Below, in pieces: positions 1-64,000 of a stretch of DNA of 64,000 nt. Every line of letters begins with the position of its first letter. Within the stretch, counting starts at the first letter, position 1. Both the position numbers and the translations under genes were made by a program. Under the pieces are notes generated by a model. The model ran no database searches and was not told where the DNA came from. It saw nothing but the letters and a program-made list of their open reading frames with translations. The stretch is taken from positions 124,001-188,000 of the forward strand of contig NZ_LMDM01000045.1 of NCBI RefSeq assembly GCF_001425825.1, read 5' to 3'. This stretch comes from Rhizobacter sp. Root1238. Its GTDB lineage: Bacteria > Pseudomonadota > Gammaproteobacteria > Burkholderiales > Burkholderiaceae_C.

Positions 1-39
1 GTGCACAGCTGCACTGTTTTCATCCTGAAGGAGTCTTCC

Positions 40-429
40 ATGCCCCTTGAATACCTTGGCGCCCCGCCGGTGGCTTCCGACCGCCAGGCGCGGCCGTTCT
101 CGCCGGCCGTGCGCGCCGGTGACTTCATCTACGTGTCGGGCCAGGTCCCGGCGGATTCGAACGGCGAGATCGTCGCCGGCGGCATCGAGGCGCAGACGCG
201 CCAGGTGATGGAGAACCTGAAGGCGGTGCTGGCGCTCGCCGGCGCGAGCTTCGACGATGTCTGCAAGAGCACCTGCTGGCTGCAGGACGCGCGCGACTTC
301 GGCGCGTTCAACCGCATCTACATGAGCTACTTTCCGAACGGCAAGCCGGCCCGCTCGACGACCGAGGCGCGGCTGATGGTGGACGCGAAGGTCGAGATCG
401 ACGTGATCGCGTTCAAGCCGGTGAAGTGA
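40..429 (+). CDS. RidA/YjgF family enamine/imine deaminase
   Basis: A 129-residue protein of the RidA family, small trimeric cytosolic enzymes that hydrolyse reactive 2-aminoacrylate-type imines made by PLP enzymes. The family signature is visible: the SPAVRAGDFIYVSGQVP block near the N-terminus, the QVMENLKAVLALAG helix, and the C-terminal RSTTEARLMVDAKVEIDVIA block containing the conserved Arg and Glu. The frame is open to the window edge, but I place the start at the ATG at 40 because GGAG lies 8 nt upstream and the family normally begins about 15 residues before the SPAV motif. The C-terminal block departs slightly from the usual RAAVEV pattern, so it may be a RidA subgroup (Rid2-7) without proven deaminase activity. 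Confidence 0.9.
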   Translation: MPLEYLGAPPVASDRQARPFSPAVRAGDFIYVSGQVPADSNGEIVAGGIEAQTRQVMENLKAVLALAGASFDDVCKSTCWLQDARDFGAFNRIYMSYFPNGKPARSTTEARLMVDAKVEIDVIAFKPVK

Positions 430-520
430 GAGGCTTGTAATCGTTTTGTTGACGATCTGTCGATTTTTAATCAATATCTCGGTCGGTTAATCGATTTCCA
501 TCACCAACCGGGGTTCCGAA
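430..520 (+). promoter_or_regulatory. AT-rich upstream region of fic, possible promoter
   Basis: This short gap is markedly AT-rich against its surroundings. It contains TTGACG at 459-464 followed after 17 nt by CAATAT, which gives a plausible though weak sigma70 promoter reading toward the Fic gene. Inverted AATCGAT/ATCGATT-like words nearby could bind a regulator. Seen by eye only. Confidence 0.3.
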
Positions 521-2050
521 GTGATCGACTGGATCGGGTACCAGTGGCTGGCAGAGCGCCATGGCGTGGCGCCGGTACAGGCCTTTCGTACCGTCAGCGC
601 CATGGCCGGCTCTCGCAGCACCGTGCGCGAGAACGGCTACGTGCGCGAGCACTACCCGGCATCGGCCCGGCCTTCGGACACCGTGGCCGGGCATCTGGCC
701 TTCGCGTTGAAGCGAGAGGGCGTCCACCTCGAGTTCCTGGCACGCCTGTTCGCCGTGGTGGAGGTGTCGGCGCTGGAGGCCTGGATCGCCGCCGAACCGA
801 CCGGCCAATATGCGCGCCGGGCCTGCTTCTTCTACGAGTACCTCACCGGGCGCCGGCTTGCTTTCGCGGGCGTCGCTTCCGGCAACTACGTGGCTGCGCT
901 CGACGAGGAATCCTGCGTGACCGCGCGCCAGGTCGTGAATGACCCACGCTGGCGGGTGCGCGACAACCTGCCGGGCACGCGAGATTACTGTCCGATGGTG
1001 CTGCGCACGGCCCCTGTGCGCGACGCCGAGGACTACGACTGTGCGAAGCAACTCGCCGCGCTTGAAGTCGAGTTCGGCGCTGACCTGCTGCTGCGCAGTG
1101 CGGTCTGGCTGACGGTCAAGGAAAGCAGGGCGAGCTTCGCGATCGAGCACGAAGAGCAGCATGTCGATCGTGTGCGGCGCTTTGCGTCGGCGATGGAGCA
1201 GCGTTGTGGCCAGGGCGACGGTCCCTTGTCGATCCACGCGTTGGGCGAACTGCAATCGCAGATTCTCGGTCCGCGCGCGACGCGTTACGGCGTGCGCCGC
1301 TCACCGGTGTTCGTCGGCGAGGTCGATGGCTTCGTCGAGGTGGTTCACTACATCGCGCCGCATTGGAAAGATGCGCCTGCGCTGCTGTCCGGGTTGCGAA
1401 GTTTTGCAGAACGCACGGCCGGCGGGTCGGCGTTGGTGCGGGCGGCGGTGCTGTCGTTCGGCTTCGTCTACATCCACCCGATGTCCGACGGCAACGGGCG
1501 GATCTCGCGCTTCTTGATCAACGACACGCTGCGGCGCGATGGGGCGGTGGCGGCGCCGTTCATTCTTCCGGTGTCGTCCACGATCATCAGCAGCGTTGTC
1601 CGCCGGCGTGGCTATGACGAGGTGCTCGAGTTGTTCTCGCGGCCCTTGATGCGCAAGTACGCCGAAGCCTGGCGCTTCGGTGCGGACGAGGTCGCAGACG
1701 ATGGCGTGCGCAGCAACTTTCGCTTCGATGCCTATGACGATGCCTTGCCCGCGTGGCGCTATCCCGACCTGACCGACCACGTGGAGTACCTGGCCGAGAT
1801 CGTGCAATCGACCCTCGAGCAGGAGATGCGCAAGGAAGCGCGCCATCTGCGCAGCCTTCGCAGGGCGCGCGAACGGGTCAAGCAGGTGATCGAGGGGCCC
1901 GACGCGGACATCGACCGGATCATCCGATCGGTGCGGGACAACGGCGGGCTGGTGTCGAACAAGCTGAAGAAGGAGTTTCCGGCGCTGTTGCAGGAGAGTC
2001 TGGCCGTGGAGGTTGCGGCAGCGATTGGCACTGCGTTCGACGGGGGATGA
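521..2050 (+). CDS. Fic-domain protein (probable AMP/nucleotide transferase)
   Basis: A 509-residue Fic protein. The catalytic loop is intact as HPMSDGNGRISR at about residues 319-330; the His is the general base that activates a target hydroxyl for nucleotidyl transfer, and the Asp/Asn-Gly-Arg part holds the metal and phosphates. Met replaces the usual Phe after HP. I do not see the N-terminal SxxIEG-type inhibitory helix of class II Fic proteins, so autoinhibition may be different or absent. The C-terminal 100 residues contain an Arg-rich helix and a winged-helix-like stretch (IDRIIRSVRDNGGLVSNKL), typical of long Fic proteins with a DNA-binding tail. Start is GTG at 521. It stands alone just upstream of hipBA; the target is unknown. 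Confidence 0.85.
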   Translation: MIDWIGYQWLAERHGVAPVQAFRTVSAMAGSRSTVRENGYVREHYPASARPSDTVAGHLAFALKREGVHLEFLARLFAVVEVSALEAWIAAEPTGQYARRACFFYEYLTGRRLAFAGVASGNYVAALDEESCVTARQVVNDPRWRVRDNLPGTRDYCPMVLRTAPVRDAEDYDCAKQLAALEVEFGADLLLRSAVWLTVKESRASFAIEHEEQHVDRVRRFASAMEQRCGQGDGPLSIHALGELQSQILGPRATRYGVRRSPVFVGEVDGFVEVVHYIAPHWKDAPALLSGLRSFAERTAGGSALVRAAVLSFGFVYIHPMSDGNGRISRFLINDTLRRDGAVAAPFILPVSSTIISSVVRRRGYDEVLELFSRPLMRKYAEAWRFGADEVADDGVRSNFRFDAYDDALPAWRYPDLTDHVEYLAEIVQSTLEQEMRKEARHLRSLRRARERVKQVIEGPDADIDRIIRSVRDNGGLVSNKLKKEFPALLQESLAVEVAAAIGTAFDGG

Positions 2051-2145
2051 AAATGGGACGAATGGACTGATTCAGTTTCGCAGCGATTTGCGTCTTAATT
2101 GCCGCCTTATCTTGGTAAGACTGCAAATATGACTGATTACTTTAT

Positions 2146-2172
2146 GCGTAGTGCATCAGATATGATGTACGC
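2146..2172. promoter_or_regulatory. Palindromic site upstream of hipB, likely operator
   Basis: Nested inverted repeats GCGTA...CATCA-GATA-TGATG-TACGC sit 19 nt before the hipB start. Arms of 5 bp plus 5 bp around a 4-nt centre fit the two-fold sites used by HipB-type repressors for autoregulation. TATGAT at 2161-2166 could be an overlapping -10 box. The assignment is inferred from position and symmetry. Confidence 0.45.
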
Positions 2173-2190
2173 CTTTGACTGCAAGAAGTC

Positions 2191-2541
2191 ATGCGCCGTC
2201 CCGAAGCCGCCTTTGCAAGCCCTGCGTCCGTCGCGGCCTCCGGCCAGCTGGGGGCTGCGATCCGCCTGGCCCGCCTGGCACGCAACCTCACGCAAGCCGA
2301 CTTTGCGGAGCGTGCCCGCATGAGCGTCGCCACCTTGCAGCGGATCGAGAGGGGGGACCCCGCGGTCAGCTTTTCTTCGTGGCTGTCCGCGATGGAAGTC
2401 TCCAACCTGCTGCCGATTCTTCAACGGGCCGCGGAACCCGACGCGGATGCCACCGGCCGTGCCCGGCGCCAGCTCGAACAGCGCCAACGCGCCACCGGAT
2501 CGAGGGGCAAGGACGCCGCGGAGGATCCCTATGCCTTCTGA
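2191..2541 (+). CDS. hipB: HipB-like XRE-family antitoxin/repressor
   Basis: A 116-residue protein with a Cro/C1-type helix-turn-helix at about residues 15-70 (IRLARLARNLTQADFAERA followed by MSVATLQRIERGD), the fold of HipB antitoxins that bind DNA and the HipA kinase. The C-terminal 40 residues are Arg- and Ala-rich and probably disordered, as is common for antitoxins. The stop overlaps the next gene by 11 bp, so antitoxin and toxin are translationally coupled in the usual order. A palindrome just upstream is the likely autoregulatory site. Confidence 0.85.
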   Translation: MRRPEAAFASPASVAASGQLGAAIRLARLARNLTQADFAERARMSVATLQRIERGDPAVSFSSWLSAMEVSNLLPILQRAAEPDADATGRARRQLEQRQRATGSRGKDAAEDPYAF

Positions 2542-3805
2542 ATTCAAGGGCGTCGTCTTCGCCTGGCTGCCGGGCGAGCTGAAGGCCGTTCCGGCCGGGC
2601 AACTGTCGATCGTCGAAGAGGGGCTGACGGTCGTGTCGTCGAGCTTCGGCTTCGGTGCCAAGTACCTCGAGCGGCCGAAGGCCATTCCGATCGATGCCGC
2701 GACGCTGTCGCTGGCCGCCGCGGTTCCGGGTTCGCAACGCAGGTACGAACCGGCCAACGGGCTGGCGTTCTTCGGTGCCGTGCGCGACGCCATGCCGGAC
2801 CTGTGGGGCCGGCGGGTCATCGAGAACATCCTGAAAGCTCCACCGAACGCCCTGGCCGAGACGCGCTACCTGATGGAGGCCGGGTCGAACCGGTTCGGCG
2901 CGCTCGACATCCGACCGGGCCTGGAGCACGACGAAACCCGGGGCCGGCTGGTGCCGGTGGCCGACGTGCGCTACCTGCTGGACGCGGCCGACAAGGTGCA
3001 GCGCAGCGAACCGGTGCCGCAGGAGCTCGAGCAGCTGTTCGATGCCGGACCGAGCATGGGCGGCGCTCGTCCGAAGGCGGTGGTGGTGAAGGACGGTGTG
3101 CAGTACCTCGCCAAGTTCCCGTCGGCCGGCGACCGCTTCAACATCCCCGCGGTGGAGCGCGCCACGCTGGAACTGGCGCGCACCTGCGGACTGGCCGTGC
3201 CGCTGACCGAACTGATGCGCCTGCCGGACGGCCGCGACGTGATGCTGATCGAGCGCTTCGACCGCTACCGCTGTGCGGATGGTTTTGCGAGGCGACATGC
3301 CATCAGCGCGTTGACGGCGCTCGAACTGCACGAGTCGCAATCGGCGCAGGCCTCGTATGCCGACATCTCGCTGAAGCTGGCCGGCATCGGCGCGGCGGGG
3401 CGGGTGCAGAGCGACCGGACGGAGCTGTTCGGCCGGATGGTCTTCAACGTCCTGGTCAGCAACGACGACGACCACCTGCGCAACCACGCCTTCGTCTGGC
3501 AGCCTCAGGCGAAGGGCTGGACGCTCAGCCCGCTGTACGACGTGCTTCCGAAGCCGCAGGTGTCGCACACGCGCTATCTGCACCTGAGCGTCGGCACCGA
3601 GGGGCGGCTGGCCACCCTTCCCAATGCGCTGAGCCGTGCGCCGTTGTTCGGGCTGACCACTGAACAGGCGCGCGAGATCGTCGACCGGATCGCGCGCTGC
3701 GTGCGTGAGTGGCGAACCTGGTTCGAGGAATTCGGCGTCGAGGCAAGAGACCTGGAGATCGTCAGTTCGGCAATGCGGCAACCGCGCGACGTCGGGTGGG
3801 CGTAG
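2531..3805 (+). CDS. hipA: HipA-family serine/threonine kinase toxin
   Basis: A 424-residue HipA-type protein kinase. Visible kinase elements are the activation-loop-like GPSMGGARPK at 173-182 (the Ser/Gly-rich loop autophosphorylated in HipA), ERFDR at 241-245, the catalytic NDDDHLRNHAF at 311-321 and the metal-binding LYDVLP at 335-340. Nothing key is missing, so the kinase should be active. Known HipA kinases phosphorylate aminoacyl-tRNA synthetases such as GltX and cause growth arrest; the target here is not known. The ATG at 2531 is chosen because it begins inside the hipB stop region and matches the family N-terminus (HipA_N domain about 1-105). The gene ends 54 nt before a convergent gene. 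Confidence 0.9.
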   Translation: MPSEFKGVVFAWLPGELKAVPAGQLSIVEEGLTVVSSSFGFGAKYLERPKAIPIDAATLSLAAAVPGSQRRYEPANGLAFFGAVRDAMPDLWGRRVIENILKAPPNALAETRYLMEAGSNRFGALDIRPGLEHDETRGRLVPVADVRYLLDAADKVQRSEPVPQELEQLFDAGPSMGGARPKAVVVKDGVQYLAKFPSAGDRFNIPAVERATLELARTCGLAVPLTELMRLPDGRDVMLIERFDRYRCADGFARRHAISALTALELHESQSAQASYADISLKLAGIGAAGRVQSDRTELFGRMVFNVLVSNDDDHLRNHAFVWQPQAKGWTLSPLYDVLPKPQVSHTRYLHLSVGTEGRLATLPNALSRAPLFGLTTEQAREIVDRIARCVREWRTWFEEFGVEARDLEIVSSAMRQPRDVGWA

Positions 3806-3859
3806 CGACAGAATGGACCGCAATCACAGTCGCTGAGGCGCTACGGACTGCAACCGCAC

Positions 3860-5863
3860 TCACGGAATCGGCGGCGGCCGCGCCTCGTGCCGCCCGACCA
3901 GCGACTCCACCGCCTGCAGCAGCTTCAGCGGCCGCAGCGGCTTCGGGCAGTGCAGGTCGAAGCCGGCGGCGATCGCCTGGTTTTCGTCCTGCATGCGGGT
4001 GAACGAGGTCAGCGCGATCGACGGCAGTCGCGGCTGCTGCGTCGCCGCCTCGTCGGCGCGGATGCGGCGCATCAGCGCGTAGCCGTCCTGGCCCGGCATG
4101 CCGATGTCGCTCACCAGCACGTCGGGGCGCAGCGTCTTCAGCACCGTCAGCGCCTCGTCGAAGCCGTTCGCCGTGCTGACGGTGGCGCCGCGGTCGCCGA
4201 GGATGATGCCGAGCATCGCGCAGGCGTCGGGGTCGTCGTCGACGATCAGCACATGGATGCCGACCAGCCCGGTCTCGGCCTGTCCCGGCGACGCCATCTC
4301 GTCGGCCGACGTGTCGGCGGCCTCGCTCTGGCGCGCCTCGATCGCATCGGTGGGCAGCTCGACGACGAACTGCGTGCCGCGGCCGACCCCTTCGCTGTGC
4401 GCGGTGATCGCGCCGCCATGCGCCTCGACCAACTGCTCGACGATCGACAGCCCCAGGCCCAGCCCGCCACGCCGGCGGTTGCTGCCGGCATCGCCCTGCG
4501 TGAAGCGCTCGAACAGCAGCGGCAGGAACTCCGCCTCGACGCCCTGGCCCTGGTCGGCCACCGTCAGCGTCAGGCCGTCCGGCCGGTCGCGCAGCGAGAC
4601 GCGGATCTCGCTGCCCTTCGGGGAAAACTTGATCGCGTTGCTGAGCAGGTTCCACACCACCTGCTGGATGCGCGCGCTGTCGGCGCGGATCGCGCGGTGC
4701 GGCGGCTGCACGTCGAGCACCACGCGCTGCCCGTTCTCGTCGAGCGACGGCTGCATCGCGTCGACCGCGGTGGTCACCACCTGCACCGGGTCCATCGGCT
4801 CGAACAGCAGCGGCATCTTGCCCAGGTTCAGGCGCGACATGTCGAGGATGTCCGAGATCATCCGCGCCTGCATGCGGCCGTTGCGCTCGATCGCGTCGAG
4901 GCCGCGCACCGTCTCTTCGTTGCCGCCGCGCTTCTGCAGCACGTGGGTCCAGCCGAGCATCGCGTTCAGCGGCGTGCGCAGCTCGTGCGACAGCACCGCG
5001 ATCAGCTCGTCCTTCATGCGGCTGATGCGCTCGGCATCGCTGCGCGCCGCCTGCTCGCGCTCCATCAGGTCGCGCTGCTGGCGCTCGATCGCGCCGCGGT
5101 GCGTGATGTCGGTGGCCACCGCCAGCATCGCGTCGCGTTCGATGTGCGGCGTCAGCGTCCATTCGAGTTCGGTGCGGCTGCCGTCGGCGGCCAGCAGCGA
5201 AAACGCGGCCCGCGTGTCATCGCCGGCCGCGGCGGCGGCATGGCGCGCGATCCAGGCGTCGAACACCGGCACCTGTTCGGGCAGTGCAAACGCCTTCAGC
5301 GGCTGGCCGGCAACGGCGTCGAACGGCCGCCCCAGGAAGCGCAGCATCGCCGGGTTGGCGTCGACGATGCGCGCCTGCGCGTCGAGCAGGCAGATGCCGG
5401 CCGGCACCTGCGCGTAGATGGCGCGGAACTTGGCCTCGCTCAGTCGCATGCCCTCTTCGGCCCGGCGGGCCCGCACCAGCGCCTGCACCGTGGCCACCAG
5501 CACCGCCGGCTCGACCGGGTGGGTCAGGTAGGCGTCGGCCCCCGAATCCAGGCCGCGCACCTTGTCGTCGTCGGTGACGTAGGCGGCCGACAGGTGCAGC
5601 ACCGGGATCCGCGCGGTGTCGGGCCGCGAGCGCAGGCGCCGGCACAGCTCGAAGCCGTCGATGTCGGGCAGGTGCACGTCCAGCACCATCGCCGAGATGC
5701 CGGCATCGGCGGCGGCCAGGCCTTCGGCACCGGTGCCGGCCTCGCGGGTCTGGAAGCCTGCCTTGTGCAGCAGGCGCACCGTCGCGTAGCGGCTGACCGG
5801 GTCATCGTCGACGATCAGCAGCGTGTGTGCCGAACGGTCGATGGGGCGGAACTCGGTGCTCAT
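3860..5863 (-). CDS. Hybrid sensor kinase: REC-PAS-HisKA-HATPase-REC
   Basis: A 667-residue soluble hybrid kinase with no membrane segment. Order of domains: receiver (about 13-125, phospho-acceptor D62 in VLDVHLPD), PAS (about 140-265), histidine phosphotransfer helix with H293 in SHELRTPLNAM, HATPase (N box NLLSNAIKFSP, G box GLGLGLSIVEQL), and a C-terminal receiver (about 535-655, D586 in VSDIGMPG). The N-terminal receiver suggests that the kinase is itself switched by phosphorylation, probably from the neighbouring kinase. It is the last gene of the minus-strand rsb locus, starting 20 nt after the stop of the preceding kinase, so it is probably part of the stressosome output. It has no DNA-binding or enzymatic output domain, so another response regulator elsewhere is expected. 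Confidence 0.9.
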   Translation of the reverse strand: MSTEFRPIDRSAHTLLIVDDDPVSRYATVRLLHKAGFQTREAGTGAEGLAAADAGISAMVLDVHLPDIDGFELCRRLRSRPDTARIPVLHLSAAYVTDDDKVRGLDSGADAYLTHPVEPAVLVATVQALVRARRAEEGMRLSEAKFRAIYAQVPAGICLLDAQARIVDANPAMLRFLGRPFDAVAGQPLKAFALPEQVPVFDAWIARHAAAAAGDDTRAAFSLLAADGSRTELEWTLTPHIERDAMLAVATDITHRGAIERQQRDLMEREQAARSDAERISRMKDELIAVLSHELRTPLNAMLGWTHVLQKRGGNEETVRGLDAIERNGRMQARMISDILDMSRLNLGKMPLLFEPMDPVQVVTTAVDAMQPSLDENGQRVVLDVQPPHRAIRADSARIQQVVWNLLSNAIKFSPKGSEIRVSLRDRPDGLTLTVADQGQGVEAEFLPLLFERFTQGDAGSNRRRGGLGLGLSIVEQLVEAHGGAITAHSEGVGRGTQFVVELPTDAIEARQSEAADTSADEMASPGQAETGLVGIHVLIVDDDPDACAMLGIILGDRGATVSTANGFDEALTVLKTLRPDVLVSDIGMPGQDGYALMRRIRADEAATQQPRLPSIALTSFTRMQDENQAIAAGFDLHCPKPLRPLKLLQAVESLVGRHEARPPPIP

Positions 5864-5883
5864 CGGTTCAGGTCCTCACGTCC

Positions 5884-6759
5884 TCAGGTTCGTGGCTTGC
5901 GGCGTTCCGGCACGACCTGTCCGGAGCGCTGCAGCTGCAAGGGTACCGTCACCGAGAAGACGGAGCCGCGGCCGAGCTCGCTGTCGAGCGCCACCGAGCC
6001 GCCCAGCAGCTCGGCCAGGTGCCGGCTCAGCGACAGCCCGAGCCCGGTGCCGCGCAGCCGGCGCTGGACCGGCGAGTCGACCTGCACGAAGTCCTGGAAG
6101 ATCGCCGGGTGGTGCGCGCGGTCGATGCCGATGCCGGTGTCGCTGACCGAGAAGGTGATCGACTCGTCGCCGTTCTGCACCGCCGACACCCGCACCTCGC
6201 CCTTCAGCGTGAACTTCAGCGCGTTGGAGATGTAGTTGCGCAGGATCTGCGACAGCTTCTTGTCGTCGGTGTACAGCGGCAGCGTCTGCTGCGGCTCGTC
6301 GAACACCAGCAGCACGTCGGGGTTGGTCAGCACCGGCTTGAACATGCCGCGCAGCGCCGAGAACAGGTCGACCAGCTCGAACCACTCGGGCGAGATCTCG
6401 ACCCGGCCGGCCTCGACCTTGGCCAGGTCGAGCAGGTCGTTGATCATCTCGGCGAACTCGGCCGAGGTGCTCTGGATGAACTGGATCTGCTTCTCCTGCT
6501 CGACCGTCAACGGGCCGTCGACGCGGTCGAGCAGCAGGCGCGCGAGGCTGCGGATCGACGCGAGCGGCGTGCGGAACTCATGGCTCATGTAGGCCAGGAA
6601 GCGGCTCTTCAGCTCGGTGGCCTGGCGCAGCTGCTGGGCCTGCGTGTCGAGTTCGGCGTACAGCGCGAGCACGCCCTGGTTGGTCTCCTCGAGCTCGGTG
6701 CGCAGCGCGTCGATCTCGAGCGCCTGCGCGGCCAGCCGTTGTTCGAGGTCACCGCTCAT
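5884..6759 (-). CDS. Cytosolic histidine kinase of the rsb locus
   Basis: A 291-residue kinase made of an N-terminal coiled coil (about 5-50), HisKA with H60 in AYMSHEFRTPLASI, and a HATPase domain with N box (ILRNYISNALKFT), DTGIGID and GTGLGLSLSRHL. It lacks any sensor or membrane segment, so it must be controlled by a partner protein. Its ATG overlaps the stop of the RsbT/phosphatase fusion in an ATGA junction, a sign of tight coupling. In stressosome loci of other proteobacteria (for example Vibrio vulnificus) a two-component system takes the place of the sigma-B output; this kinase fits that role as the recipient of RsbT. The coupling is inferred from context. Confidence 0.9.
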   Translation of the reverse strand: MSGDLEQRLAAQALEIDALRTELEETNQGVLALYAELDTQAQQLRQATELKSRFLAYMSHEFRTPLASIRSLARLLLDRVDGPLTVEQEKQIQFIQSTSAEFAEMINDLLDLAKVEAGRVEISPEWFELVDLFSALRGMFKPVLTNPDVLLVFDEPQQTLPLYTDDKKLSQILRNYISNALKFTLKGEVRVSAVQNGDESITFSVSDTGIGIDRAHHPAIFQDFVQVDSPVQRRLRGTGLGLSLSRHLAELLGGSVALDSELGRGSVFSVTVPLQLQRSGQVVPERRKPRT

Positions 6760-7754
6760 GCCGCGATCCTCTGCACCACGGCCACCGTGGCATCGTCGCG
6801 CCCGCGCAGGTACTCGCGGACCAGCCAGCCGGCGATCACCAGCGGGTCGCACTGCAGCAGCCCGGGCGCTTCGGTCGGCGACCAGCGCGTCACGATGCCG
6901 TCGGAGTGCAGCACCAGCAGCGCGTGCGGCGGCCAGTCGTAGCTGATGTCCTGCAGCTGGCGCACCTGGAAGCCGACCGTGCCGTGCTGCGACAGCAGCG
7001 TGCGGTCGCCGACGCCCGAGATGATGCGGCCGGCGATGTTGCCGGCGCCCGAGAACACGATCTGGCGCGTGCGGTCGTCGAGCGTCGCGATCGCGACCGC
7101 CGCACCGCGCGTCGTGCGCAGGTTGCGGTGCGCGCGCTCGAGAATCACCGAGGGCGTGGCGCCCGGCATGTCGTCGAACACCGCGACGGCCGCGTCGGCC
7201 GCTTCGGCCGCGACCGGGCCGTGCCCCAGCCCGTCGACCACCAGCAGTTCGGCGCGTTCGCCGTTCTGCCGGAAGCGCCAGGCATCGCCGCAGGCGGTTT
7301 CGCCGGGCGCCGCGAGCGAGACCGCGCCGATGCGGTACGCCGCGGGCGCCGGCGGCGGCGCGGTGCCGGCCGCGAGCTGCACGCCGATCACGGTGCCCTT
7401 GCCGGGCAGGCTGAAGACCGAGAAGCGCGTGGCCAGCCGCTGGATCGCGCCCAGGCCGTTGCCCGGCGTGCCGGCGGTGGAGAAGCCGTCGCGCAGGCAG
7501 GCCGCGACATCGGCCATGCCCGGGCCGTCGTCGAGCGACAGCACCTCGATCGCGCCGTCGTCGTTGGTCGCGAACAGCAGCCGCCCGCCGCGCGCATGGC
7601 GGGCCAGGTTGGTCGCGAGTTCGGTGACGACGATCGCTGCCGCGCCGGCTGCCACCTCGCCGAAGCCGAGTTCGCTCGCGAGCCGGGCTGCGTGGCGCCG
7701 TGCCTCGCCGACCTGGCTGGGTTCGGTGACGGGGATGACCTGATGCGCCGCCAC
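6756..7754 (-). CDS. RsbT-like ATPase fused to SpoIIE/RsbX-type phosphatase
   Basis: About 332 residues. The N-terminal half is a GHKL ATPase of the RsbT/RsbW type (N box VTELATNLARHA, DDGPGM, then GNGLGAIQRLA). The C-terminal half is a PP2C/SpoIIE phosphatase with the metal-binding Asp residues visible in CGDAW, VVDGLGHG, LHSDGI and RDDATV. RsbX in stressosome systems dephosphorylates RsbR and RsbS to reset the complex; here that activity would be fused to a second ATPase domain. I choose the GTG at 7754, which begins 2 nt after the rsbT stop; the frame remains open further upstream but only through rsbT. It overlaps the next kinase gene by 4 bp. Confidence 0.88.
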   Translation of the reverse strand: MAAHQVIPVTEPSQVGEARRHAARLASELGFGEVAAGAAAIVVTELATNLARHARGGRLLFATNDDGAIEVLSLDDGPGMADVAACLRDGFSTAGTPGNGLGAIQRLATRFSVFSLPGKGTVIGVQLAAGTAPPPAPAAYRIGAVSLAAPGETACGDAWRFRQNGERAELLVVDGLGHGPVAAEAADAAVAVFDDMPGATPSVILERAHRNLRTTRGAAVAIATLDDRTRQIVFSGAGNIAGRIISGVGDRTLLSQHGTVGFQVRQLQDISYDWPPHALLVLHSDGIVTRWSPTEAPGLLQCDPLVIAGWLVREYLRGRDDATVAVVQRIAA

Positions 7755-7756
7755 GG

Positions 7757-8161
7757 CTACTTCCAGCGCGTGATCGTCACGCAGGTGCCTTCGCCGGGTG
7801 CGGTGCGGATCTCGAAATCGTTGACCAGGCGCTTGCTGCCGGTCAGCCCCATGCCGAGGCCGCCGCCGGAGGTCCAACCGTCGGTCATCGCGAGTTCGAG
7901 GTCGGCGATGCCGGGGCCGTGGTCTTCGAACGCCAGGCGCAGGCCGCGCCTGGCGCCGTTCTCGACGATCTCCCAGCGCATCTCGCCGCCGCCGCCGTAG
8001 CTGACGCAGTTGCGCGACAGCTCGCTGGTGGCGGTCACCATCTTGGTGAGGTCGACCAGCGAGAACTTCATTTCCTGCATCAGCCTGCGGACGTGTTGCC
8101 GGCTCAGGACGATGTCCTGCTCCGAGCGCAGGGGCATCTGCCCGCTAGGAGACGTCGTCAA
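7757..8161 (-). CDS. rsbT: RsbT, stressosome switch kinase
   Basis: A 134-residue GHKL-fold serine kinase of the RsbT family. Recognisable parts are ATSELSRNCVSYGGGG (N box), FEDHGPGIAD (G1) and GGGLGMGLTGSKRLVNDF (G2). RsbT phosphorylates RsbS and RsbR in the stressosome, leaves it after stress and then activates a downstream partner. The frame begins with TTG at 8161, preceded by a perfect AGGAGG six nt upstream; an ATG at 8137 matches the N-terminus of Bacillus RsbT better, so the start is uncertain by 8 residues. The TTG start lies inside the end of rsbS (17-bp overlap). Confidence 0.9.
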   Translation of the reverse strand: MTTSPSGQMPLRSEQDIVLSRQHVRRLMQEMKFSLVDLTKMVTATSELSRNCVSYGGGGEMRWEIVENGARRGLRLAFEDHGPGIADLELAMTDGWTSGGGLGMGLTGSKRLVNDFEIRTAPGEGTCVTITRWK

Positions 8162-8525
8162 GGCCGTCCTCCTGCAAGCTGCGTCGCAGGAGCTTCATGC
8201 CGCGCTCCACGTTGAGCGCGGTGCGCACGCCTTCGAGCGACAGGCCCAGCTCGACCAGCGTGATCGCGACCGCCGGCTGCATGCCGACCACCACCGTGGT
8301 GGCGTCGAGCACGCGGGCGATGCCGGAGATGCTGGCCACCATGCGGCCGATGAACGAATCGACGATCTCGAGCGCCGAGATGTCGATCAGCACGCCGCGC
8401 GCACCGGTGGCCTCGATCTTCGCCGCCAGGTCGTCCTGCAGCGCGAGGGCGGTCTGGTCCTGCAGGTCGACCTGGATGGTCACCAGCAGGCAGCGGCCCA
8501 TTTCCAGGATGGGAATGCGTTGCAT
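8145..8525 (-). CDS. rsbS: RsbS, stressosome STAS scaffold
   Basis: A 126-residue single STAS-domain protein. The block VLIDISALEIVDSFIGRM places a Ser at residue 57 that corresponds to the phosphorylated Ser of Bacillus RsbS. RsbS and RsbR assemble the large stressosome shell and hold RsbT until stress causes phosphorylation. It starts 9 nt after the rsbR stop and overlaps rsbT, giving the canonical order rsbR-rsbS-rsbT. Confidence 0.92.
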   Translation of the reverse strand: MQRIPILEMGRCLLVTIQVDLQDQTALALQDDLAAKIEATGARGVLIDISALEIVDSFIGRMVASISGIARVLDATTVVVGMQPAVAITLVELGLSLEGVRTALNVERGMKLLRRSLQEDGLDDVS

Positions 8526-8534
8526 CGGGTGGCC

Positions 8535-9383
8535 TCAGGCCTTGGTGCGGCCGACGCTGAAGCCGAGCGACTTGATGGCCAGTGCCAGCGCGTCGGCCAG
8601 CGTCGCCTTGGTGGTGATGCCTTGCAGGTTGATGCCCAGGTGCACGATGGTCTGCGCGATCTGCGGACGCACGCCGCTGATGATGCAGTCGGCGCCCATC
8701 AGCCGGATCGCGGTGACGGTCTTCAGCAGGTGCTGCGCGACCAGCGTGTCGACGGTCGGCACGCCGGTGATGTCGATGATGGCGATCTCGGAGCCGGTCT
8801 CGACGATGCGCTGCAGCAGCGACTCCATCACCAGCTGCGTGCGGCTGCTGTCGAGCGTGCCGATCATCGGCACCGCCAGCACGCCGTCCCAGAGCTTGAC
8901 GACCGGCGTCGACAGCTCGAGCAGCTCCTGCTGCTGGCGCAGGATGACTTCCTCGCGGGTGCGCTGGTAGGTCGACATCGTGAACTGCGCCATCTTGTCG
9001 ACCAGCGTCGAGATCGCCCAGACGGCGGCGACCAGCTCTTGCGGCCTGGCCGCCAGTGTGGCCTGCAGCCCGGAGAACAGCGGCTTCTTGACGGACAGCA
9101 CCAGCTGGCTGGTGTTCTCGGCGCTGGCACCCTGGGCCGCACGCGAGCGCGACAGCCCGGCGAGCACGTCGCGGACGCCGTCCCAGGCGGCGACATCGAG
9201 GCGGCTGGGGTCGCCATCGGCCCGCAAGCCGGCGTGCAGGGCTTTCAGCAGCGCGCTGGTCTCGGCCTTCACGTCGCCACCGCCCTGGGTGCCGGACTGG
9301 CCGTATTCGGCTTGCCATTCGGCCAGGACCTGGCTGCCGCTGGCGCTCAACAGGTGGTCGAGCGCGCTGTTTTCTTGTCGCAT
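8535..9383 (-). CDS. rsbR: RsbR-family stressosome sensor (RsbRD_N + STAS)
   Basis: A 282-residue RsbR paralogue. The C-terminal STAS domain (about 165-275) contains IIDITGVPTVDTLVAQHL with T213, the equivalent of a phosphorylated Thr in RsbR, and GVRPQIAQTIVHLG with a possible second site at T245. The N-terminal half (about 8-150) is alpha-helical and resembles the RsbRD_N sensor domain (LLSASGSQVLAEW) rather than the globin-like domain of RsbRA. The sensed signal is unknown. ATG at 9383 is preceded by AAGGG at a good distance. It is the only RsbR in the window, so the stressosome either has a single sensor type or uses paralogues elsewhere. Confidence 0.9.
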   Translation of the reverse strand: MRQENSALDHLLSASGSQVLAEWQAEYGQSGTQGGGDVKAETSALLKALHAGLRADGDPSRLDVAAWDGVRDVLAGLSRSRAAQGASAENTSQLVLSVKKPLFSGLQATLAARPQELVAAVWAISTLVDKMAQFTMSTYQRTREEVILRQQQELLELSTPVVKLWDGVLAVPMIGTLDSSRTQLVMESLLQRIVETGSEIAIIDITGVPTVDTLVAQHLLKTVTAIRLMGADCIISGVRPQIAQTIVHLGINLQGITTKATLADALALAIKSLGFSVGRTKA

Positions 9384-9436
9384 GGAATCCCTTGTGAGGT
9401 GGAGCGAGCGCAGCGCGGCGAAGCCGGCACATGCGT

Positions 9437-9464
9437 CGAAGGGCACAGCACCCTGTGCGTTTCG
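9437..9464 (-). terminator. Hairpin between ABC exporter gene and rsbR
   Basis: GCACAG-CACC-CTGTGC forms a perfect 6-bp stem with a 4-nt loop, extended by outer CGAA/TTCG pairs. It lies 14 nt after the exporter stop and 54 nt before the rsbR start. There is no U-tract, so it may be a weak terminator, an attenuator or an mRNA-stabilising hairpin that sets rsb expression apart from the exporter genes. Confidence 0.35.
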
Positions 9465-9478
9465 ATGGTAACCGGCGC

Positions 9479-11644
9479 TCAGGCCACTTGCGCTGGTACG
9501 GGGGCTTCGCTGCGTCCTACACGCCCGTGCTCGATCACCACCACCCGGTCGGCCATCGCGATGGTGTCCGGCCGGTGCGCCACCACCACGCGCGTCAGCT
9601 GCATCGCCGCCACCGCATGGTTCACCGTCTGCTCGTTGCGCACATCGAGGTGGCTGGTCGCTTCGTCGAGCACCAGGATGCGCGGCTCGCGGTACAGCGC
9701 GCGCGCCAGCAGCACGCGCTGCTTCTGCCCGCCCGAGATGCCGATGCCGACGTCGCCGACCAGCGTGTGGTAGCCCATCGGCATCGCCTGGATCTCGGCC
9801 TCGATCGCCGCGAGGCGCGCGCAGGCCTCGATGCGCGCCATGTCGGGCTCGGCATCGAAGAAACTGATGTTGTCGGCCAGCGAGCCGGAGAACAGCCGGT
9901 CCTCCTGCATCACGGTGCCGATCAGCGCGCGGTAGTTCGCCAGGCCCAGGTGCAGGATCGGCGTGCCGTCGAACAGCACCTCGCCCTGCGTCGGCGGCAG
10001 CAGCCCGAGCATCACCTTCACCAGCGTCGTCTTGCCGCAGCCCGATGCGCCGGTCAGCGCGAGGCACTCGCCGGCCTCCACCGTCAGGTCGATGTTCTCG
10101 AGCACCCAGGGCTCGGTGCTCGCGTAGCGGTACGACACGCCGCGCAGCTCGATGCGGGCCGGCCGGCGCGACAGGTCGACCTCGACCGCGTTCGCGCCGC
10201 CCAGCCCTTCGGCCGCCTCGGCCTCGGCCAGCACGATGTCGGCCACGCGCTCGCCGTGCAGCCGCAGCATCGCGAGTTCGGACAGCTTGTCGATCATCGA
10301 CGCGACGCGGGTCGAGAACAGCTCCTTGTAGGCCATGTACGCGAACAGCATGCCGACGGTGAAGCTGCCGGCCAGCACCGAGCGCGCCGCGAGCCACACC
10401 ACCAGCACCCGCTCCAGCCCGAACAGCAGCGTCTGCGCCGTCTCGTTGCTGACGTGCACCCGCTGCACGCGCAGCCCGGCGTTGAACTGGTCGGCCAGCA
10501 TGTTCATCCAGCCGGCGCGGCGCAGGTTGCCGCGGCCGAACAGCCGCACGCTCTGGATGCCGCTGGCGGTCTCGAGGAAGTGCGTCTGCTGGCGCGCGGC
10601 GTGGATGATCTCCTCGGCGCTCGCGGCGCGCAGCGCGCGGAACACCGACCAGCGCAGCCCGGCGTACAGCAGCGTCGCGGCCAGCGACACCGCCATCAGC
10701 TTCAGGCTGTAGGCGGCCATCATCGCGGCGGTGCCGAGCACCATCAGCGCGTCGACCAGCGCGGTGACCACGCCGGTCGTCAGCGTCTTCTGGATCACCG
10801 TCACCGAGCCGAAGCACGAGATGATGTGGCCGACGTGCCGCTTCTCGAAGAACTCCAGCGGCAGCTTCACCAGGTGGCCGAACACGTTGCCCAGCCACTG
10901 GAAGTTCAGCCGCGCGCTCAGCGTCGCGACCCACCAGCCGCGCACCGCGCCGAGGCCGCTCTGCAGCAGCACCAGCAGGCCGAAGCCGATCGCGAGGATC
11001 GCCAGCAGGTCGAGGTCGGCGGCCAGCAGCCCGTGGTCGACCACCCACTGCAGGTAGAACGGCAGCGCGATCACCACCACCTCGAGCGCCACCGCCAGCG
11101 CGAGGATCTGCCCGAGGCTCGCGCCCAGCCCGGTGATGCGGCCCATCAGCCCGCGCAGCGTGAAGTCGAGCTTCTCGCGCCGCGGCTCGAAGCCGGCGGC
11201 CGGCGTCAGCTCCATCGCGATGCCGGTGAAATGCGGCGCGAATTCTTCCGGCGTGAACGAGCGCACGCCGATCGCCGGGTCGTGGATCACGATGCGCCGC
11301 GCCGACACCGACTTCAGCACCACGAAGTGGTTCATGTCCCAGTGCAGCACGCAGGGCAGCGCGAGCTGCGACAGGTGCTCCATCTCGAGCTTCAGCGGCC
11401 GGTTGTCGAGCCCGAGCGCGCCGGCGATGCGCACCATGCTCTCGAAGTTGGTGCCCTTGCGCGACAGCGCGAAGCGCAGCCGCAGCGTCGGCAGGTCGGT
11501 GTCGATGCCGTGGTAGACGGCGATCATCGCGATGCTGGCGAGTCCGCATTCGGTGGCCTCGGTCTGCACGATCACCGGCAGGTGGCGGGCGAGGCCGAGC
11601 CGGCGCGTCACGCCGGGCGGCACCGGGTCTTGTTCGAGGCTCAT
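9479..11644 (-). CDS. C39-peptidase ABC exporter (CvaB/LagD type)
   Basis: A 721-residue inner-membrane exporter with three modules: an N-terminal C39 protease (about 20-150) with a complete triad C33 (TECGLAS), H106 (NHFVVL) and D122 (HDPAIG); a six-helix ABC membrane domain (about 165-450); and an ATPase with Walker A GASGCGKTT, signature ISGGQKQR (Ile for Leu) and Walker B ILVLDEAT. Such proteins cut a double-glycine leader from a peptide and export it. The ATG overlaps the stop of the HlyD gene in an ATGA junction, so the pair forms one transporter. No double-glycine precursor peptide was found near it, and no TolC-like outer membrane channel is present in the window. Confidence 0.93.
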   Translation of the reverse strand: MSLEQDPVPPGVTRRLGLARHLPVIVQTEATECGLASIAMIAVYHGIDTDLPTLRLRFALSRKGTNFESMVRIAGALGLDNRPLKLEMEHLSQLALPCVLHWDMNHFVVLKSVSARRIVIHDPAIGVRSFTPEEFAPHFTGIAMELTPAAGFEPRREKLDFTLRGLMGRITGLGASLGQILALAVALEVVVIALPFYLQWVVDHGLLAADLDLLAILAIGFGLLVLLQSGLGAVRGWWVATLSARLNFQWLGNVFGHLVKLPLEFFEKRHVGHIISCFGSVTVIQKTLTTGVVTALVDALMVLGTAAMMAAYSLKLMAVSLAATLLYAGLRWSVFRALRAASAEEIIHAARQQTHFLETASGIQSVRLFGRGNLRRAGWMNMLADQFNAGLRVQRVHVSNETAQTLLFGLERVLVVWLAARSVLAGSFTVGMLFAYMAYKELFSTRVASMIDKLSELAMLRLHGERVADIVLAEAEAAEGLGGANAVEVDLSRRPARIELRGVSYRYASTEPWVLENIDLTVEAGECLALTGASGCGKTTLVKVMLGLLPPTQGEVLFDGTPILHLGLANYRALIGTVMQEDRLFSGSLADNISFFDAEPDMARIEACARLAAIEAEIQAMPMGYHTLVGDVGIGISGGQKQRVLLARALYREPRILVLDEATSHLDVRNEQTVNHAVAAMQLTRVVVAHRPDTIAMADRVVVIEHGRVGRSEAPVPAQVA

Positions 11645-12951
11645 CGGGCCGCCACCTGCAGGCCGGCCAGCGGCTCCAGCACCCATTCGATCAGCGTGCG
11701 CTTCTCGGCGACCAGGCTGGCCTGCACCCGCATGCCGGCCTTCAGCGCGTCGCGCCAGGCGAGGGCTGCGGCGTCGGTCGGGTCGATCACGACGCGCACG
11801 CGGTAGATGCCGCCGCTGTTGACGCCGTTGTTGCCACCGTCGGCGCTCGGGCCGTCGGCCGGTGCGACCGCGCTCTGCGACACCTCGCGCACATGCGCCG
11901 GCAACTGCCCGAAGCGCGCATACGGAAACGCGTCGACGCGCAGCTTCACCGCGGTGCCCGGCTTCACGAAGCCGGCGGCGCGCGTCGGCACGTCGAGCTC
12001 GGCTTCGAGCGCGCCGCCGCTGCCGCCGGGCAGCAGCGTCGCGAGCAGCTGCCCGGCCGCGACCGACTGGCCGGGGCTGGCCAGCACCGTGGCGACACGC
12101 CCGGCCTGCGGCGCGAGCACCGCCGTCTCGCGGCGCGCCTCGTTCTCGGCCTGCTGCTGCGTCAGGGCCTGCGCCTCGCGGCGCAGCTGCGAGCCTTCGC
12201 GCTCGGCCTGCAGCGGCACCGCCTGGCGCTGCGCACGGGCGCTCGCCAGGTCCTGTTGCAGCGCGAGGCGCTGGCGCTCCAGCGTGGCCAGCCGCGCGCG
12301 CTGGTCGAGCACCTCGGCGTTCTTCTCGGCCACCTCGACCGGCGAGACCGCGCCCGAGCGCACCAGTTCGGGGTAGCGCGAGGCGATGTCCTGCATCACC
12401 GCGATGCGCTCGCGCTGCAGCGCGAGTTCGCGCTCGTGCTGCTGCAGCGTGGCGTCGAGGTTGGCGATGCGGGCGTCGAGCGCGGCGGCCTGCTGGCGCG
12501 CCTGCTCGGCCTGCTGCTTCAGTTCGTCGAGCAGCGCGCGCTGGCGGCTCGTCAGCGAATCGGCGACCGCCGATTGCGTCGGCCCCTGCGCGCTGGACTG
12601 TTCGGCCGACAGGCGCAGCACCGGCGCGTTCGCCGCCACCGGCTGCCCCTGCGCGACGCCGCCCGGCAGCACCACGCCGGCCTGCGGCGCCACCAGCCGC
12701 AGCACGCCGCCGCTCGGCAGCAGCACGCCGCTGACGGTCTCCTGGCGTGCGAAGCCCTGCGTCGCGGCGAAGCCGATCAGCGCGAGCACCAGCAGCACGA
12801 AGAAGACCGTCCACGCGGCCTGCTGCGGGCTGCGCGTCAGCACGATGGCACCGTGGAACTTCTGGCGCTGGTGGTCGATGGCCTGGCGGCGGAACAGGTC
12901 GGGCACGACGGCGTGGGGGTCGGTTGCGGGCCGGGAATCCGGAACGCGCAA
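11641..12951 (-). CDS. HlyD/CvaA-type membrane fusion protein
   Basis: A 436-residue periplasmic adaptor. One membrane helix at about 46-66 (AWTVFFVLLVLALIGFAATQ), then a lipoyl/beta-barrel part, a long coiled coil rich in Glu, Gln and Ala (about 120-260), and the returning barrel (AGRVATVLASPGQSVAAGQLLATLLPGG). It would bridge the C39 exporter to an outer membrane channel. The frame begins at TTG 12951; GTG at 12906 is an alternative that gives the shorter N-terminus normal for CvaA. It is followed directly by the exporter gene (4-bp overlap) and is probably the first gene of the minus-strand unit. Confidence 0.9.
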   Translation of the reverse strand: MRVPDSRPATDPHAVVPDLFRRQAIDHQRQKFHGAIVLTRSPQQAAWTVFFVLLVLALIGFAATQGFARQETVSGVLLPSGGVLRLVAPQAGVVLPGGVAQGQPVAANAPVLRLSAEQSSAQGPTQSAVADSLTSRQRALLDELKQQAEQARQQAAALDARIANLDATLQQHERELALQRERIAVMQDIASRYPELVRSGAVSPVEVAEKNAEVLDQRARLATLERQRLALQQDLASARAQRQAVPLQAEREGSQLRREAQALTQQQAENEARRETAVLAPQAGRVATVLASPGQSVAAGQLLATLLPGGSGGALEAELDVPTRAAGFVKPGTAVKLRVDAFPYARFGQLPAHVREVSQSAVAPADGPSADGGNNGVNSGGIYRVRVVIDPTDAAALAWRDALKAGMRVQASLVAEKRTLIEWVLEPLAGLQVAAR

Positions 12952-12994
12952 GCGTAACTCAGTACGTCACCTCGCCCGGGCCCCTTCAGGCTTC

Positions 12995-14050
12995 TCAGGT
13001 GCTGGCACGCACCATCAGCTGATACCCCGCATCCACCGCGGGCTGCGCGACGCTTTCGCCGCGCATCAGCGCGAGCAGCATGCGGGCGGCCGCCGCGCCG
13101 ACCTCGCCGCGCGGCGTGCGCACGGTGGTCAGTGCCGGCAGCATCTGGTCGCTGCCGGTCAGGTCGTTGAAGCCGGCGATCGCGATGCGCTCCGGCACCG
13201 CGACGCCCAGCCGCAGTGCGGCCAGCAGCGCGCCCTGCGCCAGGTCGTCGTTGCAGAAGAAGATCGCGTCGACCGGCCGCTTCAGCTCGAGGATCTGCTC
13301 CAGCATCTGCCCGCCGAGCGCGAGCGACGACGGCGCCGGGTTCAGCCATTCGAGCGTTGCGTCGTAGGCGCCGGCCAGCTTCAGCTCGCGCCGCCAGCCT
13401 TCGCGCCGCTGCATCGTGCGCGGGTCGAGCTGGGCCGCGGCGAACGCGATGCGGCGGCGCCCGCGAGACAGCAGGTGGCGCGTCAGCGTGGCGGCCGCGT
13501 CGGCCTGCGAGAAGCCGACGCTGTAGACGCCGGGCACCTCCGACAGCTCCATCAGGTGCACGCAGGGCACGCCGCTCTGCGCGATCAGCGCCCGCGTGGC
13601 CTCGCTGCGGTCGAGCCCGGTCACCATCAGGCCGGCCGGGCGGTGCTGCAGCTGTTCGCGCAGCAGTTGCTCTTCTTCGCCGATGTCGTAGTGGGTGACG
13701 CCGATCAGGCTCTGGTAGCCGGCAGCGCGCAGCGTGCGCTGCACTTCTTCGAGCAGGTCGACGAACAACGCGTTCGACAGCATCGGGATCAGCACCGCGA
13801 CGTGCGCGCTGTGGCGCGACGCGAGGGCGCGCGCCGCCGGGTCGGGCACGTAGCCCAGGCGCTGCGCCGCGCTCTTGACCCGCGCGACCAGGTCGGGGTG
13901 CACCGCGCGCTCGCCGCGCAGCGCGCGCGACACCGTGATCGGGCTCACCTCGGCCAGCCGCGCCACGTCGGCCAGCGTCACGCGGCCGGTGGCGCGTGGG
14001 CGGGAGGGGGCGCTGCTCGTGCTGGTGACAGGGCTCGCGTCGGTGGTCAT
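12995..14050 (-). CDS. LacI-family repressor, probable gluconate regulator GntR
   Basis: A 351-residue LacI/GalR-type repressor. A short Ser/Pro-rich N-terminal extension is followed by the helix-turn-helix (VTLADVARLAEVSPITVSRA, about 24-43) and hinge (LGYVPDPAARALAS), then the periplasmic-binding-protein-like sensor domain. It is transcribed away from gluconokinase and the TRAP genes, with two palindromes of LacI type in the shared intergenic region. The likely effector is gluconate or a phosphorylated derivative, by analogy with GntR of E. coli. Autorepression is likely because both operators lie in its own promoter region. Confidence 0.88.
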   Translation of the reverse strand: MTTDASPVTSTSSAPSRPRATGRVTLADVARLAEVSPITVSRALRGERAVHPDLVARVKSAAQRLGYVPDPAARALASRHSAHVAVLIPMLSNALFVDLLEEVQRTLRAAGYQSLIGVTHYDIGEEEQLLREQLQHRPAGLMVTGLDRSEATRALIAQSGVPCVHLMELSEVPGVYSVGFSQADAAATLTRHLLSRGRRRIAFAAAQLDPRTMQRREGWRRELKLAGAYDATLEWLNPAPSSLALGGQMLEQILELKRPVDAIFFCNDDLAQGALLAALRLGVAVPERIAIAGFNDLTGSDQMLPALTTVRTPRGEVGAAAARMLLALMRGESVAQPAVDAGYQLMVRAST

Positions 14051-14114
14051 GGCGCGTTGGATCAGGGAGTCCGATCAGGGAAAGTCCGCATCGGTGGGCA
14101 CACCATTGTTCACT

Positions 14115-14130
14115 AGGATAGCGCTGTCCT
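14115..14130. promoter_or_regulatory. LacI-type operator O1 (gnt)
   Basis: AGGATAGCGCTGTCCT is a 16-bp palindrome with a single mismatch and the central CG typical of LacI-family sites. It lies 65 nt upstream of the repressor start and shares the core AGCGCT with the second site 66 bp away. Confidence 0.75.
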
Positions 14131-14180
14131 GCAACTGGATTGATGCAGTGATTCCCCTGATGCCTCCATCAAAACGATGG

Positions 14181-14196
14181 AGGACAGCGCTGTCTC
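14181..14196. promoter_or_regulatory. LacI-type operator O2 (gnt)
   Basis: AGGACAGCGCTGTCTC contains a perfect 12-bp palindrome GACAGCGCTGTC with central CG. It lies 48 nt before the gluconokinase start. Centre-to-centre distance to O1 is 66 bp, close to six helical turns, which would allow a looped tetramer or two dimers to silence both divergent promoters. Confidence 0.78.
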
Positions 14197-14243
14197 AGCC
14201 GTGACCCGGCCAGGCGGCCCAGGCCTTGTTTTGACAGCTTCTC

Positions 14244-14762
14244 GTGCGACTGCAGATGATCGGTTCGGTGGTGATGATGGGTGTGGCCGGGTGCGGCAAG
14301 TCGACGGTGGGCGCGGTGGTCGCGCAGGCCGAGCGCTTGCAGTTGATCGAGGGTGACGATCACCACAGCGCGGCCAACCGCGACAAGATGAGCCGCGGCA
14401 TCCCGCTGGCCGATGCCGACCGCGTCGGCTGGCTGGCGACGCTGGCCGGCGAGCTGGCCGCGCACCCGCAGGGCATCGTGCTCACCTGTTCGGCCTTGCG
14501 CCGGGCCTACCGCGAGCAGCTGCGCGCCGCCTCGCCGGCGCTGCGCTTCGTGTTCCTCGACCTGACGCGCGAGCAGGCGCTGGCGCGCGTCACCGCGCGG
14601 GCGTCGTCGCACTTCTTCTCGGCCACGCTGGTCGACAGCCAGTTCGAGACGCTCGAATCGCCGGTCGGCGAGCCGCGGGTGCTGCGCGTCGACGCCACCG
14701 CGCCGCTGGCCGAACTCCAGACCCGCATCTCGGCCTGGCTGCATGCCACGGAGACCCCATGA
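14244..14762 (+). CDS. gntK: Gluconokinase (GntK)
   Basis: A P-loop kinase of 172 residues that phosphorylates D-gluconate to 6-phosphogluconate for the Entner-Doudoroff or pentose phosphate pathway. GVAGCGKST at 13-21 is the Walker A loop; EGDDHHSAANRDKMSRGIPLADADR is the family block that binds gluconate, and CSALRRAYRE is the next conserved helix. GTG at 14244 is the upstream start; ATG at 14256 is possible and would also give a full-length enzyme. The stop overlaps the DctQ start in an ATGA junction, so kinase and transporter are coupled. Confidence 0.93.
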   Translation: MRLQMIGSVVMMGVAGCGKSTVGAVVAQAERLQLIEGDDHHSAANRDKMSRGIPLADADRVGWLATLAGELAAHPQGIVLTCSALRRAYREQLRAASPALRFVFLDLTREQALARVTARASSHFFSATLVDSQFETLESPVGEPRVLRVDATAPLAELQTRISAWLHATETP

Positions 14763-15277
14763 CGACGACTTCTTCCTCTGAACGGCAGGCGCCGCGGCAC
14801 CCGCTGCTGCGCCTTGCCAACTGGGCGATGGCCGCCTGCCTGGGCGTGATGGCGGTGGCGGTGTTCATCAACGTCGTGCTGCGCTATGGCTTCGGCAGCG
14901 GCGTCGCGGCGAGTGAAGAGCTGTCGCGGCTGCTGTTCGTCTGGATGGTGTTCATCGGCGCGACGGCGGCCTACCCGCTCGGCGAGCACATGGCCTTCAC
15001 CAGCCTGCTGGGGGCACTGCAGCGCAAGCCGCTCGCGCTGCGCGCGCTCACCGTGCTGATCCGCGTGCTGGTCGTGCTGGCCAGCGTGCTGCTGGCCTGG
15101 GGCGCCTGGCAGCAGGTGGTGGTCGGCATGGGCAGCAGTTCGGTGGTGCTCGGCTACCCGGCGGCGCTGCTGCCGCTGCCGGCCTTGCTGTGCGCCGGCG
15201 CGATCGGCGTGATGGCGTTCATCGAATTGATCCGGAACCGGCCGATCGTGCTAGGCCACGGCGCGGAGGTCGAGTGA
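14759..15277 (+). CDS. dctQ: TRAP transporter small permease DctQ
   Basis: A 172-residue inner membrane protein with four predicted helices (about 22-44, 58-78, 97-118, 138-160) and the family EELSRLLFVWMVFIGA motif. It is the small membrane subunit of a sodium-driven TRAP transporter. It overlaps gluconokinase by 4 bp and DctM by 1 bp (TGATG), as expected for subunits made in fixed ratio. The substrate is inferred from the linked gluconokinase and repressor to be gluconate or a similar sugar acid. Confidence 0.9.
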   Translation: MTTTSSSERQAPRHPLLRLANWAMAACLGVMAVAVFINVVLRYGFGSGVAASEELSRLLFVWMVFIGATAAYPLGEHMAFTSLLGALQRKPLALRALTVLIRVLVVLASVLLAWGAWQQVVVGMGSSSVVLGYPAALLPLPALLCAGAIGVMAFIELIRNRPIVLGHGAEVE

Positions 15278-16569
15278 TGTCGCCCGAAGGTCTCGCATTC
15301 GTCGTCTTCTCGGCCGGCATGCTGCTGCTGATGGGCATCGGCATGAACATGGCGCTCGCGCTGGTGCTCACCGGCGCCGGCATGGCCTGGGTGCTCGGCT
15401 TCTGGGACAGCCAGCTGCTGGCGCAGAACCTGGTGGCCGGCATCGACAGCTTCCCGCTGCTGGCCGTGCCGTTCTTCATCCTGGCCGGCGAGCTGATGAA
15501 CTCCGGCGGCATCAGCCGCCGCATCATCGACATGGCGCAGGCCTGGGTCGGCCACATCCGCGGCGGGCTCGGCTACGTGGCGATCGGCGCGGCGGTGCTG
15601 ATGGCCAGCATGAGCGGCTCGGCGCTGGCCGACACCGCGGCACTCGCCACCATCCTGCTGCCGATGATGCGCCAGCAGGGCTACCCGATGGCGACCTCGG
15701 CCGGGCTGATCGCATCGGGCGGGATCATCGCGCCGATCATCCCGCCGTCGATGCCGTTCGTGATCTACGGCGTGACGACCAACACCTCGATCTCGGCGCT
15801 GTTCATCTCCGGCATCGTGCCGGGGCTGCTGATGGGCGCGGGGCTGATCGTCGCGTGGCGCTGGGTGCTGCGCCGCATCGAGCTGCCGCGCGGCACGCCG
15901 CTGCCGATGCGCGAGCGGCTGAAGGCAACGGCCCGTGCGTTCTGGGCGATGCTGATGCCGATCATCATCATCGGCGGCATGAAGAGCGGCGTGTTCACGC
16001 CGACCGAGGCGGCGGTGGTCGCGGCCTTCTATGCGCTGGTGGTGGCCTTGTTCGTGCACCGCGAGATGCGCATCGCCGAGGTCGTCGGCGTGCTGGAGCG
16101 GGCGGCCAAGACCACCGCCATCGTGATGTTCCTGTGTGCCGGCGCGCAGGTCGCGAGCTACATGATCACGCTGGCCGACCTGCCAAGCGTGCTGACGAAC
16201 TGGCTGGGCCCGCTGGTCGAGAGCCCGCGGCTGCTGATGGCGGTGATGATGATCGTGCTGGTGCTGATCGGCACTGCGCTCGACCTGACGCCGACGATCC
16301 TGATCTTCGGCCCGGTGATGCTGCCGATCGCGGTGAAGGCCGGCATCGACCCGGTCTATTTCGGGCTGATGTTCATCCTGAACGGCGCGATCGGGCTGAT
16401 CACGCCGCCGGTTGGCACGGTGCTGAACGTGGTGGCCGGCGTCGGCCGGCTGTCGATGGGCAGCGTGATCAAGGGCGTGAACCCGTTCCTGCTGGTCTAC
16501 GTGCTGCTCCTCGCGCTGTTCGTCGTGTTCCCGCAGATCGTCACTGCGCCGGTGCACTGGATGCGCTGA
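15277..16569 (+). CDS. dctM: TRAP transporter large permease DctM
   Basis: A 430-residue membrane protein with about 12 helices, the transport subunit of the TRAP system. Family blocks include PLLAVPFFILAGELMNSGGISRR near residue 50-75 and IIPPSMPFVIYGV near 150. Start is the ATG at 15277 that shares its first base with the DctQ stop; the frame is open further upstream inside dctQ, but the N-terminus MSPEGLAFVVFSAGMLLLMG fits the family. The SBP gene follows after 72 nt. Confidence 0.93.
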   Translation: MSPEGLAFVVFSAGMLLLMGIGMNMALALVLTGAGMAWVLGFWDSQLLAQNLVAGIDSFPLLAVPFFILAGELMNSGGISRRIIDMAQAWVGHIRGGLGYVAIGAAVLMASMSGSALADTAALATILLPMMRQQGYPMATSAGLIASGGIIAPIIPPSMPFVIYGVTTNTSISALFISGIVPGLLMGAGLIVAWRWVLRRIELPRGTPLPMRERLKATARAFWAMLMPIIIIGGMKSGVFTPTEAAVVAAFYALVVALFVHREMRIAEVVGVLERAAKTTAIVMFLCAGAQVASYMITLADLPSVLTNWLGPLVESPRLLMAVMMIVLVLIGTALDLTPTILIFGPVMLPIAVKAGIDPVYFGLMFILNGAIGLITPPVGTVLNVVAGVGRLSMGSVIKGVNPFLLVYVLLLALFVVFPQIVTAPVHWMR

Positions 16570-16641
16570 CCGACGCCGCAGATTCCATCCCTGCTTCTTC
16601 CTTCCTTTCTTTCTTTCTTCCATCCCCCAGAGGAGACAACC

Positions 16642-17655
16642 ATGAAACTCATTCGCCGTACGCTCGTGGCCGCCGCCGCGCTCGCCAGCCTGGCCGCGCC
16701 TCTCGCCGGTTTCGCGCAGGACATCAAGCCGCGCCTGATCCGTTTCGGCTACGGCCTGAACGAGCAGAGCAACCAGGGCCGCGCCGCGAAGTTCTTCGCC
16801 GAGCAGGTCGAGAAGGCGTCGGGCGGCAAGATGAAGGTGCGTGCGATCGGTGCGGCCGCGCTCGGCCCGGATGTGCAGATGCAGCAGGCGCTGATCGGTG
16901 GTGCGCAGGAGATGATGGTCGGCTCGACCGCGACGCTGGTCGGCATCACGAAGGAGATGGCGCTGTGGGACACGCCGTTCCTGTTCAACAACGCGAAGGA
17001 AGCCGACGCGGTGCTGGACGGCCCGATCGGCCAGAAGGTGATGGCCAAGCTGCAGGAGAAGGGCCTGGTCGGCCTGGCCTACTGGGAGAACGGTTTCCGC
17101 AACCTGACCAACAGCAAGCGGCCGATCACGAAGCTGGAAGACCTGAACGGCGTCAAGCTGCGCGTGATGCAGAACAACGTCTACCTCGACAGCTTCAAGA
17201 CGCTGGGCGCCAATGCCGTGCCGCTGCCGTTCTCGGAGCTCTTCAGCGCGCTGGAGACGAACACCGTCGACGGCCAGGAAAATCCGTACAACACCATCCT
17301 GTCGAGCAAGTTCTTCGAGGTGCAGAAGTACCTCAGCATCACCAACCACGTCTACAGCCCGTGGATCGTGCTGGTCAGCAAGAAGTGGTGGGACGGGTTG
17401 TCGAAGGACGAGCAGAAGGTGCTGGCCGATGCGGCGAAGGCGAGCCGTGACTTCGAGCGCAAGGACACGCGTGACGAAGCGGGCAAGGCGCTGGCCGACC
17501 TGAAGTCCAAGGGCATGCAGATCAACGAGCTGTCTGCTGCCGAGGCTGGGCGCATGCGCGACAAGCTCACGCGCGTCAATGCGGGCATTGGTGCTGGCAT
17601 CGGGATGGAACTCTGGCAGGAGACCCAGGCTGAGCTGGTGCGTTTGCGGAAGTAA
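16642..17655 (+). CDS. dctP: TRAP solute-binding protein DctP
   Basis: A 337-residue periplasmic binding protein. A Sec signal peptide (MKLIRRTLVAAAALASLAAP, cleavage after about AGFA at residue 28) is followed by the DctP fold. The conserved Arg that binds the substrate carboxylate lies in GVKLRVMQN, and VPLPFSELFSALETNTVDGQ is the family hinge block. AGAGGAGA 5-12 nt before the ATG is a strong ribosome site, and the pyrimidine-rich spacer after dctM may allow separate higher expression, usual for binding proteins. Confidence 0.93.
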   Translation: MKLIRRTLVAAAALASLAAPLAGFAQDIKPRLIRFGYGLNEQSNQGRAAKFFAEQVEKASGGKMKVRAIGAAALGPDVQMQQALIGGAQEMMVGSTATLVGITKEMALWDTPFLFNNAKEADAVLDGPIGQKVMAKLQEKGLVGLAYWENGFRNLTNSKRPITKLEDLNGVKLRVMQNNVYLDSFKTLGANAVPLPFSELFSALETNTVDGQENPYNTILSSKFFEVQKYLSITNHVYSPWIVLVSKKWWDGLSKDEQKVLADAAKASRDFERKDTRDEAGKALADLKSKGMQINELSAAEAGRMRDKLTRVNAGIGAGIGMELWQETQAELVRLRK

Positions 17656-17673
17656 TCCGTCCTCTGCCTTCGG

Positions 17674-17790
17674 GGCGTGGGGAGCTGAGGGGCTCCTCTG
17701 CGGTCATGTCCCCCGCGCCTTGATGGCCTCCCGGCCCTCAAGGCGCTCCTCCTTTACTTCCCTCCGAGGAGCCCCTCAGCTCCCCACGCC
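17674..17790. repeat. Palindromic intergenic repeat, family 1, copy A
   Basis: The outer arms at 17674-17698 and 17766-17790 are perfectly complementary over 25 bp. A central hairpin is formed by GCCTTGATGGCC and GGCCCTCAAGGC (one mismatch). Two blocks between the stems, 17696-17717 and 17745-17769, are found unchanged but in reverse orientation in copy B. The gap between dctP and the metallophosphoesterase gene (17656-17993) holds only these two copies and a 63-nt linker; I see no gene. Confidence 0.85.
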
Positions 17791-17853
17791 CAACCGCGCA
17801 CTTCCTCAAAAACAAGGGAGCGTCGTCGTCTTTTCGCGGAAAGTGAGGGAGCG

Positions 17854-17977
17854 GTGCCGCCGCGAGGAGGTGGGGTGCCCCTCGGAGGGAAGTAAAGGAG
17901 GAGCGGAAGGCCTGCCGCCAGGCAGGCGTTTCGCGGGGGACATGACCGCAGAGGGGCGCCCCGCCTCCTCGCGGCAC
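17854..17977. repeat. Palindromic intergenic repeat, family 1, copy B (inverted)
   Basis: The outer arms at 17854-17883 and 17951-17977 pair with a 3-nt indel and few mismatches; the centre is a perfect hairpin GCCTGCC-GCCA-GGCAGGC. The inner blocks 17880-17904 (25 nt) and 17932-17953 (22 nt) are exact reverse complements of the blocks in copy A, while the arms and central stem have different sequences that still pair. The strand bearing GTAAAGGAGGAG shows a Shine-Dalgarno-like word with no reading frame after it. Confidence 0.82.
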
Positions 17978-17993
17978 AAAACACAAAAGAAAG

Positions 17994-19193
17994 TCAGCGC
18001 GTGAACGTATCGAGCGTCGCCCCGTCCGCGCCGATGGCCTTGACCGTGATGGTCGAGTCCTTCACGTCGAGCCGCAGGTAGTGGTAGGCCGCAGTGGCCT
18101 TGGCATTCAACGAACCGATGGCCCGGAACCCGGCCAGTTCCGAGCCACCGCCGCCGGTGATCACGTAGACCGTGCCCTTCGCGTCGTCGCGCACACCCGC
18201 CTGGTTCGCGCTGTCGGCATACACCGGCACCGAACGCTCGTAGACGTGGTTGTGGCCCGAGATCACCATCTTGACCTTGTACTTGCTGAACTCCTGCAGC
18301 AGCGTGTTCCATGACGCGTTCGCCGCATGGCCGTCGGAGTAGGTCACCAGCGGCGCATGCGTCAGCACGATGGTGTTCCTGATGGCCGGGTTGGCCGCCG
18401 CCTTCGCCAGGTCATAACGCAGCCAGTCGAGCTGGTGCTTGTAGTAGTAGGCGTCGTAGTTGCCTTCGTTCGCCGCGTTGCAGTTGTTCGAACACTCCAT
18501 CAGGTTGTAGTAGTCCGAATTCAGGTGCATCACCGTGAAGTGCGTGTTCTTGTAGTCGAACGAGTAGTACATGAACTCGGCATACACGCCCTTGGTCTTC
18601 GCGCAGGCCGATGCATAGAACTCACCGTCGGTCAGGTGCTGGATGTCGGTGCGCGTCCAGTCCTGGAAGTAGGCCTTGGCCTGCGTGTGGTTCGGCACCA
18701 GCTTCTGCACCGTCGCCTGGCTGAACACGTCGCAGAAACCGTTGCCGAACTTGTCGGGGTACCAGCCGTCGCCGAAGTTGTCGTCATGGTTGCCGACCAC
18801 CGGGAAGTAATACACCGGCAGCCCCGCCGCCGGCGCCTTGTTCTGCAGCGGCGCAATGATTTCCTTGAAGCTGCCCTTGGCCGCATCGCTCGCGCAATCG
18901 CCGCGCTGCACCCAGTTGGTCGACTTGTCGTAGCCGGTGATCATGTCGCCGGTGTTGAAGACGAACGCGGTGTTGGCCTCGGCCGCCATCTTGCCCACCA
19001 GCTTGATGTGCGTCGCGTTGCCGTCGCAGCCCCCGCCGGACCGGCTGTCGCCATAGGCCATGAAGCTGAAGCTCGTGCCGTCGCCGACCGGCGGCGTGCC
19101 GGGCGCGGCTTCGGCCGAATCGCCGCCACCGCCGCCGCTGCAGGCCGCCACCGCCGCGAGGACCGCCAGCGTGATGTGGAAGAAGCGATGCAT
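17994..19193 (-). CDS. Metallophosphoesterase lipoprotein (cassette 2)
   Basis: A 399-residue secreted calcineurin-like phosphoesterase. It has a lipoprotein signal peptide with lipobox VAAC at about residues 15-18 and a Gly-rich linker. Metal-binding motifs are in order: AYGDSRSG, NTGDMITG, GNHDDNFGD, LTHAP and SGHNHVYERS, so the dinuclear site is complete. ATG at 19193 is preferred (GGAG 7 nt upstream, immediate signal peptide) over an ATG at 19217 that overlaps the upstream gene. The catalytic part is closely similar to residues 640-993 of the protein encoded at 21028-24009. The substrate is unknown; family members act on phosphodiesters, nucleotides or phosphoproteins. Confidence 0.9.
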   Translation of the reverse strand: MHRFFHITLAVLAAVAACSGGGGGDSAEAAPGTPPVGDGTSFSFMAYGDSRSGGGCDGNATHIKLVGKMAAEANTAFVFNTGDMITGYDKSTNWVQRGDCASDAAKGSFKEIIAPLQNKAPAAGLPVYYFPVVGNHDDNFGDGWYPDKFGNGFCDVFSQATVQKLVPNHTQAKAYFQDWTRTDIQHLTDGEFYASACAKTKGVYAEFMYYSFDYKNTHFTVMHLNSDYYNLMECSNNCNAANEGNYDAYYYKHQLDWLRYDLAKAAANPAIRNTIVLTHAPLVTYSDGHAANASWNTLLQEFSKYKVKMVISGHNHVYERSVPVYADSANQAGVRDDAKGTVYVITGGGGSELAGFRAIGSLNAKATAAYHYLRLDVKDSTITVKAIGADGATLDTFTR

Positions 19194-19206
19194 CACCGTG
19201 CTCCGA

Positions 19207-20907
19207 TCAGTATTCATACGCGCCGACGTCGATCGTGCCATTCTGCGGGCGCAGCGTGGCGAGGAAATCGCGCGCCACCAGCGCGGTCGGCAGCCCGGTG
19301 TTGATCGCCGGGCTCGTGGGCTTCAGTGTCAGCGGCGTGCCACCCGTCGTCGTCGCGAACTGCGGGTCGAGCACGCGACTCGCGTCGGTCAGCCCGGTCA
19401 CGCTGTTGTACAGCGTCGACCACTGCCCGGCCGGCACCAGCGCGTCGCCGATCGCGAAGGTCGGCGCGCCGTTGGGGGTCCAGTAGAGGTTGCCGCTGAT
19501 GCGCAGCGTCTTGACGTCGGTCATCGCATCGGCGGTGACCTTGATCACCGGCCGGTTGCCCGAGCCGTAGACGATGTTGTTGACGATCTCCACGTTGGTG
19601 CCGGCCTGCCCGACTTCCGATTCGTTCGACACGAAGATCGAGCCCTGGCTCGCGGTCGCGGTGTTGTAGCAGCTGTTGTTGTAGATGCGCACGTTCGACG
19701 ACGAGGACGTGGCGACGCAGGCCCAGGTGGCGTTGACGACGACGTTGTTGCGCACGATGCCGTCGTAGCTCTCGTAGCGGCCGTCGGCCAGCCGGTCCGA
19801 ATCGGTCTCCTGGCCCAGCATGATCGCGTGGCCGTTGTCGGCCCGGCCGATGTTGACCAGCAGGTTGTTCTCGAAGATCGTGCTGCGCGCATTGCCCTTC
19901 GCGTACATGCCGAAATCGGGCACGTCGTGCACATAGTTGCCGGCCACCCGGGTGTTGTTCGCGCCGACGATGTCGATGCCCTGCGCATTGCTGCCCGGCG
20001 TCACCGTGCCGGCGTTCTGGAAGATCTCGTTGTCCAGCACCTCGACGTCATTCGCGGTGCGCACCAGCTTCACGACGTCGGCGACGCTGCAGCACAGCTT
20101 GTTGCCCTGGATGCGCACCTTCGCGGTGTCGATCTTGATCACGTTGCCGTCGTCGCCGCCGGTCGTGCTGCCGCGCACTTCCAGTCCTTGCACCGTCCAC
20201 CAGCTGGCGAAGCAATCGACATTGCCGCTGCCGGTGCCGATGGTGTCTTCGTCGCAGGCATCGTTGTAGAAGTAGATCGTCGGGCCGGTGCCGCTGCGCT
20301 GCAGCACCGGGCGCACCGGCAGGTCGGCGGTGTAGCCGTGCAGCGTGATGCGGGCCGTCGAGGTGCCGGCGGTGCGGATCACCACCGCTTCGGTGTAGGT
20401 GCCGGCCCGCACTTCGATGGTGTCGCCGGCGGTCGCGACGCCGACCGCCTTCATGATGGTCTTGAACGGCGCGGCGAGCGTGCCGGCGGCGCTGTCGCTG
20501 CCGGTGGCGCTGACGAACCAGCTCTTGCCGTTGGAGCTGCCGCCCGGCGTGAAGCTGGCGCTCACGATGGCCGCGGCGCCCATCGTCACGGTGCAGCCCC
20601 CGGTGCCGCTGCAGGCGCCGCCCCAGCCGCTGAACACATAGCCGGTGCCCGGCACGGCGTTCAGCACGAAGCTCGTGCCCTGCGTCAGCGAGACGCTGCA
20701 GTCGCTGCTGCAGCCCAGCCCGGCGACCGTGGAGGTGATGCTGCCGGAGCCGTCGACGTGCGCCTGCAACGTGACCTGCGGCCCGGCCGGCTCGCCGCCG
20801 GTGCCGCCATCGCTGGATCCGCCCCCGCCGCCTCCGCTGCACCCGGCCAGGCCGATGACGACGACAGCGGCAAGCGCCGCGAACTGCTGGATTCTGCTGA
20901 TGACCAC
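19207..20907 (-). CDS. Beta-helix lipoprotein with one InlB-type repeat (cassette 2)
   Basis: A 566-residue lipoprotein (lipobox LAGC after a hydrophobic segment, then a Gly/Ser-rich linker). Residues about 45-115 form a single InlB_B-like repeat (VDGSGSITSTVAGLGCSSDC ... GYVFSGWGGAC ... VSASF). The rest, from GKSWFVSATGSDSAAGTLAAPFK, is a right-handed parallel beta-helix with many Asn/Val/Ile rungs of the pectate-lyase/DUF1565 type (IYNNSCYN, VEIVNNIVYG) and a closing GTIDVGAYEY. Such proteins bind or cleave polysaccharides; I see no assignable catalytic residues. GTG start at 20907 with GAGG before it. It sits 13 nt upstream of the metallophosphoesterase gene and is a paralogue of 24032-27022. 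Confidence 0.85.
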   Translation of the reverse strand: MVISRIQQFAALAAVVVIGLAGCSGGGGGGSSDGGTGGEPAGPQVTLQAHVDGSGSITSTVAGLGCSSDCSVSLTQGTSFVLNAVPGTGYVFSGWGGACSGTGGCTVTMGAAAIVSASFTPGGSSNGKSWFVSATGSDSAAGTLAAPFKTIMKAVGVATAGDTIEVRAGTYTEAVVIRTAGTSTARITLHGYTADLPVRPVLQRSGTGPTIYFYNDACDEDTIGTGSGNVDCFASWWTVQGLEVRGSTTGGDDGNVIKIDTAKVRIQGNKLCCSVADVVKLVRTANDVEVLDNEIFQNAGTVTPGSNAQGIDIVGANNTRVAGNYVHDVPDFGMYAKGNARSTIFENNLLVNIGRADNGHAIMLGQETDSDRLADGRYESYDGIVRNNVVVNATWACVATSSSSNVRIYNNSCYNTATASQGSIFVSNESEVGQAGTNVEIVNNIVYGSGNRPVIKVTADAMTDVKTLRISGNLYWTPNGAPTFAIGDALVPAGQWSTLYNSVTGLTDASRVLDPQFATTTGGTPLTLKPTSPAINTGLPTALVARDFLATLRPQNGTIDVGAYEY

Positions 20908-21027
20908 GGCGACCTCGGAGAAACGACGGCGCCCGGGCGGTGCCCGGGCGAGTCCCGATTGTCTGACAAGGCCGCGGCCCTGCGCCGGCCCACCCCCCCA
21001 CTCAGGGTGGCCGCCGCATCCTCCAGG

Positions 21028-24009
21028 TTATCGAGAGAACGAATCGAGGACGGTGCCGTCCTTGCCGATCGTCTTGACCGTCAGCGTGCCGCCGTTCACG
21101 TCCAGCTTCATGTAGTGGTGCGCCGCGGTCGCCTTGGCATTCAGCGGGCCCAGCGTCTTGAAGCCGGCCAGCGCCGAGCCGCCGCCACCGGTCACGACGT
21201 AGACGGTGCCCTTGGCATCGTCGCGCACGCCGTTCGGATTGGCATCGTCGGCATACACCGGCACCGAGCGCTCGTAGACGTGGCTGTGGCCCGAGATCAC
21301 CATCTTCACCTTGTACTTGCTGAACTCCTTGACCAGCGTCGGCCACGAGGCCACCGGTGCATGGCCGTCGGAGTACGAGATCACCGGCGCGTGCATCAGC
21401 ACCACGGTGTTCTGGATCGCGGTGTTGGCCACCGCCTTCGCCAGGTCGTAGCGCAGCCAGTCGAGCTGGTGCTTGTAGTAGTAGGCGTCGTAGTTGCCTT
21501 CGTTCGCGGCGGTGCAGTTGCTCGAGCACTCCATCAGGTCGAAGTAGTCGGAGTTGATCCGCAGCACGACGAAGTGGGTGTTCTTGTAGTCGAACGAGTA
21601 GTACATGAAGTCGGGGTACACGCCGTTGCGCGTGGTCGCGCAGGCAGCGGTGTAGAACTCGGCATCGCTGTAGTGCTTGACGCTGGAGGTCGTCCAGTCC
21701 TTGAAGTACGACTTGTTCTGCGTGTGGTTCGGCACCAGCTGCTTCGGGTCGAACACGCTGCAGAAGCCGTCGCCGAACTTGTCGGGGTACCAGCCGTCGC
21801 CGAAGTTGTCGTCGTGGTTGCCGACCACCGGGTAGTAGAAGACCGGCAGGCCGGCGGCCGGCGTCTTGGTCTGCAGCGGCGCGATGATTTCCTTGAAGCT
21901 GCCCTTCGACGCATCGCTCGGGCAATCGCCGCGCTGCACCCAGTTGGTCGACTTGTCGTAGCCGGTGATCATGTCGCCGAGGTTGAACACGAACGACGCC
22001 GGCTCGGCCACCATGCGGTTGACCAGCGCGATGTGCGCGGTGTTGCCGTCGCAGCCGTTGCCCGAGCGGCTGTCGCCATAGGCCATGAAGCTGAACGCGC
22101 CGCCCGCGACCGGCGCGGCGCCGGTCGTGAAGGTCCACGACTTCGCGGCCGCCATCGCATTGCCGGCCACGTCCTTCACCGCGGTCGTCACCTGCGCGGT
22201 GTAGCTCGTCGAATACGCCAGGCCCGCGGCCGGCGTGAAGATCGCGGTCGAGCCGCTGCACGACACCGTGCCGCTGACACCGGTGATGCCCAGGCTCGCG
22301 CTCGTCACGGTGCTGCAGTTGACGGCTTCGGAGAAGCTCACCGAGACGGTGGTCGCGATGCCGATCGACGTGCCGCCGGTGGCCGGCGTCGTGCTCGAGA
22401 CGGTGGGCGGCGTGGTGTCGGCCGGCCCGGTCGACGCGAAGCTCGCGGTGACCGACGCCGCCTGCGACATCGTCACCGTGCAGGCGCCGGTGCCGGTGCA
22501 GGCACCGCTCCAGCCGCTGAAGGTGCCGCTGCTGCCGGGTGTCGCATTCAGCGTCACGACGGTCCCCGACGTGAAGTTCTGCGTGCACGACGCGCCGCAG
22601 CTCAGGCCGGTCGGCGTCGCGATCGCCACCGTGCCGGTGCCGCTGGTTGCGACCGTCAGCGTGTACTTCGGCTTCTCGGTGAAGGTCGCGCTCACGGCCT
22701 GGTTCGCGCTCATCGTCAGGCTGCAGGTCGCGACCTTGCTGCTCGCGCAGGCGCCGCCCCAGGACGCGAACTGGAAGCCCTCGGCCGGCGTCGCGGTCAG
22801 CGTGGTCGCGGTGCCGGTCTCCAGGCTCACGCTGCAGGTCGCGCCGCAGTCGAGCCCGCCGGCGGACGACTTGATGCTGCCCGAGCCGGTCTTGGTCGCG
22901 GTCAGCGTGTAGGTGATGGCCTGGAACGCCGCGTTGACCGAGGTCGCGCTCGACAGCGTGACGTTGCAGGTGGCGGCGGTGCCGGTGCAGCCGGAGGTCC
23001 AGCCGGTGAAGCGCTGCTTCGCGGCGGCCTGGGCCGTCAGCTTGACCTGGGTGCCCATCGGCAGCGATTCGCTGCAGTCGCCCGGGCAGTTGATGCCCGA
23101 CGGCGCCGACAGCACGCTGCCGCTGCCGTCGACCTTGACGTTGATCGCCGCCATGCCCGCCGGCGTCGGCGTGAAGGTGGCCGTGACGCTCTGCGCATTG
23201 CTCATCGTCACCGTGCAATTGCCGCTGCCGGTGCAGCCCGCGCCGCTCCAGCCGTTGAACGTGAAGCCGCTGCCGGCGCTGGCAGTCAGCGTGACGCTGC
23301 TGCCTTGGGCGAAGCTCTTGCTGCAGGCGGTGCCGCAGCTGATGCCGGCCGGCGACGAGCTGACGCTGCCCGAGCCGCTGAGGATCACGTTGAGCGCGAA
23401 GTTCGCGGTCGGCACCGCGGTGAAGGTGGCGGTGACCGAGCGGGCGCTGCTCATCTGCACCTGGCAGCTGCTGCCGCTGCAGGCGATGCCGCTGCCGCTC
23501 CAGCCGCTGAAGGCGTAGCCGGTCGCCGGCGTCGCGGTCAGCGTGACGGCGGTGTTGGCCGCGTAGTTGCCGATGCAGTCGCTGGCGGTGGCGCAGGTCA
23601 GGCCGCCGACGTCGGCGGCGATGCTGCCGCTGCCGGCGATCGTCAGCGCGAGGTTGAAGCGGGTCGCGGCCTGTTGGCTGAAGGTGGCGGTCACCGCCTT
23701 CGAGACCTCGACCGTCACCGCGCAATCGCCGGCGCCCTTGCAGTCGAGTCCGCTGCCGCTCCAGCCGATGAAGTCGTAGCCGCTGGCCGGCTCGGCGCTC
23801 AGCGTCACCGACGCGCCGCTCGCGAAGGTCTTGACGCAGACGCTGCCGCAGTCGATGCCGCCGGGGCTCGACTGCACCTGGCCCTGGCCGACACGGCTCA
23901 CGGTGAGCGTGGCCTGGTCGGTCGACGCGGGGGTGTCGTCCTCGCCCTTGCCGCAGGCAGCGAGGGTCAGTGCGACCGCGAGGGTCGCCAGCAGGCGCAG
24001 GTGCTTCAT
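21028..24009 (-). CDS. Lipoprotein: 6 InlB-type repeats + Ig-like + metallophosphoesterase (cassette 1)
   Basis: A 993-residue surface or periplasmic protein. Lipobox LAAC at residue 16-19. Residues about 32-525 are six InlB_B-like repeats of about 82 residues, each with the SVTLTATPASGY...WSG...C...VTATF pattern and usually four Cys. Residues about 530-630 form a Big_5-type Ig-like domain (PPTVSSTTPATG ... FSEAVN ... WTFTTG). The rest is a metallophosphoesterase with complete motifs AYGDSRSG, NLGDMITG, GNHDDNFGD, LMHAP and SGHSHVYERS. It begins 22 nt after the stop of the beta-helix gene and is followed by cassette 2, so all four genes may be one transcript. Confidence 0.9.
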   Translation of the reverse strand: MKHLRLLATLAVALTLAACGKGEDDTPASTDQATLTVSRVGQGQVQSSPGGIDCGSVCVKTFASGASVTLSAEPASGYDFIGWSGSGLDCKGAGDCAVTVEVSKAVTATFSQQAATRFNLALTIAGSGSIAADVGGLTCATASDCIGNYAANTAVTLTATPATGYAFSGWSGSGIACSGSSCQVQMSSARSVTATFTAVPTANFALNVILSGSGSVSSSPAGISCGTACSKSFAQGSSVTLTASAGSGFTFNGWSGAGCTGSGNCTVTMSNAQSVTATFTPTPAGMAAINVKVDGSGSVLSAPSGINCPGDCSESLPMGTQVKLTAQAAAKQRFTGWTSGCTGTAATCNVTLSSATSVNAAFQAITYTLTATKTGSGSIKSSAGGLDCGATCSVSLETGTATTLTATPAEGFQFASWGGACASSKVATCSLTMSANQAVSATFTEKPKYTLTVATSGTGTVAIATPTGLSCGASCTQNFTSGTVVTLNATPGSSGTFSGWSGACTGTGACTVTMSQAASVTASFASTGPADTTPPTVSSTTPATGGTSIGIATTVSVSFSEAVNCSTVTSASLGITGVSGTVSCSGSTAIFTPAAGLAYSTSYTAQVTTAVKDVAGNAMAAAKSWTFTTGAAPVAGGAFSFMAYGDSRSGNGCDGNTAHIALVNRMVAEPASFVFNLGDMITGYDKSTNWVQRGDCPSDASKGSFKEIIAPLQTKTPAAGLPVFYYPVVGNHDDNFGDGWYPDKFGDGFCSVFDPKQLVPNHTQNKSYFKDWTTSSVKHYSDAEFYTAACATTRNGVYPDFMYYSFDYKNTHFVVLRINSDYFDLMECSSNCTAANEGNYDAYYYKHQLDWLRYDLAKAVANTAIQNTVVLMHAPVISYSDGHAPVASWPTLVKEFSKYKVKMVISGHSHVYERSVPVYADDANPNGVRDDAKGTVYVVTGGGGSALAGFKTLGPLNAKATAAHHYMKLDVNGGTLTVKTIGKDGTVLDSFSR
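22432..23916 (-). repeat. Six-fold InlB_B-like repeat array in the phosphoesterase protein
   Basis: Six protein repeats of about 82 residues (about 247 bp each). Repeat 2 carries an extra residue pair in the first Cys block (CATASDC), and repeat 4 has GINCPGDC; the same order-specific features occur in the array of the neighbouring beta-helix gene. Confidence 0.8.
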
Positions 24010-24031
24010 GGGATGGGGTACGTCCAGGAAA

Positions 24032-27022
24032 TCAGTATTCGTAGGCGCCGACGTCGATGACGCCGTTCATTGGGCGAGCGGTGCCGATGTAGTCGGTCGT
24101 CACCAGCGAGGTCGCGATGCCGGTGTTGATCGCCGGGCTGCCGGTCGACAGCGTCAGCGGCTTGCTGGTCGCGCCGGTCACGGTGGTGCTGGCGTACTTC
24201 GGGTCGACGATGCGGCTGGTGTCGGTGCGGCCGGTCGCGCTCTTGTACTGCGCAGCCCAGGCGGAGGCCGAGACGCTGCTGTCCTTCAGCACGAAGGTCG
24301 GCGCGCCGCCGGTCACCCAGTAGATGTTGCCGTCGATGCGCAGCGTCGTGAAGTCGGTCATCGCGTCGCCGTTCACCTTGATCACCGGCCGGCCTGCCGA
24401 GCCGTAGATGATGTTGTTGTAGATCTCGATGTTGACGCCCGGCGTGCCGATCTCGGATTCGTTGGACACGAAGATCGAGCCTTGCCCGGTGGTCGCGGTG
24501 TTGTAGCAGCTGTTGTTGTAGATGCGCACGTTCGACGACGAGGACGTGGCCACGCAGGCCCAGGTCGCGTTGACGACGACGTTGTTGCGCACGATGCCGT
24601 CGTAGCTCTCGTAGGCGCCGTCGGTCAGGCGGTCGGTGTCGGTCTCCTGGCCGAGCATGATCGCGTGGCCGTTGTCGCTGCGGCCGATGTTATAGAGCAG
24701 GTTGTTCTCGAAGATCACGTTGCGGGCGTTGCCCTTGGCGTACATGCCGAAATCGGGCACGTCGTGCACGTAGTTGCCGGCGACGCGCGGGTTGTTCGCG
24801 CCGACGATGTCGACGCCCTGCGCATTGGTGCCCGGCGTCACCAGCGAGGTGTTCTGGTAGATCTCGTTGTCCAGCACCTCGGTGTCGTTGGCGGTGCGCA
24901 CCAGCTTGACGATGTCGGCGACGCTGCAGCACAGCGTGTTGCCCTGGATGCGCACCTTCGCGGTGTCGATCTTGATCACGTTGCCGTCGTCGCCGCCGCT
25001 GGTGCTGCCGCGCACTTCCAGGCCCTGGATCGTCCACCAGCTGGCGAAGCAGTCGGTGTTGCCGGTGCCGGTGCCGATGGCGTCTTCGTCGCAGGCGCTG
25101 TTGTAGAAGTAGATCGTCGGGCCGGTGCCGGTGCGCTGGATCACCGGGCGCTCGCCGTTGTAGCCGCGCATCGTGATGCGGGCGGTCGACGTGCCGGCGG
25201 TGCGGATCACGACGGCTTCGGAGTAGGTGCCGGCGCGCACCTCGATGATGTCGCCGGCGGTGGCCACGCCGACCGCCTTGGTCAGCGTCTTGAACGGTGC
25301 GGCGAGCGTGCCGGCGGCGCCGTCGCTGCCGGTGGTCGCGACGAACCAGCTCTTGCCGCTGGTGTTGCCGCCACCGCCGCCGGTGCTGGTCGCGGTGAAG
25401 GTGGCGCTGACCGACTTCGCGGCCGTCATCGAGACCGCGCAGGTGCTGCTGCTGCCCGAGCAGGCGCCGCCCCAGGCGGTGAAGGTGTAGCCGCTGGCCG
25501 GCGTGGCCGTCAGCGTGACGCTGGTGCCCGACGCGAAGCTGCTGCAGCCGGTGCCGCAGGCGGTGCCGGCCGGCGAAGCGCCGACACTGCCCGAGCCGGT
25601 GGTTGTCACCGTCAGCGCGACGGTCGGCACCGCGGTGAAGACGGCGGTCGCGCTGCCGGCCGCGTTCATCGTCAGCTGGCAGGTGCTGCTGGTGCCGGTG
25701 CAGGCACCGGTCCAGTTGCTGAAGGTGTAGCCGCTGGCCGGCGTGGCGGTCAGCGTGACGGCGGTGCCGGCATTGAAGCTCGCGCTGCAGGTGCTGCCGC
25801 AGGCGATGCTGCCGCCGGTCGACGCGACGCTGCCGCTGCCTTGCTTGACGACCGTCAGCGTGTAGGTGTTCAGCGCGAACGCGGCGCCGGCCTGGGTCGC
25901 GGCGCCGACCTTCACGGTGCAGGTGCCGCCGCTGGTGGTGACGGTGCCGGTCGACGCGCAGGCGCCGGTCCAGCCGCTGAAGTGCGACGCGCTGCCGCTG
26001 GTGGCGGTCAGCGTGACGCTGGTGCCCGACGCGACGGTGCTGCTGCAGGCGGTCGGGCAGTTGATGCCGGACGGGTTCGAGACCAGCGTGCCCTGGCCGG
26101 TGCCGGTCACGGTGGTGGTCAGCGCGTAGCTGCTGGCCGGCACCACCGCGAAGGCGGCGGCGACCGCGCGCGCGGCCGACATCGTCACCACGCAGGTGTT
26201 GGTGCCCGAGCAGCCGGCGCCGCTCCAGCCGCTGAACGAATAGCCGCTGGCCGGCGTCGCGGTCAGCGTGACGACGGTGTTCTGGTCGTAGCTGTGCGCG
26301 CAGGTGCTGCCGCACGAGATGCCGGCCGGCGACGAGCCGACGGTGCCGGAGCCGGTGACCGTGACGCCGAGCGCATAGGTCGGCGCCGCCACCGCGGTGA
26401 AGCTGACGCTGATGCTGCGCGCCGCGCTCATCGTGACCTGGCAGCTGCTGCCGCTGCAGCTGACGCCGCTGCCGCTCCAGGCGCCGACGGCGTAGCCCGA
26501 GGCCGGCGTCGCCGTCAGCGTGACGACGGTGCCGGCGGCGTAAGTGCCGCCGCAGTCGGTGGCGGTGCTGCACGAGAACGGCGTCGCGTTGGCGGCGACC
26601 GTGCCCGAACCGGCGATCGTCACGCCGAGTGCGTACTCGGGCGCATCGACCGCGCTGAAGGTCGCGACCAGCGACTTCGACTGGTCGAGCATCAGGCTGC
26701 AGTCGGCGGTGCCGGCGCAGTCCACCCCGACGCCGCTCCATCCGACGAACTGGCTGCCCTGGGCGGCCGCGGCATGCAGCGAGACGTTGCTGTTCTTGCT
26801 GTACGACCCGGCGCAGTCGGTGCCGCAATCGATGCCGTTCGGGGTGGAGACCACGCTGCCCTGGCCGATGCGGCTGATCGACAGTGCCGACATCTGCGGC
26901 TCGGGCGAGGCGGCGGTGTCGTCGCCCTTCGAGCCACCGCAGGCCACCAGGGCCGCACCGAGCGCGAACAAGGTCAGATACTTCGTGACACAGGAGAGGG
27001 CGGAGATCGGGGTCGAGGACAT
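24032..27022 (-). CDS. Lipoprotein: 6 InlB-type repeats + parallel beta-helix (cassette 1)
   Basis: A 996-residue lipoprotein. I choose the ATG at 27022 (MSSTPISALSCVTKYLTLFA) because it gives a signal peptide with lipobox LVAC at about residue 24-27; the frame is open 75 nt further up. Residues about 45-545 are six InlB_B-like repeats with paired Cys, followed by a Gly/Asn linker and a right-handed beta-helix of about 440 residues starting at GKSWFVATTGSDGAAGTL and ending NGVIDVGAYEY. The helix part is very close to that of 19207-20907. It is the first gene of the four-gene minus-strand cluster. Likely role: cell-surface binding or processing of a polysaccharide; this is inference. Confidence 0.86.
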   Translation of the reverse strand: MSSTPISALSCVTKYLTLFALGAALVACGGSKGDDTAASPEPQMSALSISRIGQGSVVSTPNGIDCGTDCAGSYSKNSNVSLHAAAAQGSQFVGWSGVGVDCAGTADCSLMLDQSKSLVATFSAVDAPEYALGVTIAGSGTVAANATPFSCSTATDCGGTYAAGTVVTLTATPASGYAVGAWSGSGVSCSGSSCQVTMSAARSISVSFTAVAAPTYALGVTVTGSGTVGSSPAGISCGSTCAHSYDQNTVVTLTATPASGYSFSGWSGAGCSGTNTCVVTMSAARAVAAAFAVVPASSYALTTTVTGTGQGTLVSNPSGINCPTACSSTVASGTSVTLTATSGSASHFSGWTGACASTGTVTTSGGTCTVKVGAATQAGAAFALNTYTLTVVKQGSGSVASTGGSIACGSTCSASFNAGTAVTLTATPASGYTFSNWTGACTGTSSTCQLTMNAAGSATAVFTAVPTVALTVTTTGSGSVGASPAGTACGTGCSSFASGTSVTLTATPASGYTFTAWGGACSGSSSTCAVSMTAAKSVSATFTATSTGGGGGNTSGKSWFVATTGSDGAAGTLAAPFKTLTKAVGVATAGDIIEVRAGTYSEAVVIRTAGTSTARITMRGYNGERPVIQRTGTGPTIYFYNSACDEDAIGTGTGNTDCFASWWTIQGLEVRGSTSGGDDGNVIKIDTAKVRIQGNTLCCSVADIVKLVRTANDTEVLDNEIYQNTSLVTPGTNAQGVDIVGANNPRVAGNYVHDVPDFGMYAKGNARNVIFENNLLYNIGRSDNGHAIMLGQETDTDRLTDGAYESYDGIVRNNVVVNATWACVATSSSSNVRIYNNSCYNTATTGQGSIFVSNESEIGTPGVNIEIYNNIIYGSAGRPVIKVNGDAMTDFTTLRIDGNIYWVTGGAPTFVLKDSSVSASAWAAQYKSATGRTDTSRIVDPKYASTTVTGATSKPLTLSTGSPAINTGIATSLVTTDYIGTARPMNGVIDVGAYEY
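25390..26887 (-). repeat. Six-fold InlB_B-like repeat array in the beta-helix protein
   Basis: Six repeats of about 83 residues that match, position by position, the array of the phosphoesterase gene: repeat 2 has CSTATDC, repeat 4 has GINCPTAC, repeat 5 starts TYTLTV. The array must have been copied as a block between two genes with different catalytic or binding modules. Confidence 0.8.
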
Positions 27023-27696
27023 CGCAGGTTCCAGCTGAGACCACGATCCGACACGGACGGTGGCCGGAGCGGATTGTGTTGGCACCCACTCACGCACCTG
27101 TTTCCAGATGTGGGATAGACAGCTTACAGGTGGCTGTGGCGGGTTTCAGACGGTCGAGCCGGCGCGTGGGCACCTGCTCGCATCGATTCGTGGCGCAGCG
27201 CACACGGTGCATCCATCGGATGTCCGAATGGCTGACATCGCGAGCTCCAACTGTCGGTCGCCTGCAACGCCGGCCGGCCGGCACCTGACTGCGGCAGCCC
27301 GCGGCCACCCCCTCGGTCGCGGGGGCGCTGTTACAAAAACAATCGGAAAAGTCTGCCGGTGTGCGCCGCCTGCCTGGCAGAACTTGCAGCGGTGTGCACG
27401 GGGTGAAGGCCTGCGCCTGGCTTGGGAGATACCTGCGCAAGGGCCTCCGCGCCGCGTGGCCCGACCCCACAACTCAGGGATTGGCGCTGCCAGGGGGTTC
27501 TCGGATCATCCGGTCCATTCAAAAGGGGAGTGTCAGCGAGGTCCGGAATTGATATTGGTATTCAGGGCGGGTTGGCAGTAAACACGTCACTTACGATTCG
27601 TCCTTCATCCGGTCCGGTGCTCTCTTCCATGGCAACGCTGGGCTTTCTCAATACACCGCGGCGAGATTCGCGGCACCACTTTCAAACAAAAGAATC
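27023..27696. other. Long intergenic region between divergent surface-protein and glycan clusters
   Basis: 674 nt without a supported gene. Short frames exist but show no codon bias, start signal or recognisable product. The last 160 nt before tviB are AT-richer and contain TTGGCA at 27570-27575; these are likely to hold the promoter of the plus-strand cluster, but I cannot fix a -10 box. The other side must carry the promoter of the four-gene lipoprotein cluster. Confidence 0.5.
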
Positions 27697-28977
27697 ATGA
27701 CCACCGTTGCTATCGTCGGCCTGGGGTATGTCGGATTGCCTCTGGCAGTTGAATTCGGCAAGAAATACAAGACCATCGGATTTGATTTGTCGGCCGCGAA
27801 AATCGCCGCCTACCGCGAACACATCGATCCGACCGGCGAAGTCAGCACCGAAGCGCTGAAGGCCGCGAGCCAGCTGCACCCGACCACCGACGCCAGCGCG
27901 CTGAAGGATGCCGACTTCATCGTCGTCGCGGTGCCGACGCCGGTGGACGACGCCCACAACCCCGACCTGTCGCCGCTGGTGGGTTCCAGCACCTCGGTCG
28001 GCCGCAACCTGAAGCGCGGCGCGACCATCGTCTTCGAATCCACCGTGTACCCCGGCGCGACCGAAGAGGTCTGCATCCCGATCATCGAGCGCGAATCCGG
28101 CCTCAAGTGGAAGCAGGATTTCTTCGTCGGCTATTCCCCCGAGCGCATCAACCCGGGCGACAAGCAGCACACGCTGACGACCATCACCAAGGTGGTGTCG
28201 GGCGATACCCCGGAGACGCTGAACCTGGTCGCCGAGATGTATGGCAGCGTCATCACCGCCGGCGTCTACAAGGCCACCAGCATCAAGGTGGCCGAGGCCG
28301 CCAAGGTGATCGAGAACACCCAGCGCGACCTGAACATCGCGCTCGTCAACGAGCTCTCGCTGATCTTCCACCGCATCGGCATCGACACGCTCGAGGTGCT
28401 GGAAGCGGCCGGCACGAAGTGGAACTTCCTGCCGTTCCGCCCGGGGCTGGTCGGCGGGCACTGCATCGGCGTCGACCCGTACTACCTGACGCACAAGGCC
28501 GAGCGCCTGGGCTACCACCCGCAGGTCATCCTGGCCGGGCGCCGCATCAACGACGGCATGGCCAAGTACGTCGCCGAGCAGACCATCAAGAACCTGATCC
28601 AGGCCGGCTTCCAGGTGAAGGGCGCCGACGTGATCGTGCTGGGCCTGACCTTCAAGGAAGACTGCCCGGACCTGCGCAACTCGAAGGTGATCGACGTGGT
28701 GCGCGAGCTCGAGAGCTACGGCGTCACGGTGCACGTGCACGACCCGGTGGCCGCGGCCGGCGAGGCGAAGCACGAGTACGGCGTCGACCTGGTCGCCTGG
28801 GACGCGCTGCCGAAGGCGCAGGCCGTGGTGGCCGCCGTCGCGCACAAGGCGCTGAAGGCCCGCCCGATCGACGACTTCGTCGCGAAGCTGGTACCGAACG
28901 GCCTGTATGTCGACGTGAAGAGCCAGGCCGATGCGAAGGCCCTGAAGGCGCGCGGCCTGAACGTCTGGCGCCTGTGA
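27697..28977 (+). CDS. tviB: UDP-N-acetylhexosamine 6-dehydrogenase, TviB/WbpO type
   Basis: A 426-residue nucleotide-sugar dehydrogenase that oxidises C6 of UDP-GlcNAc or UDP-GalNAc to the uronic acid with two NAD+. N-terminal Rossmann motif [10 protein letters not shown] (8-17), central [13 protein letters not shown], and the catalytic C256 in [12 protein letters not shown] are all present. The sequence is of the Vi-antigen TviB/WbpO group ([12 protein letters not shown] near residue 320). The stop overlaps the epimerase start by one base (TGATG), a pair that in Vi polysaccharide synthesis yields UDP-GalNAcA. First gene of the plus-strand carrier-protein cluster. Confidence 0.92.
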
Positions 28978-30035
28978 TGGAAGCCGACGTGACGACCAAC
29001 GAATTCCTCGACCCGGTGCTCGAACAGCTGCGCGCCGCGCCGCGCCGCTGGCTGGTCACCGGCAGTGCCGGCTTCATCGGCTCGCACCTGCTGGAGAACC
29101 TGCTGCGCGCCGGCCAGCAGGTCACGAGCCTCGACAACTTCTCGACCGGCCACCAGGCCAACCTCGACGAGGTGCGCCGCCTCGTCGGCGAAGAGGCCTG
29201 GTCGCGCCACACCTTCATCCGTGGCGACATCGCCGATTTGGCGAGCTGCACGCAGGCCTGCGACGGCGCCGAGATCGTGCTGCACCAGGCCGCGCTCGGC
29301 TCGGTGCCGCGCTCGATCAAGGACCCGCTGACCACGCACCGCTCGAACGCGACCGGCTTCCTGACGATGCTCGAAGCCGCGCGCACCGCCGGCGTCAAGC
29401 GCTTCGTCTATGCCGCATCGAGCTCGACGTATGGCGATTCGCCGACGCTGCCGAAGGTCGAGGACACGATCGGCCGGCCGCTGTCGCCGTACGCGGTGAC
29501 CAAGTACCTGAACGAGCTGTATGCCGAGGTGTTCGGCCGCTGCTACGGGTTGTCGACGATCGGGCTGCGCTACTTCAACGTGTTCGGCCCCCGCCAGGAC
29601 CCGAACGGCGCCTATGCCGCGGTGATTCCGCGCTGGGCGGCCGAGATGCTCGACGGCTCGCGCTGCGTGATCAACGGCGACGGCGAGACCTCGCGCGACT
29701 TCTGCTTCGTGACCAACGCGGTGCAGGCCAACCTGCGCGCCGGCCTGTGCGCCGATCCGGAGGCGTCGAACCAGGTCTTCAACGTGGCGGTCGGCGACCG
29801 CACCACGCTGAACCAGTTGCACGGCGCGATCGCCGAGGCGCTGCAGCGCGAATGCCCGCAGCTGCGCGTCGAGCCGCCGCAGTACGCCGCGTTCCGCGCC
29901 GGCGACGTGCGCCATTCGCTGGCCGACGTGTCGAAGGCGCGCCGGCTGCTCGGCTACCAACCCAGCCACGACGTGCGCGCCGGGCTGCTCGAGGCGATCG
30001 GCTGGTACGTGCAGCGTGCCCGCCAGACCGCCTGA
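28977..30035 (+). CDS. tviC: UDP-GlcNAc(A) 4-epimerase, TviC/WbpP type
   Basis: A 352-residue extended SDR epimerase. NAD-binding [14 protein letters not shown] at about 28-41 after a 22-residue N-terminal extension typical of WbpP/TviC, Ser-rich SSSTYGD, and the catalytic pair Y172 and K176 in YAVTKY. It interconverts UDP-GlcNAc/UDP-GalNAc or their uronates. ATG at 28977 shares a base with the tviB stop; the frame is open upstream inside tviB but that part is not protein-like. The next gene starts 68 nt later. Confidence 0.92.
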
Positions 30036-30103
30036 TCATTTTCTCGACGCTGCGAGGCACCGGCCGCGCGGCAGAAACTTCCCTTGAAACGCAGGACATC
30101 GAC

Positions 30104-30346
30104 ATGCACACCGACAAGATCCGTTCCGTCATCGCCAAGCACGCCCGCCTGTCGGTGGACGCCGCCACGCTGACCGAAGACAGCGACCTGTACGCCGCCG
30201 GGCTGACCTCGCTGACGACGGTCAACCTGATGCTGGCGCTGGAGGACGAATTCGACATCGAGTTCTCCGACAAGATGCTCGGCCGCAAGACCTTCGAGAG
30301 CATCCGCTCGCTGTCCGAAGCCATCGAAGAACTCGTCAGCGCCTGA
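30104..30346 (+). CDS. Acyl/aminoacyl carrier protein
   Basis: An 80-residue carrier protein with four helices and the phosphopantetheine site S36 in AAGLTSLTTVNL; the following LEDEFDIEFSDKML is the normal helix II-III region. The motif is GLTSL rather than the GADSL of fatty-acid AcpP, so it is a dedicated carrier. The closely linked class II synthetase-like ligase (32205-33125) belongs to a family whose partners are such small stand-alone carriers, so the most likely load is an amino acid. ATG at 30104 is 68 nt after tviC; the acyl-CoA dehydrogenase-like gene follows after 32 nt. Confidence 0.92.
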   Translation: MHTDKIRSVIAKHARLSVDAATLTEDSDLYAAGLTSLTTVNLMLALEDEFDIEFSDKMLGRKTFESIRSLSEAIEELVSA

Positions 30347-30378
30347 AGCGCTGCACTGCCGCCTTTCCTGGAGACACC

Positions 30379-31554
30379 ATGTCGCAACCGACCCGCCTCA
30401 GCCCCCAACTGCCCGCACTGCTCGAAGGGCTGCACGGCATCGGCCGCGACATCATCGCGCCGCACGCCGCCGAGGTCGACCGCGACGCGCGCTTCCCGCA
30501 CGAGGCCTACGCGGCGCTGCGCCAGCAGAAGCTGCTGAGCTGCTACGTGCCGGTCGAGTACGGCGGCATGGGGCTGAACATCAGCGACCTGTCGCAGATC
30601 TGCGAGGTGCTGGGCCAGTACTGCGGCTCGACCGCGATGATCTTCGCGATGCACCAGATCCAGGTCGGCTGCATCGTGCACCACGCGCTGGAATCCGAAT
30701 TCTTCCAGGCCTATGCCCGCGAGATGGTCGAGAAGCAGACGCTGATCGCATCGGCCACCACCGAGCTGGGCATCGGCGGCGACGTGCGCTCCAGCCTGTG
30801 CGCGGTGCAGGTGAACGGCGACCGATTCACGCTGGAGAAGCAGACGCCGGTGATCTCGTACGGCGCGACGGCCGATGCCATCCTGGTGACCTGCCGCAAG
30901 TCGGAGGACGCGGCACGCAACGACCAGGTGCAGGTGCTGGTGCGCAAGGGCGACTACGAACTGACCAAGCTCTCGGGCTGGGACACGCTGGGCTTCCGCG
31001 GCACCTGCAGCGAAGGCTTCGTGCTGAAGTCGCAGGGCCGCGTCGAGCAGATCCTGCCGCAGCCGTATGCCGACATCCACCGCCGCACGATGCACCCGTT
31101 CTCGCACGTCGTGTGGGCCTCGCTGTGGCTGGGCCTGTCGATCGACGCGGTGAGCCGCGCGCGCAGCGCGGTGCGGGCCGAAGCGCGCAAGAACCCGAGC
31201 GTGACGCCGATCTCGGCGACGCGCCTGGCGGAGCTCGACACGGTGCTGTTCTCGATGCGCGGCGGCGTGTACCAGACGCTGCGCGAGTACCACGACGTGC
31301 TGATCGCCAACGATCCCGAGGCCTACTCCGGCTTCAGCTTCGCGATCAACATCAACAACCTGAAGCTGACGGCCTCGCAGTTCGTCGTCGAGGTGGTCGG
31401 CAAGGCGATGCTGATCTGCGGCATCCAGGGCTACCGCAACGACTCGAAGCTGACGCTGGGCCGCCACCTGCGCGACGCGTACGGCGCGGCGCTGATGGTC
31501 AACAACGACCGCATCCTCGGCCAGAGCGCCACGATGCAGATCGTTCAGCGCTGA
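30379..31554 (+). CDS. Acyl-CoA dehydrogenase-like flavoprotein, probably acting on carrier-bound substrate
   Basis: A 391-residue member of the acyl-CoA dehydrogenase fold: N-terminal helical domain (1-125), beta domain with IASATTELGIGGDVRSS (about 125-240), C-terminal helical domain with ICGIQGYRNDSKLTLGRHLRDAYG. The usual catalytic Glu in the C-terminal YEGT loop is absent (VNNDRILGQ is found in that place), so the base lies elsewhere or the reaction differs. Flavoproteins of this fold oxidise aminoacyl groups on carrier proteins, as PltE does with prolyl-PCP. Its position between a carrier protein and a carrier-protein ligase supports that kind of role. Strong GGAGA site before the ATG. 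Confidence 0.85.
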   Translation: MSQPTRLSPQLPALLEGLHGIGRDIIAPHAAEVDRDARFPHEAYAALRQQKLLSCYVPVEYGGMGLNISDLSQICEVLGQYCGSTAMIFAMHQIQVGCIVHHALESEFFQAYAREMVEKQTLIASATTELGIGGDVRSSLCAVQVNGDRFTLEKQTPVISYGATADAILVTCRKSEDAARNDQVQVLVRKGDYELTKLSGWDTLGFRGTCSEGFVLKSQGRVEQILPQPYADIHRRTMHPFSHVVWASLWLGLSIDAVSRARSAVRAEARKNPSVTPISATRLAELDTVLFSMRGGVYQTLREYHDVLIANDPEAYSGFSFAININNLKLTASQFVVEVVGKAMLICGIQGYRNDSKLTLGRHLRDAYGAALMVNNDRILGQSATMQIVQR

Positions 31555-31605
31555 TTGAGACTGAGCGGGATGAAGGTCTTTGTCTTCTCCGGTTGGCGCG
31601 GCAAA

Positions 31606-31848
31606 GGCGCGGGTGGGGAGGCTGTGGCGCGCCGTCGGGTGCGGTCCTCGGCCCCTGGGGGCCGAGGACTGCCCTCCGCTGACTGGCTTCATGGCCCGTC
31701 GCCGAAACTCCCTCCACTCACTTCGTTCGTTGTGGTCAAACAGTCGGCGACAGTCAGTTCACGAAGCACGCTGCGCGTGCGGGCCATGAAGCCAGCCAGC
31801 TCCGGCGCCCCCTCCTTATTGGCGCGCCACAGCCTCCCCACCCGCGCC
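31606..31848. repeat. Palindromic intergenic repeat, family 2, copy C
   Basis: A 243-bp nested palindrome. Outer arms 31606-31633 and 31821-31848 pair perfectly over 28 bp; inner arms 31684-31698 and 31780-31794 over 15 bp; an innermost 8-bp stem (31698-31705 with 31744-31751) closes a 38-nt loop. The loop matches copy D in reverse orientation with two differences. The 650-nt gap 31555-32204 contains this copy, copy D and a 68-nt linker and no supported gene. Confidence 0.88.
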
Positions 31849-31916
31849 GTTGCAGAGACAGTGGCTCACTTCGACGAACACAAGGCCTTTCCGCCTTTCC
31901 GCAAACACAAGCCGCT

Positions 31917-32164
31917 CGCAGGTTGCGGCTGGGGGGCTGGGCTGGGGGCGATTTCTGGGGCGACGAGAAGGGCAGTGCTTGCGGGTGGCGTGCGCAGCAC
32001 GCATCGTGGACTGACTCATCGCCACTGTTTGACCACAGCGAACGAAGTGAGCGGAGGGAGTTTGGCGATGCACCCGCACGCGCAGCCCTTCTCGTGGAGT
32101 CGGCCCGCCAGGGCCGACCGCCCCGGCATGAGCCGCCAGCCCAGCCCCCCGGCCGCAACCTGCG
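31917..32164. repeat. Palindromic intergenic repeat, family 2, copy D (inverted)
   Basis: A 248-bp nested palindrome. Outer arms 31917-31945 and 32136-32164 pair over 29 bp with one mismatch; inner arms 31963-31973 and 32085-32095 pair over 11 bp; an innermost 8-bp stem (32017-32024 with 32063-32070) closes the conserved loop. The stems differ in sequence from copy C yet pair equally well. It ends 40 nt before the next gene. Confidence 0.86.
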
Positions 32165-32204
32165 CGCATAAAAACTGACAGCGATTCTTTCAAGGACTCC
32201 CGCC

Positions 32205-33125
32205 ATGTGCACCCAACACGACGACCCCTACAAGCAGTACCAGGCCGAGCTGATCGAGGCCGGCCTGCTGATCCCTTCGGGCGTGCGCGGCGTCTACGGC
32301 CGCAGCGGCACCTTCGAGAACATCATCGACCAGTTCGAAGGCCTGGTGACGCGTGAAGGCGCGTTCCAGAACGCCGAGGTGATGCGCTTCCCGCCGATCT
32401 TTCCGCGCGCCAACTACGCGCGCATCGACCACATCAACAACTTTCCCGACCTGATGGGCTCGGTGCACAGCTTCCTCGGCGGCGAGAAAGAGCACCAGGC
32501 CATGCTCGGCAAGTTCGAGGCCAAGGAAGACTGGACCAGCTCGCTGTCGCCCGCCGAAGTGATGCTGGTGCCCGCCGCCTGCTACCCGCTGTACCCGACC
32601 GCCACCGGCACGCTGTCGGCGCAGGGCCGCGTCGTCGACCTGAAGACCTTCGTGTTCCGCCACGAGCCGTCGGACGATCCGGCGCGCATGCAGATCTTCC
32701 GCCAGCGCGAGTTCGTGCGCCTCGGCACCCCCGACCAGGCGCTGAACCACCGCAACGACTGGCTGGCGCGCGGCCAGGCCATCCTCGAGTCAGTGGGCCT
32801 GCCGGTGAAGAAGGTGCTGGCCGACGACCCGTTCTTCGGCCGCGGCGCGCGCATCATGAAGGCGACGCAGCGCGAGCAGGACCTGAAGTACGAACTGGTG
32901 GTGCCGATCTGCAAGGAAGACAAGCCGACCGCGATCACCTCGTGCAACTACCACCTCGACCACTTCGGCATCTCGTTCGACATCCTGCAGGCCGACGGCA
33001 CGCCGGCGCACACCGCCTGCATCGGCTTCGGGCTCGAACGCATCGCGCTCGCGCTGCTGAAGACGCACGGCTTCGACCCGAAGCGCTGGCCGCACGAGGT
33101 GCGCCAGCAACTGGCCATGGTCTGA
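32205..33125 (+). CDS. Amino acid:[carrier protein] ligase (class II aaRS-like)
   Basis: A 306-residue truncated homologue of atypical seryl-tRNA synthetase that lacks a tRNA-binding arm. Class II motif 2 is FRQREFVRLG (165-174) and motif 3 is GFGLERIALAL (274-284). The zinc ligands of the family can be seen as C126, E169 and C272. Characterised relatives in Bradyrhizobium and Agrobacterium activate Gly or Ala with ATP and transfer it to the phosphopantetheine of a small carrier protein, not to tRNA. Here a carrier protein lies 1.9 kb upstream in the same direction. The amino acid used cannot be read from the sequence. Next gene starts 10 nt after the stop. Confidence 0.9.
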   Translation: MCTQHDDPYKQYQAELIEAGLLIPSGVRGVYGRSGTFENIIDQFEGLVTREGAFQNAEVMRFPPIFPRANYARIDHINNFPDLMGSVHSFLGGEKEHQAMLGKFEAKEDWTSSLSPAEVMLVPAACYPLYPTATGTLSAQGRVVDLKTFVFRHEPSDDPARMQIFRQREFVRLGTPDQALNHRNDWLARGQAILESVGLPVKKVLADDPFFGRGARIMKATQREQDLKYELVVPICKEDKPTAITSCNYHLDHFGISFDILQADGTPAHTACIGFGLERIALALLKTHGFDPKRWPHEVRQQLAMV

Positions 33126-33135
33126 CGAGGGCCGC

Positions 33136-34107
33136 ATGAAACGTGTCCTGCCGATCGAGCCGGCGAGCTTCCAGCGCCACCCGATCCACACCGAGCCGCG
33201 CACCTGGGCCGAGACCAACTGCTACGCCGACGTGCTGATCGAGCTGCTGCACGGCCTCGGCCACGACCCGGTGCCGGCGCTCGCGTTCACGCTCGGCGTC
33301 GACTTCGAAGGCGACCAGTGGACCTTCTTCAAGTTCCCCGATGGCGACCTGTACGACCTGTACGGCGTCGACATCCAGGAGCTCGCGGTGTGGCGGCCGC
33401 TGGTCGACCACATCGAGGACCAGGTCGGGCAGGGCCGTCCGGTGCTGGTCGAACTCGACTCGTGGTTCCTGCCGGACACCGCCGGGTCCGCGTACAAGCT
33501 CGCGCACACGAAATCGACGGTCGGCGTCAATGCGATCGACGTGAAGGCACGTCGCATGGACTACTTCCACAACCAGGGCTTCTACGCACTGGAAGGCGAT
33601 GACTTCCGCGACGTGTTCCAGCTCGACGGGCTGGTGCACGAGCGCATGCTGCCGCCGTACATCGAGTTCCTGAAGACCCGGCCCGGCTTCACGCCGCCGA
33701 CCGGCGCGGCGCTGGTCGACGGCTCGCTCGCGCTGCTGCGCAAGCACCTGACGCGCGTGCCGGCGACCAACCCGTTCACGCGCTTCAAGACGCAGTTCGC
33801 GAAGGACCTCGACTGGCTGATGCAGTCCGACATCGCGGTCTTCCACACCTATTCGTTCGCGACGCTGCGCCAGTACGGCGCGTGCTTCGAGCTCGCGGAA
33901 ACCTACCTGCGCTGGCTGGGGTCGCAAGGCGTCGATGTCGTCGCTTCGGCCGATGCGTTCGCGCAGATCTCGCAGACCGCGAAGGCGTTCCAGTTCCAGT
34001 TGGCGCGATCGATGGCCCGCAAGAAGCCGCTCGACCTGTCGCCGATCGATGCGATGGGCGAGGCCTGGTCGTCGGGCATCGCCGAGCTGCGACGCCGACA
34101 CGGGTGA
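33136..34107 (+). CDS. DUF1839 protein, papain-like fold suspected
   Basis: A 323-residue cytosolic protein that I place in DUF1839. The N-terminal third has a Cys in ETNCYADVLIELLHGLG (C29), and VELDSWFLPDTAGSAYKLAHTKSTVGVNAIDV gives a His (H124) and an Asp (D135). This Cys...His...Asp layout is that of C39/papain-like proteins and of the acyltransferase BtrH, which moves an aminoacyl chain from a carrier protein to an aminoglycoside. I infer that it may transfer the carrier-bound product of the flanking enzymes. The C-terminal half is helical with no known motif. It overlaps the following GH2 frame region, so the genes are coupled. Confidence 0.75.
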   Translation: MKRVLPIEPASFQRHPIHTEPRTWAETNCYADVLIELLHGLGHDPVPALAFTLGVDFEGDQWTFFKFPDGDLYDLYGVDIQELAVWRPLVDHIEDQVGQGRPVLVELDSWFLPDTAGSAYKLAHTKSTVGVNAIDVKARRMDYFHNQGFYALEGDDFRDVFQLDGLVHERMLPPYIEFLKTRPGFTPPTGAALVDGSLALLRKHLTRVPATNPFTRFKTQFAKDLDWLMQSDIAVFHTYSFATLRQYGACFELAETYLRWLGSQGVDVVASADAFAQISQTAKAFQFQLARSMARKKPLDLSPIDAMGEAWSSGIAELRRRHG

Positions 34108-34118
34108 CGCACGCGGCC

Positions 34119-36563
34119 ATGAACGCGGCGATCGCGCTGGACAGCGGCTGGGAGATCGCCGCAGGTGCGTCCGATGAGCTGGCCTGGGCACCGGTGCGCG
34201 AGCTCGGCACCGTCGGCGCGAGCCTCGGCGTCGGGCTTGACACGCCGCATGGACGCTACGACACGCAGGACTGGTGGTACCGCTGCCGTTTCCCGGCGCC
34301 GGCATCGCACGGTGCTGATCGCCAGCACCTGCGCTTCGACGGCCTGGCCGGCATCGCCGAGGTCTGGCTGAACGACGAGCCGATCCTCACTGCGCGCAAC
34401 ATGTTCACCACCGAGCGGGTCGACGTGACCGGCCGGCTGCGGCCCGACAACGAGTTGCGCCTCTGCTTCCGCTCGCTCGACGCCGAACTCGCCACCCGCA
34501 AGCCGCGCCCGCGTTGGAAGACCGCGCTCGTCGAGGCACAGAACCTGCGCTGGGTGCGCACCACGCTGCTCGGCCGCATCCCCGGCTGGACGCCGCCGGT
34601 CCACCCGGTCGGCGTGTGGAAACCGGTGTGGCTCGAGACGGTGTCGCCGGGCGGCATCGCGTCGATCGACCTGCAGTGCGATGCCGAGGCCGGCGTCGGC
34701 CGCGTGCGGCTGCGCGCCACGCTGACCGCCGGCAGCGACGTCGCCGAGGCGCGCCTGCGCATCGGCGACCGCACCCATGCGCTCGCGCTCGACGGCGACA
34801 CGCTGTCGGCCGACCTGCAACTGCCCGCTGTCGCGCTGTGGTGGCCGCACACGCACGGCGCGCCGGCGCTGCACGACTGCGCGATCGAACTGCGCCAGGG
34901 CACGCAGTGGACCGCGATCGACCGCGGCCGCATCGGCTTCCGCCAGGTCGAGGTGCGGCGCGACGACGGCCTGGTGCAGTTCCGTGTCAACGGCACGCCG
35001 GTGTTCTGCCGCGGCGCCTGCTGGACCACCGACGACTTCCTGCGTCTGCACGGCGACCCGCAGCAGTTGCGCCGCACGCTGACGCTCGCGCGCGACGGCG
35101 GCCTGAACATGCTGCGCATCGGCGGCACGATGACCTACGAGTCGGACGCGTTCTACGCGCTGTGCGACGAACTGGGCATCCTGGTCTGGCAGGACTTCAT
35201 GTTCGCCAACATGGACTACCCGGTGGCCGACGAGGCCTTCCGCGCCGAGATCGAGCGCGAGGCTGACCAGCAGCTCCACCGCCTGCAGGCGCACCCGTGC
35301 ATCGCCGCGTACTGCGGCGGCAGCGAGGTCGAGCAGCAGGCCGCGATGCTGGGCCTGCCGGCCGAGCAGTGGAGCAACGATTTCTTCAGCGAGACGCTGC
35401 CGGCGCGTTGCGCGAGCCGCCATGCCGGCGTGCCGTACTTCCGCTCGTCGCCGTGCGAAGGCGCGTTGCCGTTCCACGTCGGCACCGGCATCTCGCACTA
35501 CTACGGCGTTGGCGCCTACCGCCGGCCGATCAGCGACGTGAAGCACGCCGGCGTCAAGTTCACGACCGAATGCCTGGGCTTCTCGCACGTGCCCGAGCCC
35601 GAGACCATCGAGCTGCTGGCCGGCCAGCCGACGATCGCGCCGCACCACCCGCTGTGGAAGCAGCGCCAGCCGCGCGACAACGGCGCCGGCTGGGACTTCG
35701 AGGACATCCGCGACCACTACCTGCGCGAGCTCACCGGGCTCGATCCGGTCGCGCTGCGCAGCACCGACATCGCACGCTACCTCGCGCTGTCGCGCGCAGT
35801 GACCGGCGAGGTGCTGAAGCGCGTGTTCGCCGAATGGCGCGCACCGGGCAGCGTCTGCGGCGGCGGCCTGGTGTGGTTCCTGAAGGACCTGTGGCCGGGC
35901 GCCGGCTGGGGCCTGATCGACAGCACCGGCCGGCCGAAGGCGGTGTACTGGGCGCTGAAGCGCGCGTGGGCAGCACGCACCGTGCTGATCACCGACGGCG
36001 GGCTCGACGGTCTGCAGCTGCAGGTGCACAACGAGGGCGGCGAGCCGCTCGCGGGCAGCGTCGAGATCGCGCTGTACCAGGATGGGCAGGTGCGCACCGC
36101 CGGCGGCAGCCTCGACGTGATCCTGGCGGCGAACCAGGGCCTCGCGCTGCAGGCCGATGCGCTGATCGGCCACTTCGCCGACACCGCCTACGCCTACCGC
36201 TTCGGGCCGCCGCAGCACGACGTGGCGGTCGCGCGCTTGAAGAACGAAGCGGGCGACACGTTGGCCGAGGATTTTCATTTTCCGCACGGGTTGAACCTGC
36301 CGCCGCAGCGCGCCGGCACGCTGACGGCGCAGGCGCAGCGGCAGGCCGACGGCAGCGTGCTGGTCACGCTGGAGGCGGCCGCGTTGATCCAGTCGCTTCA
36401 CGTCGAATGCGCCGGCTACGCGGCCGACGACCTGCATTTCCACCTGGCGCCGCAGTCGCGCCGCACGCTGCGCTTCAGGCCGCTCGATGCCGCGCCGCGC
36501 AAGTTCAAGGCGCACCTCGGCGCGCTGAACCTGCGGGAACTGGTGACCGTCCGTGCGGACTGA
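34119..36563 (+). CDS. Glycoside hydrolase family 2-like enzyme (beta-mannosidase-like)
   Basis: About 814 residues with the GH2 plan: jelly-roll sugar-binding domain (1-180, WWYRCRF, LRFDGLAGIAEVWLNDEPI), Ig-like domain, then a TIM barrel from about 290 (NGTPVFCRGACWTTDDF, GGLNMLRIGGTMTYESD). The acid/base Glu is probably E403 in CGGSEVEQ, where GNNE is usual, and the nucleophile E484 in FTTECLGFS. There is no signal peptide, so it acts in the cytosol, which is unusual for a polysaccharide hydrolase. ATG at 34119 or a GTG at 34104 overlapping the previous stop by 4 bp can be the start. It overlaps the next gene by 11 bp. Confidence 0.83.
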   Translation: MNAAIALDSGWEIAAGASDELAWAPVRELGTVGASLGVGLDTPHGRYDTQDWWYRCRFPAPASHGADRQHLRFDGLAGIAEVWLNDEPILTARNMFTTERVDVTGRLRPDNELRLCFRSLDAELATRKPRPRWKTALVEAQNLRWVRTTLLGRIPGWTPPVHPVGVWKPVWLETVSPGGIASIDLQCDAEAGVGRVRLRATLTAGSDVAEARLRIGDRTHALALDGDTLSADLQLPAVALWWPHTHGAPALHDCAIELRQGTQWTAIDRGRIGFRQVEVRRDDGLVQFRVNGTPVFCRGACWTTDDFLRLHGDPQQLRRTLTLARDGGLNMLRIGGTMTYESDAFYALCDELGILVWQDFMFANMDYPVADEAFRAEIEREADQQLHRLQAHPCIAAYCGGSEVEQQAAMLGLPAEQWSNDFFSETLPARCASRHAGVPYFRSSPCEGALPFHVGTGISHYYGVGAYRRPISDVKHAGVKFTTECLGFSHVPEPETIELLAGQPTIAPHHPLWKQRQPRDNGAGWDFEDIRDHYLRELTGLDPVALRSTDIARYLALSRAVTGEVLKRVFAEWRAPGSVCGGGLVWFLKDLWPGAGWGLIDSTGRPKAVYWALKRAWAARTVLITDGGLDGLQLQVHNEGGEPLAGSVEIALYQDGQVRTAGGSLDVILAANQGLALQADALIGHFADTAYAYRFGPPQHDVAVARLKNEAGDTLAEDFHFPHGLNLPPQRAGTLTAQAQRQADGSVLVTLEAAALIQSLHVECAGYAADDLHFHLAPQSRRTLRFRPLDAAPRKFKAHLGALNLRELVTVRAD

Positions 36564-38370
36564 CGACATCCCGCTGCCGCCGGAGGCCGCGCGCCGCCCC
36601 GAGGTCCGGCGCGAGCCGCTGATGCTCGGCAGCGATGCGCAGCCGCTGTTCGGCTGGTACCACGTGGCCGATGCGGTGCCGCGCCGCGATGCGGTCGTCG
36701 TGATCTGCAACCCGATGGGCTACGAGTACGCGCACGGGCACCGCTCGCTGCGCCACCTGGCCGACGACCTCGCGCGCTCGGGCGTGCCGGCGCTGCGCTT
36801 CGACTACCACGGCAGCGGCGATTCGCCGGGCCTGGAGACCGACGCCGGCCGGCTGCAGCGCTGGCAGGACGACGTCCACACGGCGATCGCCGCGGCGCAG
36901 GCGCTGAGCGGCAGCGCGCGCGTCGGGCTGCTCGGCGTGCGGCTCGGTGCGACGCTCGCGGCGCTGGTCGCGGCGCAGCGCGAGGTCGACTGGCTGGTGC
37001 TGTGGAACGTCTGCGCCTCGGGCCGCCGCCATGTGCGCGAGCTGCAGGCGCTGGACATGGCGGCCGGCGGCGGCCAGCGGCCGGTCAGCGCGCCGTTGGA
37101 GCCGGCGGGTTTCCTGGTGAGCCGCGAGACGCAGGACGCCGTGAAGGCGGTGCAGCTGACGCGCGAGGCGCTGCGCGTCAGCGGCCGCGCGCTGCTGGTC
37201 GCACGCGACGACCTGATCGGCGAGGAAGAGGCGCTGGGCGAGCACCTGCTGACGCTCGGCATCGCGACCGATGCGATCGCCTGCGCCGGCTATGCCGACA
37301 TGATGGCCGAGCCGGTGCACACCGTGGTGCCGCGCCAGGCGCTCGACAGCATCGTGCAGTGGATGGTCGCGCAGACCGCGCTGCGCGAGGCCGCGCCGCC
37401 GCTGCTGCCGTCGCCGGTCGGGGCGACGCAGGCGCGCTTCGCGCATGCGACCGCCGATGGCCGCGCGGTCGCGCTGACCGAGACGCTGTGCGCGCTCGGC
37501 AACGAGGGGCAGCTGTTCGGGCTGCTCGCGCAGGCCGATGGCGTCGACCTGGCTGCGCGGCCGATGGTCGTGCTCTTCAATTCGGGCACCGTGCACCACG
37601 TCGGCCCGAACCGGCTGTACGTGACGCTCGCGCGCGAGTTCGCGGCGCTCGGCTTCCCGACCGTGCGTTGCGACCTCGAAGGGTTGGGCGACAGTGTGCA
37701 GCGGGGGACCGGGCGGGAGAACCACCCGTATCCCGACAGCGCGGTGCCCGATGCGCAGCAGGTGCTGCACAGCCTGCGCGAGCGCTTCGGCGTGCGCGAG
37801 TTCGTGCTGATGGGCTTGTGCTCCGGCGCGTACACCGCGTTCCAGACCGGGCTGGTCGAGCAGGCGGCGCAGATCAGCGAGCTGGTGCTGATCAACCCGC
37901 TGACCTGGCGCTGGGTCGAAGGGGATGCCGTCGACACGAAGCATTTCTCGGCAGTGGCGCACTACAAGGGCACGATGCGCCGGCTCGACAGCTGGAAGAA
38001 GCTGCTGCGCGGGCAGGTGAACCTGGTCTACCTCGGCGGCGTGGTGTTCTCGCACCTGCGCAAGCAGGTGGCGTCGCGCGTGAGTGCGATCAACGAGATC
38101 TTCTTCCCGTCGCGCGGGCCGTTGCTGTCACGGCAGTTGCGGCAGTTGTTCGCGGCGAAGCGTCACGTGACCCTGATCGTGTCGTCGGGCGATCCGGGTT
38201 GGGACATGCTGCAGGACGGCGCGCGCCAGACCGCTCAGCGCGCAATCAAGAACCGCGAGCTCGCGCTGGAGTTCGTCGACGACGCCGACCACACGTTCTC
38301 GCGCGAGGCGGCGCGGCAGCGGGTGGTGGCGGCGATCGGGCGGCGGTTGCTGAAGCGGTTTGGCGGCTGA
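36553..38370 (+). CDS. Tandem alpha/beta-hydrolase protein
   Basis: A 605-residue protein of two alpha/beta-hydrolase units. Unit 1 (about 15-275) has the oxyanion-type CNPMGYEY and DYHGSGDS blocks, but its nucleophile elbow reads GVRLGA, with Arg in place of Ser. Unit 2 (about 290-605) has NSGTVHHVG, DLEGLGDS and an elbow GLCSGAY, which puts Cys in the nucleophile position, and DDADHTFSR supplies the His. The arrangement recalls the exosortase-associated hydrolase 1 and 2 pairs of exopolysaccharide loci, here fused. Likely an acyl or thioester hydrolase/transferase. GTG start at 36553 overlaps the GH2 gene by 11 bp; it is the last gene of the cluster. Confidence 0.8.
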   Translation: MRTDDIPLPPEAARRPEVRREPLMLGSDAQPLFGWYHVADAVPRRDAVVVICNPMGYEYAHGHRSLRHLADDLARSGVPALRFDYHGSGDSPGLETDAGRLQRWQDDVHTAIAAAQALSGSARVGLLGVRLGATLAALVAAQREVDWLVLWNVCASGRRHVRELQALDMAAGGGQRPVSAPLEPAGFLVSRETQDAVKAVQLTREALRVSGRALLVARDDLIGEEEALGEHLLTLGIATDAIACAGYADMMAEPVHTVVPRQALDSIVQWMVAQTALREAAPPLLPSPVGATQARFAHATADGRAVALTETLCALGNEGQLFGLLAQADGVDLAARPMVVLFNSGTVHHVGPNRLYVTLAREFAALGFPTVRCDLEGLGDSVQRGTGRENHPYPDSAVPDAQQVLHSLRERFGVREFVLMGLCSGAYTAFQTGLVEQAAQISELVLINPLTWRWVEGDAVDTKHFSAVAHYKGTMRRLDSWKKLLRGQVNLVYLGGVVFSHLRKQVASRVSAINEIFFPSRGPLLSRQLRQLFAAKRHVTLIVSSGDPGWDMLQDGARQTAQRAIKNRELALEFVDDADHTFSREAARQRVVAAIGRRLLKRFGG

Positions 38371-38388
38371 ATCGGCAGATTGCTGCCC

Positions 38389-39486
38389 TCACTCATTCTT
38401 CTGCTTCGACTTGAAGAGCTGTGCAGCGACTTTTCTAGGGCTTCTCAACGGCTTGCTCGATTTCGGATTCTCATCCGATTCAAAGTCGATTTTGAAATTG
38501 GCCCATTTGACGCAAAATTTTTCATTGAGTTTGGGGTCGCGTTTCCATCGATCGGTGTTGTGTGCGTCACATTTTTCAAGATGCTCACGGAGCATTTGCT
38601 GCGCACGCATGAATTCTCTGCCATTGGGCTTGGAGTTTGATTTGACGGCGTCCCACAATTCCTGTGCCAGATCGACGTCTACCAGCAGCAGCCAACTGAT
38701 AAGGGTCAGAACCTTGTTGTGCAAATCGGAATTTTCAGTGCGGGCCATCTGTTTTAAAACGACTTCGTTGATGGTGAACGCGCACGCACTCACGTCAACG
38801 ATGTCCAGGAGGCCGGCAGCAGCCCGCAGCGCTTTGTGAAGTTCCGGTTCAGCAGCATTCTGCTTCATCTTCGCATACCGCCGCGCCGCAATTTGACTGA
38901 GCGAACTGATGTGTTCAGGACGCAGATTGCCGCCGTGCGTTTGCTGCTGCTTCAATTTCCCTTGAAGCTGCATCACCGCTTTCTCAAGCTCGCCGATCAT
39001 CAAGTTTGCGCAATGGCGAGTAGGCGCCTCTGCTTTGGCCGCTGCCCTCAGGATCACATTCATCGTCTGATCATCCCCTCGTCCTGCGGCTAGCGCATAA
39101 CGTTCCATCAGATCCTTCCATTTCCTCTGCCATTTCCCTTCTTCTGCTGCTGCTTGCTTTTCTTTTCTCAGTTCAGCCAATGCCAAGTGATCGCCGCCCG
39201 CTTTGAATATTTCTTTTTCAAATTTCTTCGTGGATCCCGGGGATATCTGGTCATTTAAGAGTAAGTTATAGCGCGCTACTTTGTCGACCACTCGACGTGG
39301 TAGTTCGTATAATGGGCCGTTCTTTGCGCAGTCGCCTTTAACGAGCGTGCGGAAGACAAGGAAATAAGCACTGAGTTGGTTCTTGGTTATTTCCTGGCGC
39401 AACAAAGGTATTTTAGGGATGGCGGGAGGCCGGCGCATCAATTTCGAGTTGCGATCGATCTTGGGCGCATCATTTTTTTTTAGCAT
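38389..39486 (-). CDS. Hypothetical lysine-rich helical protein
   Basis: I do not recognise this 365-residue protein. It has no signal peptide or membrane segment, is rich in Lys, Ala and Leu, and seems almost all alpha-helical, with probable coiled coil at about 105-130 (LRKEKQAAAEEGKWQRKW) and 165-190. The N-terminus (MLKKNDAPKIDRNSKLMRRPP) and C-terminus (KVAAQLFKSKQKN) are very basic, which would suit nucleic-acid binding. GC content and codon use are clearly lower than in neighbours, so it was probably acquired recently. It lies in opposite direction to the carrier-protein cluster, with an 18-nt gap. Confidence 0.7.
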   Translation of the reverse strand: MLKKNDAPKIDRNSKLMRRPPAIPKIPLLRQEITKNQLSAYFLVFRTLVKGDCAKNGPLYELPRRVVDKVARYNLLLNDQISPGSTKKFEKEIFKAGGDHLALAELRKEKQAAAEEGKWQRKWKDLMERYALAAGRGDDQTMNVILRAAAKAEAPTRHCANLMIGELEKAVMQLQGKLKQQQTHGGNLRPEHISSLSQIAARRYAKMKQNAAEPELHKALRAAAGLLDIVDVSACAFTINEVVLKQMARTENSDLHNKVLTLISWLLLVDVDLAQELWDAVKSNSKPNGREFMRAQQMLREHLEKCDAHNTDRWKRDPKLNEKFCVKWANFKIDFESDENPKSSKPLRSPRKVAAQLFKSKQKNE

Positions 39487-39600
39487 TTATTTGGAATCCT
39501 GGAATTCATCTTGATGGATAGCTGCGGCGACAATTCAGCGCGCAGAGACCCCTGAGTAACCACAGGATTCGAAACGTTCCACAGGACGGTGCGGGCAGAC

Positions 39601-39627
39601 GGCTTCGACAGGCTCAGCCCGAACGGG
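39601..39627. repeat. Dispersed intergenic repeat (cttcgacaggctcagcc type)
   Basis: The word CTTCGACAGGCTCAGCCC followed by GAACGGG is a short intergenic repeat that I know from many proteobacterial genomes, normally as half of a palindrome. Here the second half is decayed, and a partial second copy (TCAGGCTCAGCC) follows at once. It lies at the 3' end of galE. Confidence 0.6.
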
Positions 39628-39650
39628 TCAGGCTCAGCCAAGACCGGCTT

Positions 39651-40664
39651 TCACTCAAACCCGCGCGGATTCCCGCTCTGCCACCGCCATGCATCCGAGC
39701 ACATCGCCTCGATGTCGCGCGTCGCCGTCCAGCCCAGCAGTTCCCGTGCGAGCGACGGGTCCGCATAGCAGGCCGCCACGTCCCCCGCGCGCCGCGGCAT
39801 CACCCGGTGCGGTACCGGCCGGCCGCTGGCTCGCTCGAACGCCTTCACCACCTCCAGCACGCTGTAGCCCCGCCCCGTCCCGAGGTTGACCGTCAGCGAC
39901 TTCTGCTGCGCCAGCAGGTAGCGCAACGCCGCCACATGCCCGTCGGCCAGGTCCATCACGTGGATGTAGTCGCGCACGCCGGTGCCGTCGGGCGTGTCGT
40001 AGTCGTCGCCGAACACCTGCAGGAACTCGCGCTGGCCGACCGCCACCTGCGCCACGTACGGCATCAGGTTGTTCGGCACGCCGCGCGGGTCTTCGCCGAT
40101 GCGCCCGCTCGGGTGCGCGCCGACCGGGTTGAAGTAGCGCAGGAAGGCGATCTGCCACGCCGCGTCGCAGCGCGCCAGCTCGCGCAGCAGCTCTTCGCCG
40201 AGCAGCTTGGTGGTGCCGTACGGGTTGGTGGCCGACAGCGCCGAATCCTCGGTGATCGGCAGCCGCTCGGGCTGGCCGTAGACGGTGGCCGACGAGCTGA
40301 ACACCAGCCGCTTGCAGCCATGGTCCTGCATGACCTGCGCGACGTTGATCAGCCCGCCCAGGTTGTTGCGGTAGTACTCCAGCGGCTTCTGCGCCGATTC
40401 GCCGACCGCCTTGTGCGCCGCGAAATGCACCACGGCGTCGATGCGGTGCTGAAGGAACACCTCGTCCATCGCCGCGCGCTCGCAGACGTCGGCCTCGACG
40501 AACACCGGCGCCTGCCCGCCGAGTTCGGCCAGCCGGTCCAGCACGATGCGCGAACTGTTCGAGAAGTTGTCGACGCCGACCACGTCGAAGCCGGCGGCCT
40601 GCAATGCGAGCCAGGTGTGGGAGGCGATGTAGCCGGTGGCACCGGTCAGCAGGATCGTGGGCAT
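39651..40664 (-). CDS. galE: UDP-glucose 4-epimerase
   Basis: A 337-residue GalE that interconverts UDP-glucose and UDP-galactose with bound [19 protein letters not shown] at 7-22 is the Rossmann motif, SSSATVYG at 123-130 contains the catalytic Ser, and Y149/K153 lie in [25 protein letters not shown] is typical of bacterial GalE. It is transcribed away from ubiJ and may feed sugar precursors to the nearby glycan genes. Confidence 0.94.
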
Positions 40665-40730
40665 GTCGTCGTTCGAGTGGCGCAGGGCGGACGATCATAG
40701 GCCGCATGCGCTGCGGCGAGAGCCCCCAGG

Positions 40731-40759
40731 GTGAAGGGCGCCGGTGCGCCACCTACAAT
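40731..40759 (+). promoter_or_regulatory. ubiJ promoter
   Basis: TACAAT at 40754-40759 is a good -10 box; GTGAAG at 40731-40736, 17 nt further up, is a weak -35. The -10 ends only 7 nt before the ATG, so transcription should begin at or next to the start codon and the mRNA would be leaderless. Confidence 0.55.
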
Positions 40760-40766
40760 CCCGCGC

Positions 40767-41300
40767 ATGCTGAATGCCTTCTTCGCGTCGCTAGGCGCCG
40801 GTGCGCTGGAGCGCATCACCCTGTTGCTCAACCACGTGATCGCGTCCGAGACCGTCGCGACGGATCGCCTCAAGCCGCACGCCGGTCGCAGCGTGCAGCT
40901 CACGCTGACCGGCTGGCCGGCGATGCTGCCGCCGCCCCCGCAGATCGCGTTCCGCATCACGCCGGCCGGGCTGCTCGAATACGCCGGCGGCGAGCCGGTC
41001 GCCGCGCCCGACCTGCGCGTCACGCTGGATGCTTCCAACCCGGCGCGCCTGGCCGCCCAATGGTTCGGCGGCGTGCGTCCGAAGGTCGGCATCGAAGGCG
41101 ATTCGGCCTTCGCCGCCGACGTCAGCTGGCTGATCGACAACCTGCGCTGGGACCTGCAGGACGACCTGGCCAAGGTCATCGGCCCGGCACCGGCGCACGA
41201 GCTGTCGCGCTTCGCCGCGATGGTGGCCGGCGGCCTGCGCGAAGCCGTGCACGTGCTGCAGGGCCTGGTGAACCGCAACGGGGGCGGCTCCCCCCGATGA
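40767..41300 (+). CDS. ubiJ: Ubiquinone biosynthesis accessory factor UbiJ
   Basis: A 177-residue protein with an SCP2 lipid-binding domain (about 10-110), the hydrophobic pocket that carries ubiquinone intermediates in the soluble Ubi complex. The C-terminal part ([20 protein letters not shown]) is the family helical tail. ATG at 40767 begins [16 protein letters not shown]; an upstream start is possible, but the promoter position excludes it. ATGA overlap with ubiB supports the assignment. Confidence 0.88.
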
Positions 41301-42844
41301 GGCACCTGCTGCGCCTGCTGTTCATCGGCTTCATCGTCCTGCGCTACGGGCTCGACGAGCTCGCGCTGTCGGGCTTTCGCCAGCGCTGGGTGCGCCTGCT
41401 GGTGCGCGTGATGACGCTCGGCCGCCGGCTGCATGCGCCGCGCGGCGTGCGGCTGCGCGAGGCGCTGGAGCGGCTCGGGCCCATCTTCGTCAAGTTCGGC
41501 CAGGTGCTGTCGACCCGGCGCGACCTGCTGCCCGACGACCTGGCCGACGAGCTGGCCCGGCTGCAGGACAACGTGCCGCCGTTCCCGGCCGCGCTCGCGC
41601 GCCAGCTGGTCGAGCGGGCGTACGGCCGGCCGATCGAGGACCTCTTCGCGAGCTTCGACGCCGAGCCGGTCGCCAGCGCGTCGATCGCGCAGGTGCACTT
41701 CGCGACGCTGAAGAGCGGCCGCCAGGTCGCGGTGAAGGTGCTGCGGCCCGGCATGCTCGCGGTGATCGAGGACGACCTGACGCTGCTGCGCAGCATGGCC
41801 CGCTGGATCGAACGCATGTCGTCCGACGGCAAGCGCCTGAAGCCGCGCGAGGTGGTGGCCGAGTTCGACAACTACCTCCACGACGAGCTCGACCTGGTGC
41901 GCGAGGCCGCCAACGCCGCGCAGCTGCGCCGCAACATGCAGGGCCTGAACCTGGTGCTGGTGCCCGAGATGGTGTGGGACCTGTGCACCACCAGCGTGAT
42001 CGTGATGGAACGCATGTACGGCGTGCCGATCAGCCAGTCGCAGCGGCTGCGCGATGCCGGCGTCGACATCCCGAAGCTCGCGCGCGACGGCGTCACGATC
42101 TTCTTCACGCAGGTGTTCCGCGACGGCTTCTTCCATGCCGACATGCACCCCGGCAACATCCAGGTCAGCCTGGACCCGAAGACCTTCGGGCACTACATCG
42201 CGCTCGATTTCGGCATCGTCGGCACGCTGACCGAGATCGACAAGGACTACCTCGCGCAGAACTTCATCGCGTTCTTCCGCCGCGACTACAAGCGCGTGGC
42301 CGAGCTGCACGTGGAGTCGGGCTGGGTGCCGGCGAACACGCGGGTCGACGAGCTCGAAGGCGCGATCCGCGCAGTCTGCGAACCGCATTTCGACCGGCCG
42401 CTGAAGGACATCTCGCTGGGCCAGGTGCTGCTGCGGCTGTTCCAGACCTCGCGCCGCTTCAACGTCGAGATCCAGCCGCAGCTGGTGCTGCTGCAGAAGA
42501 CGCTGCTGAACGTCGAGGGCCTGGGCCGCCAGCTCGATCCGGAGCTCGACCTGTGGAACACCGCGAAGCCCTTCCTCGAACGCTGGATGAACGAGCAGGT
42601 CGGCTGGCGCGGGCTGCTGCAGAACCTGAAGCGGGAAGCGCCGCGCTACGTGCAGCTGCTGCCCGAGCTGCCACGGCTGCTGCACCACGCGCTGCAGCAG
42701 CCGCGCGGCACCGAGCCGCGCCTGCTGGAGGCGGTGCTGGCCGAGCAGCGCCGCACCAACCGGCTGTTGCGCGCCATCATCTACGGGGCGGTCGGCTTCG
42801 TGCTGGGGCTGATCGCGACGCAGGTCATGACGCACTGGCGGTAA
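41297..42844 (+). CDS. ubiB: UbiB, ABC1/ADCK-family atypical kinase for ubiquinone synthesis
   Basis: A 515-residue membrane-associated ATPase needed for ubiquinone production. The family KxGQ motif is in [19 protein letters not shown], the Ala-rich loop in [11 protein letters not shown], the Lys in VAVKVLRPG, and the metal-binding region in [12 protein letters not shown] and [10 protein letters not shown]-terminal hydrophobic segment ([19 protein letters not shown]) anchors it in the inner membrane. Starts within the ubiJ stop. Confidence 0.95.
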
Positions 42845-42982
42845 CCTCGGTGCCCATCCGGGAACCCGGGTTGCCAGTTGCCACCCGAGCTACGGTGAAT
42901 CCCGGGTCCGGGACTTGCGTGTCGGGGTGCTGCTGCATGGATAATCCCGCCCGCCTCCAACCCGCGCCGCGAGCCTAGGTCG

Positions 42983-44446
42983 ATGAACACCACCCTGATT
43001 TCCTTCGTCGTGCTGTATCTGCTGGGAACCCTGGGCCTGGGCGTCTGGGCCGGCACGCGCATCAAGAACACCCGCGATTTCGCGATCGCCGGCCGCAGAC
43101 TGCCGTTGATCATGGTGGTGACCACCACCTTCGCGACCTGGTTCGGCGCCGAGACGGTGATGGGCATCCCGGCCAAGTTCGTGCAGAGCGGCCTCGGCGC
43201 CATCGTCGAAGACCCGTTCGGCGCCGGCACCTGCCTGATCCTGGTCGGCCTGTTCTTCGCGACCAAGCTCTACAAGCAGAACCTGCTGACCATCGGCGAC
43301 TTCTATCGCAAGCGCTACGGCAAGGGCGTCGAGGTGTTCTGCTCGCTGGCCATCATCCTGAGCTACCTCGGCTGGGTGGCGGCGCAGATCACCGCGCTCG
43401 GGCTGGTGTTCTCGGTGCTTACCAACGGCGCGATGTCCGAGACGGCCGGCATGATCGTCGGCACGCTCGCGGTGCTGATCTACGTGGTGGTCGGCGGCTT
43501 CCTCGCGGTGGCCTGGACCGATTTCATCCAGATGATCGTGCTGGTGATCGGCCTGAGCATCATCGCGGTGTTCGCCAGCGACCTGGCCGGCGGCACCGAC
43601 AAGGTGTTCGCGCTCGCGCAGCAGAAGGACCTGTGGAAGTTCCTGCCGCCGCCGAGCTTCACCGAGATCGCGATGTTCGTCGGCGCGGGCCTGACGATGA
43701 TGCTGGGCAGCATCCCGCAGCAGGACGTGTTCCAGCGCGTGATGTCGGCGCGCAGCCCCGAGACCGCCCGCAACGGCGCGGTGATCGGCGGCGTCAGCTA
43801 CATCCTGTTCGCGTTCGTGCCGATGTTCATCGTCGCCTGCGCGGTGATCGTGATGGGCGACAGCGCGGTCGAACTCGCCAAGAACGACTACCAGCGCCTG
43901 CTGCCGACCTTCGTGCTGACGAAGATGCCGCTGGTGATGCAGATCCTGTTCTTCGGCGCGCTGCTGTCGGCCATCAAGAGTACCTCGTCGGCCACGCTGC
44001 TCGCGCCCAGCACCAGCTTCGTCGAGAACATCCTGAAGAACCTGCGCCCCGGCATGAAGGACCGCGAGCAGCTGTTCGCGATGCGCTGCACCATCGTCGT
44101 GTTCGCCGCGCTGGTGCTGGCCTATGCGATCGCGATGAAGGGCACGTCGATCTACGACCTGGTGTCGGCGGCCTACCAGATCACGCTGGTCGGCGCCTTC
44201 GTGCCGCTGGTGATGGGCCTGTACTGGAAGCGCTCGACCACGCAGGGCGCCATCGTGTCGCTCGGCGCCGGCATCGCGGTGTGGGTGGTGTTCTTCCCGC
44301 AGATCTCCTCGTGGGGCGAGCACTTTCCGGGGCAGCTGGCCGGGCTGATCGCCGCGTTTGCGGGCATGATCGCGGGTTCGCTGGCGCCCCAGGTGCTGCA
44401 GAACCGCCACGAGCCGCGCCACCTGGCGGCGGGCTCGAACGGCTGA
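42983..44446 (+). CDS. Sodium:solute symporter family (SSS) transporter
   Basis: A 487-residue inner membrane protein with about 13 hydrophobic segments and the LeuT-fold SSS family pattern (GRRLPLIMVVTTTFATWFGAETVMG near residue 35-60; GGFLAVAWTDFIQM near 170-185). Substrates of the family include proline, sugars, pantothenate and short organic acids; the sequence does not allow a choice. GATAAT at 42940-42945 may be the -10 box. The gene stands alone between ubiB and fmdB. Confidence 0.88.
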   Translation: MNTTLISFVVLYLLGTLGLGVWAGTRIKNTRDFAIAGRRLPLIMVVTTTFATWFGAETVMGIPAKFVQSGLGAIVEDPFGAGTCLILVGLFFATKLYKQNLLTIGDFYRKRYGKGVEVFCSLAIILSYLGWVAAQITALGLVFSVLTNGAMSETAGMIVGTLAVLIYVVVGGFLAVAWTDFIQMIVLVIGLSIIAVFASDLAGGTDKVFALAQQKDLWKFLPPPSFTEIAMFVGAGLTMMLGSIPQQDVFQRVMSARSPETARNGAVIGGVSYILFAFVPMFIVACAVIVMGDSAVELAKNDYQRLLPTFVLTKMPLVMQILFFGALLSAIKSTSSATLLAPSTSFVENILKNLRPGMKDREQLFAMRCTIVVFAALVLAYAIAMKGTSIYDLVSAAYQITLVGAFVPLVMGLYWKRSTTQGAIVSLGAGIAVWVVFFPQISSWGEHFPGQLAGLIAAFAGMIAGSLAPQVLQNRHEPRHLAAGSNG

Positions 44447-44507
44447 CCGCCGCGCCGGGCTGCGGCACGGGCCGCCCCGCGCTGTCGGGGGGCAAGCCCG
44501 GGCCACT

Positions 44508-44513
44508 TATAAT
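44508..44513 (+). promoter_or_regulatory. -10 box for fmdB-DUF502
   Basis: A consensus TATAAT lies 27 nt before the fmdB start in an AT-rich island between two GC-rich genes. No convincing -35 hexamer is seen at 16-18 nt distance. Confidence 0.5.
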
Positions 44514-44540
44514 TTCGCGTTTTGAATCAAAGGCTTAGCC

Positions 44541-44888
44541 ATGCCTATCTACGCCTACCGGTGTGCGGCCTGCGGCCACGCCAAGGACGTCCTGCAAAAG
44601 ATCTCCGACCCCGTGCTCACCGTGTGCCCGAATTGCGGTGCCGAAGCCTTCCAGAAGCAGGTCACCGCCGCCGGCTTCCAGCTGAAGGGGTCGGGCTGGT
44701 ACGTCACCGATTTCCGCAACGGCTCGACGCCGCCGGCCACCGGCACGGCTGCGTCGGGGTCTGACAAGGCCGCCGCCGGCAGCGGCACCGGCGCGTCCGA
44801 GGCTGCCGCGCCGAAGGCCGATGCCCCGGCCGCGGCACCGCCTGCCGCCACGCCGGCCGCTCCGCCGAAGCCGCAAGGAACCCAGTGA
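44541..44888 (+). CDS. FmdB-type zinc ribbon protein
   Basis: A 115-residue protein. Residues 1-45 form the FmdB zinc ribbon with CAACG and CPNCG (two CxxC pairs) in MPIYAYRCAACGHAKDVLQK. The remaining part is a low-complexity Ala/Pro/Gly tail of about 60 residues, probably disordered. Function of the family in bacteria is not settled. It overlaps DUF502 by 4 bp, in a conserved Burkholderiales order before aspS. Confidence 0.9.
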   Translation: MPIYAYRCAACGHAKDVLQKISDPVLTVCPNCGAEAFQKQVTAAGFQLKGSGWYVTDFRNGSTPPATGTAASGSDKAAAGSGTGASEAAAPKADAPAAAPPAATPAAPPKPQGTQ

Positions 44889-45562
44889 AGAAATACCTGA
44901 TCGCCGGCCTGCTGGTCTGGTTGCCGCTGGCCGTGACCATCTGGGTGCTGCACTCGGTGCTGGGCCTGCTCGACGACGTGTTCGGCAGCCTGGTCTCGGC
45001 CACGCAGGCGGTGCTGCCCGAGGCGGCACGCCAGCCGCTGACCGACCTGCGCAACATCCCCGGCCTGGGCATCGTGCTGCTGATCGCCGGACTGCTGCTC
45101 ACCGGCATGTTCGCCGCCAACATGTTCGGCCAGTGGTGGCTCGCGCAGGCGCACCGGGTGCTCAACCACATCCCGATCGTCAAGTCGATCTACAGCTCGG
45201 TGAAGCAGGTGTCGGACACGCTGTTCTCGAGCAGCGGCAATGCGTTCCGCGAAGCCGTGCTGGTGCAGTACCCGCGCGCCGGGTCGTGGACCATCGCGTT
45301 CGTCACCGGCCGCCCCGGCGGCGAGGCGGCCACGCACCTGAGCGGCGACTACCTCAGCGTCTACGTGCCGACCACGCCGAACCCGACCTCGGGCTTCTTC
45401 CTGATGGTGCCGCGTGCCGACGTGGTGGTGCTCAGCATGAGCGTCGACGAAGCACTGAAGTACGTGATCTCGATGGGCGTGGTGGCCCCGCCGATGCCCG
45501 CGCCGCCGCTGGTGATGTCGCAAGGGACGCCACCGGACGGGCCGCGAAATCAGACCGGTTGA
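44885..45562 (+). CDS. DUF502 family membrane protein
   Basis: A 225-residue protein with two hydrophobic segments (about 3-28 and 62-84) and the family IPIVKSIYSSVKQVSDTLF and PTTPNPTSGFFLMVP blocks. Such proteins are predicted inner-membrane proteins of unknown function. GTG start at 44885 overlaps the fmdB stop. Located directly before aspS. Confidence 0.9.
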   Translation: MKKYLIAGLLVWLPLAVTIWVLHSVLGLLDDVFGSLVSATQAVLPEAARQPLTDLRNIPGLGIVLLIAGLLLTGMFAANMFGQWWLAQAHRVLNHIPIVKSIYSSVKQVSDTLFSSSGNAFREAVLVQYPRAGSWTIAFVTGRPGGEAATHLSGDYLSVYVPTTPNPTSGFFLMVPRADVVVLSMSVDEALKYVISMGVVAPPMPAPPLVMSQGTPPDGPRNQTG

Positions 45563-45697
45563 GCGCCTGGCAGCCGCTCAACCGGTGCGCACCCCGCGGG
45601 GCTTGCAAGCGCGCCCGCCAACGCCTACCACCTTGATGATGCCGATGCACGCTGTGCGCAGCGTGCCGGCCACGATGACCGATTCCGGAGAAGACAC

Positions 45698-47494
45698 ATG
45701 AGAACAACGTATTGCGGCCTCGTCAGCGAGGCACTGATGGGCCAGACCGTCACCCTGATGGGCTGGGCCCACCGCCGCCGCGACCATGGCGGCGTGATCT
45801 TCATCGACCTGCGCGACCGCGAAGGCCTGGTGCAGCTGGTGTGCGACCCCGACCGTGCCGAGATGTTCAAGGTCGCCGAGGGCGTGCGCAACGAGTTCTG
45901 CCTGAAGATCGTCGGCAAGGTGCGCCCGCGCCCGGCCGGCACCGAGAACAGCAACCTCACCAGCGGCAAGATCGAGATCCTGTGCCATGAGCTCGAGGTG
46001 CTGAACCCGAGCGTCACGCCGCCGTTCCAGATCGACGACGACAACCTGTCGGAGACCACGCGCCTGACGCACCGCGTGCTGGACCTGCGCCGCCCGGCGA
46101 TGCAGAAGAACCTGATCCTGCGCTACCGCGTGGCGATGGAGGTGCGCAAGTTCCTCGACGCCAACGGCTTCATCGACATCGAGACCCCGATGCTGACGAA
46201 GAGCACGCCGGAAGGCGCGCGCGACTACCTGGTGCCGAGCCGCGTCAACGAAGGCATGTTCTTCGCGCTGCCGCAGAGCCCGCAGCTGTTCAAGCAGCTG
46301 CTGATGGTGGCCGGCTTCGACCGCTACTACCAGATCACCAAGTGCTTCCGCGACGAAGACCTGCGTGCCGACCGCCAGCCGGAATTCACGCAGATCGACA
46401 TCGAGACCAGCTTCCTGACCGAGGAAGAGATCCGCGGCATGTTCGAAGGCATGATCCGCAACGTCTTCCGCAGCACCATCGGCGTCGAGCTGCCGGTGTA
46501 CCCGGTGATGACGTATGCCGACGCGATGTTCCGCTTCGGCTCCGACAAGCCCGACCTGCGCGTGAAGCTGGAGTTCACCGAACTCACCGAGCTGATGAAG
46601 GACGTCGACTTCAAGGTGTTCTCGGCCCCGGCCAACGCGGTCGACGGCCGCGTGGTGGCGCTGCGCGTGCCGGGTGGCGGCGAGATGAGCCGCGGCGAGA
46701 TCGATGCCTACACCGAGTTCGTGAAGATCTACGGTGCCAAGGGCCTGGCCTGGATCAAGGTGAACGACGCCGGCAAGGGCCGCGAAGGCCTGCAGAGCCC
46801 GATCGTGAAGAACCTGCACGATGCCGCGATCACCGCGATCATCGCGCGCACCGGCGCGCGCAACGGCGACCTGATCTTCTTCGGCGCCGACAAGGCCAAG
46901 GTGGTGAACGACGCGATCGGCGGGCTGCGCGTGAAGATCGGCCACAGCGAGTTCGGCAAGAAGAACGGCCTGTTCGAGGACAAGTGGGCGCCGCTGTGGG
47001 TGGTCGACTTCCCGATGTTCGAGTACGACGACGACGGCGAGCGCTGGAACGCGGTGCACCACCCGTTCACCGCACCGAAGGACGGCCATGAAAACTACAT
47101 GGATACCGACCCGGGCAAGTGCATCGCCAAGGCCTACGACATGGTGCTCAATGGCTGGGAACTGGGCGGCGGTTCGATCCGCATCCACCGCGCCGAGGTG
47201 CAGAGCAAGGTCTTCAGCGCGCTGAAGATCGGGCCGGAAGAAGCGCAGCTGAAGTTCGGCTTCCTGCTCGACGCGCTGCAGTACGGCGCCCCGCCGCACG
47301 GCGGCCTGGCCTTCGGCTTGGACCGGCTGGTGACGCTGATGACCAAGGCCGAGTCGATCCGCGACGTGATCGCCTTCCCGAAGACGCAGCGCGCGCAGGA
47401 CCTGCTGACCCATGCGCCGAGCCCGGTGGATGAGAAGCAGCTGCGGGAGCTGCACATCCGGTTGAGGAATCCGCAGGCGACGCAGGCGGGGTGA
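45698..47494 (+). CDS. aspS: Aspartyl-tRNA synthetase
   Basis: A 598-residue class IIb synthetase of bacterial type. N-terminal OB-fold anticodon domain (1-105), catalytic core with motif 2 [18 protein letters not shown] (about 216-233), the bacterial GAD insertion (about 280-420) and motif 3 [20 protein letters not shown] before the ATG. A hairpin follows the stop. Confidence 0.97.
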
Positions 47495-47502
47495 GTCGAA
47501 AA

Positions 47503-47531
47503 AAAGCACCGCCCGGGAGGGGCGGTGCTTT
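47503..47531. terminator. Bidirectional rho-independent terminator
   Basis: AAAGCACCGCCC and GGGCGGTGCTTT form a perfect 12-bp stem with a 5-nt loop. On the minus strand the stem is followed by a run of T, which makes it a strong terminator for the FN3 lipoprotein gene ending at 47566; on the plus strand it lies 9 nt after aspS with only a short T run. Confidence 0.88.
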
Positions 47532-47565
47532 GGATGGCGGGTCGCCGGTTGTTGTGTTGAATCAG

Positions 47566-50500
47566 TTACTCCGTAACGCTTTTCCCCCAGCACGAGGCGG
47601 CAACGGGGACCGTGGTGGCGGCAGACCCATTGCCGAAGGCGTTGTGTGCCGATATCTTGGCGGTAAAGGTGCCACTGCCAACGTTGGTCCATTGCATCGA
47701 ACCGGCGGCAGCGCCGGTCGTGTTCTGAGGCGTCTTCGTGGTGGTGCGGCCGTTTTGCTCGAGGACTAGGACTATGGTGAAGTAGTCCACCGCGGCGCTT
47801 CCATTCGGACTCGGCAAACCCCAGGAAACTGTCGCATTGGCAACCTCTCCCTGGGAGCCGCTGCAGGAGGTCGTCAAAGACACATTCGTCGGCTGGCCGG
47901 GAACGGTAGCCGGCAGCACCACTGGCATCGAGGCTTTGGCCACTCCCGCGCCTTTTGAGGCCGTGATTCCGCACATGTAGGTGCTTCCGTTGGCAAGACC
48001 GGTGATCTTCAAGGGGTTGTGGCCACTGCTGCCTGTGCCGACCGTCGTGCCGGTATCGATGGTTGCGCAGCTCGCCGTGTACAGCGTGCCGCTCGGGTTG
48101 GTCTCTGGCTCCTTGAAGCTCAGCGAGACCAGGCCGTCGCCGGTGATCGACCCTAGCAGCGTCGCTGGGGCCAGCGGGGTCGCGCTGGTGCTTGCCGCCG
48201 AGGTGACCGATACGTTCGACGGGTTGGTGGCCGTGACCGTGCAGGTATAGGGGGTTCCGTTGGTCAGTCCCGTCACCGTCACGTTGCCGTCGGAGCCCTT
48301 GTTGAAGCTCGTGCCGCCGTTGCAGCGCCCGGTGTAGCCGACGTTGCTCTCCGCGTTCGGGGTGAAGCCCAGCACGATCTGCTGGTCGCCTGCCGCGGCC
48401 AGCGAGATGCTCGGTTTCGACGGCGTGGGCGACAGCGCCACTGGAATCGAGGCTTTGGCTACTCCCGCGCCTTTCGAGGCCGTGATCCCGCACATGTAGA
48501 CGCTTCCGTTGGCAAGACCGGTGACCGTCAAAGGGCTGAGGCCACTGCTGCCTGTGCCGACCGTCGTGCCGGTATCGATGGTTGCGCAGCTCGCCGTGTA
48601 CAGCGTGCCGCCCGGGTTGGTCCCTGGCTCCGTGAAGCTCAGCGAGACCTGGCCGTCGCCGGTGACCGGCCCTCCCAGCGTCGCTGGGGCCAGGGTGGTC
48701 GCGCTGGTGCTTGCCGCCGAGGTGACCGATACGTTCGACGAGTTGGTGGCCGTGACCGTGCAGGCATAGGTTGTTCCGCTCATCAACCCCGTCACCGTCA
48801 CCTTGCCGTCCGAACCCTTGTTGAAGCTCGTGCCGCCGTTGCAGCGCCCGGTGTAGGCGACGTTGCTCTCGGCGTTCGGGGAGAAGCTCAGCACGATCTG
48901 CGTCTCGCCCGGCACGGCCAGCGAGATCACCGGCTTCGACGGCGTGGGAGGCGTGGCGTTGGCCAGTGTTGTGGCGGTCACCGTGGTCGACGCCGTGCCA
49001 CCAGGGTTGGTGGCGCTGACGGTGCAGGTATAGGACGTGCCGCTATCCAGGCTGCTGATGACGAAGGTGGAGCCGGTGTCCATGGCCGAGCCCGCGCCGC
49101 AGCTCGCGCTGTAGACGACATCCGCCGCGTTGCCGGCCGGCCGGGTGTACGGGATCGTCAGCATGCGGTCTCCGGCCAACACGGTGCCGAGCCCCGGGGC
49201 GACGGGTTTCACGGTGGTCGACTTCGCAGCCGGCGTGCCTTTCGCGATGGGCGAATTGCTGCTGGTGGCCGTCGCAGGGTTGGTGGCGCTGACTTGGCAG
49301 GCGTACTCCGTGTCGTTGATAAGGTTGGTGACCGTCCACTCGTTGGCGTCGAGGGCCGGCAGGTTGATGGCGCCGGGTGAGCAGACGAGCTCGTAGGTCA
49401 CGGTGCTGTCGTTGGCTACCGGCCGACTGAAGTGGATCGTCAGCTGCTGGTCGCCAGCGTCTATCCCGGGTTTGCTCGGTGCCTCGGGCGGCGTGGGGTT
49501 GCTGCTGCCGGCCACCGGGGTGGCGCCGGCCACCGCCGAGGCGGGCCCGGTACCGGCCGAATTGACTGCTTGTGCTCTGCAGTCATAGGCCTTGTCGTTC
49601 TCGAGCCCGGTCACCACGATCAATCGATCGCTTGCCTTCGACATCGGCGACACATGGCTGTCGCCCACCCTGTCGCAGGTGGCGACGTAGCCCAGAACCT
49701 CGGCGCCGCCGTCATCCTGCGGTGTCGCATAGCTCACGGTGATCGACAGATTGCCTCCCACAGCCTGCACCGAGAGCGGTTGGCCGGGCACGGTGCGCGG
49801 CTTGGCCGGTTTGCTGTTGGACGACTTGCCGTTGACGCCCGCCTGGTTGGTGGCGTAGACCGAGCAGGAATACGTCTGCCCGTTGACCAGGCCCGACACG
49901 GTGATCGGGCTGCTGCCGGCGCTGACCGGCGTGGTGCCGGTGCCGCAAGTGGCCGTGAAGCCGGCGATGCTCGACACGTCATCGGACGCGGCCCTGAAGC
50001 TCAGCTTGATCGTTTGGTTGCCGGGGATCGGGTCATCCAGGTCCGGGGCCTTCGGAACCGCGGCGGCGAGGGTGACCTTCACCGCTGTCGATGCCTCACC
50101 GCTGCCCGCATTGGCGCGCGCGGCGACCGAGCAGGTGTACTCGACATCGCTGCGCAGTGGACTCACGACGATCGGCGAGGTCAGGCCGGTGCCGGGCACC
50201 GTCTCGTTGCCGGCGCTGCAGGTGACGGTGTAGTCGAGCACTGCCACGGTGCCGCCGGTGACCGGCGTGAACGAAAAAGTGGCGCTGCCGTTTCCGGCGG
50301 TGGTCTGGAGCTGGAGCGACGTCGGCGCGGCCGGCAGCTGGCTCGCGTCGGGGGCTGGCGCATCGTCGGGCCGGCTGGGGCTGGCGCGGCGCGATTCGGA
50401 GGCATCGCTGCTGCGGTCGGACGCATTGCGGGCGACGATGCTGCAGAGGTAGGTGCTGCCATTCGTCAAGCCGGCTACGGTGACGGTGCCGGCACTGGTG

Positions 50501-51702
50501 GTGTCGGCGCCGGCCGTGTTGACAACGCCGGTGCCGTTGGCCTGTCCTTCGGCGAGGCAGGTCGCGTGGTAGCCCTGGACAGCCGATCCGCCATCGGAGG
50601 CTGGCGCCAGGAAGCTCAGCGTGGCAATGCGGTCGCCCGAGGCGATGTCGGTCAGCGTCGGCGCGTCGGGGACCGTGAACGGCACGACGGACGCGGGGCT
50701 CGACTTGCTGCTGGTGACTGCACCCATCGTGGCGGTGACCACGCACGAATAGGTTCGGCCATTGGTCAGGCGAGGCACCGTGATCGGGCTGGCGGGCGAT
50801 TCGGCGCTGACGGCACTGCCGGCGGTCGAGCAGGTGGCGCGATAGACCACGGCGGTGTTGCTGCCGCCGGTGAGCGCGGAGACGAAGGCGATCGATGCCG
50901 AGCCGGCACCGGGAGTGGCGGCGACGTTGGACGGTGCCGTCGGGGCGGCGGCATCCGCGGGAGCGTCGGCCAGCGGCCGCACCGTGAACGACGCGGACGC
51001 CGTGCCCTGGCCGTCGGCGTTGATGCCGCTGACCGAGCAGGTGTAGTCGACGCCGGGCGTCAGCCCTTCGACGACCAACGGGCTCGCCACGGCGTAGCTG
51101 TACGCGGTGAGGTCGGCGCCGGTGCAAACGCCGACATAGGAACTGACGGCGGTGCCGCCGTTCACCGTGGCGCCGCTGAAGTCGATCACCGCCGAGGTCG
51201 GCCCGGCGGTGACGGTGGTGTCGCGCGGCTGGTCGGGCGTGTTGCTGCTGCCGCTGTTCGTGGCGGCCACCGGCGCGGTGGCGGCGCTGGAGACGCTGCC
51301 GCCGTTGAAGGCGGTGACGGTGCAGCTGTAGTGCTGGTCCTGCGCATGGGTCAGACCGATGATCCGCACTTCGCCGGAGGCGGTGCCGTTGGCCGAGGCG
51401 GTGGCGGTGACGGCCTGGTCGGTGCCGACGCAGGTGGCCTTGAAGCCGGTCACGTTCTGCGGCTCGGGCACGGTGAAGGTCAGCACGACGGTGTCGTCGC
51501 TGGCGGTGGCGACCACATCGGTCACCGCAGCGGGAGCCACGACGGGCACGATGCCGCCGGAGGAATCGCCGCTGCTGCTGCCACTGTCGCTGCCGCCACC
51601 ACCGCAGCCGGCGATGAGCAGTGCGACGAGCCAGGCCGTCGCAAGGCGGCCGGGTCGGGACGAACAGGGGCGAGTGGTGTCGATGCGGGCCGGATGCTTC
51701 AT
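47566..51702 (-). CDS. Large lipoprotein with 14 FN3-like domains
   Basis: A 1378-residue exported protein. Lipobox IAGC at about residue 30-33, a Gly/Ser-rich linker to about 50, then 14 tandem domains of about 85-95 residues of fibronectin type III character. Domains 1-13 each carry two Cys, one in the YxATC strand and one in the YxCSVxAxN strand, so each probably has a disulphide. Domain 14 differs and ends with CWGKSVTE. Domains 10-11 and 12-13 are a recent duplication. No enzyme domain. Likely a surface adhesin or matrix protein. It interrupts the usual aspS-nudB order and is divergent from a CsgG-like gene. ATG at 51702. Confidence 0.85.
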   Translation of the reverse strand: MKHPARIDTTRPCSSRPGRLATAWLVALLIAGCGGGGSDSGSSSGDSSGGIVPVVAPAAVTDVVATASDDTVVLTFTVPEPQNVTGFKATCVGTDQAVTATASANGTASGEVRIIGLTHAQDQHYSCTVTAFNGGSVSSAATAPVAATNSGSSNTPDQPRDTTVTAGPTSAVIDFSGATVNGGTAVSSYVGVCTGADLTAYSYAVASPLVVEGLTPGVDYTCSVSGINADGQGTASASFTVRPLADAPADAAAPTAPSNVAATPGAGSASIAFVSALTGGSNTAVVYRATCSTAGSAVSAESPASPITVPRLTNGRTYSCVVTATMGAVTSSKSSPASVVPFTVPDAPTLTDIASGDRIATLSFLAPASDGGSAVQGYHATCLAEGQANGTGVVNTAGADTTSAGTVTVAGLTNGSTYLCSIVARNASDRSSDASESRRASPSRPDDAPAPDASQLPAAPTSLQLQTTAGNGSATFSFTPVTGGTVAVLDYTVTCSAGNETVPGTGLTSPIVVSPLRSDVEYTCSVAARANAGSGEASTAVKVTLAAAVPKAPDLDDPIPGNQTIKLSFRAASDDVSSIAGFTATCGTGTTPVSAGSSPITVSGLVNGQTYSCSVYATNQAGVNGKSSNSKPAKPRTVPGQPLSVQAVGGNLSITVSYATPQDDGGAEVLGYVATCDRVGDSHVSPMSKASDRLIVVTGLENDKAYDCRAQAVNSAGTGPASAVAGATPVAGSSNPTPPEAPSKPGIDAGDQQLTIHFSRPVANDSTVTYELVCSPGAINLPALDANEWTVTNLINDTEYACQVSATNPATATSSNSPIAKGTPAAKSTTVKPVAPGLGTVLAGDRMLTIPYTRPAGNAADVVYSASCGAGSAMDTGSTFVISSLDSGTSYTCTVSATNPGGTASTTVTATTLANATPPTPSKPVISLAVPGETQIVLSFSPNAESNVAYTGRCNGGTSFNKGSDGKVTVTGLMSGTTYACTVTATNSSNVSVTSAASTSATTLAPATLGGPVTGDGQVSLSFTEPGTNPGGTLYTASCATIDTGTTVGTGSSGLSPLTVTGLANGSVYMCGITASKGAGVAKASIPVALSPTPSKPSISLAAAGDQQIVLGFTPNAESNVGYTGRCNGGTSFNKGSDGNVTVTGLTNGTPYTCTVTATNPSNVSVTSAASTSATPLAPATLLGSITGDGLVSLSFKEPETNPSGTLYTASCATIDTGTTVGTGSSGHNPLKITGLANGSTYMCGITASKGAGVAKASMPVVLPATVPGQPTNVSLTTSCSGSQGEVANATVSWGLPSPNGSAAVDYFTIVLVLEQNGRTTTKTPQNTTGAAAGSMQWTNVGSGTFTAKISAHNAFGNGSAATTVPVAASCWGKSVTE
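47921..48958 (-). repeat. 519-bp in-frame tandem duplication in the FN3 gene
   Basis: Segments 47921-48439 and 48440-48958 are close copies with a period of 519 bp (173 codons), each encoding two FN3-like domains (domains 12-13 and 10-11). Long stretches are identical at the DNA level, so the duplication is recent relative to the other repeats of the gene. Confidence 0.85.
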
Positions 51703-51941
51703 GGCTTTCTCTGCTCCTGGAAAGTGCCCGCCGGCGCAATGGGCTGCCGGAGGCTGCTGCGGGATCGACGGAGCTTGCGGACCGAATTTGCAGAACTTGT
51801 GCAGACGCGCGCGTCATGCAAACCAAGAACAAAGTGCTACGAATTGATGGACCCGTGATTGAGGGGGGCCTGCCGGACGCCGGTGGTTGCGCTGGCATGA
51901 TCGGCGCCTTGTCTGGAATCGATGGCTTGGAAAGGCTCCGC

Positions 51942-52739
51942 ATGAACCGCGTCACCGTTGCATCAGGTCTGGTGCTGGCATTGGTCGTTGCCGGCTGCGG
52001 CAAGCAGGGCGCTGCGCTCGGCGAAGGCGGCTCGGTCGTGACCGGCTCGGCCGGGCCCGCCGGGGCGCAATCGGCCGCGCGCGAGCTGGTGCGGTGCGAC
52101 GCGCCGGTGGCCACGCTTGCGCTGGTCGAGAACCCGAACGGCTACACGATGGTGTCGGGCTACAACCTGCCGCAATCGCCGGTACCGCTGATCCGGCTGC
52201 TGGCACAGCAGAGCGGCTGCTTCCGGGTGGTCGACCGCTCGGCCGGGCTGCGGGCCACGGTGCAGGAGCAGGAGCTGAAGAACGCCGGCATCGTTCGGCA
52301 GAACAGCACGGTGGCCAAGGGCAAGGGCTACGAGGCGCAGTACTCGCTGACGCCCAGCCTCACCTTCAGCGAACAGAACGCCGGCCGCGAGATCGGCGGC
52401 ATCCTCGGGATGATCCCGGTGCTCAACAAGTTCGTCGGCGTGGCCGACAGCGTGAAGCTGAAGGAAGCGCAGGTCGCGCTGCTGCTGACCGACAACGAGA
52501 CCACCGAGCAGCTCGCGGCGTCGACCGGCTCGGTCCGCGTCACCGATCTCGGCATGGGCGGCCTGGTGCTCGGCAAGCTGGGCGGCGCGGCCGGCGCCGG
52601 CTGGAGCAACAGCAACGAAGGCAAGGTGATCGCGGCCGCGTTCCTCGATGCGCACAACCACCTGGTGACGCAGGTGCGCATGCTGCAATCGAAGGAGCTG
52701 CCGCCCGCGGTGGCGGTGAAGGCCGGCGCGAAGGGCTGA
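51942..52739 (+). CDS. CsgG/HfaB-like outer membrane lipoprotein
   Basis: A 265-residue lipoprotein (lipobox VAGC at about 16-19, MNRVTVASGLVLALVVAGC). The body resembles the CsgG family: LIRLLAQQSGCFRVVDRSAGL, an ERxxL-like segment VQEQELKNAGIV, then YSLTPSLTFSEQ and LLLTDNETTEQLAASTGSVRV. CsgG forms an outer membrane pore for curli export; other members are CsgG-like without a pore role. Divergent from the FN3 lipoprotein (239-nt shared upstream region, where I see no sure promoter), so a joint function in surface assembly is possible but unproven. GGAAAGG precedes the ATG. Confidence 0.65.
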   Translation: MNRVTVASGLVLALVVAGCGKQGAALGEGGSVVTGSAGPAGAQSAARELVRCDAPVATLALVENPNGYTMVSGYNLPQSPVPLIRLLAQQSGCFRVVDRSAGLRATVQEQELKNAGIVRQNSTVAKGKGYEAQYSLTPSLTFSEQNAGREIGGILGMIPVLNKFVGVADSVKLKEAQVALLLTDNETTEQLAASTGSVRVTDLGMGGLVLGKLGGAAGAGWSNSNEGKVIAAAFLDAHNHLVTQVRMLQSKELPPAVAVKAGAKG

Positions 52740-52835
52740 CCCGACGCGCGATGCCGCGGTGGATCGCGGGGGCCGGGCGTTTCCCCGACCCGGCGGCGAG
52801 GTGTCGGCCGACACGGGCCGGCCGCGGCGAGCCGC

Positions 52836-52841
52836 TATCCT
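52836..52841 (+). promoter_or_regulatory. Possible -10 box of nudB
   Basis: TATCCT ends 6 nt before the nudB ATG; as for ubiJ this spacing predicts a leaderless transcript. No clear -35 hexamer. Confidence 0.35.
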
Positions 52842-52847
52842 TCACGC

Positions 52848-53300
52848 ATGAAACTGCCGGAATCGGTGCTGGTGCTGATCCACACGCCGCAGCGCGAGGT
52901 GCTGCTGCTGGAACGCCGCGATGCGCTGCGCGGCTGGCAGAGCGTGACCGGCTCGCGCGCGTCGGCGGCCGAGCCGCTGCGCGACACCGCGGTGCGCGAG
53001 GTCGCCGAGGAAACCGGCATCGCGATCGGCTCGGCGTCGGTGCCCGCGACGCGACTGGTCGACCTCGACCTCCGCCACGTCTACGAGATCCTGCCGGCCT
53101 GGGCCCACCGCTACGCCCCGGGCATCACCCACAACACCGAGCATGTGTTCACGCTGCAGGTCGATCGCGCGACGCCGGTCCGCCTGAGCCCGCACGAACA
53201 CCTGCGCTTCGAATGGCTGCCGTGGCGCGACGCCGCCGCGCGGTGCTTCTCGCGCACCAACGCAGCCGCCATCCTCGACCTGGGAGCCACCGCGAGATGA
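52848..53300 (+). CDS. nudB: Dihydroneopterin triphosphate diphosphatase NudB
   Basis: A 150-residue Nudix hydrolase that removes pyrophosphate from dihydroneopterin triphosphate in folate synthesis. The Nudix box runs from G35 to I58 and ends in REVAEETGI with the metal-binding Glu residues. The HNTEHVFTLQV block is typical of NudB and separates it from general MutT proteins. ATGA overlap with the next gene. Confidence 0.88.
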   Translation: MKLPESVLVLIHTPQREVLLLERRDALRGWQSVTGSRASAAEPLRDTAVREVAEETGIAIGSASVPATRLVDLDLRHVYEILPAWAHRYAPGITHNTEHVFTLQVDRATPVRLSPHEHLRFEWLPWRDAAARCFSRTNAAAILDLGATAR

Positions 53301-54082
53301 ACGCGTCACCGTCGACCCTGCACCCGCCGCACGTGCTGCGTGTGGCCACCTACAACATCCACAAGGGCGTGCGCGGCGTGGGCCCGCGCAAGCGGCTGGA
53401 GATCCACAACCTCGGCCTGGGCATCGAGGCGCTCGACGCCGACATGGTGTTCCTGCAGGAGGTGCGCAGCTTCCACCATGGCGAAGCGCGGCGCTTCCCC
53501 GACACCCACATCGGCTGGCCGCGCGTGCCGCAGGCCGAGTACCTGGCGCCCGACGGCTACCACGCGGCCTACCGCACCAACGCGGTGACGCCGGGCGGCG
53601 AGCATGGCAATGCGCTGCTGTCGCGCTGGCCGCTGGGCGACGAGATCGGGCACCACGACGTCTCCGACCACCGCTTCGAGCAGCGCGGGCTGCTGCACGT
53701 GCGGGTGCACTGGAACGCGGTGGTGGTGCATGCGATCGTGGCCCACCTCGGGCTGATCCATTCGAGCCGCGTGCGGCAGGTGGAGCGCATCGGCGCGTTC
53801 GTCGCGAGCCAGGTGCCGGCGAACGAACCGGTGGTGCTGGCCGGCGATTTCAACGACTGGGGCGGCAAGCTCGACGCGCCGATGCATGCGCTCGGCCTGT
53901 ACCGAGCCGAGCGGCGCGGCGTCAGCTCGCAGCGCACCTTCCCATCTCGCATGCCGGTGTTCTCGCTCGACCGCATCTACACGCGCGGCTTTCGCTGCAC
54001 CGGCACCTCGGTGCCGCGCGGGGCGGCCTGGGCGCGGATGTCCGACCACCTGCCGCTGGTGGCCGAACTCGAACTGGCATGA
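53297..54082 (+). CDS. Endonuclease/exonuclease/phosphatase family protein
   Basis: A 261-residue metal-dependent hydrolase of the EEP (DNase I-like) fold. Motifs ATYNIHKG, FLQEVRSF, AGDFNDWGG and MSDHLPLVAELEL supply the catalytic Asn, Glu, Asp and His. It has no signal peptide. It lies directly before clsB with a 4-bp overlap, an arrangement common in beta- and gammaproteobacteria, where the ybhP-ybhO genes form the same pair; its substrate is not established. Confidence 0.9.
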   Translation: MNASPSTLHPPHVLRVATYNIHKGVRGVGPRKRLEIHNLGLGIEALDADMVFLQEVRSFHHGEARRFPDTHIGWPRVPQAEYLAPDGYHAAYRTNAVTPGGEHGNALLSRWPLGDEIGHHDVSDHRFEQRGLLHVRVHWNAVVVHAIVAHLGLIHSSRVRQVERIGAFVASQVPANEPVVLAGDFNDWGGKLDAPMHALGLYRAERRGVSSQRTFPSRMPVFSLDRIYTRGFRCTGTSVPRGAAWARMSDHLPLVAELELA

Positions 54083-55419
54083 GCGTGCCGGACCGCGCAT
54101 TGAGCTCGACCACCACCCGGACCCGCCGTCATCGCCGCCGGCACGGCGAGCCGTTGCCCGACGACCTGTGGAGCACCGTGCCGCGCGCGCTGTTCTGCGG
54201 CGACAACCAGGTCGAGCTGCTCAGTGGCGGCGATCAACTCTTTCCGGCGATGGCACGGGCCATCGATGCGGCCCGCCACGAGGTCTGGCTCGCGACCTAC
54301 ATCTACCAGCACGAGGGCAGCGTCACCGCCGTCACCGATGCGCTGCTGGCGGCCGCGGCGCGCGGCGTCGCGGTGCGCGTCGTGCTCGACGGCTTCGGCT
54401 CGCGCGCCTTCTTGCCGCAGCTGCAGCCGCTGCTCGAAGACGCCGGCGTCGACCTCGCGGTGTTCCGCCCGATCACCAGCTGGTGGAGCTGGTTCCAGCC
54501 CGGCCAGCTGCGCCGGCTGCACCAGAAGCTGTGCGTCGTCGACGGCGAGGTCGGCTTCGTCGGCGGCATCAACCAGATCGACGACCGCATCGACCTGGTG
54601 CACGGCGCGACCGAGCAGCCGCGGCTCGATTTCGCGGTGCAGCTGCGCGGGCCGGTGGTCGCGCCGGTCGAGCAGGCGATCCGCGCGGTGTGGACGCGTG
54701 CCGACCTGGGGCAGGATTTTCGCGACGAGATGGTGGCGCTGGCGCGCAGCGCCGAGCCGATCGCCCGTGCCAAGCGCCTGCTGCGCCGGCTGCGCATGCC
54801 GCGCAGCAAGGGCCTGCAGCTCAGCCCCGATGCGCTGCCGCCGGTGCGCGCCGCCTTCGTGTTGCGCGACAACCTGCGCCAGCGCCGCACCATCGAGCGC
54901 AGCTACATCGATGCGATCCGCGCCGCGCGCGAACGCGTCGACCTGATCAGCCCGTACTTCTACCCCGGCCGGTCGTTCCGCCGCGCGCTGCGCGATGCGG
55001 CCGACCGCGGCGTCGCGGTGCGGCTTCTGCTGCAGGGCAAGCTCGACTACCGCATCGCCGGGCTGGCCGCGCGCGTGCTGTACGACGAGCTGCTGGCGCA
55101 CGGCGTGCGCATCCACGAATACATGCCCGCCTACCTGCACGCCAAGGTGGCGGTGATCGACGGCGACTGGGCGACGGTCGGCAGTTCGAACATCGACCCG
55201 CTGTCGCTGCTGCTGAACCTCGAGGCCAACGTGATCGTGCGCGACGAGGCCTTCACGCGCTCGCTGGCCGAGCGCTTCGATGCCGCGGTCGCGCAGTCGC
55301 GCGAGATCGACCCGAAGCTCGCGCACCCGCGCACGCTGGCCGGCACGCTGCGGCGCGGCTTCGTCGCGTGGTGTGCGCATGTCTACCTGCGGATCGCCGG
55401 CCAGACCGGCCGCTATTGA
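54079..55419 (+). CDS. clsB: Cardiolipin synthase B (phospholipase D family)
   Basis: A 446-residue enzyme with two HKD motifs, H148-K150-D155 in HQKLCVVDGEVGFVGG and H354-K356-D361 in HAKVAVIDGDWATVGSSN. It makes cardiolipin from phosphatidylglycerol at the inner membrane. There is no N-terminal membrane segment, as expected for ClsB. Coupled to the EEP gene upstream and, by TGATG, to the exonuclease downstream. Confidence 0.92.
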   Translation: MSVPDRALSSTTTRTRRHRRRHGEPLPDDLWSTVPRALFCGDNQVELLSGGDQLFPAMARAIDAARHEVWLATYIYQHEGSVTAVTDALLAAAARGVAVRVVLDGFGSRAFLPQLQPLLEDAGVDLAVFRPITSWWSWFQPGQLRRLHQKLCVVDGEVGFVGGINQIDDRIDLVHGATEQPRLDFAVQLRGPVVAPVEQAIRAVWTRADLGQDFRDEMVALARSAEPIARAKRLLRRLRMPRSKGLQLSPDALPPVRAAFVLRDNLRQRRTIERSYIDAIRAARERVDLISPYFYPGRSFRRALRDAADRGVAVRLLLQGKLDYRIAGLAARVLYDELLAHGVRIHEYMPAYLHAKVAVIDGDWATVGSSNIDPLSLLLNLEANVIVRDEAFTRSLAERFDAAVAQSREIDPKLAHPRTLAGTLRRGFVAWCAHVYLRIAGQTGRY

Positions 55420-56516
55420 TGGCGCCGGCGATGGCGGTCGACGACCTGGTGATCGAACGGCCCGAAGGGCTGTACTGCCCGCCCGGCGATTTCTTCATCG
55501 ACCCGTGGCGGCCGGTCGAGCGGGCGGTGATCACGCATGCGCACGGCGACCACGCGCGGCGCGGGCATGCGCACTACCTCGCGTCGGCGCCGTCCGAAGG
55601 CGTGCTGCGCGCGCGGCTCGGCGACGACATCGCGCTGCAGACGCTGGCCTACGGCGAGTCGATCGAACACCACGGCGTGCGGCTGTCGCTGCACCCCGCC
55701 GGCCACGTGCTCGGCTCGGCCCAGGTGCGGCTGGAGCACGGGGGCCGCGTCTGGGTGGCGTCGGGCGACTACTTCGTCAGCGGTGCCGGCGACGACAACC
55801 GCACCTGCGTGCCGTTCGAGCCGGTGCGCTGCGATTGCTTCATCACCGAATCGACCTTCGGGCTGCCGATCTACCGCTGGCAGCCGCAGCGCGAGGTGTT
55901 CGCCGACATCGACGCCTGGTGGCGCGCCAATGCCGACGCCGGCCGCGCGAGCCTGCTGATGGCCTACAGCTTCGGCAAGGCGCAGCGGCTGCTGGCGGGG
56001 GTCGATGCGTCGATCGGGCCGATCGTCGTGCATGGGGCCGTCGAGCCGCTGAACCAGGCGTATCGCGCGGCCGGCGTGGCGCTGCCGCCGACGCAACTCG
56101 CGACCGAGGTCACCGACAAGGCGAGCCTCGCGCGGGCGCTGGTGATCGCGCCGCCCTCGGTGCAGGGCTCGGCCTGGACGCGCCGCTTCGGCGACTACGG
56201 CGATGCGTTCGCGAGCGGCTGGATGCAGCTGCGCGGCACGCGCCGCCGGCGCGCGGTCGACCGCGGCTTCGTGCTGAGCGACCATGCCGACTGGCCCGGG
56301 CTGCAGCGCGCGATCGCCGCGACCGGCGCGGCGCGCGTGATCGTCACGCATGGCTACGAGGCGGTGATGGTGCGCTGGCTGCAGGAACAGGGGCTGCAGG
56401 CCGGCGCGTTCCACACCGAATACGACGACGAGCGCAGCGACGCGGCGGATCCCGGTGCCGCCTCCGATGCCGCTGCGGAAGCGGCCGCCGCGCCCGGTCC
56501 GGAGCCGGCCGCATGA
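55419..56516 (+). CDS. Ligase-associated DNA exonuclease (metallo-beta-lactamase fold)
   Basis: A 365-residue beta-CASP-type exonuclease-like protein. The metal site is seen in THAHGDHARRGH, PAGHVLGSAQ, ASGDYFV and LSDHADW. It is regularly found next to ATP-dependent DNA ligases in bacterial repair clusters, where it is thought to trim ends before ligation. It overlaps the ligase start by 4 bp. The last 30 residues are a disordered Ala/Glu/Pro tail. Confidence 0.92.
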   Translation: MAPAMAVDDLVIERPEGLYCPPGDFFIDPWRPVERAVITHAHGDHARRGHAHYLASAPSEGVLRARLGDDIALQTLAYGESIEHHGVRLSLHPAGHVLGSAQVRLEHGGRVWVASGDYFVSGAGDDNRTCVPFEPVRCDCFITESTFGLPIYRWQPQREVFADIDAWWRANADAGRASLLMAYSFGKAQRLLAGVDASIGPIVVHGAVEPLNQAYRAAGVALPPTQLATEVTDKASLARALVIAPPSVQGSAWTRRFGDYGDAFASGWMQLRGTRRRRAVDRGFVLSDHADWPGLQRAIAATGAARVIVTHGYEAVMVRWLQEQGLQAGAFHTEYDDERSDAADPGAASDAAAEAAAAPGPEPAA

Positions 56517-58255
56517 AGCGCTTCTCGCGGCTCTTCGCCGAACTCGATGCGACCACCGCCACCTCGGGCAAGGTCGCCGCGCTGCAGCGCTACTTCGCCG
56601 ATGCCGCACCCGCCGATGCGGCGTGGGCGGTGTACTTCCTGTCGGGTGGCAAGCCGCGGCAGGTCGTGCCCACCGCGACGCTGCGCGCGTTGGCCTGCGA
56701 ACGAGCCGGCATCAGCGACTGGCTGTTCGACGAGTGCTACCAGGCGGTCGGCGACCTGGCCGAGACGATCGCGCTGGTGCTGCCGGCGCCGCAGCACGAG
56801 AGCGATGTCGGGCTGGCCGACTGGGTCGAGCAGAGGCTGCTGCCGTTGCGCGGGCTGTCGCCCGCCGAGCAGGCGGCGCGCATCGCGGCATTCTGGGACG
56901 AGCTCGACACCACCGGCCGCTTCCTGCTGACCAAGCTGATCGGCGGCGGCTTCCGGGTCGGCGTCAGCAAGCTGCTGGTGCAGCGCGCGCTGGCCGCGCA
57001 CGCCGGCCTGGACGACAAGCTGCTTGCGCAACGCATGATGGGCTGGACCGATGCGAAGCAGACGCCCGATGCGGCGCGCTTCTCGGCGCTGCTGGCGGCC
57101 GAAGGCGAAGGTGGCGCGGCGCCGCTCGGCCAGCCGTATCCGTTCTTCCTCGCGCATCCCGTCGAGGGGTTGCCGCCCGAGTTCGACACGCGGCTCGGCG
57201 CACCCGGCGACTGGCTGGTCGAATGGAAGTACGACGGCATTCGCGCGCAGATCGTGCGGCGCGGCGGCGGCACCTGGATCTGGTCGCGCGGCGAAGAACT
57301 CGTCACCGAGCGTTTTCCCGAGGTCGTCGCGCTCGCGCAGGAGTGGCCGGACGGCACCGTGCTCGACGGCGAGATCCTGGTGTGGAAGGGCGATGCGCCG
57401 GCGCCGTTCAACCTGCTGCAGCAGCGCATCGCGCGCAAGACGCTGACGAAGCGGGTGCTGGCCGATGCGCCGGCCAGCTTCATCGCGTACGACCTGCTCG
57501 AATGGCAGGGCGTCGACCTGCGCGCCCGGCCGCAGCGCGAGCGGCGTGCGCTGCTCGAAGCCGCATCGGCCGGGCGAAGCATGCGGGTCTCGCCGGTCGA
57601 GCAGCGCGACAGCTGGGCCGCGCTGGCCGAGCTGCGCGAGGAATCGCGCGCCCGCGGCGTCGAGGGCTTCATGCTGAAGCATGCGCAGGCGCAGTACGGC
57701 AGCGGCCGGCGCAAGCAGGAAGGGCTGACGGGCGGCACCTGGCTGAAGTGGAAGATCGACCCCTTGAGCGTCGACGCGGTGCTGGTCTATGCGCAGGCCG
57801 GGCATGGCCGGCGCGCCAGCGTCTACACCGACTACACCTTCGCGGTGTGGAGCCACCCGCCGCAGGATGCCGCCGAGGCGCAGCAGGTGGTCGACGCCAT
57901 CGCGCGGCGCGAGCCGGCACAGCCCGGAGCGCTGCAGCTGGTGACCTTCGCGAAGGCCTATTCGGGTTTGAGCGATGGCGAATTCGCCGAGGTTGACCGC
58001 ATCATCCGGCAGACGACGCTCGAGAAGTTCGGTCCGGTGCGCAGCGTGCGGCCCACGCTGGTGTTCGAGCTGGGCTTTGAGGGCATCAACGCGAGCCCGC
58101 GCCACAAGAGCGGAATCGCCGTGCGCTTTCCACGCATGCTGCGCATCCGGCACGACAAGCCTTTGCACGAGGCCGACAGCCTCGCTACGCTCAAGGCCTT
58201 GATGGATGACGGTGGACGAAGAGAGAGGGAGCCTTCGAATGACGATGACAGCTGA
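56513..58255 (+). CDS. ATP-dependent DNA ligase (ligase-associated cluster type)
   Basis: A 580-residue ligase of the LigC2/Lhr-associated group: N-terminal helical DNA-binding domain (1-200), adenylation domain with the nucleotide-binding K239 in EWKYDGIRAQ and later LDGEILVWKG and EGFMLKHAQAQYGSGRR, then the OB-fold (GGTWLKWKIDPLSVDAVLVYAQ). It probably works in repair beside the NAD-dependent LigA. The helicase and phosphoesterase genes of the full cluster are not in the window. Its 3' end overlaps gorA by 17 bp. Confidence 0.94.
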   Translation: MKRFSRLFAELDATTATSGKVAALQRYFADAAPADAAWAVYFLSGGKPRQVVPTATLRALACERAGISDWLFDECYQAVGDLAETIALVLPAPQHESDVGLADWVEQRLLPLRGLSPAEQAARIAAFWDELDTTGRFLLTKLIGGGFRVGVSKLLVQRALAAHAGLDDKLLAQRMMGWTDAKQTPDAARFSALLAAEGEGGAAPLGQPYPFFLAHPVEGLPPEFDTRLGAPGDWLVEWKYDGIRAQIVRRGGGTWIWSRGEELVTERFPEVVALAQEWPDGTVLDGEILVWKGDAPAPFNLLQQRIARKTLTKRVLADAPASFIAYDLLEWQGVDLRARPQRERRALLEAASAGRSMRVSPVEQRDSWAALAELREESRARGVEGFMLKHAQAQYGSGRRKQEGLTGGTWLKWKIDPLSVDAVLVYAQAGHGRRASVYTDYTFAVWSHPPQDAAEAQQVVDAIARREPAQPGALQLVTFAKAYSGLSDGEFAEVDRIIRQTTLEKFGPVRSVRPTLVFELGFEGINASPRHKSGIAVRFPRMLRIRHDKPLHEADSLATLKALMDDGGRREREPSNDDDS

Positions 58256-59627
58256 CGCATCCTACGACTGCGACCTGTTCGTGATCGGTGCCGGCAGCGG
58301 CGGTGTGCGGGCCAGCCGCGTGGCCTCGCAGCTGGGCGCCCGGGTGATCCTGGCCGAGGGCAGTGCGCTCGGCGGCACCTGCGTGAACCTGGGCTGCATC
58401 CCGAAGAAGCTGTACAGCTATGCGGCGCACTACCACGAGGCCTTCGCGCAGGCGCGCGGTTTCGGCTGGACGCTGGCCGAGCCCGAGTTCGACTGGGACG
58501 TGCTGAAGGCGCGGCGCGGCGCCGAGATCGCGCGGCTCAACGGCGTGTATGCCGAGTTGCTGCGCGGGGCCAACGTGCAGCTGGTGCGCGGCTGGGCCAA
58601 GCTGCTCGATGCGCACACGGTGGCGGTCAAGACCACCACCCACGAGCAGCGCTTCACCGCGCGCCACATCCTGCTGGCCACCGGCGGCGAGCCGTTGCGC
58701 ATCGAAGGGCCGGGCGCGCAGTGGGCGATGAGCTCCGACGACATGTTCGACCTGTCGCCGTTCCCGAAGCGGCTGGTGGTGGTCGGCGGCGGCTACATCG
58801 CGTGCGAGTTCGCATCGATCTTCCACGGCCTCGGTTCCAAGGTCACGCTGCTGCACCGCGGCCCGCAGCTGCTGCGCGGCTTCGACGGCGAGATGGCGCG
58901 ATTCGTCACGGCCGAGATGCGCAAGAAGGGCATCGACATCCGGCTCGAATCGCGCATCGCCGCGGTCGAGCGGCGCGGCGAGGTGCAGCGGCTGCAGCTG
59001 GCCGACGACAGCGTGCTCGAGGCCGACACCGTGCTGCATGCCACCGGCCGGCGCGCACGCAGCCGCGGGCTGGGGCTGGCCGAGGTGGGCGTGAAGGTCA
59101 ACGAGGACGGCACGGTGCCGGTGGACGCCGGCTTCACGACCAACGTCCCGTCGGTGCATGCGCTGGGCGACCTGGTCGGCAACAAGGCATTGACGCCGGT
59201 GGCGCTGGCCGAGGCGATGGTGCTGATCGACGGGCTGTTCGGCGAAGGCCGCCGGCCGGCGCTCGACTATGCGACGGTGCCGACCGCGATCTTCACGCAC
59301 CCGCAGGCCGCGACGGTCGGCCTGAGCGAAGAGGTGGCACGCACGCGGCATGGCGTGCTGCGCATCTACCGCAGCGAGTTCAAGCCGCTGCAGCACACGC
59401 TGAGCGGCAGCACCGAGCGCACGCTGCTGAAGCTGGTGGTCGACGACGCGAGCGACCGCCTGCTCGGCGCGCACATGGTGGGCGGCGATGCGGGCGAGGT
59501 GCTGCAGGGCTTCGCGGTCGCGGTGCAGGCGGGGCTGACGAAGGCACAGCTCGACCGCACGATCGGCATCCACCCGACGGTGGCGGAGGAGTTCGTCACG
59601 ATGCGGGTGGCGGCGTCGAAGGGGTGA
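58239..59627 (+). CDS. gorA: Glutathione-disulfide reductase
   Basis: A 462-residue flavoenzyme that reduces GSSG with NADPH. FAD-binding VIGAGSGGVRASRVASQ at the N-terminus, the redox pair C48/C53 in GGTCVNLGCIPKK, the NADPH domain VVGGGYIACEFASIFHGLGS, and the C-terminal HPTVAEEFVTM with the active-site His. ATG at 58239 is preceded by GAGGGAG; an ATG-equivalent start 33 nt upstream is less likely. Overlaps the ligase gene. Confidence 0.95.
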   Translation: MTMTADASYDCDLFVIGAGSGGVRASRVASQLGARVILAEGSALGGTCVNLGCIPKKLYSYAAHYHEAFAQARGFGWTLAEPEFDWDVLKARRGAEIARLNGVYAELLRGANVQLVRGWAKLLDAHTVAVKTTTHEQRFTARHILLATGGEPLRIEGPGAQWAMSSDDMFDLSPFPKRLVVVGGGYIACEFASIFHGLGSKVTLLHRGPQLLRGFDGEMARFVTAEMRKKGIDIRLESRIAAVERRGEVQRLQLADDSVLEADTVLHATGRRARSRGLGLAEVGVKVNEDGTVPVDAGFTTNVPSVHALGDLVGNKALTPVALAEAMVLIDGLFGEGRRPALDYATVPTAIFTHPQAATVGLSEEVARTRHGVLRIYRSEFKPLQHTLSGSTERTLLKLVVDDASDRLLGAHMVGGDAGEVLQGFAVAVQAGLTKAQLDRTIGIHPTVAEEFVTMRVAASKG

Positions 59628-59813
59628 GAGGAAGGATGGGTCGGGAGGCCCGACTCGGGGGCGTTGCGACCGGAACGCATGTCGGCGCGTGCGGTGGGAA
59701 CCGCGGCCCGACGACGGTCACTCACCACGACACCTTGGCAAGGCCGGTCTCGCGCGACCACTGCGAACGATGCGGCATGCCATCCGGCCCTTTCATCGTC
59801 ACGAGCGTGAACC

Positions 59814-61610
59814 ATGCAGTACCCCGCCTCCGCCTCTTACCGAAACAACCCGCGCGCGTCGCTGGTCAACCAGCGGGGGGAGTTTCCTGCGAATGTTCAC
59901 GGGCCTTACGAGGTGGCGCGCGCTGAAGTGAATGGCAGCCCCGTGGAGTTCGATCGGAAGGTCAGCCGCTCCACCGCAACAACAGGCCAGCGCACGATGT
60001 ATGTCGTGCGTGAGGTCGGGGCCGACAGCCTGTACAGCTGCAGATTGGTGCCGATGACTGCAAGGCGTCAGGCAGAGTGCTATCCCATTTTCTCAGGCAA
60101 CCTGGAATCTCATATTCGTGCCTCGAACGGTGAGTCGCACTGGTTGTTCGGCCGTGCATCTGAGTGTGGTGGTGATCGATTCATGAACTCGCTGCGGGAA
60201 GGCGGACGAAACTGTTCTGTGTCTGCCTTGGCGACCTACGTGATCTTGGTCGAACACTACGCTCAATATGCAATGTCGCGATGTGACCGAATCGAGGTTG
60301 TCAGCTCAACGCAAGTCGACCATTGCTTCGTTCGCGTATGGCTGCGAGATGGCTCCTGCGTCATTCATGATCATTGGATCAACCCGGAGGCATTTCTGCC
60401 GGAGGATGGCAGGTTCAGCACGGTGAACGATCTGATCGTTGTCGCGGTTTGGCGTCCTGGGGATGGTGTTCAATTCCGCTGGGAAGACCTGAAGCGGCAG
60501 GCGAGGTCCCTGGGTGAGATCCGCGATGTCGAGCTTCCCCCTGAGTGGCAGCCTTTCCTCGGAAACTCCAGTTCAAGCGACCTTGTTTCATATGCCAAGC
60601 GGAAGATCCTCACCAACGGCCGGAAGGACAGAACCGAGACTGATTGCCTCCTCACGCGGGAACAGGCGGCGCAGAAAGGCATGCAGCCGAACGAGCAGGT
60701 CGTCTACCACCACCGGGGACACTACTACTCGAACGACATAGTGGCCGAATCGTCGATCGAGAGATTGGACGAACCCGCCGATCGGCCGAAGTTTCCCGAG
60801 TTGCACCTGCAGCAGGCGCAATGGGAACTGGAGGTGGAAGGCGCGTGTGTCCGTCAGGATCGGCAGGAACTGACCCGGCTGCTGCAGCGTACCGACGTGC
60901 GCCAATGGTTCCCCGAACGTCATCGAGACCTGTGCCTCGGTGCGACGAACACGGCACTTTGCGGCCCGCTCGATGAGCGCAACATGGCGCTCATCGGCGA
61001 GCTGTACAAGAACGCCATCGACGCTTCCACGGCAACGCAGATGAACATGATGCTGCGGATGCGCATGATCGACGACGCGTTGAAGAATCGCGATAGGCCT
61101 GCGCTGACAAGGTGGCTGAACACGCAAAGCCTCGCGGCCTGCGGAGACCAGGGCTCGAGATGGCTGATGATGGCTTGCATGCACCTCGACGTGCGGGGCG
61201 TCAGACGGCTGTTGAAGGCGGGCGCACAGTTCGGTGCGTCTCACGGTCTGGAGAATGGATTGAGCCTGGCGATACAGGCCGGCGGAGCCGACATGGTGAA
61301 ACTGTTGCTGAGGCGGGGAGCTTCTGCCTTGCGGCCGAACGGTGTCGGGCTCGTCGCGTGGGAATTCGCGCAACAGATGCTGCGAGACGCTCACGCGGCC
61401 GGGGGCGACGTTGCGCGTCAACGAGAGGTTGCAGCAATCATCTGTGGTGAAGCGGTCGCGCAGGCGATTGCATTGCAGCCATCGAACCTTGCGCTGCTGG
61501 AGACATTGAGGGCGGGCATCGACGACGAGGCTCTGAGAGACAATCTGACGCTCGCGGTCGAGATGATCGAGCATGCTCAGGCTGACAGCGCGCAGGAGGG
61601 ATTGCAATGA
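59814..61610 (+). CDS. Probable type III effector: papain-like domain + ankyrin-like repeats
   Basis: A 598-residue protein without signal peptide. Residues 1-120 contain a Ser/Asn/Arg-rich N-terminus like type III secretion signals. A papain-like triad can be read as C134 (GGRNCSVSALATYV), H170 (QVDHCFVRVWLRD) and D186 (CVIHDHWINPEAF), the order and spacing of YopT/AvrPphB-like cysteine proteases and related effectors. Residues about 440-530 hold two ankyrin-like repeats (MACMHLDVRGVRRLLKAGAQ, LSLAIQAGGADMVKLLLRRG). GC is lower than in neighbours. The stop overlaps the start of a CesT-like chaperone gene, the classic effector-chaperone arrangement. No hrp or PIP box was found upstream. The effector call is inference. 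Confidence 0.72.
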   Translation: MQYPASASYRNNPRASLVNQRGEFPANVHGPYEVARAEVNGSPVEFDRKVSRSTATTGQRTMYVVREVGADSLYSCRLVPMTARRQAECYPIFSGNLESHIRASNGESHWLFGRASECGGDRFMNSLREGGRNCSVSALATYVILVEHYAQYAMSRCDRIEVVSSTQVDHCFVRVWLRDGSCVIHDHWINPEAFLPEDGRFSTVNDLIVVAVWRPGDGVQFRWEDLKRQARSLGEIRDVELPPEWQPFLGNSSSSDLVSYAKRKILTNGRKDRTETDCLLTREQAAQKGMQPNEQVVYHHRGHYYSNDIVAESSIERLDEPADRPKFPELHLQQAQWELEVEGACVRQDRQELTRLLQRTDVRQWFPERHRDLCLGATNTALCGPLDERNMALIGELYKNAIDASTATQMNMMLRMRMIDDALKNRDRPALTRWLNTQSLAACGDQGSRWLMMACMHLDVRGVRRLLKAGAQFGASHGLENGLSLAIQAGGADMVKLLLRRGASALRPNGVGLVAWEFAQQMLRDAHAAGGDVARQREVAAIICGEAVAQAIALQPSNLALLETLRAGIDDEALRDNLTLAVEMIEHAQADSAQEGLQ

Positions 61611-62047
61611 CACCGTTGCTGTCATTCCAGGATGTCGTCCGCCCGCTGTGCGAACGCATCGGCATCGCGCCGCCCGGCGAACACCGGCTGAGCGTCGCAC
61701 TCTCCGTCGATGACGGGTTGACAGTCGGCTTGCTCGGTCACCAGGAGGGATTCCTGGTCGTGATCGCCGAGATCGCCGCGCCGGTCGATCCGCGCGATGC
61801 CCAGCGCCTGTTGCCGCTGCTGGCGGCCAACCAGTTCTCCGCGGAACACCCCGCGCTGATCGGAGCCCTCGAACCGGACGGCGGACGGTTCTCCCTGTGG
61901 ACGCGCGAGAGCCTGTCCGAACTCGATGAACCCGCGCTGATGGCCTTGTTCGATCGCGTGCTGGCGGCTGCCAGCAGCGTGCGCGATTGGTTGCTGGAGC
62001 CGCTGGCGCCGGAGCCGGCGGCGCACGGGTTCCAGCTTCGGGCGTGA
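61607..62047 (+). CDS. CesT/Tir-family type III secretion chaperone-like protein
   Basis: A 146-residue acidic protein with the alpha-beta pattern of class I type III chaperones: helix (LSFQDVVRPLCERIGI), strands (LSVALSVDDGLTVGLLG, FLVVIAEIAAPV), helix (AQRLLPLLAANQFSAEHP), strands (LIGALEPDGGRFSLWTRES), final helix (LMALFDRVLAAASSVRDWL). Such dimers bind the N-terminus of one effector in the cytosol. ATGA overlap with the upstream gene points to that protein as its client. Assigned from pattern and context; a general YbjN-like fold is the main alternative. Confidence 0.72.
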   Translation: MTPLLSFQDVVRPLCERIGIAPPGEHRLSVALSVDDGLTVGLLGHQEGFLVVIAEIAAPVDPRDAQRLLPLLAANQFSAEHPALIGALEPDGGRFSLWTRESLSELDEPALMALFDRVLAAASSVRDWLLEPLAPEPAAHGFQLRA

Positions 62048-62118
62048 CGGGCCGAAACCCGGGGATGTTCCCAGCGCAACTCTGACGACAATGCGGGTTT
62101 CGCCTCGCCTGCGTCCTC

Positions 62119-63000
62119 ATGTCCCTGTTCGCGCTCTGCCTCGTCCTGATCGCCGCCCTGCTGCACGCCGCCTGGAACCTGGTCGCCAAGAAGGCCGGCG
62201 GTGACAGCCGCTTCGCGCTGCTGTGCAGCCTGATGATCCTGGTGCTGTGGGGGCCGGTCGGCATCTGGGCCGCATGGGGCACGGTGCCGTTGTGGGGCGC
62301 CAAGGAATGGGCGCTGATCTTCGCGAGCGGCATCACCCATCTGGTGTACTTCAACGTGCTGCTGCGCGGCTATGCGGCCAGCGACCTGACCGTGGTGTAC
62401 CCGGTCGCGCGCGGCACCGGGCCGTTGATCAGCTCGTTCGGTGCGCTGCTGCTGCTCGACGAGCACATGAGCCTGGGCGGCGTGCTCGGCGTGTTCGCGG
62501 TCACCGGCGGCGTGTTCCTGATCGCCGGCGGCCCGTCGCTGTGGGCGCGTGCGCACGACCCGGTGCAGCGGCAGCGCGTGATGGCCGGCCTAGGCTACGG
62601 CGCGGCCACCGGCTGCATGATCGCGCTGTACACGCTGATCGACGGCTACTCGGTCAAGGTGATGCTGATCTCGCCGATTTTGATCGACTACTTCGGCAAC
62701 CTGCTGCGGGTGCCGTTCATGCTGCCGACGGCCTTGCGCCGGCCCGAGGCTTTCATGGCGTCCGCACGCGCGCTGTGGAAGCACGCGCTGGTGCTGGCGG
62801 CGATCAGCCCGCTCGGCTATGTGCTCGTGCTGTACGCGGCGCGGCTCGCACCGCTGTCGCACGTGGCGCCGGCGCGCGAGGTGTCGATGCTGTTCGCCGC
62901 GCTGCTCGGCGGGCGATTGCTGGGTGAGGGGGAGCGCGGCACGCGCATCGCGGGCGCGGCGTGCATCGCGGCGGGGGTGGTGGGACTCGCCGCCGGCTGA
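62119..63000 (+). CDS. EamA-family (DMT) transporter
   Basis: A 293-residue inner membrane protein with about 10 hydrophobic helices arranged as two EamA repeats (DLTVVYPVARGTGPLISSFGALLLL in the first, VLVLYAARLAPLSHVAPAREVSMLF in the second). Family members export amino acids or metabolites; substrate unknown. The stop is followed at once by the DUF429 gene. Confidence 0.9.
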   Translation: MSLFALCLVLIAALLHAAWNLVAKKAGGDSRFALLCSLMILVLWGPVGIWAAWGTVPLWGAKEWALIFASGITHLVYFNVLLRGYAASDLTVVYPVARGTGPLISSFGALLLLDEHMSLGGVLGVFAVTGGVFLIAGGPSLWARAHDPVQRQRVMAGLGYGAATGCMIALYTLIDGYSVKVMLISPILIDYFGNLLRVPFMLPTALRRPEAFMASARALWKHALVLAAISPLGYVLVLYAARLAPLSHVAPAREVSMLFAALLGGRLLGEGERGTRIAGAACIAAGVVGLAAG

Positions 63001-63023
63001 TGCGACCGACGTTGCCGGCACCC

Positions 63024-63866
63024 ATGACTTCTACCTTCCTTCCGGACACCGATTTGCCGCTGGCCGGCGTCGACTTCACCAGCCGGCCGACACGGCGCAA
63101 GCCGATCACCGTGGCACGCGGCCGCGTCGCGCATGCCGTCGTGAAGCTGGAGCGAATCGACACGCACGAGCACTTCGACGGCTTCGCTGCCTGGCTTCGC
63201 ACGCCCGGGCCGTGGCTCGCGGCCTTCGACTTTCCGTTCGGCCTGCCGCGCGAGCTGGTGCAGTCGCTCGGCTGGCCGCTCGACTGGCTGCCGTTGATGC
63301 GCCACTACGCCGGGCTGTCGCGCGATGAGATCCGCATGCGCTTCGCGGCCTTCTGCGATGCGCGGCCGGTCGGCGCGAAGTTCGCGCACCGCGCGACCGA
63401 CGGGCCGGCCGGTTCATCGCCGTCGATGAAGTGGATCAACCCGCCGGTCGCGCTGATGCTGCATGCCGGCGTACCGCTGCTGGTCGATGCCGGCGTCGAC
63501 CTGCCCGGGTTGCGCGCCGGCGATGCGCAGCGCGTCGCGCTCGAGGGCTACCCCGGCCTGCTGGCGCGCGAGCTGATCGGCCGGCGCTCGTACAAGGCCG
63601 ACGACAAGGCCCGCCAGACCCCCGACCGCCTGATCGCCCGCAAGGACCTGCTCGATGCGCTGGAGCAGGGCCGCTCGCGCCTCGGGCTGCGCCTGCGGTT
63701 GTCGCATGCACAACGCGATGCGCTGGTGGCCGATGCCTCGGGCGACCGGCTCGACGCGGTGCTGTGCCTGATGCAGGCCGCATGGGCCGCCGGGCAACCC
63801 GGCTTCGGCAGGCCGGCCGATGCCGATCCGCTGGAAGGCTGGATCGTCTCGGCGCCGGTCGATTGA
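63024..63866 (+). CDS. DUF429 family protein (RNase H-like fold predicted)
   Basis: A 280-residue cytosolic protein with the DUF429 start LAGVDFTSRPTRRKPITVARG and later AAFDFPFGLPRELV, VALEGYPGLLARELIG and RLDAVLCLMQAAWAA, which carry the acidic residues proposed for a nuclease site. The biological role is unknown. ATG at 63024 or the ATG at 63000 that overlaps the EamA stop can serve as start. Confidence 0.83.
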   Translation: MTSTFLPDTDLPLAGVDFTSRPTRRKPITVARGRVAHAVVKLERIDTHEHFDGFAAWLRTPGPWLAAFDFPFGLPRELVQSLGWPLDWLPLMRHYAGLSRDEIRMRFAAFCDARPVGAKFAHRATDGPAGSSPSMKWINPPVALMLHAGVPLLVDAGVDLPGLRAGDAQRVALEGYPGLLARELIGRRSYKADDKARQTPDRLIARKDLLDALEQGRSRLGLRLRLSHAQRDALVADASGDRLDAVLCLMQAAWAAGQPGFGRPADADPLEGWIVSAPVD

Positions 63867-63873
63867 TTTTTCA

Positions 63874-63911
63874 ATTTCTGCATTGACAGAAATATCGGGC
63901 GACCCTAGAGT
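63874..63911 (+). promoter_or_regulatory. Promoter and operator of the gbsR-like gene
   Basis: TTGACA at 63883-63888 is a perfect -35 box; TAGAGT at 63906-63911 is the -10 after a 17-nt spacer. The perfect inverted repeat ATTTCTG-CATTGA-CAGAAAT (63874-63893) covers the -35 box and is the likely autoregulatory operator. The -10 ends 7 nt before the ATG, so the mRNA should be leaderless. Confidence 0.7.
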
Positions 63912-63918
63912 CCGCCTC

Positions 63919-64000
63919 ATGAACCTGTCGCCGACCCTCTCCCGATTCGTGCTGCACTGGGGCGAGATGGGCACGCGCTGGGGCGTCAACCGCACGGTCG
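63919..64000 (+). CDS. GbsR/MarR-family regulator, 5' part only
   Basis: The first 27 codons of a gene cut by the window end. MNLSPTLSRFVLHWGEMGTR followed by WGVNRTV is the conserved N-terminus of GbsR/MarR-type winged-helix regulators (COG1510). The palindrome in its promoter supports a DNA-binding autoregulator. Function cannot be judged further from the fragment. Confidence 0.72.
   Translation, partial: MNLSPTLSRFVLHWGEMGTRWGVNRTV

What the first reader, a model, noticed from the sequence alone, without database searches (positions are those of the whole stretch)
27697..38370. Aminoacyl-carrier-protein pathway embedded in a nucleotide-sugar cluster
In one direction lie: UDP-HexNAc dehydrogenase, epimerase, stand-alone carrier protein (S36), acyl-CoA-dehydrogenase-like flavoprotein, class II synthetase-like ligase with Cys126/Glu169/Cys272 and no tRNA arm, DUF1839, GH2-like enzyme and a double alpha/beta hydrolase. 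Established: ligases of this family load Gly or Ala on small carrier proteins, and flavoproteins of the ACAD fold oxidise carrier-bound amino acids (PltE). Inference: the cluster builds an oxidised or modified aminoacyl group on the carrier and passes it to an amino-uronic sugar or glycan. The product and the physiological role of such ligases are, as far as I know, undescribed.
Basis: partly seen in the sequence, partly recalled or inferred. Interest (0 to 1): 0.82.

Follow-up and report, generated by a model that had tools for sequence, protein, structure and literature searches.

The report
Amino-acid loading and transfer gene cassette
Six neighbouring genes, kept in the same order in many different bacteria, look like a small assembly line that loads an amino acid onto a carrier protein, oxidises it and hands it on, most likely to a surface sugar polymer used in biofilms.

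The parts
27697..28977 (+). TviB-like UDP-HexNAc 6-dehydrogenase; local neighbour, not part of the conserved cassette
   Evidence: a homologue in the held flanks of 1 of 80 relatives (L012)
28977..30035 (+). TviC-like NAD-dependent epimerase; local neighbour
   Evidence: hits in 2 of 80 loci (L012, L015)
30104..30346 (+). stand-alone aminoacyl carrier protein (80 aa); Ser36 codon at 30209-30211
   Evidence: NF005480 over cut-off; nearest solved chains are the aminoacyl carrier protein 4h2w_C and 2jq4_A (Atu2571); Ser36 in 86 of 86
30379..31554 (+). ACAD-fold flavoprotein, proposed oxidase or monooxygenase of the carrier-bound aminoacyl group
   Evidence: model pLDDT 92.9; His92, Ser160, Trp201, His243 in 90 of 90; V/I (88 of 90) and S/A/T (89 of 90) at the two known base positions
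31560..32180 (.). dispersed non-coding repeat inserted between the ACAD and ligase genes
   Evidence: inverted repeats; 225 match rows in the own genome; the ACAD-ligase gap is at most 126 bp in the 55 collinear relatives
32205..33125 (+). amino-acid:[carrier-protein] ligase, seryl-tRNA-synthetase-like class II core, 306 aa
   Evidence: NF005479 443.5 bits; 4h2w/3mey; Cys126/Glu169/Cys272 invariant in 10 of 10 and 81 of 81
33136..34107 (+). DUF1839, proposed carrier-dependent aminoacyltransferase (Cys29, Thr128, His145)
34119..36563 (+). GH2 protein of beta-mannosidase type, 814 aa from the chosen ATG (start uncertain), no obvious signal peptide by eye
   Evidence: Glu403 72 of 74, Glu484 74 of 74, Ser402 in place of the usual Asn in 72 of 74
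36553..38370 (+). fused double alpha/beta hydrolase (hydr2_PEP-like then hydr1_PEP-like); N half without a nucleophile at the elbow, C half with Cys423
   Evidence: GxRxG with R in 48 of 56, GxCxG with C in 54 of 56; within 300 bp downstream of GH2 in 30 of 41 collinear relatives that have it, 27 of them on the same strand

Best explanation
A laterally mobile aminoacyl-transfer cassette attached to polysaccharide (often exopolysaccharide) loci. Step 1: a phosphopantetheinyl transferase arms Ser36 of the carrier protein (a PPTase gene lies in the relatives of the own family; none was sought elsewhere in this genome). Step 2: the tRNA-synthetase-like ligase activates a small amino acid (glycine is the first guess from the solved relatives) with ATP and loads it on the carrier. 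Step 3: the ACAD-fold flavoprotein oxidises the carrier-bound aminoacyl group; mono-oxygenation at N or C-alpha is slightly preferred over desaturation. Step 4: DUF1839 takes the group onto Cys29 and passes it to an acceptor, as CcbD does; the precedents use an amine, so a sugar amine is the first guess, but a hydroxyl is not excluded. Step 5: the GH2 and the Cys-type hydrolase trim or proof-read a glycan-linked intermediate. Tested here: gene identity, linkage, co-variation, fold and conservation of candidate active-site residues. Inferred: every chemical step, the amino acid, the acceptor, and the role of GH2 and the hydrolase.
Confidence: 0.62

Rival explanations
1. Small-molecule pathway: the cassette makes a soluble aminoacylated sugar (lincosamide-like metabolite, signal or cofactor), and its place beside polysaccharide loci reflects co-regulation rather than a polymer substituent.
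For: The nearest solved relatives of DUF1839 (CcbD, CtaG, AziU3) come from natural-product pathways (pathways of CtaG and AziU3 recalled). Bep shows no such substituent. 18 of 39 dereplicated loci lack the seeded polysaccharide genes. Of the ten recurrent flank clusters that I annotated, one is an ABC-transporter ATPase, in 7 loci.
Against: The most frequent Pfam families among 130 flank proteins are glycosyltransferases (7), initiating sugar transferases (5), acyltransferases (4) and flippases (4), small counts but ahead of other kinds. In Burkholderia the cassette lies inside the bec/bep region, and insertions there give pellicle-deficient mutants.
Confidence: 0.2
2. Ester decoration: DUF1839 moves the aminoacyl group to a sugar hydroxyl, giving a base-labile aminoacyl ester on the exopolysaccharide, comparable in effect to Dlt D-alanylation.
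For: The Bep repeat and the sugars measured for Bec are neutral hexoses and rhamnose. Bep was extracted in NaOH, which would remove esters. The reported exchange in the active site (PMC10318531) could go with a different acceptor.
Against: The solved relatives by fold act on amines as far as known to me (CcbD; CtaG and AziU3 recalled). No direct evidence of an ester.
Confidence: 0.25
3. The flavoprotein is a true dehydrogenase that desaturates a carrier-bound amino acid (PltE/RedW/ColB1-like).
Against: No acidic residue at the MCAD-type position (V/I in 88 of 90 rows) or the IVD-type position (S/A/T in 89 of 90) by sequence alignment (the positions are recalled). Trp201 and Ser160 align with the same residues of the nitrososynthase DnmZ, where the dehydrogenase 9w60 has others. 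Glycine cannot be alpha,beta-desaturated.
Confidence: 0.35

Closest known systems
Solved amino-acid:[carrier-protein] ligase and its aminoacyl carrier protein (3mey, 4h2w; Mocibob and others 2010 and 2013, papers recalled and seen only as cited in PMC9437257)
   Same: Same ligase and carrier families over curated cut-offs, same Cys/Glu/Cys residues
   Different: A 2022 review says the biological role of the loaded carrier remains unknown (PMC9437257); here the whole cassette and its distribution are described
Predicted StRS pathway of the 2010 note added in proof (PMC2922099, passages seen)
   Same: Same neighbourhood: ligase, ACP, redox enzyme, uncharacterised protein, glycosidase, liposaccharide genes; same proposal of transfer to a surface sugar
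   Different: There the transferase was an uncharacterised ORF (Atu2574, which I take to be DUF1839 without having looked it up); here DUF1839 is matched to CcbD/CtaG/AziU3, and order, phyla, PPTase, hydrolase and biofilm link are added
Lincosamide condensing enzymes CcbD/LmbD (PMC12945683 and PMC4351081, passages)
   Same: Whole-length fold of CcbD, conserved Cys near the N terminus, carrier-dependent; substrate logic amino acid plus sugar
   Different: 12% identity; active site reported as Cys-Thr-His in place of Cys-His-Glu; cassette often beside polysaccharide loci. In 2015 LmbD/CcbD were reported to have no known homologues
BtrJ/BtrI/BtrH of butirosin; Dlt and AlmEFG systems (recalled; BtrH also in PMC10318531)
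   Same: Ligase, carrier protein and transferase that put an acyl or aminoacyl group on a sugar or envelope polymer
   Different: Different ligase fold, and no ACAD or GH2 in those systems as far as I recall
Exosortase-A-associated hydrolases 1 and 2 (TIGR03100, TIGR03101)
   Same: The two halves of the last protein match these models; BCAM1334 of the Bep cluster is annotated TIGR03100
   Different: Scores are below the models' cut-offs (137 against 168; 89 against 203); halves fused; no exosortase in the window, two elsewhere in the genome

Membership tests
Amino-acid:[carrier-protein] ligase (NF005479) | score over the curated cut-off | tested here: met
   443.5 bits against 357
Amino-acid:[carrier-protein] ligase (NF005479) | Zn-binding Cys/Glu/Cys and no tRNA-binding domain | tested here: met
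   Cys126/Glu169/Cys272 invariant in 10 of 10 and 81 of 81; 306 aa, class II core only; zinc role recalled
Amino-acid:[carrier-protein] ligase (NF005479) | loads an amino acid on the carrier, not on tRNA | not testable with these tools
   needs purified protein
Aminoacyl carrier protein (NF005480) | score over cut-off and phosphopantetheine serine | tested here: met
   108.2 against 72; Ser36 in 86 of 86
Carrier-dependent amide synthase of the CcbD/LmbD/CtaG kind | whole-chain papain-like plus helical fold | tested here: met
Carrier-dependent amide synthase of the CcbD/LmbD/CtaG kind | Cys-His-Glu/Asp triad | tested here: inconclusive
   Cys29 86, Thr128 86 and His145 87 of 87; His reported to have changed places with Thr/Ser (PMC10318531), and the spacing Thr128-His145 resembles His128-Asp144 of CtaG (entry titles); no residue-level superposition was available
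Carrier-dependent amide synthase of the CcbD/LmbD/CtaG kind | forms an amide from a carrier-bound acyl group and an amine | not testable with these tools
   needs an assay
Acyl-CoA dehydrogenase (ACAD) enzyme | ACAD fold | tested here: met
Acyl-CoA dehydrogenase (ACAD) enzyme | catalytic Glu at the MCAD-type or IVD-type position | tested here: not met
   V/I in 88 and S/A/T in 89 of 90 rows by sequence alignment; positions recalled for MCAD/IVD; structure-based residue pairs were not available
Group D flavin monooxygenase of the ACAD fold (DnmZ, KijD3, DszC) | flavin-dependent mono-oxygenation, active-site His/Ser/Trp | tested here: inconclusive
GH2 beta-mannosidase | two catalytic Glu and the preceding Asn (NE) | tested here: not met
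   Glu403 (72 of 74) and Glu484 (74 of 74) kept, but Ser402 stands for Asn in 72 of 74
TviB/TviC (Vi antigen enzymes) | score over equivalog cut-off | tested here: not met
   502.6 against 592; 431.5 against 760
Exosortase-A-associated hydrolase 1/2 | score over cut-off | tested here: not met
   137.1 against 168.45; 89.3 against 202.75

The most novel reading that the evidence does not exclude
The cassette makes a so far unknown polysaccharide substituent: an oxidised glycyl group (N-hydroxyglycyl, or an iminoacetyl/glyoxylyl equivalent that can cross-link the matrix), built on a carrier by a tRNA-synthetase-derived ligase and an ACAD-fold oxygenase and transferred by a DUF1839 acyltransferase with an exchanged Cys-Thr-His site. 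It would be a portable biofilm-matrix modification system shared between phyla.
Probability: 0.15. Interest if true: 0.85.

Novelty: new variant of a known kind. Interest (0 to 1): 0.62.

Why it matters
Amino-acid:carrier-protein ligases have solved structures, yet a 2022 review still calls their biological role unknown (PMC9437257). If this reading holds, they feed a widespread, horizontally moving system that decorates surface polysaccharides, and the DUF1839 family is the missing transferase. It also gives the lincosamide enzymes CcbD/LmbD, reported in 2015 as without homologues, a large bacterial family of fold relatives. A concrete product would explain why a synthetase-like gene sits inside biofilm loci and would make a new polymer substituent directly testable.

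Tried and rejected
PltE-type dehydrogenation as the leading reading: kept as a rival only, because both acidic base positions are empty by sequence. The ACAD fold search did not decide it: dehydrogenases and monooxygenases lie within about 3 Z units.

UDP-amino-uronic acid as the specific acceptor: a TviB relative is held with 1 of 80 cassettes, so this was dropped as the general reading and kept only as possible in this genome.

Sequence search of DUF1839, alone and as a 55-row profile, against solved chains found nothing at E up to 10; only the fold showed the relatives. A BtrH structure did not appear in the fold rows; that is inconclusive.

No exosortase or Bac_transf sugar transferase lies in the window; the genome has them on other contigs, so the 'exosortase hydrolase' name of the last gene was not followed further. 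Neighbours of variant ligase loci (L100-L102: methionine-salvage genes, MetA/PLP enzymes, Wzz, GntR, DctP) gave no common theme.

Paper searches: one search was rejected for its wording; some searches were answered (9 of 10 allowed). The statement that I found no functional study of the cassette as such rests; the library holds open-licence papers only, and the 2010 PNAS paper was not held. Papers seen: passages of PMC10318531, PMC3584217, PMC5552954, PMC7084887, PMC9684580, PMC9437257, PMC2922099, PMC12945683, PMC4351081 and PMC9040570; for PMC5507470 section 16 whole plus passages of other sections; all others only as search listings.

Selection limits. 18 of the 80 were left out of the order count for short flanks. 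The 130 flank proteins come from 40 chosen loci, 120-700 aa each, with my own gene calls. Of 57 clusters of flank and cassette genes I annotated ten. The models used to count polysaccharide genes were trained on the case loci, which favours cases over controls; the 40 control segments come from 7 genomes. The dereplication (39 of 59 loci of at least 18 kb) merged Azospirillum, Bosea and Burkholderia/Paraburkholderia by hand. Of the nine other ligase-bearing family genomes, eight were fetched with wide flanks (L105-L112); G016 was not.
Full report
What is there. The window (64 kb, GC about 0.68) lies in a 6.5-Mb genome (G000, contig C45). Between 27697 and 38370, all on the + strand, are eight genes: a TviB-like dehydrogenase (27697-28977), a TviC-like epimerase (28977-30035), a carrier protein (30104-30346), an ACAD-fold flavoprotein (30379-31554), a seryl-tRNA-synthetase-like ligase (32205-33125), DUF1839 (33136-34107), a GH2 protein (34119-36563, start uncertain) and a fused double hydrolase (36553-38370).

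How conserved. In 62 of these the flanks suffice to judge (at least 3 kb left, 6.5 kb right). The carrier is present in 60, the ACAD in 59, DUF1839 in 58, GH2 in 56 and the hydrolase in 42. All five core genes are present in 56 and collinear on one strand in 55; six loci lack at least one (L036, L039, L046, L048, L049, L083). Record titles and tree labels name Pseudomonadota, Planctomycetota, Acidobacteriota, Myxococcota, Chloroflexota, Gemmatimonadota and Abditibacteriota, many of them metagenome bins whose labels I did not verify. By whole genomes: in 398 genomes of the phylum 16 have DUF1839 and 28 the ligase over its cut-off (44 at E up to 0.001); all 16 have both, side by side, and 12 have the ligase alone. 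In 150 genomes of the family 13 have DUF1839 and 10 the ligase; all 10 ligase genomes also have a DUF1839 match (one, G016, a weak fragment with a stop), and three have DUF1839 without the ligase (G012, G058, G139). Distances of all six families are correlated (r 0.62 to 0.91 for 15 pairs; 0 of 200 permutations reach any of them).

Horizontal origin. The window ligase is 47-50% identical to nine others of its own family but 73-74% to L012 and 71-72% to L013. In the tree it falls in a 35-row clade (100/100) without the eight own-family loci, which form another clade (100/100) together with L091. Those eight are also arranged differently: ACAD-ligase-DUF1839 on one strand and carrier-GH2 (with the hydrolase in six) on the other in seven of eight; the short contig L109 shows the carrier divergent and no GH2. 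All eight have a PPTase gene, in L105 directly before the carrier gene. One further family member, L097, has the window's collinear order but no ligase. So the window ligase looks imported, and the co-variation suggests that the cassette moves largely as a unit.

GH2 and hydrolase. The GH2 is closest to beta-mannosidases (5n6u, 9e-52). Both catalytic Glu are kept, but the usual Asn before the acid/base is Ser in 72 of 74, so the substrate may differ. L013 has a GH99-like gene beside it (weak, 31.2 bits against a cut-off of 33). The hydrolase has no nucleophile at the elbow of its N half (GxRxG in 48 of 56) and a Cys there in its C half (54 of 56), which would suit acyl transfer or thioester proof-reading; that is inference.

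Polysaccharide link. Among 130 flank proteins of 40 loci the commonest Pfam families are group-1/4 glycosyltransferases (7), initiating sugar transferases (5), sigma-54 activators (4, three with a VpsR domain), acyltransferases (4) and flippases (4 and 3); M20 peptidases and zinc alcohol dehydrogenases follow with 3 each, so the counts are small. With models for five polysaccharide families, 36 of 59 loci of at least 18 kb carry at least one (21 of 39 after dereplication) against 5 of 40 control segments (Fisher p about 1e-4; models trained on the cases, controls from 7 genomes). In L104 a second DUF1839 lies beside ManC and a Wzc-type kinase. In 11 of 11 Burkholderia/Paraburkholderia loci re-examined, an initiating sugar transferase and one or two CRP-type regulators lie on one side of the cassette and a VpsR/sigma-54 regulator on the other. 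By family and position the outer regulators correspond to BerA (BCAM1349) and BerB (BCAM1342) of the Bep exopolysaccharide system, whose genes are BCAM1330-1341 (PMC3584217 and PMC9684580 passages). In the bec cluster described by PMC5507470, becE (cyclic-nucleotide-binding) and becL (sigma-54) enclose six genes, of which the second, becG, is annotated acyl-CoA dehydrogenase. The six genes between the corresponding regulators in L071/L072 are carrier, ACAD, ligase, DUF1839, GH2, hydrolase, so I read becF-becK as these six. That paper found pellicle-deficient insertions in its primary screen in all 18 bec genes but becF (in the library, not found), becM and becO (not in the library). The becG mutant was followed up: smooth colonies, reduced biofilm (table value 0.84, against 0.43-0.66 for the other bec mutants listed; the legend gives at least 40% decrease for all 37 mutants). 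The assignment of single genes other than becG is mine and positional. That organism is a listed agent: I only read the paper and propose no test in it.

Against. The Bep repeat has no amino sugar (PMC7084887); the first-choice acceptor (a sugar amine) is therefore unsupported where the best genetics exists, and an ester lost in the NaOH extraction, or a non-polymer product, stays open. The becF result, the ligase-free cassette L097, the 12 genomes with ligase but no DUF1839, and the loci L100-L102 do not fit a simple obligatory pathway.

What is known and what is new. The 2010 note added in proof of PMC2922099 already gives the neighbourhood and the idea of ligation to a surface sugar amine by the uncharacterised ORF, with mono-oxygenation by the redox enzyme. 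A 2022 review says that the biological role of the loaded carriers remains unknown (PMC9437257). So the finding's inference is not new. New here, as far as the searches named under Tried and rejected show: the CcbD/CtaG/AziU3 relation, the cross-phylum order and co-variation counts, the PPTase gene in the own-family loci, the double-hydrolase anatomy, and the connection to the bec/bep biofilm loci.

Noticed in passing
window 31560-32180: A roughly 620-bp non-coding element with long imperfect inverted repeats separates the ACAD and ligase genes; its parts give 225 match rows in the own genome, so it is a dispersed repeat family.
   Followed up: partly
window 17994-27097, - strand: Four large adjacent proteins with InlB-type repeats, beta-helix or calcineurin-like phosphoesterase domains just upstream of the cassette.
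   Followed up: partly
window 38389-39486, - strand: A 365-residue frame with no Pfam match in the lowest-GC 2-kb step of the window (0.58), directly behind the cassette.
   Followed up: no
window 47566-51702, - strand: Large protein with fibronectin type III domains.
   Followed up: no
L097 (G012): Cassette with carrier, ACAD, DUF1839, GH2 and hydrolase in order but no ligase, and no ligase match in that genome.
   Followed up: partly
L100, L101, L102: ACAD and ligase (with a weak carrier match in two) without DUF1839 or GH2; neighbours include methionine-salvage-type genes (L100) and homoserine succinyltransferase plus a Cys/Met PLP enzyme (L101).
   Followed up: partly
L103, L104: A second, longer DUF1839 on the opposite strand, in L104 beside ManC and a Wzc-type kinase; L103 looks alike by frame order only.
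   Followed up: partly
L098, L099: Divergent DUF1839 relatives without ligase, carrier, ACAD or GH2 in the fetched 20 kb.
   Followed up: no
L015, L042: Metagenome bins titled Klebsiella pneumoniae carry the cassette next to environmental relatives in the ligase tree; the label is probably wrong.
   Followed up: no
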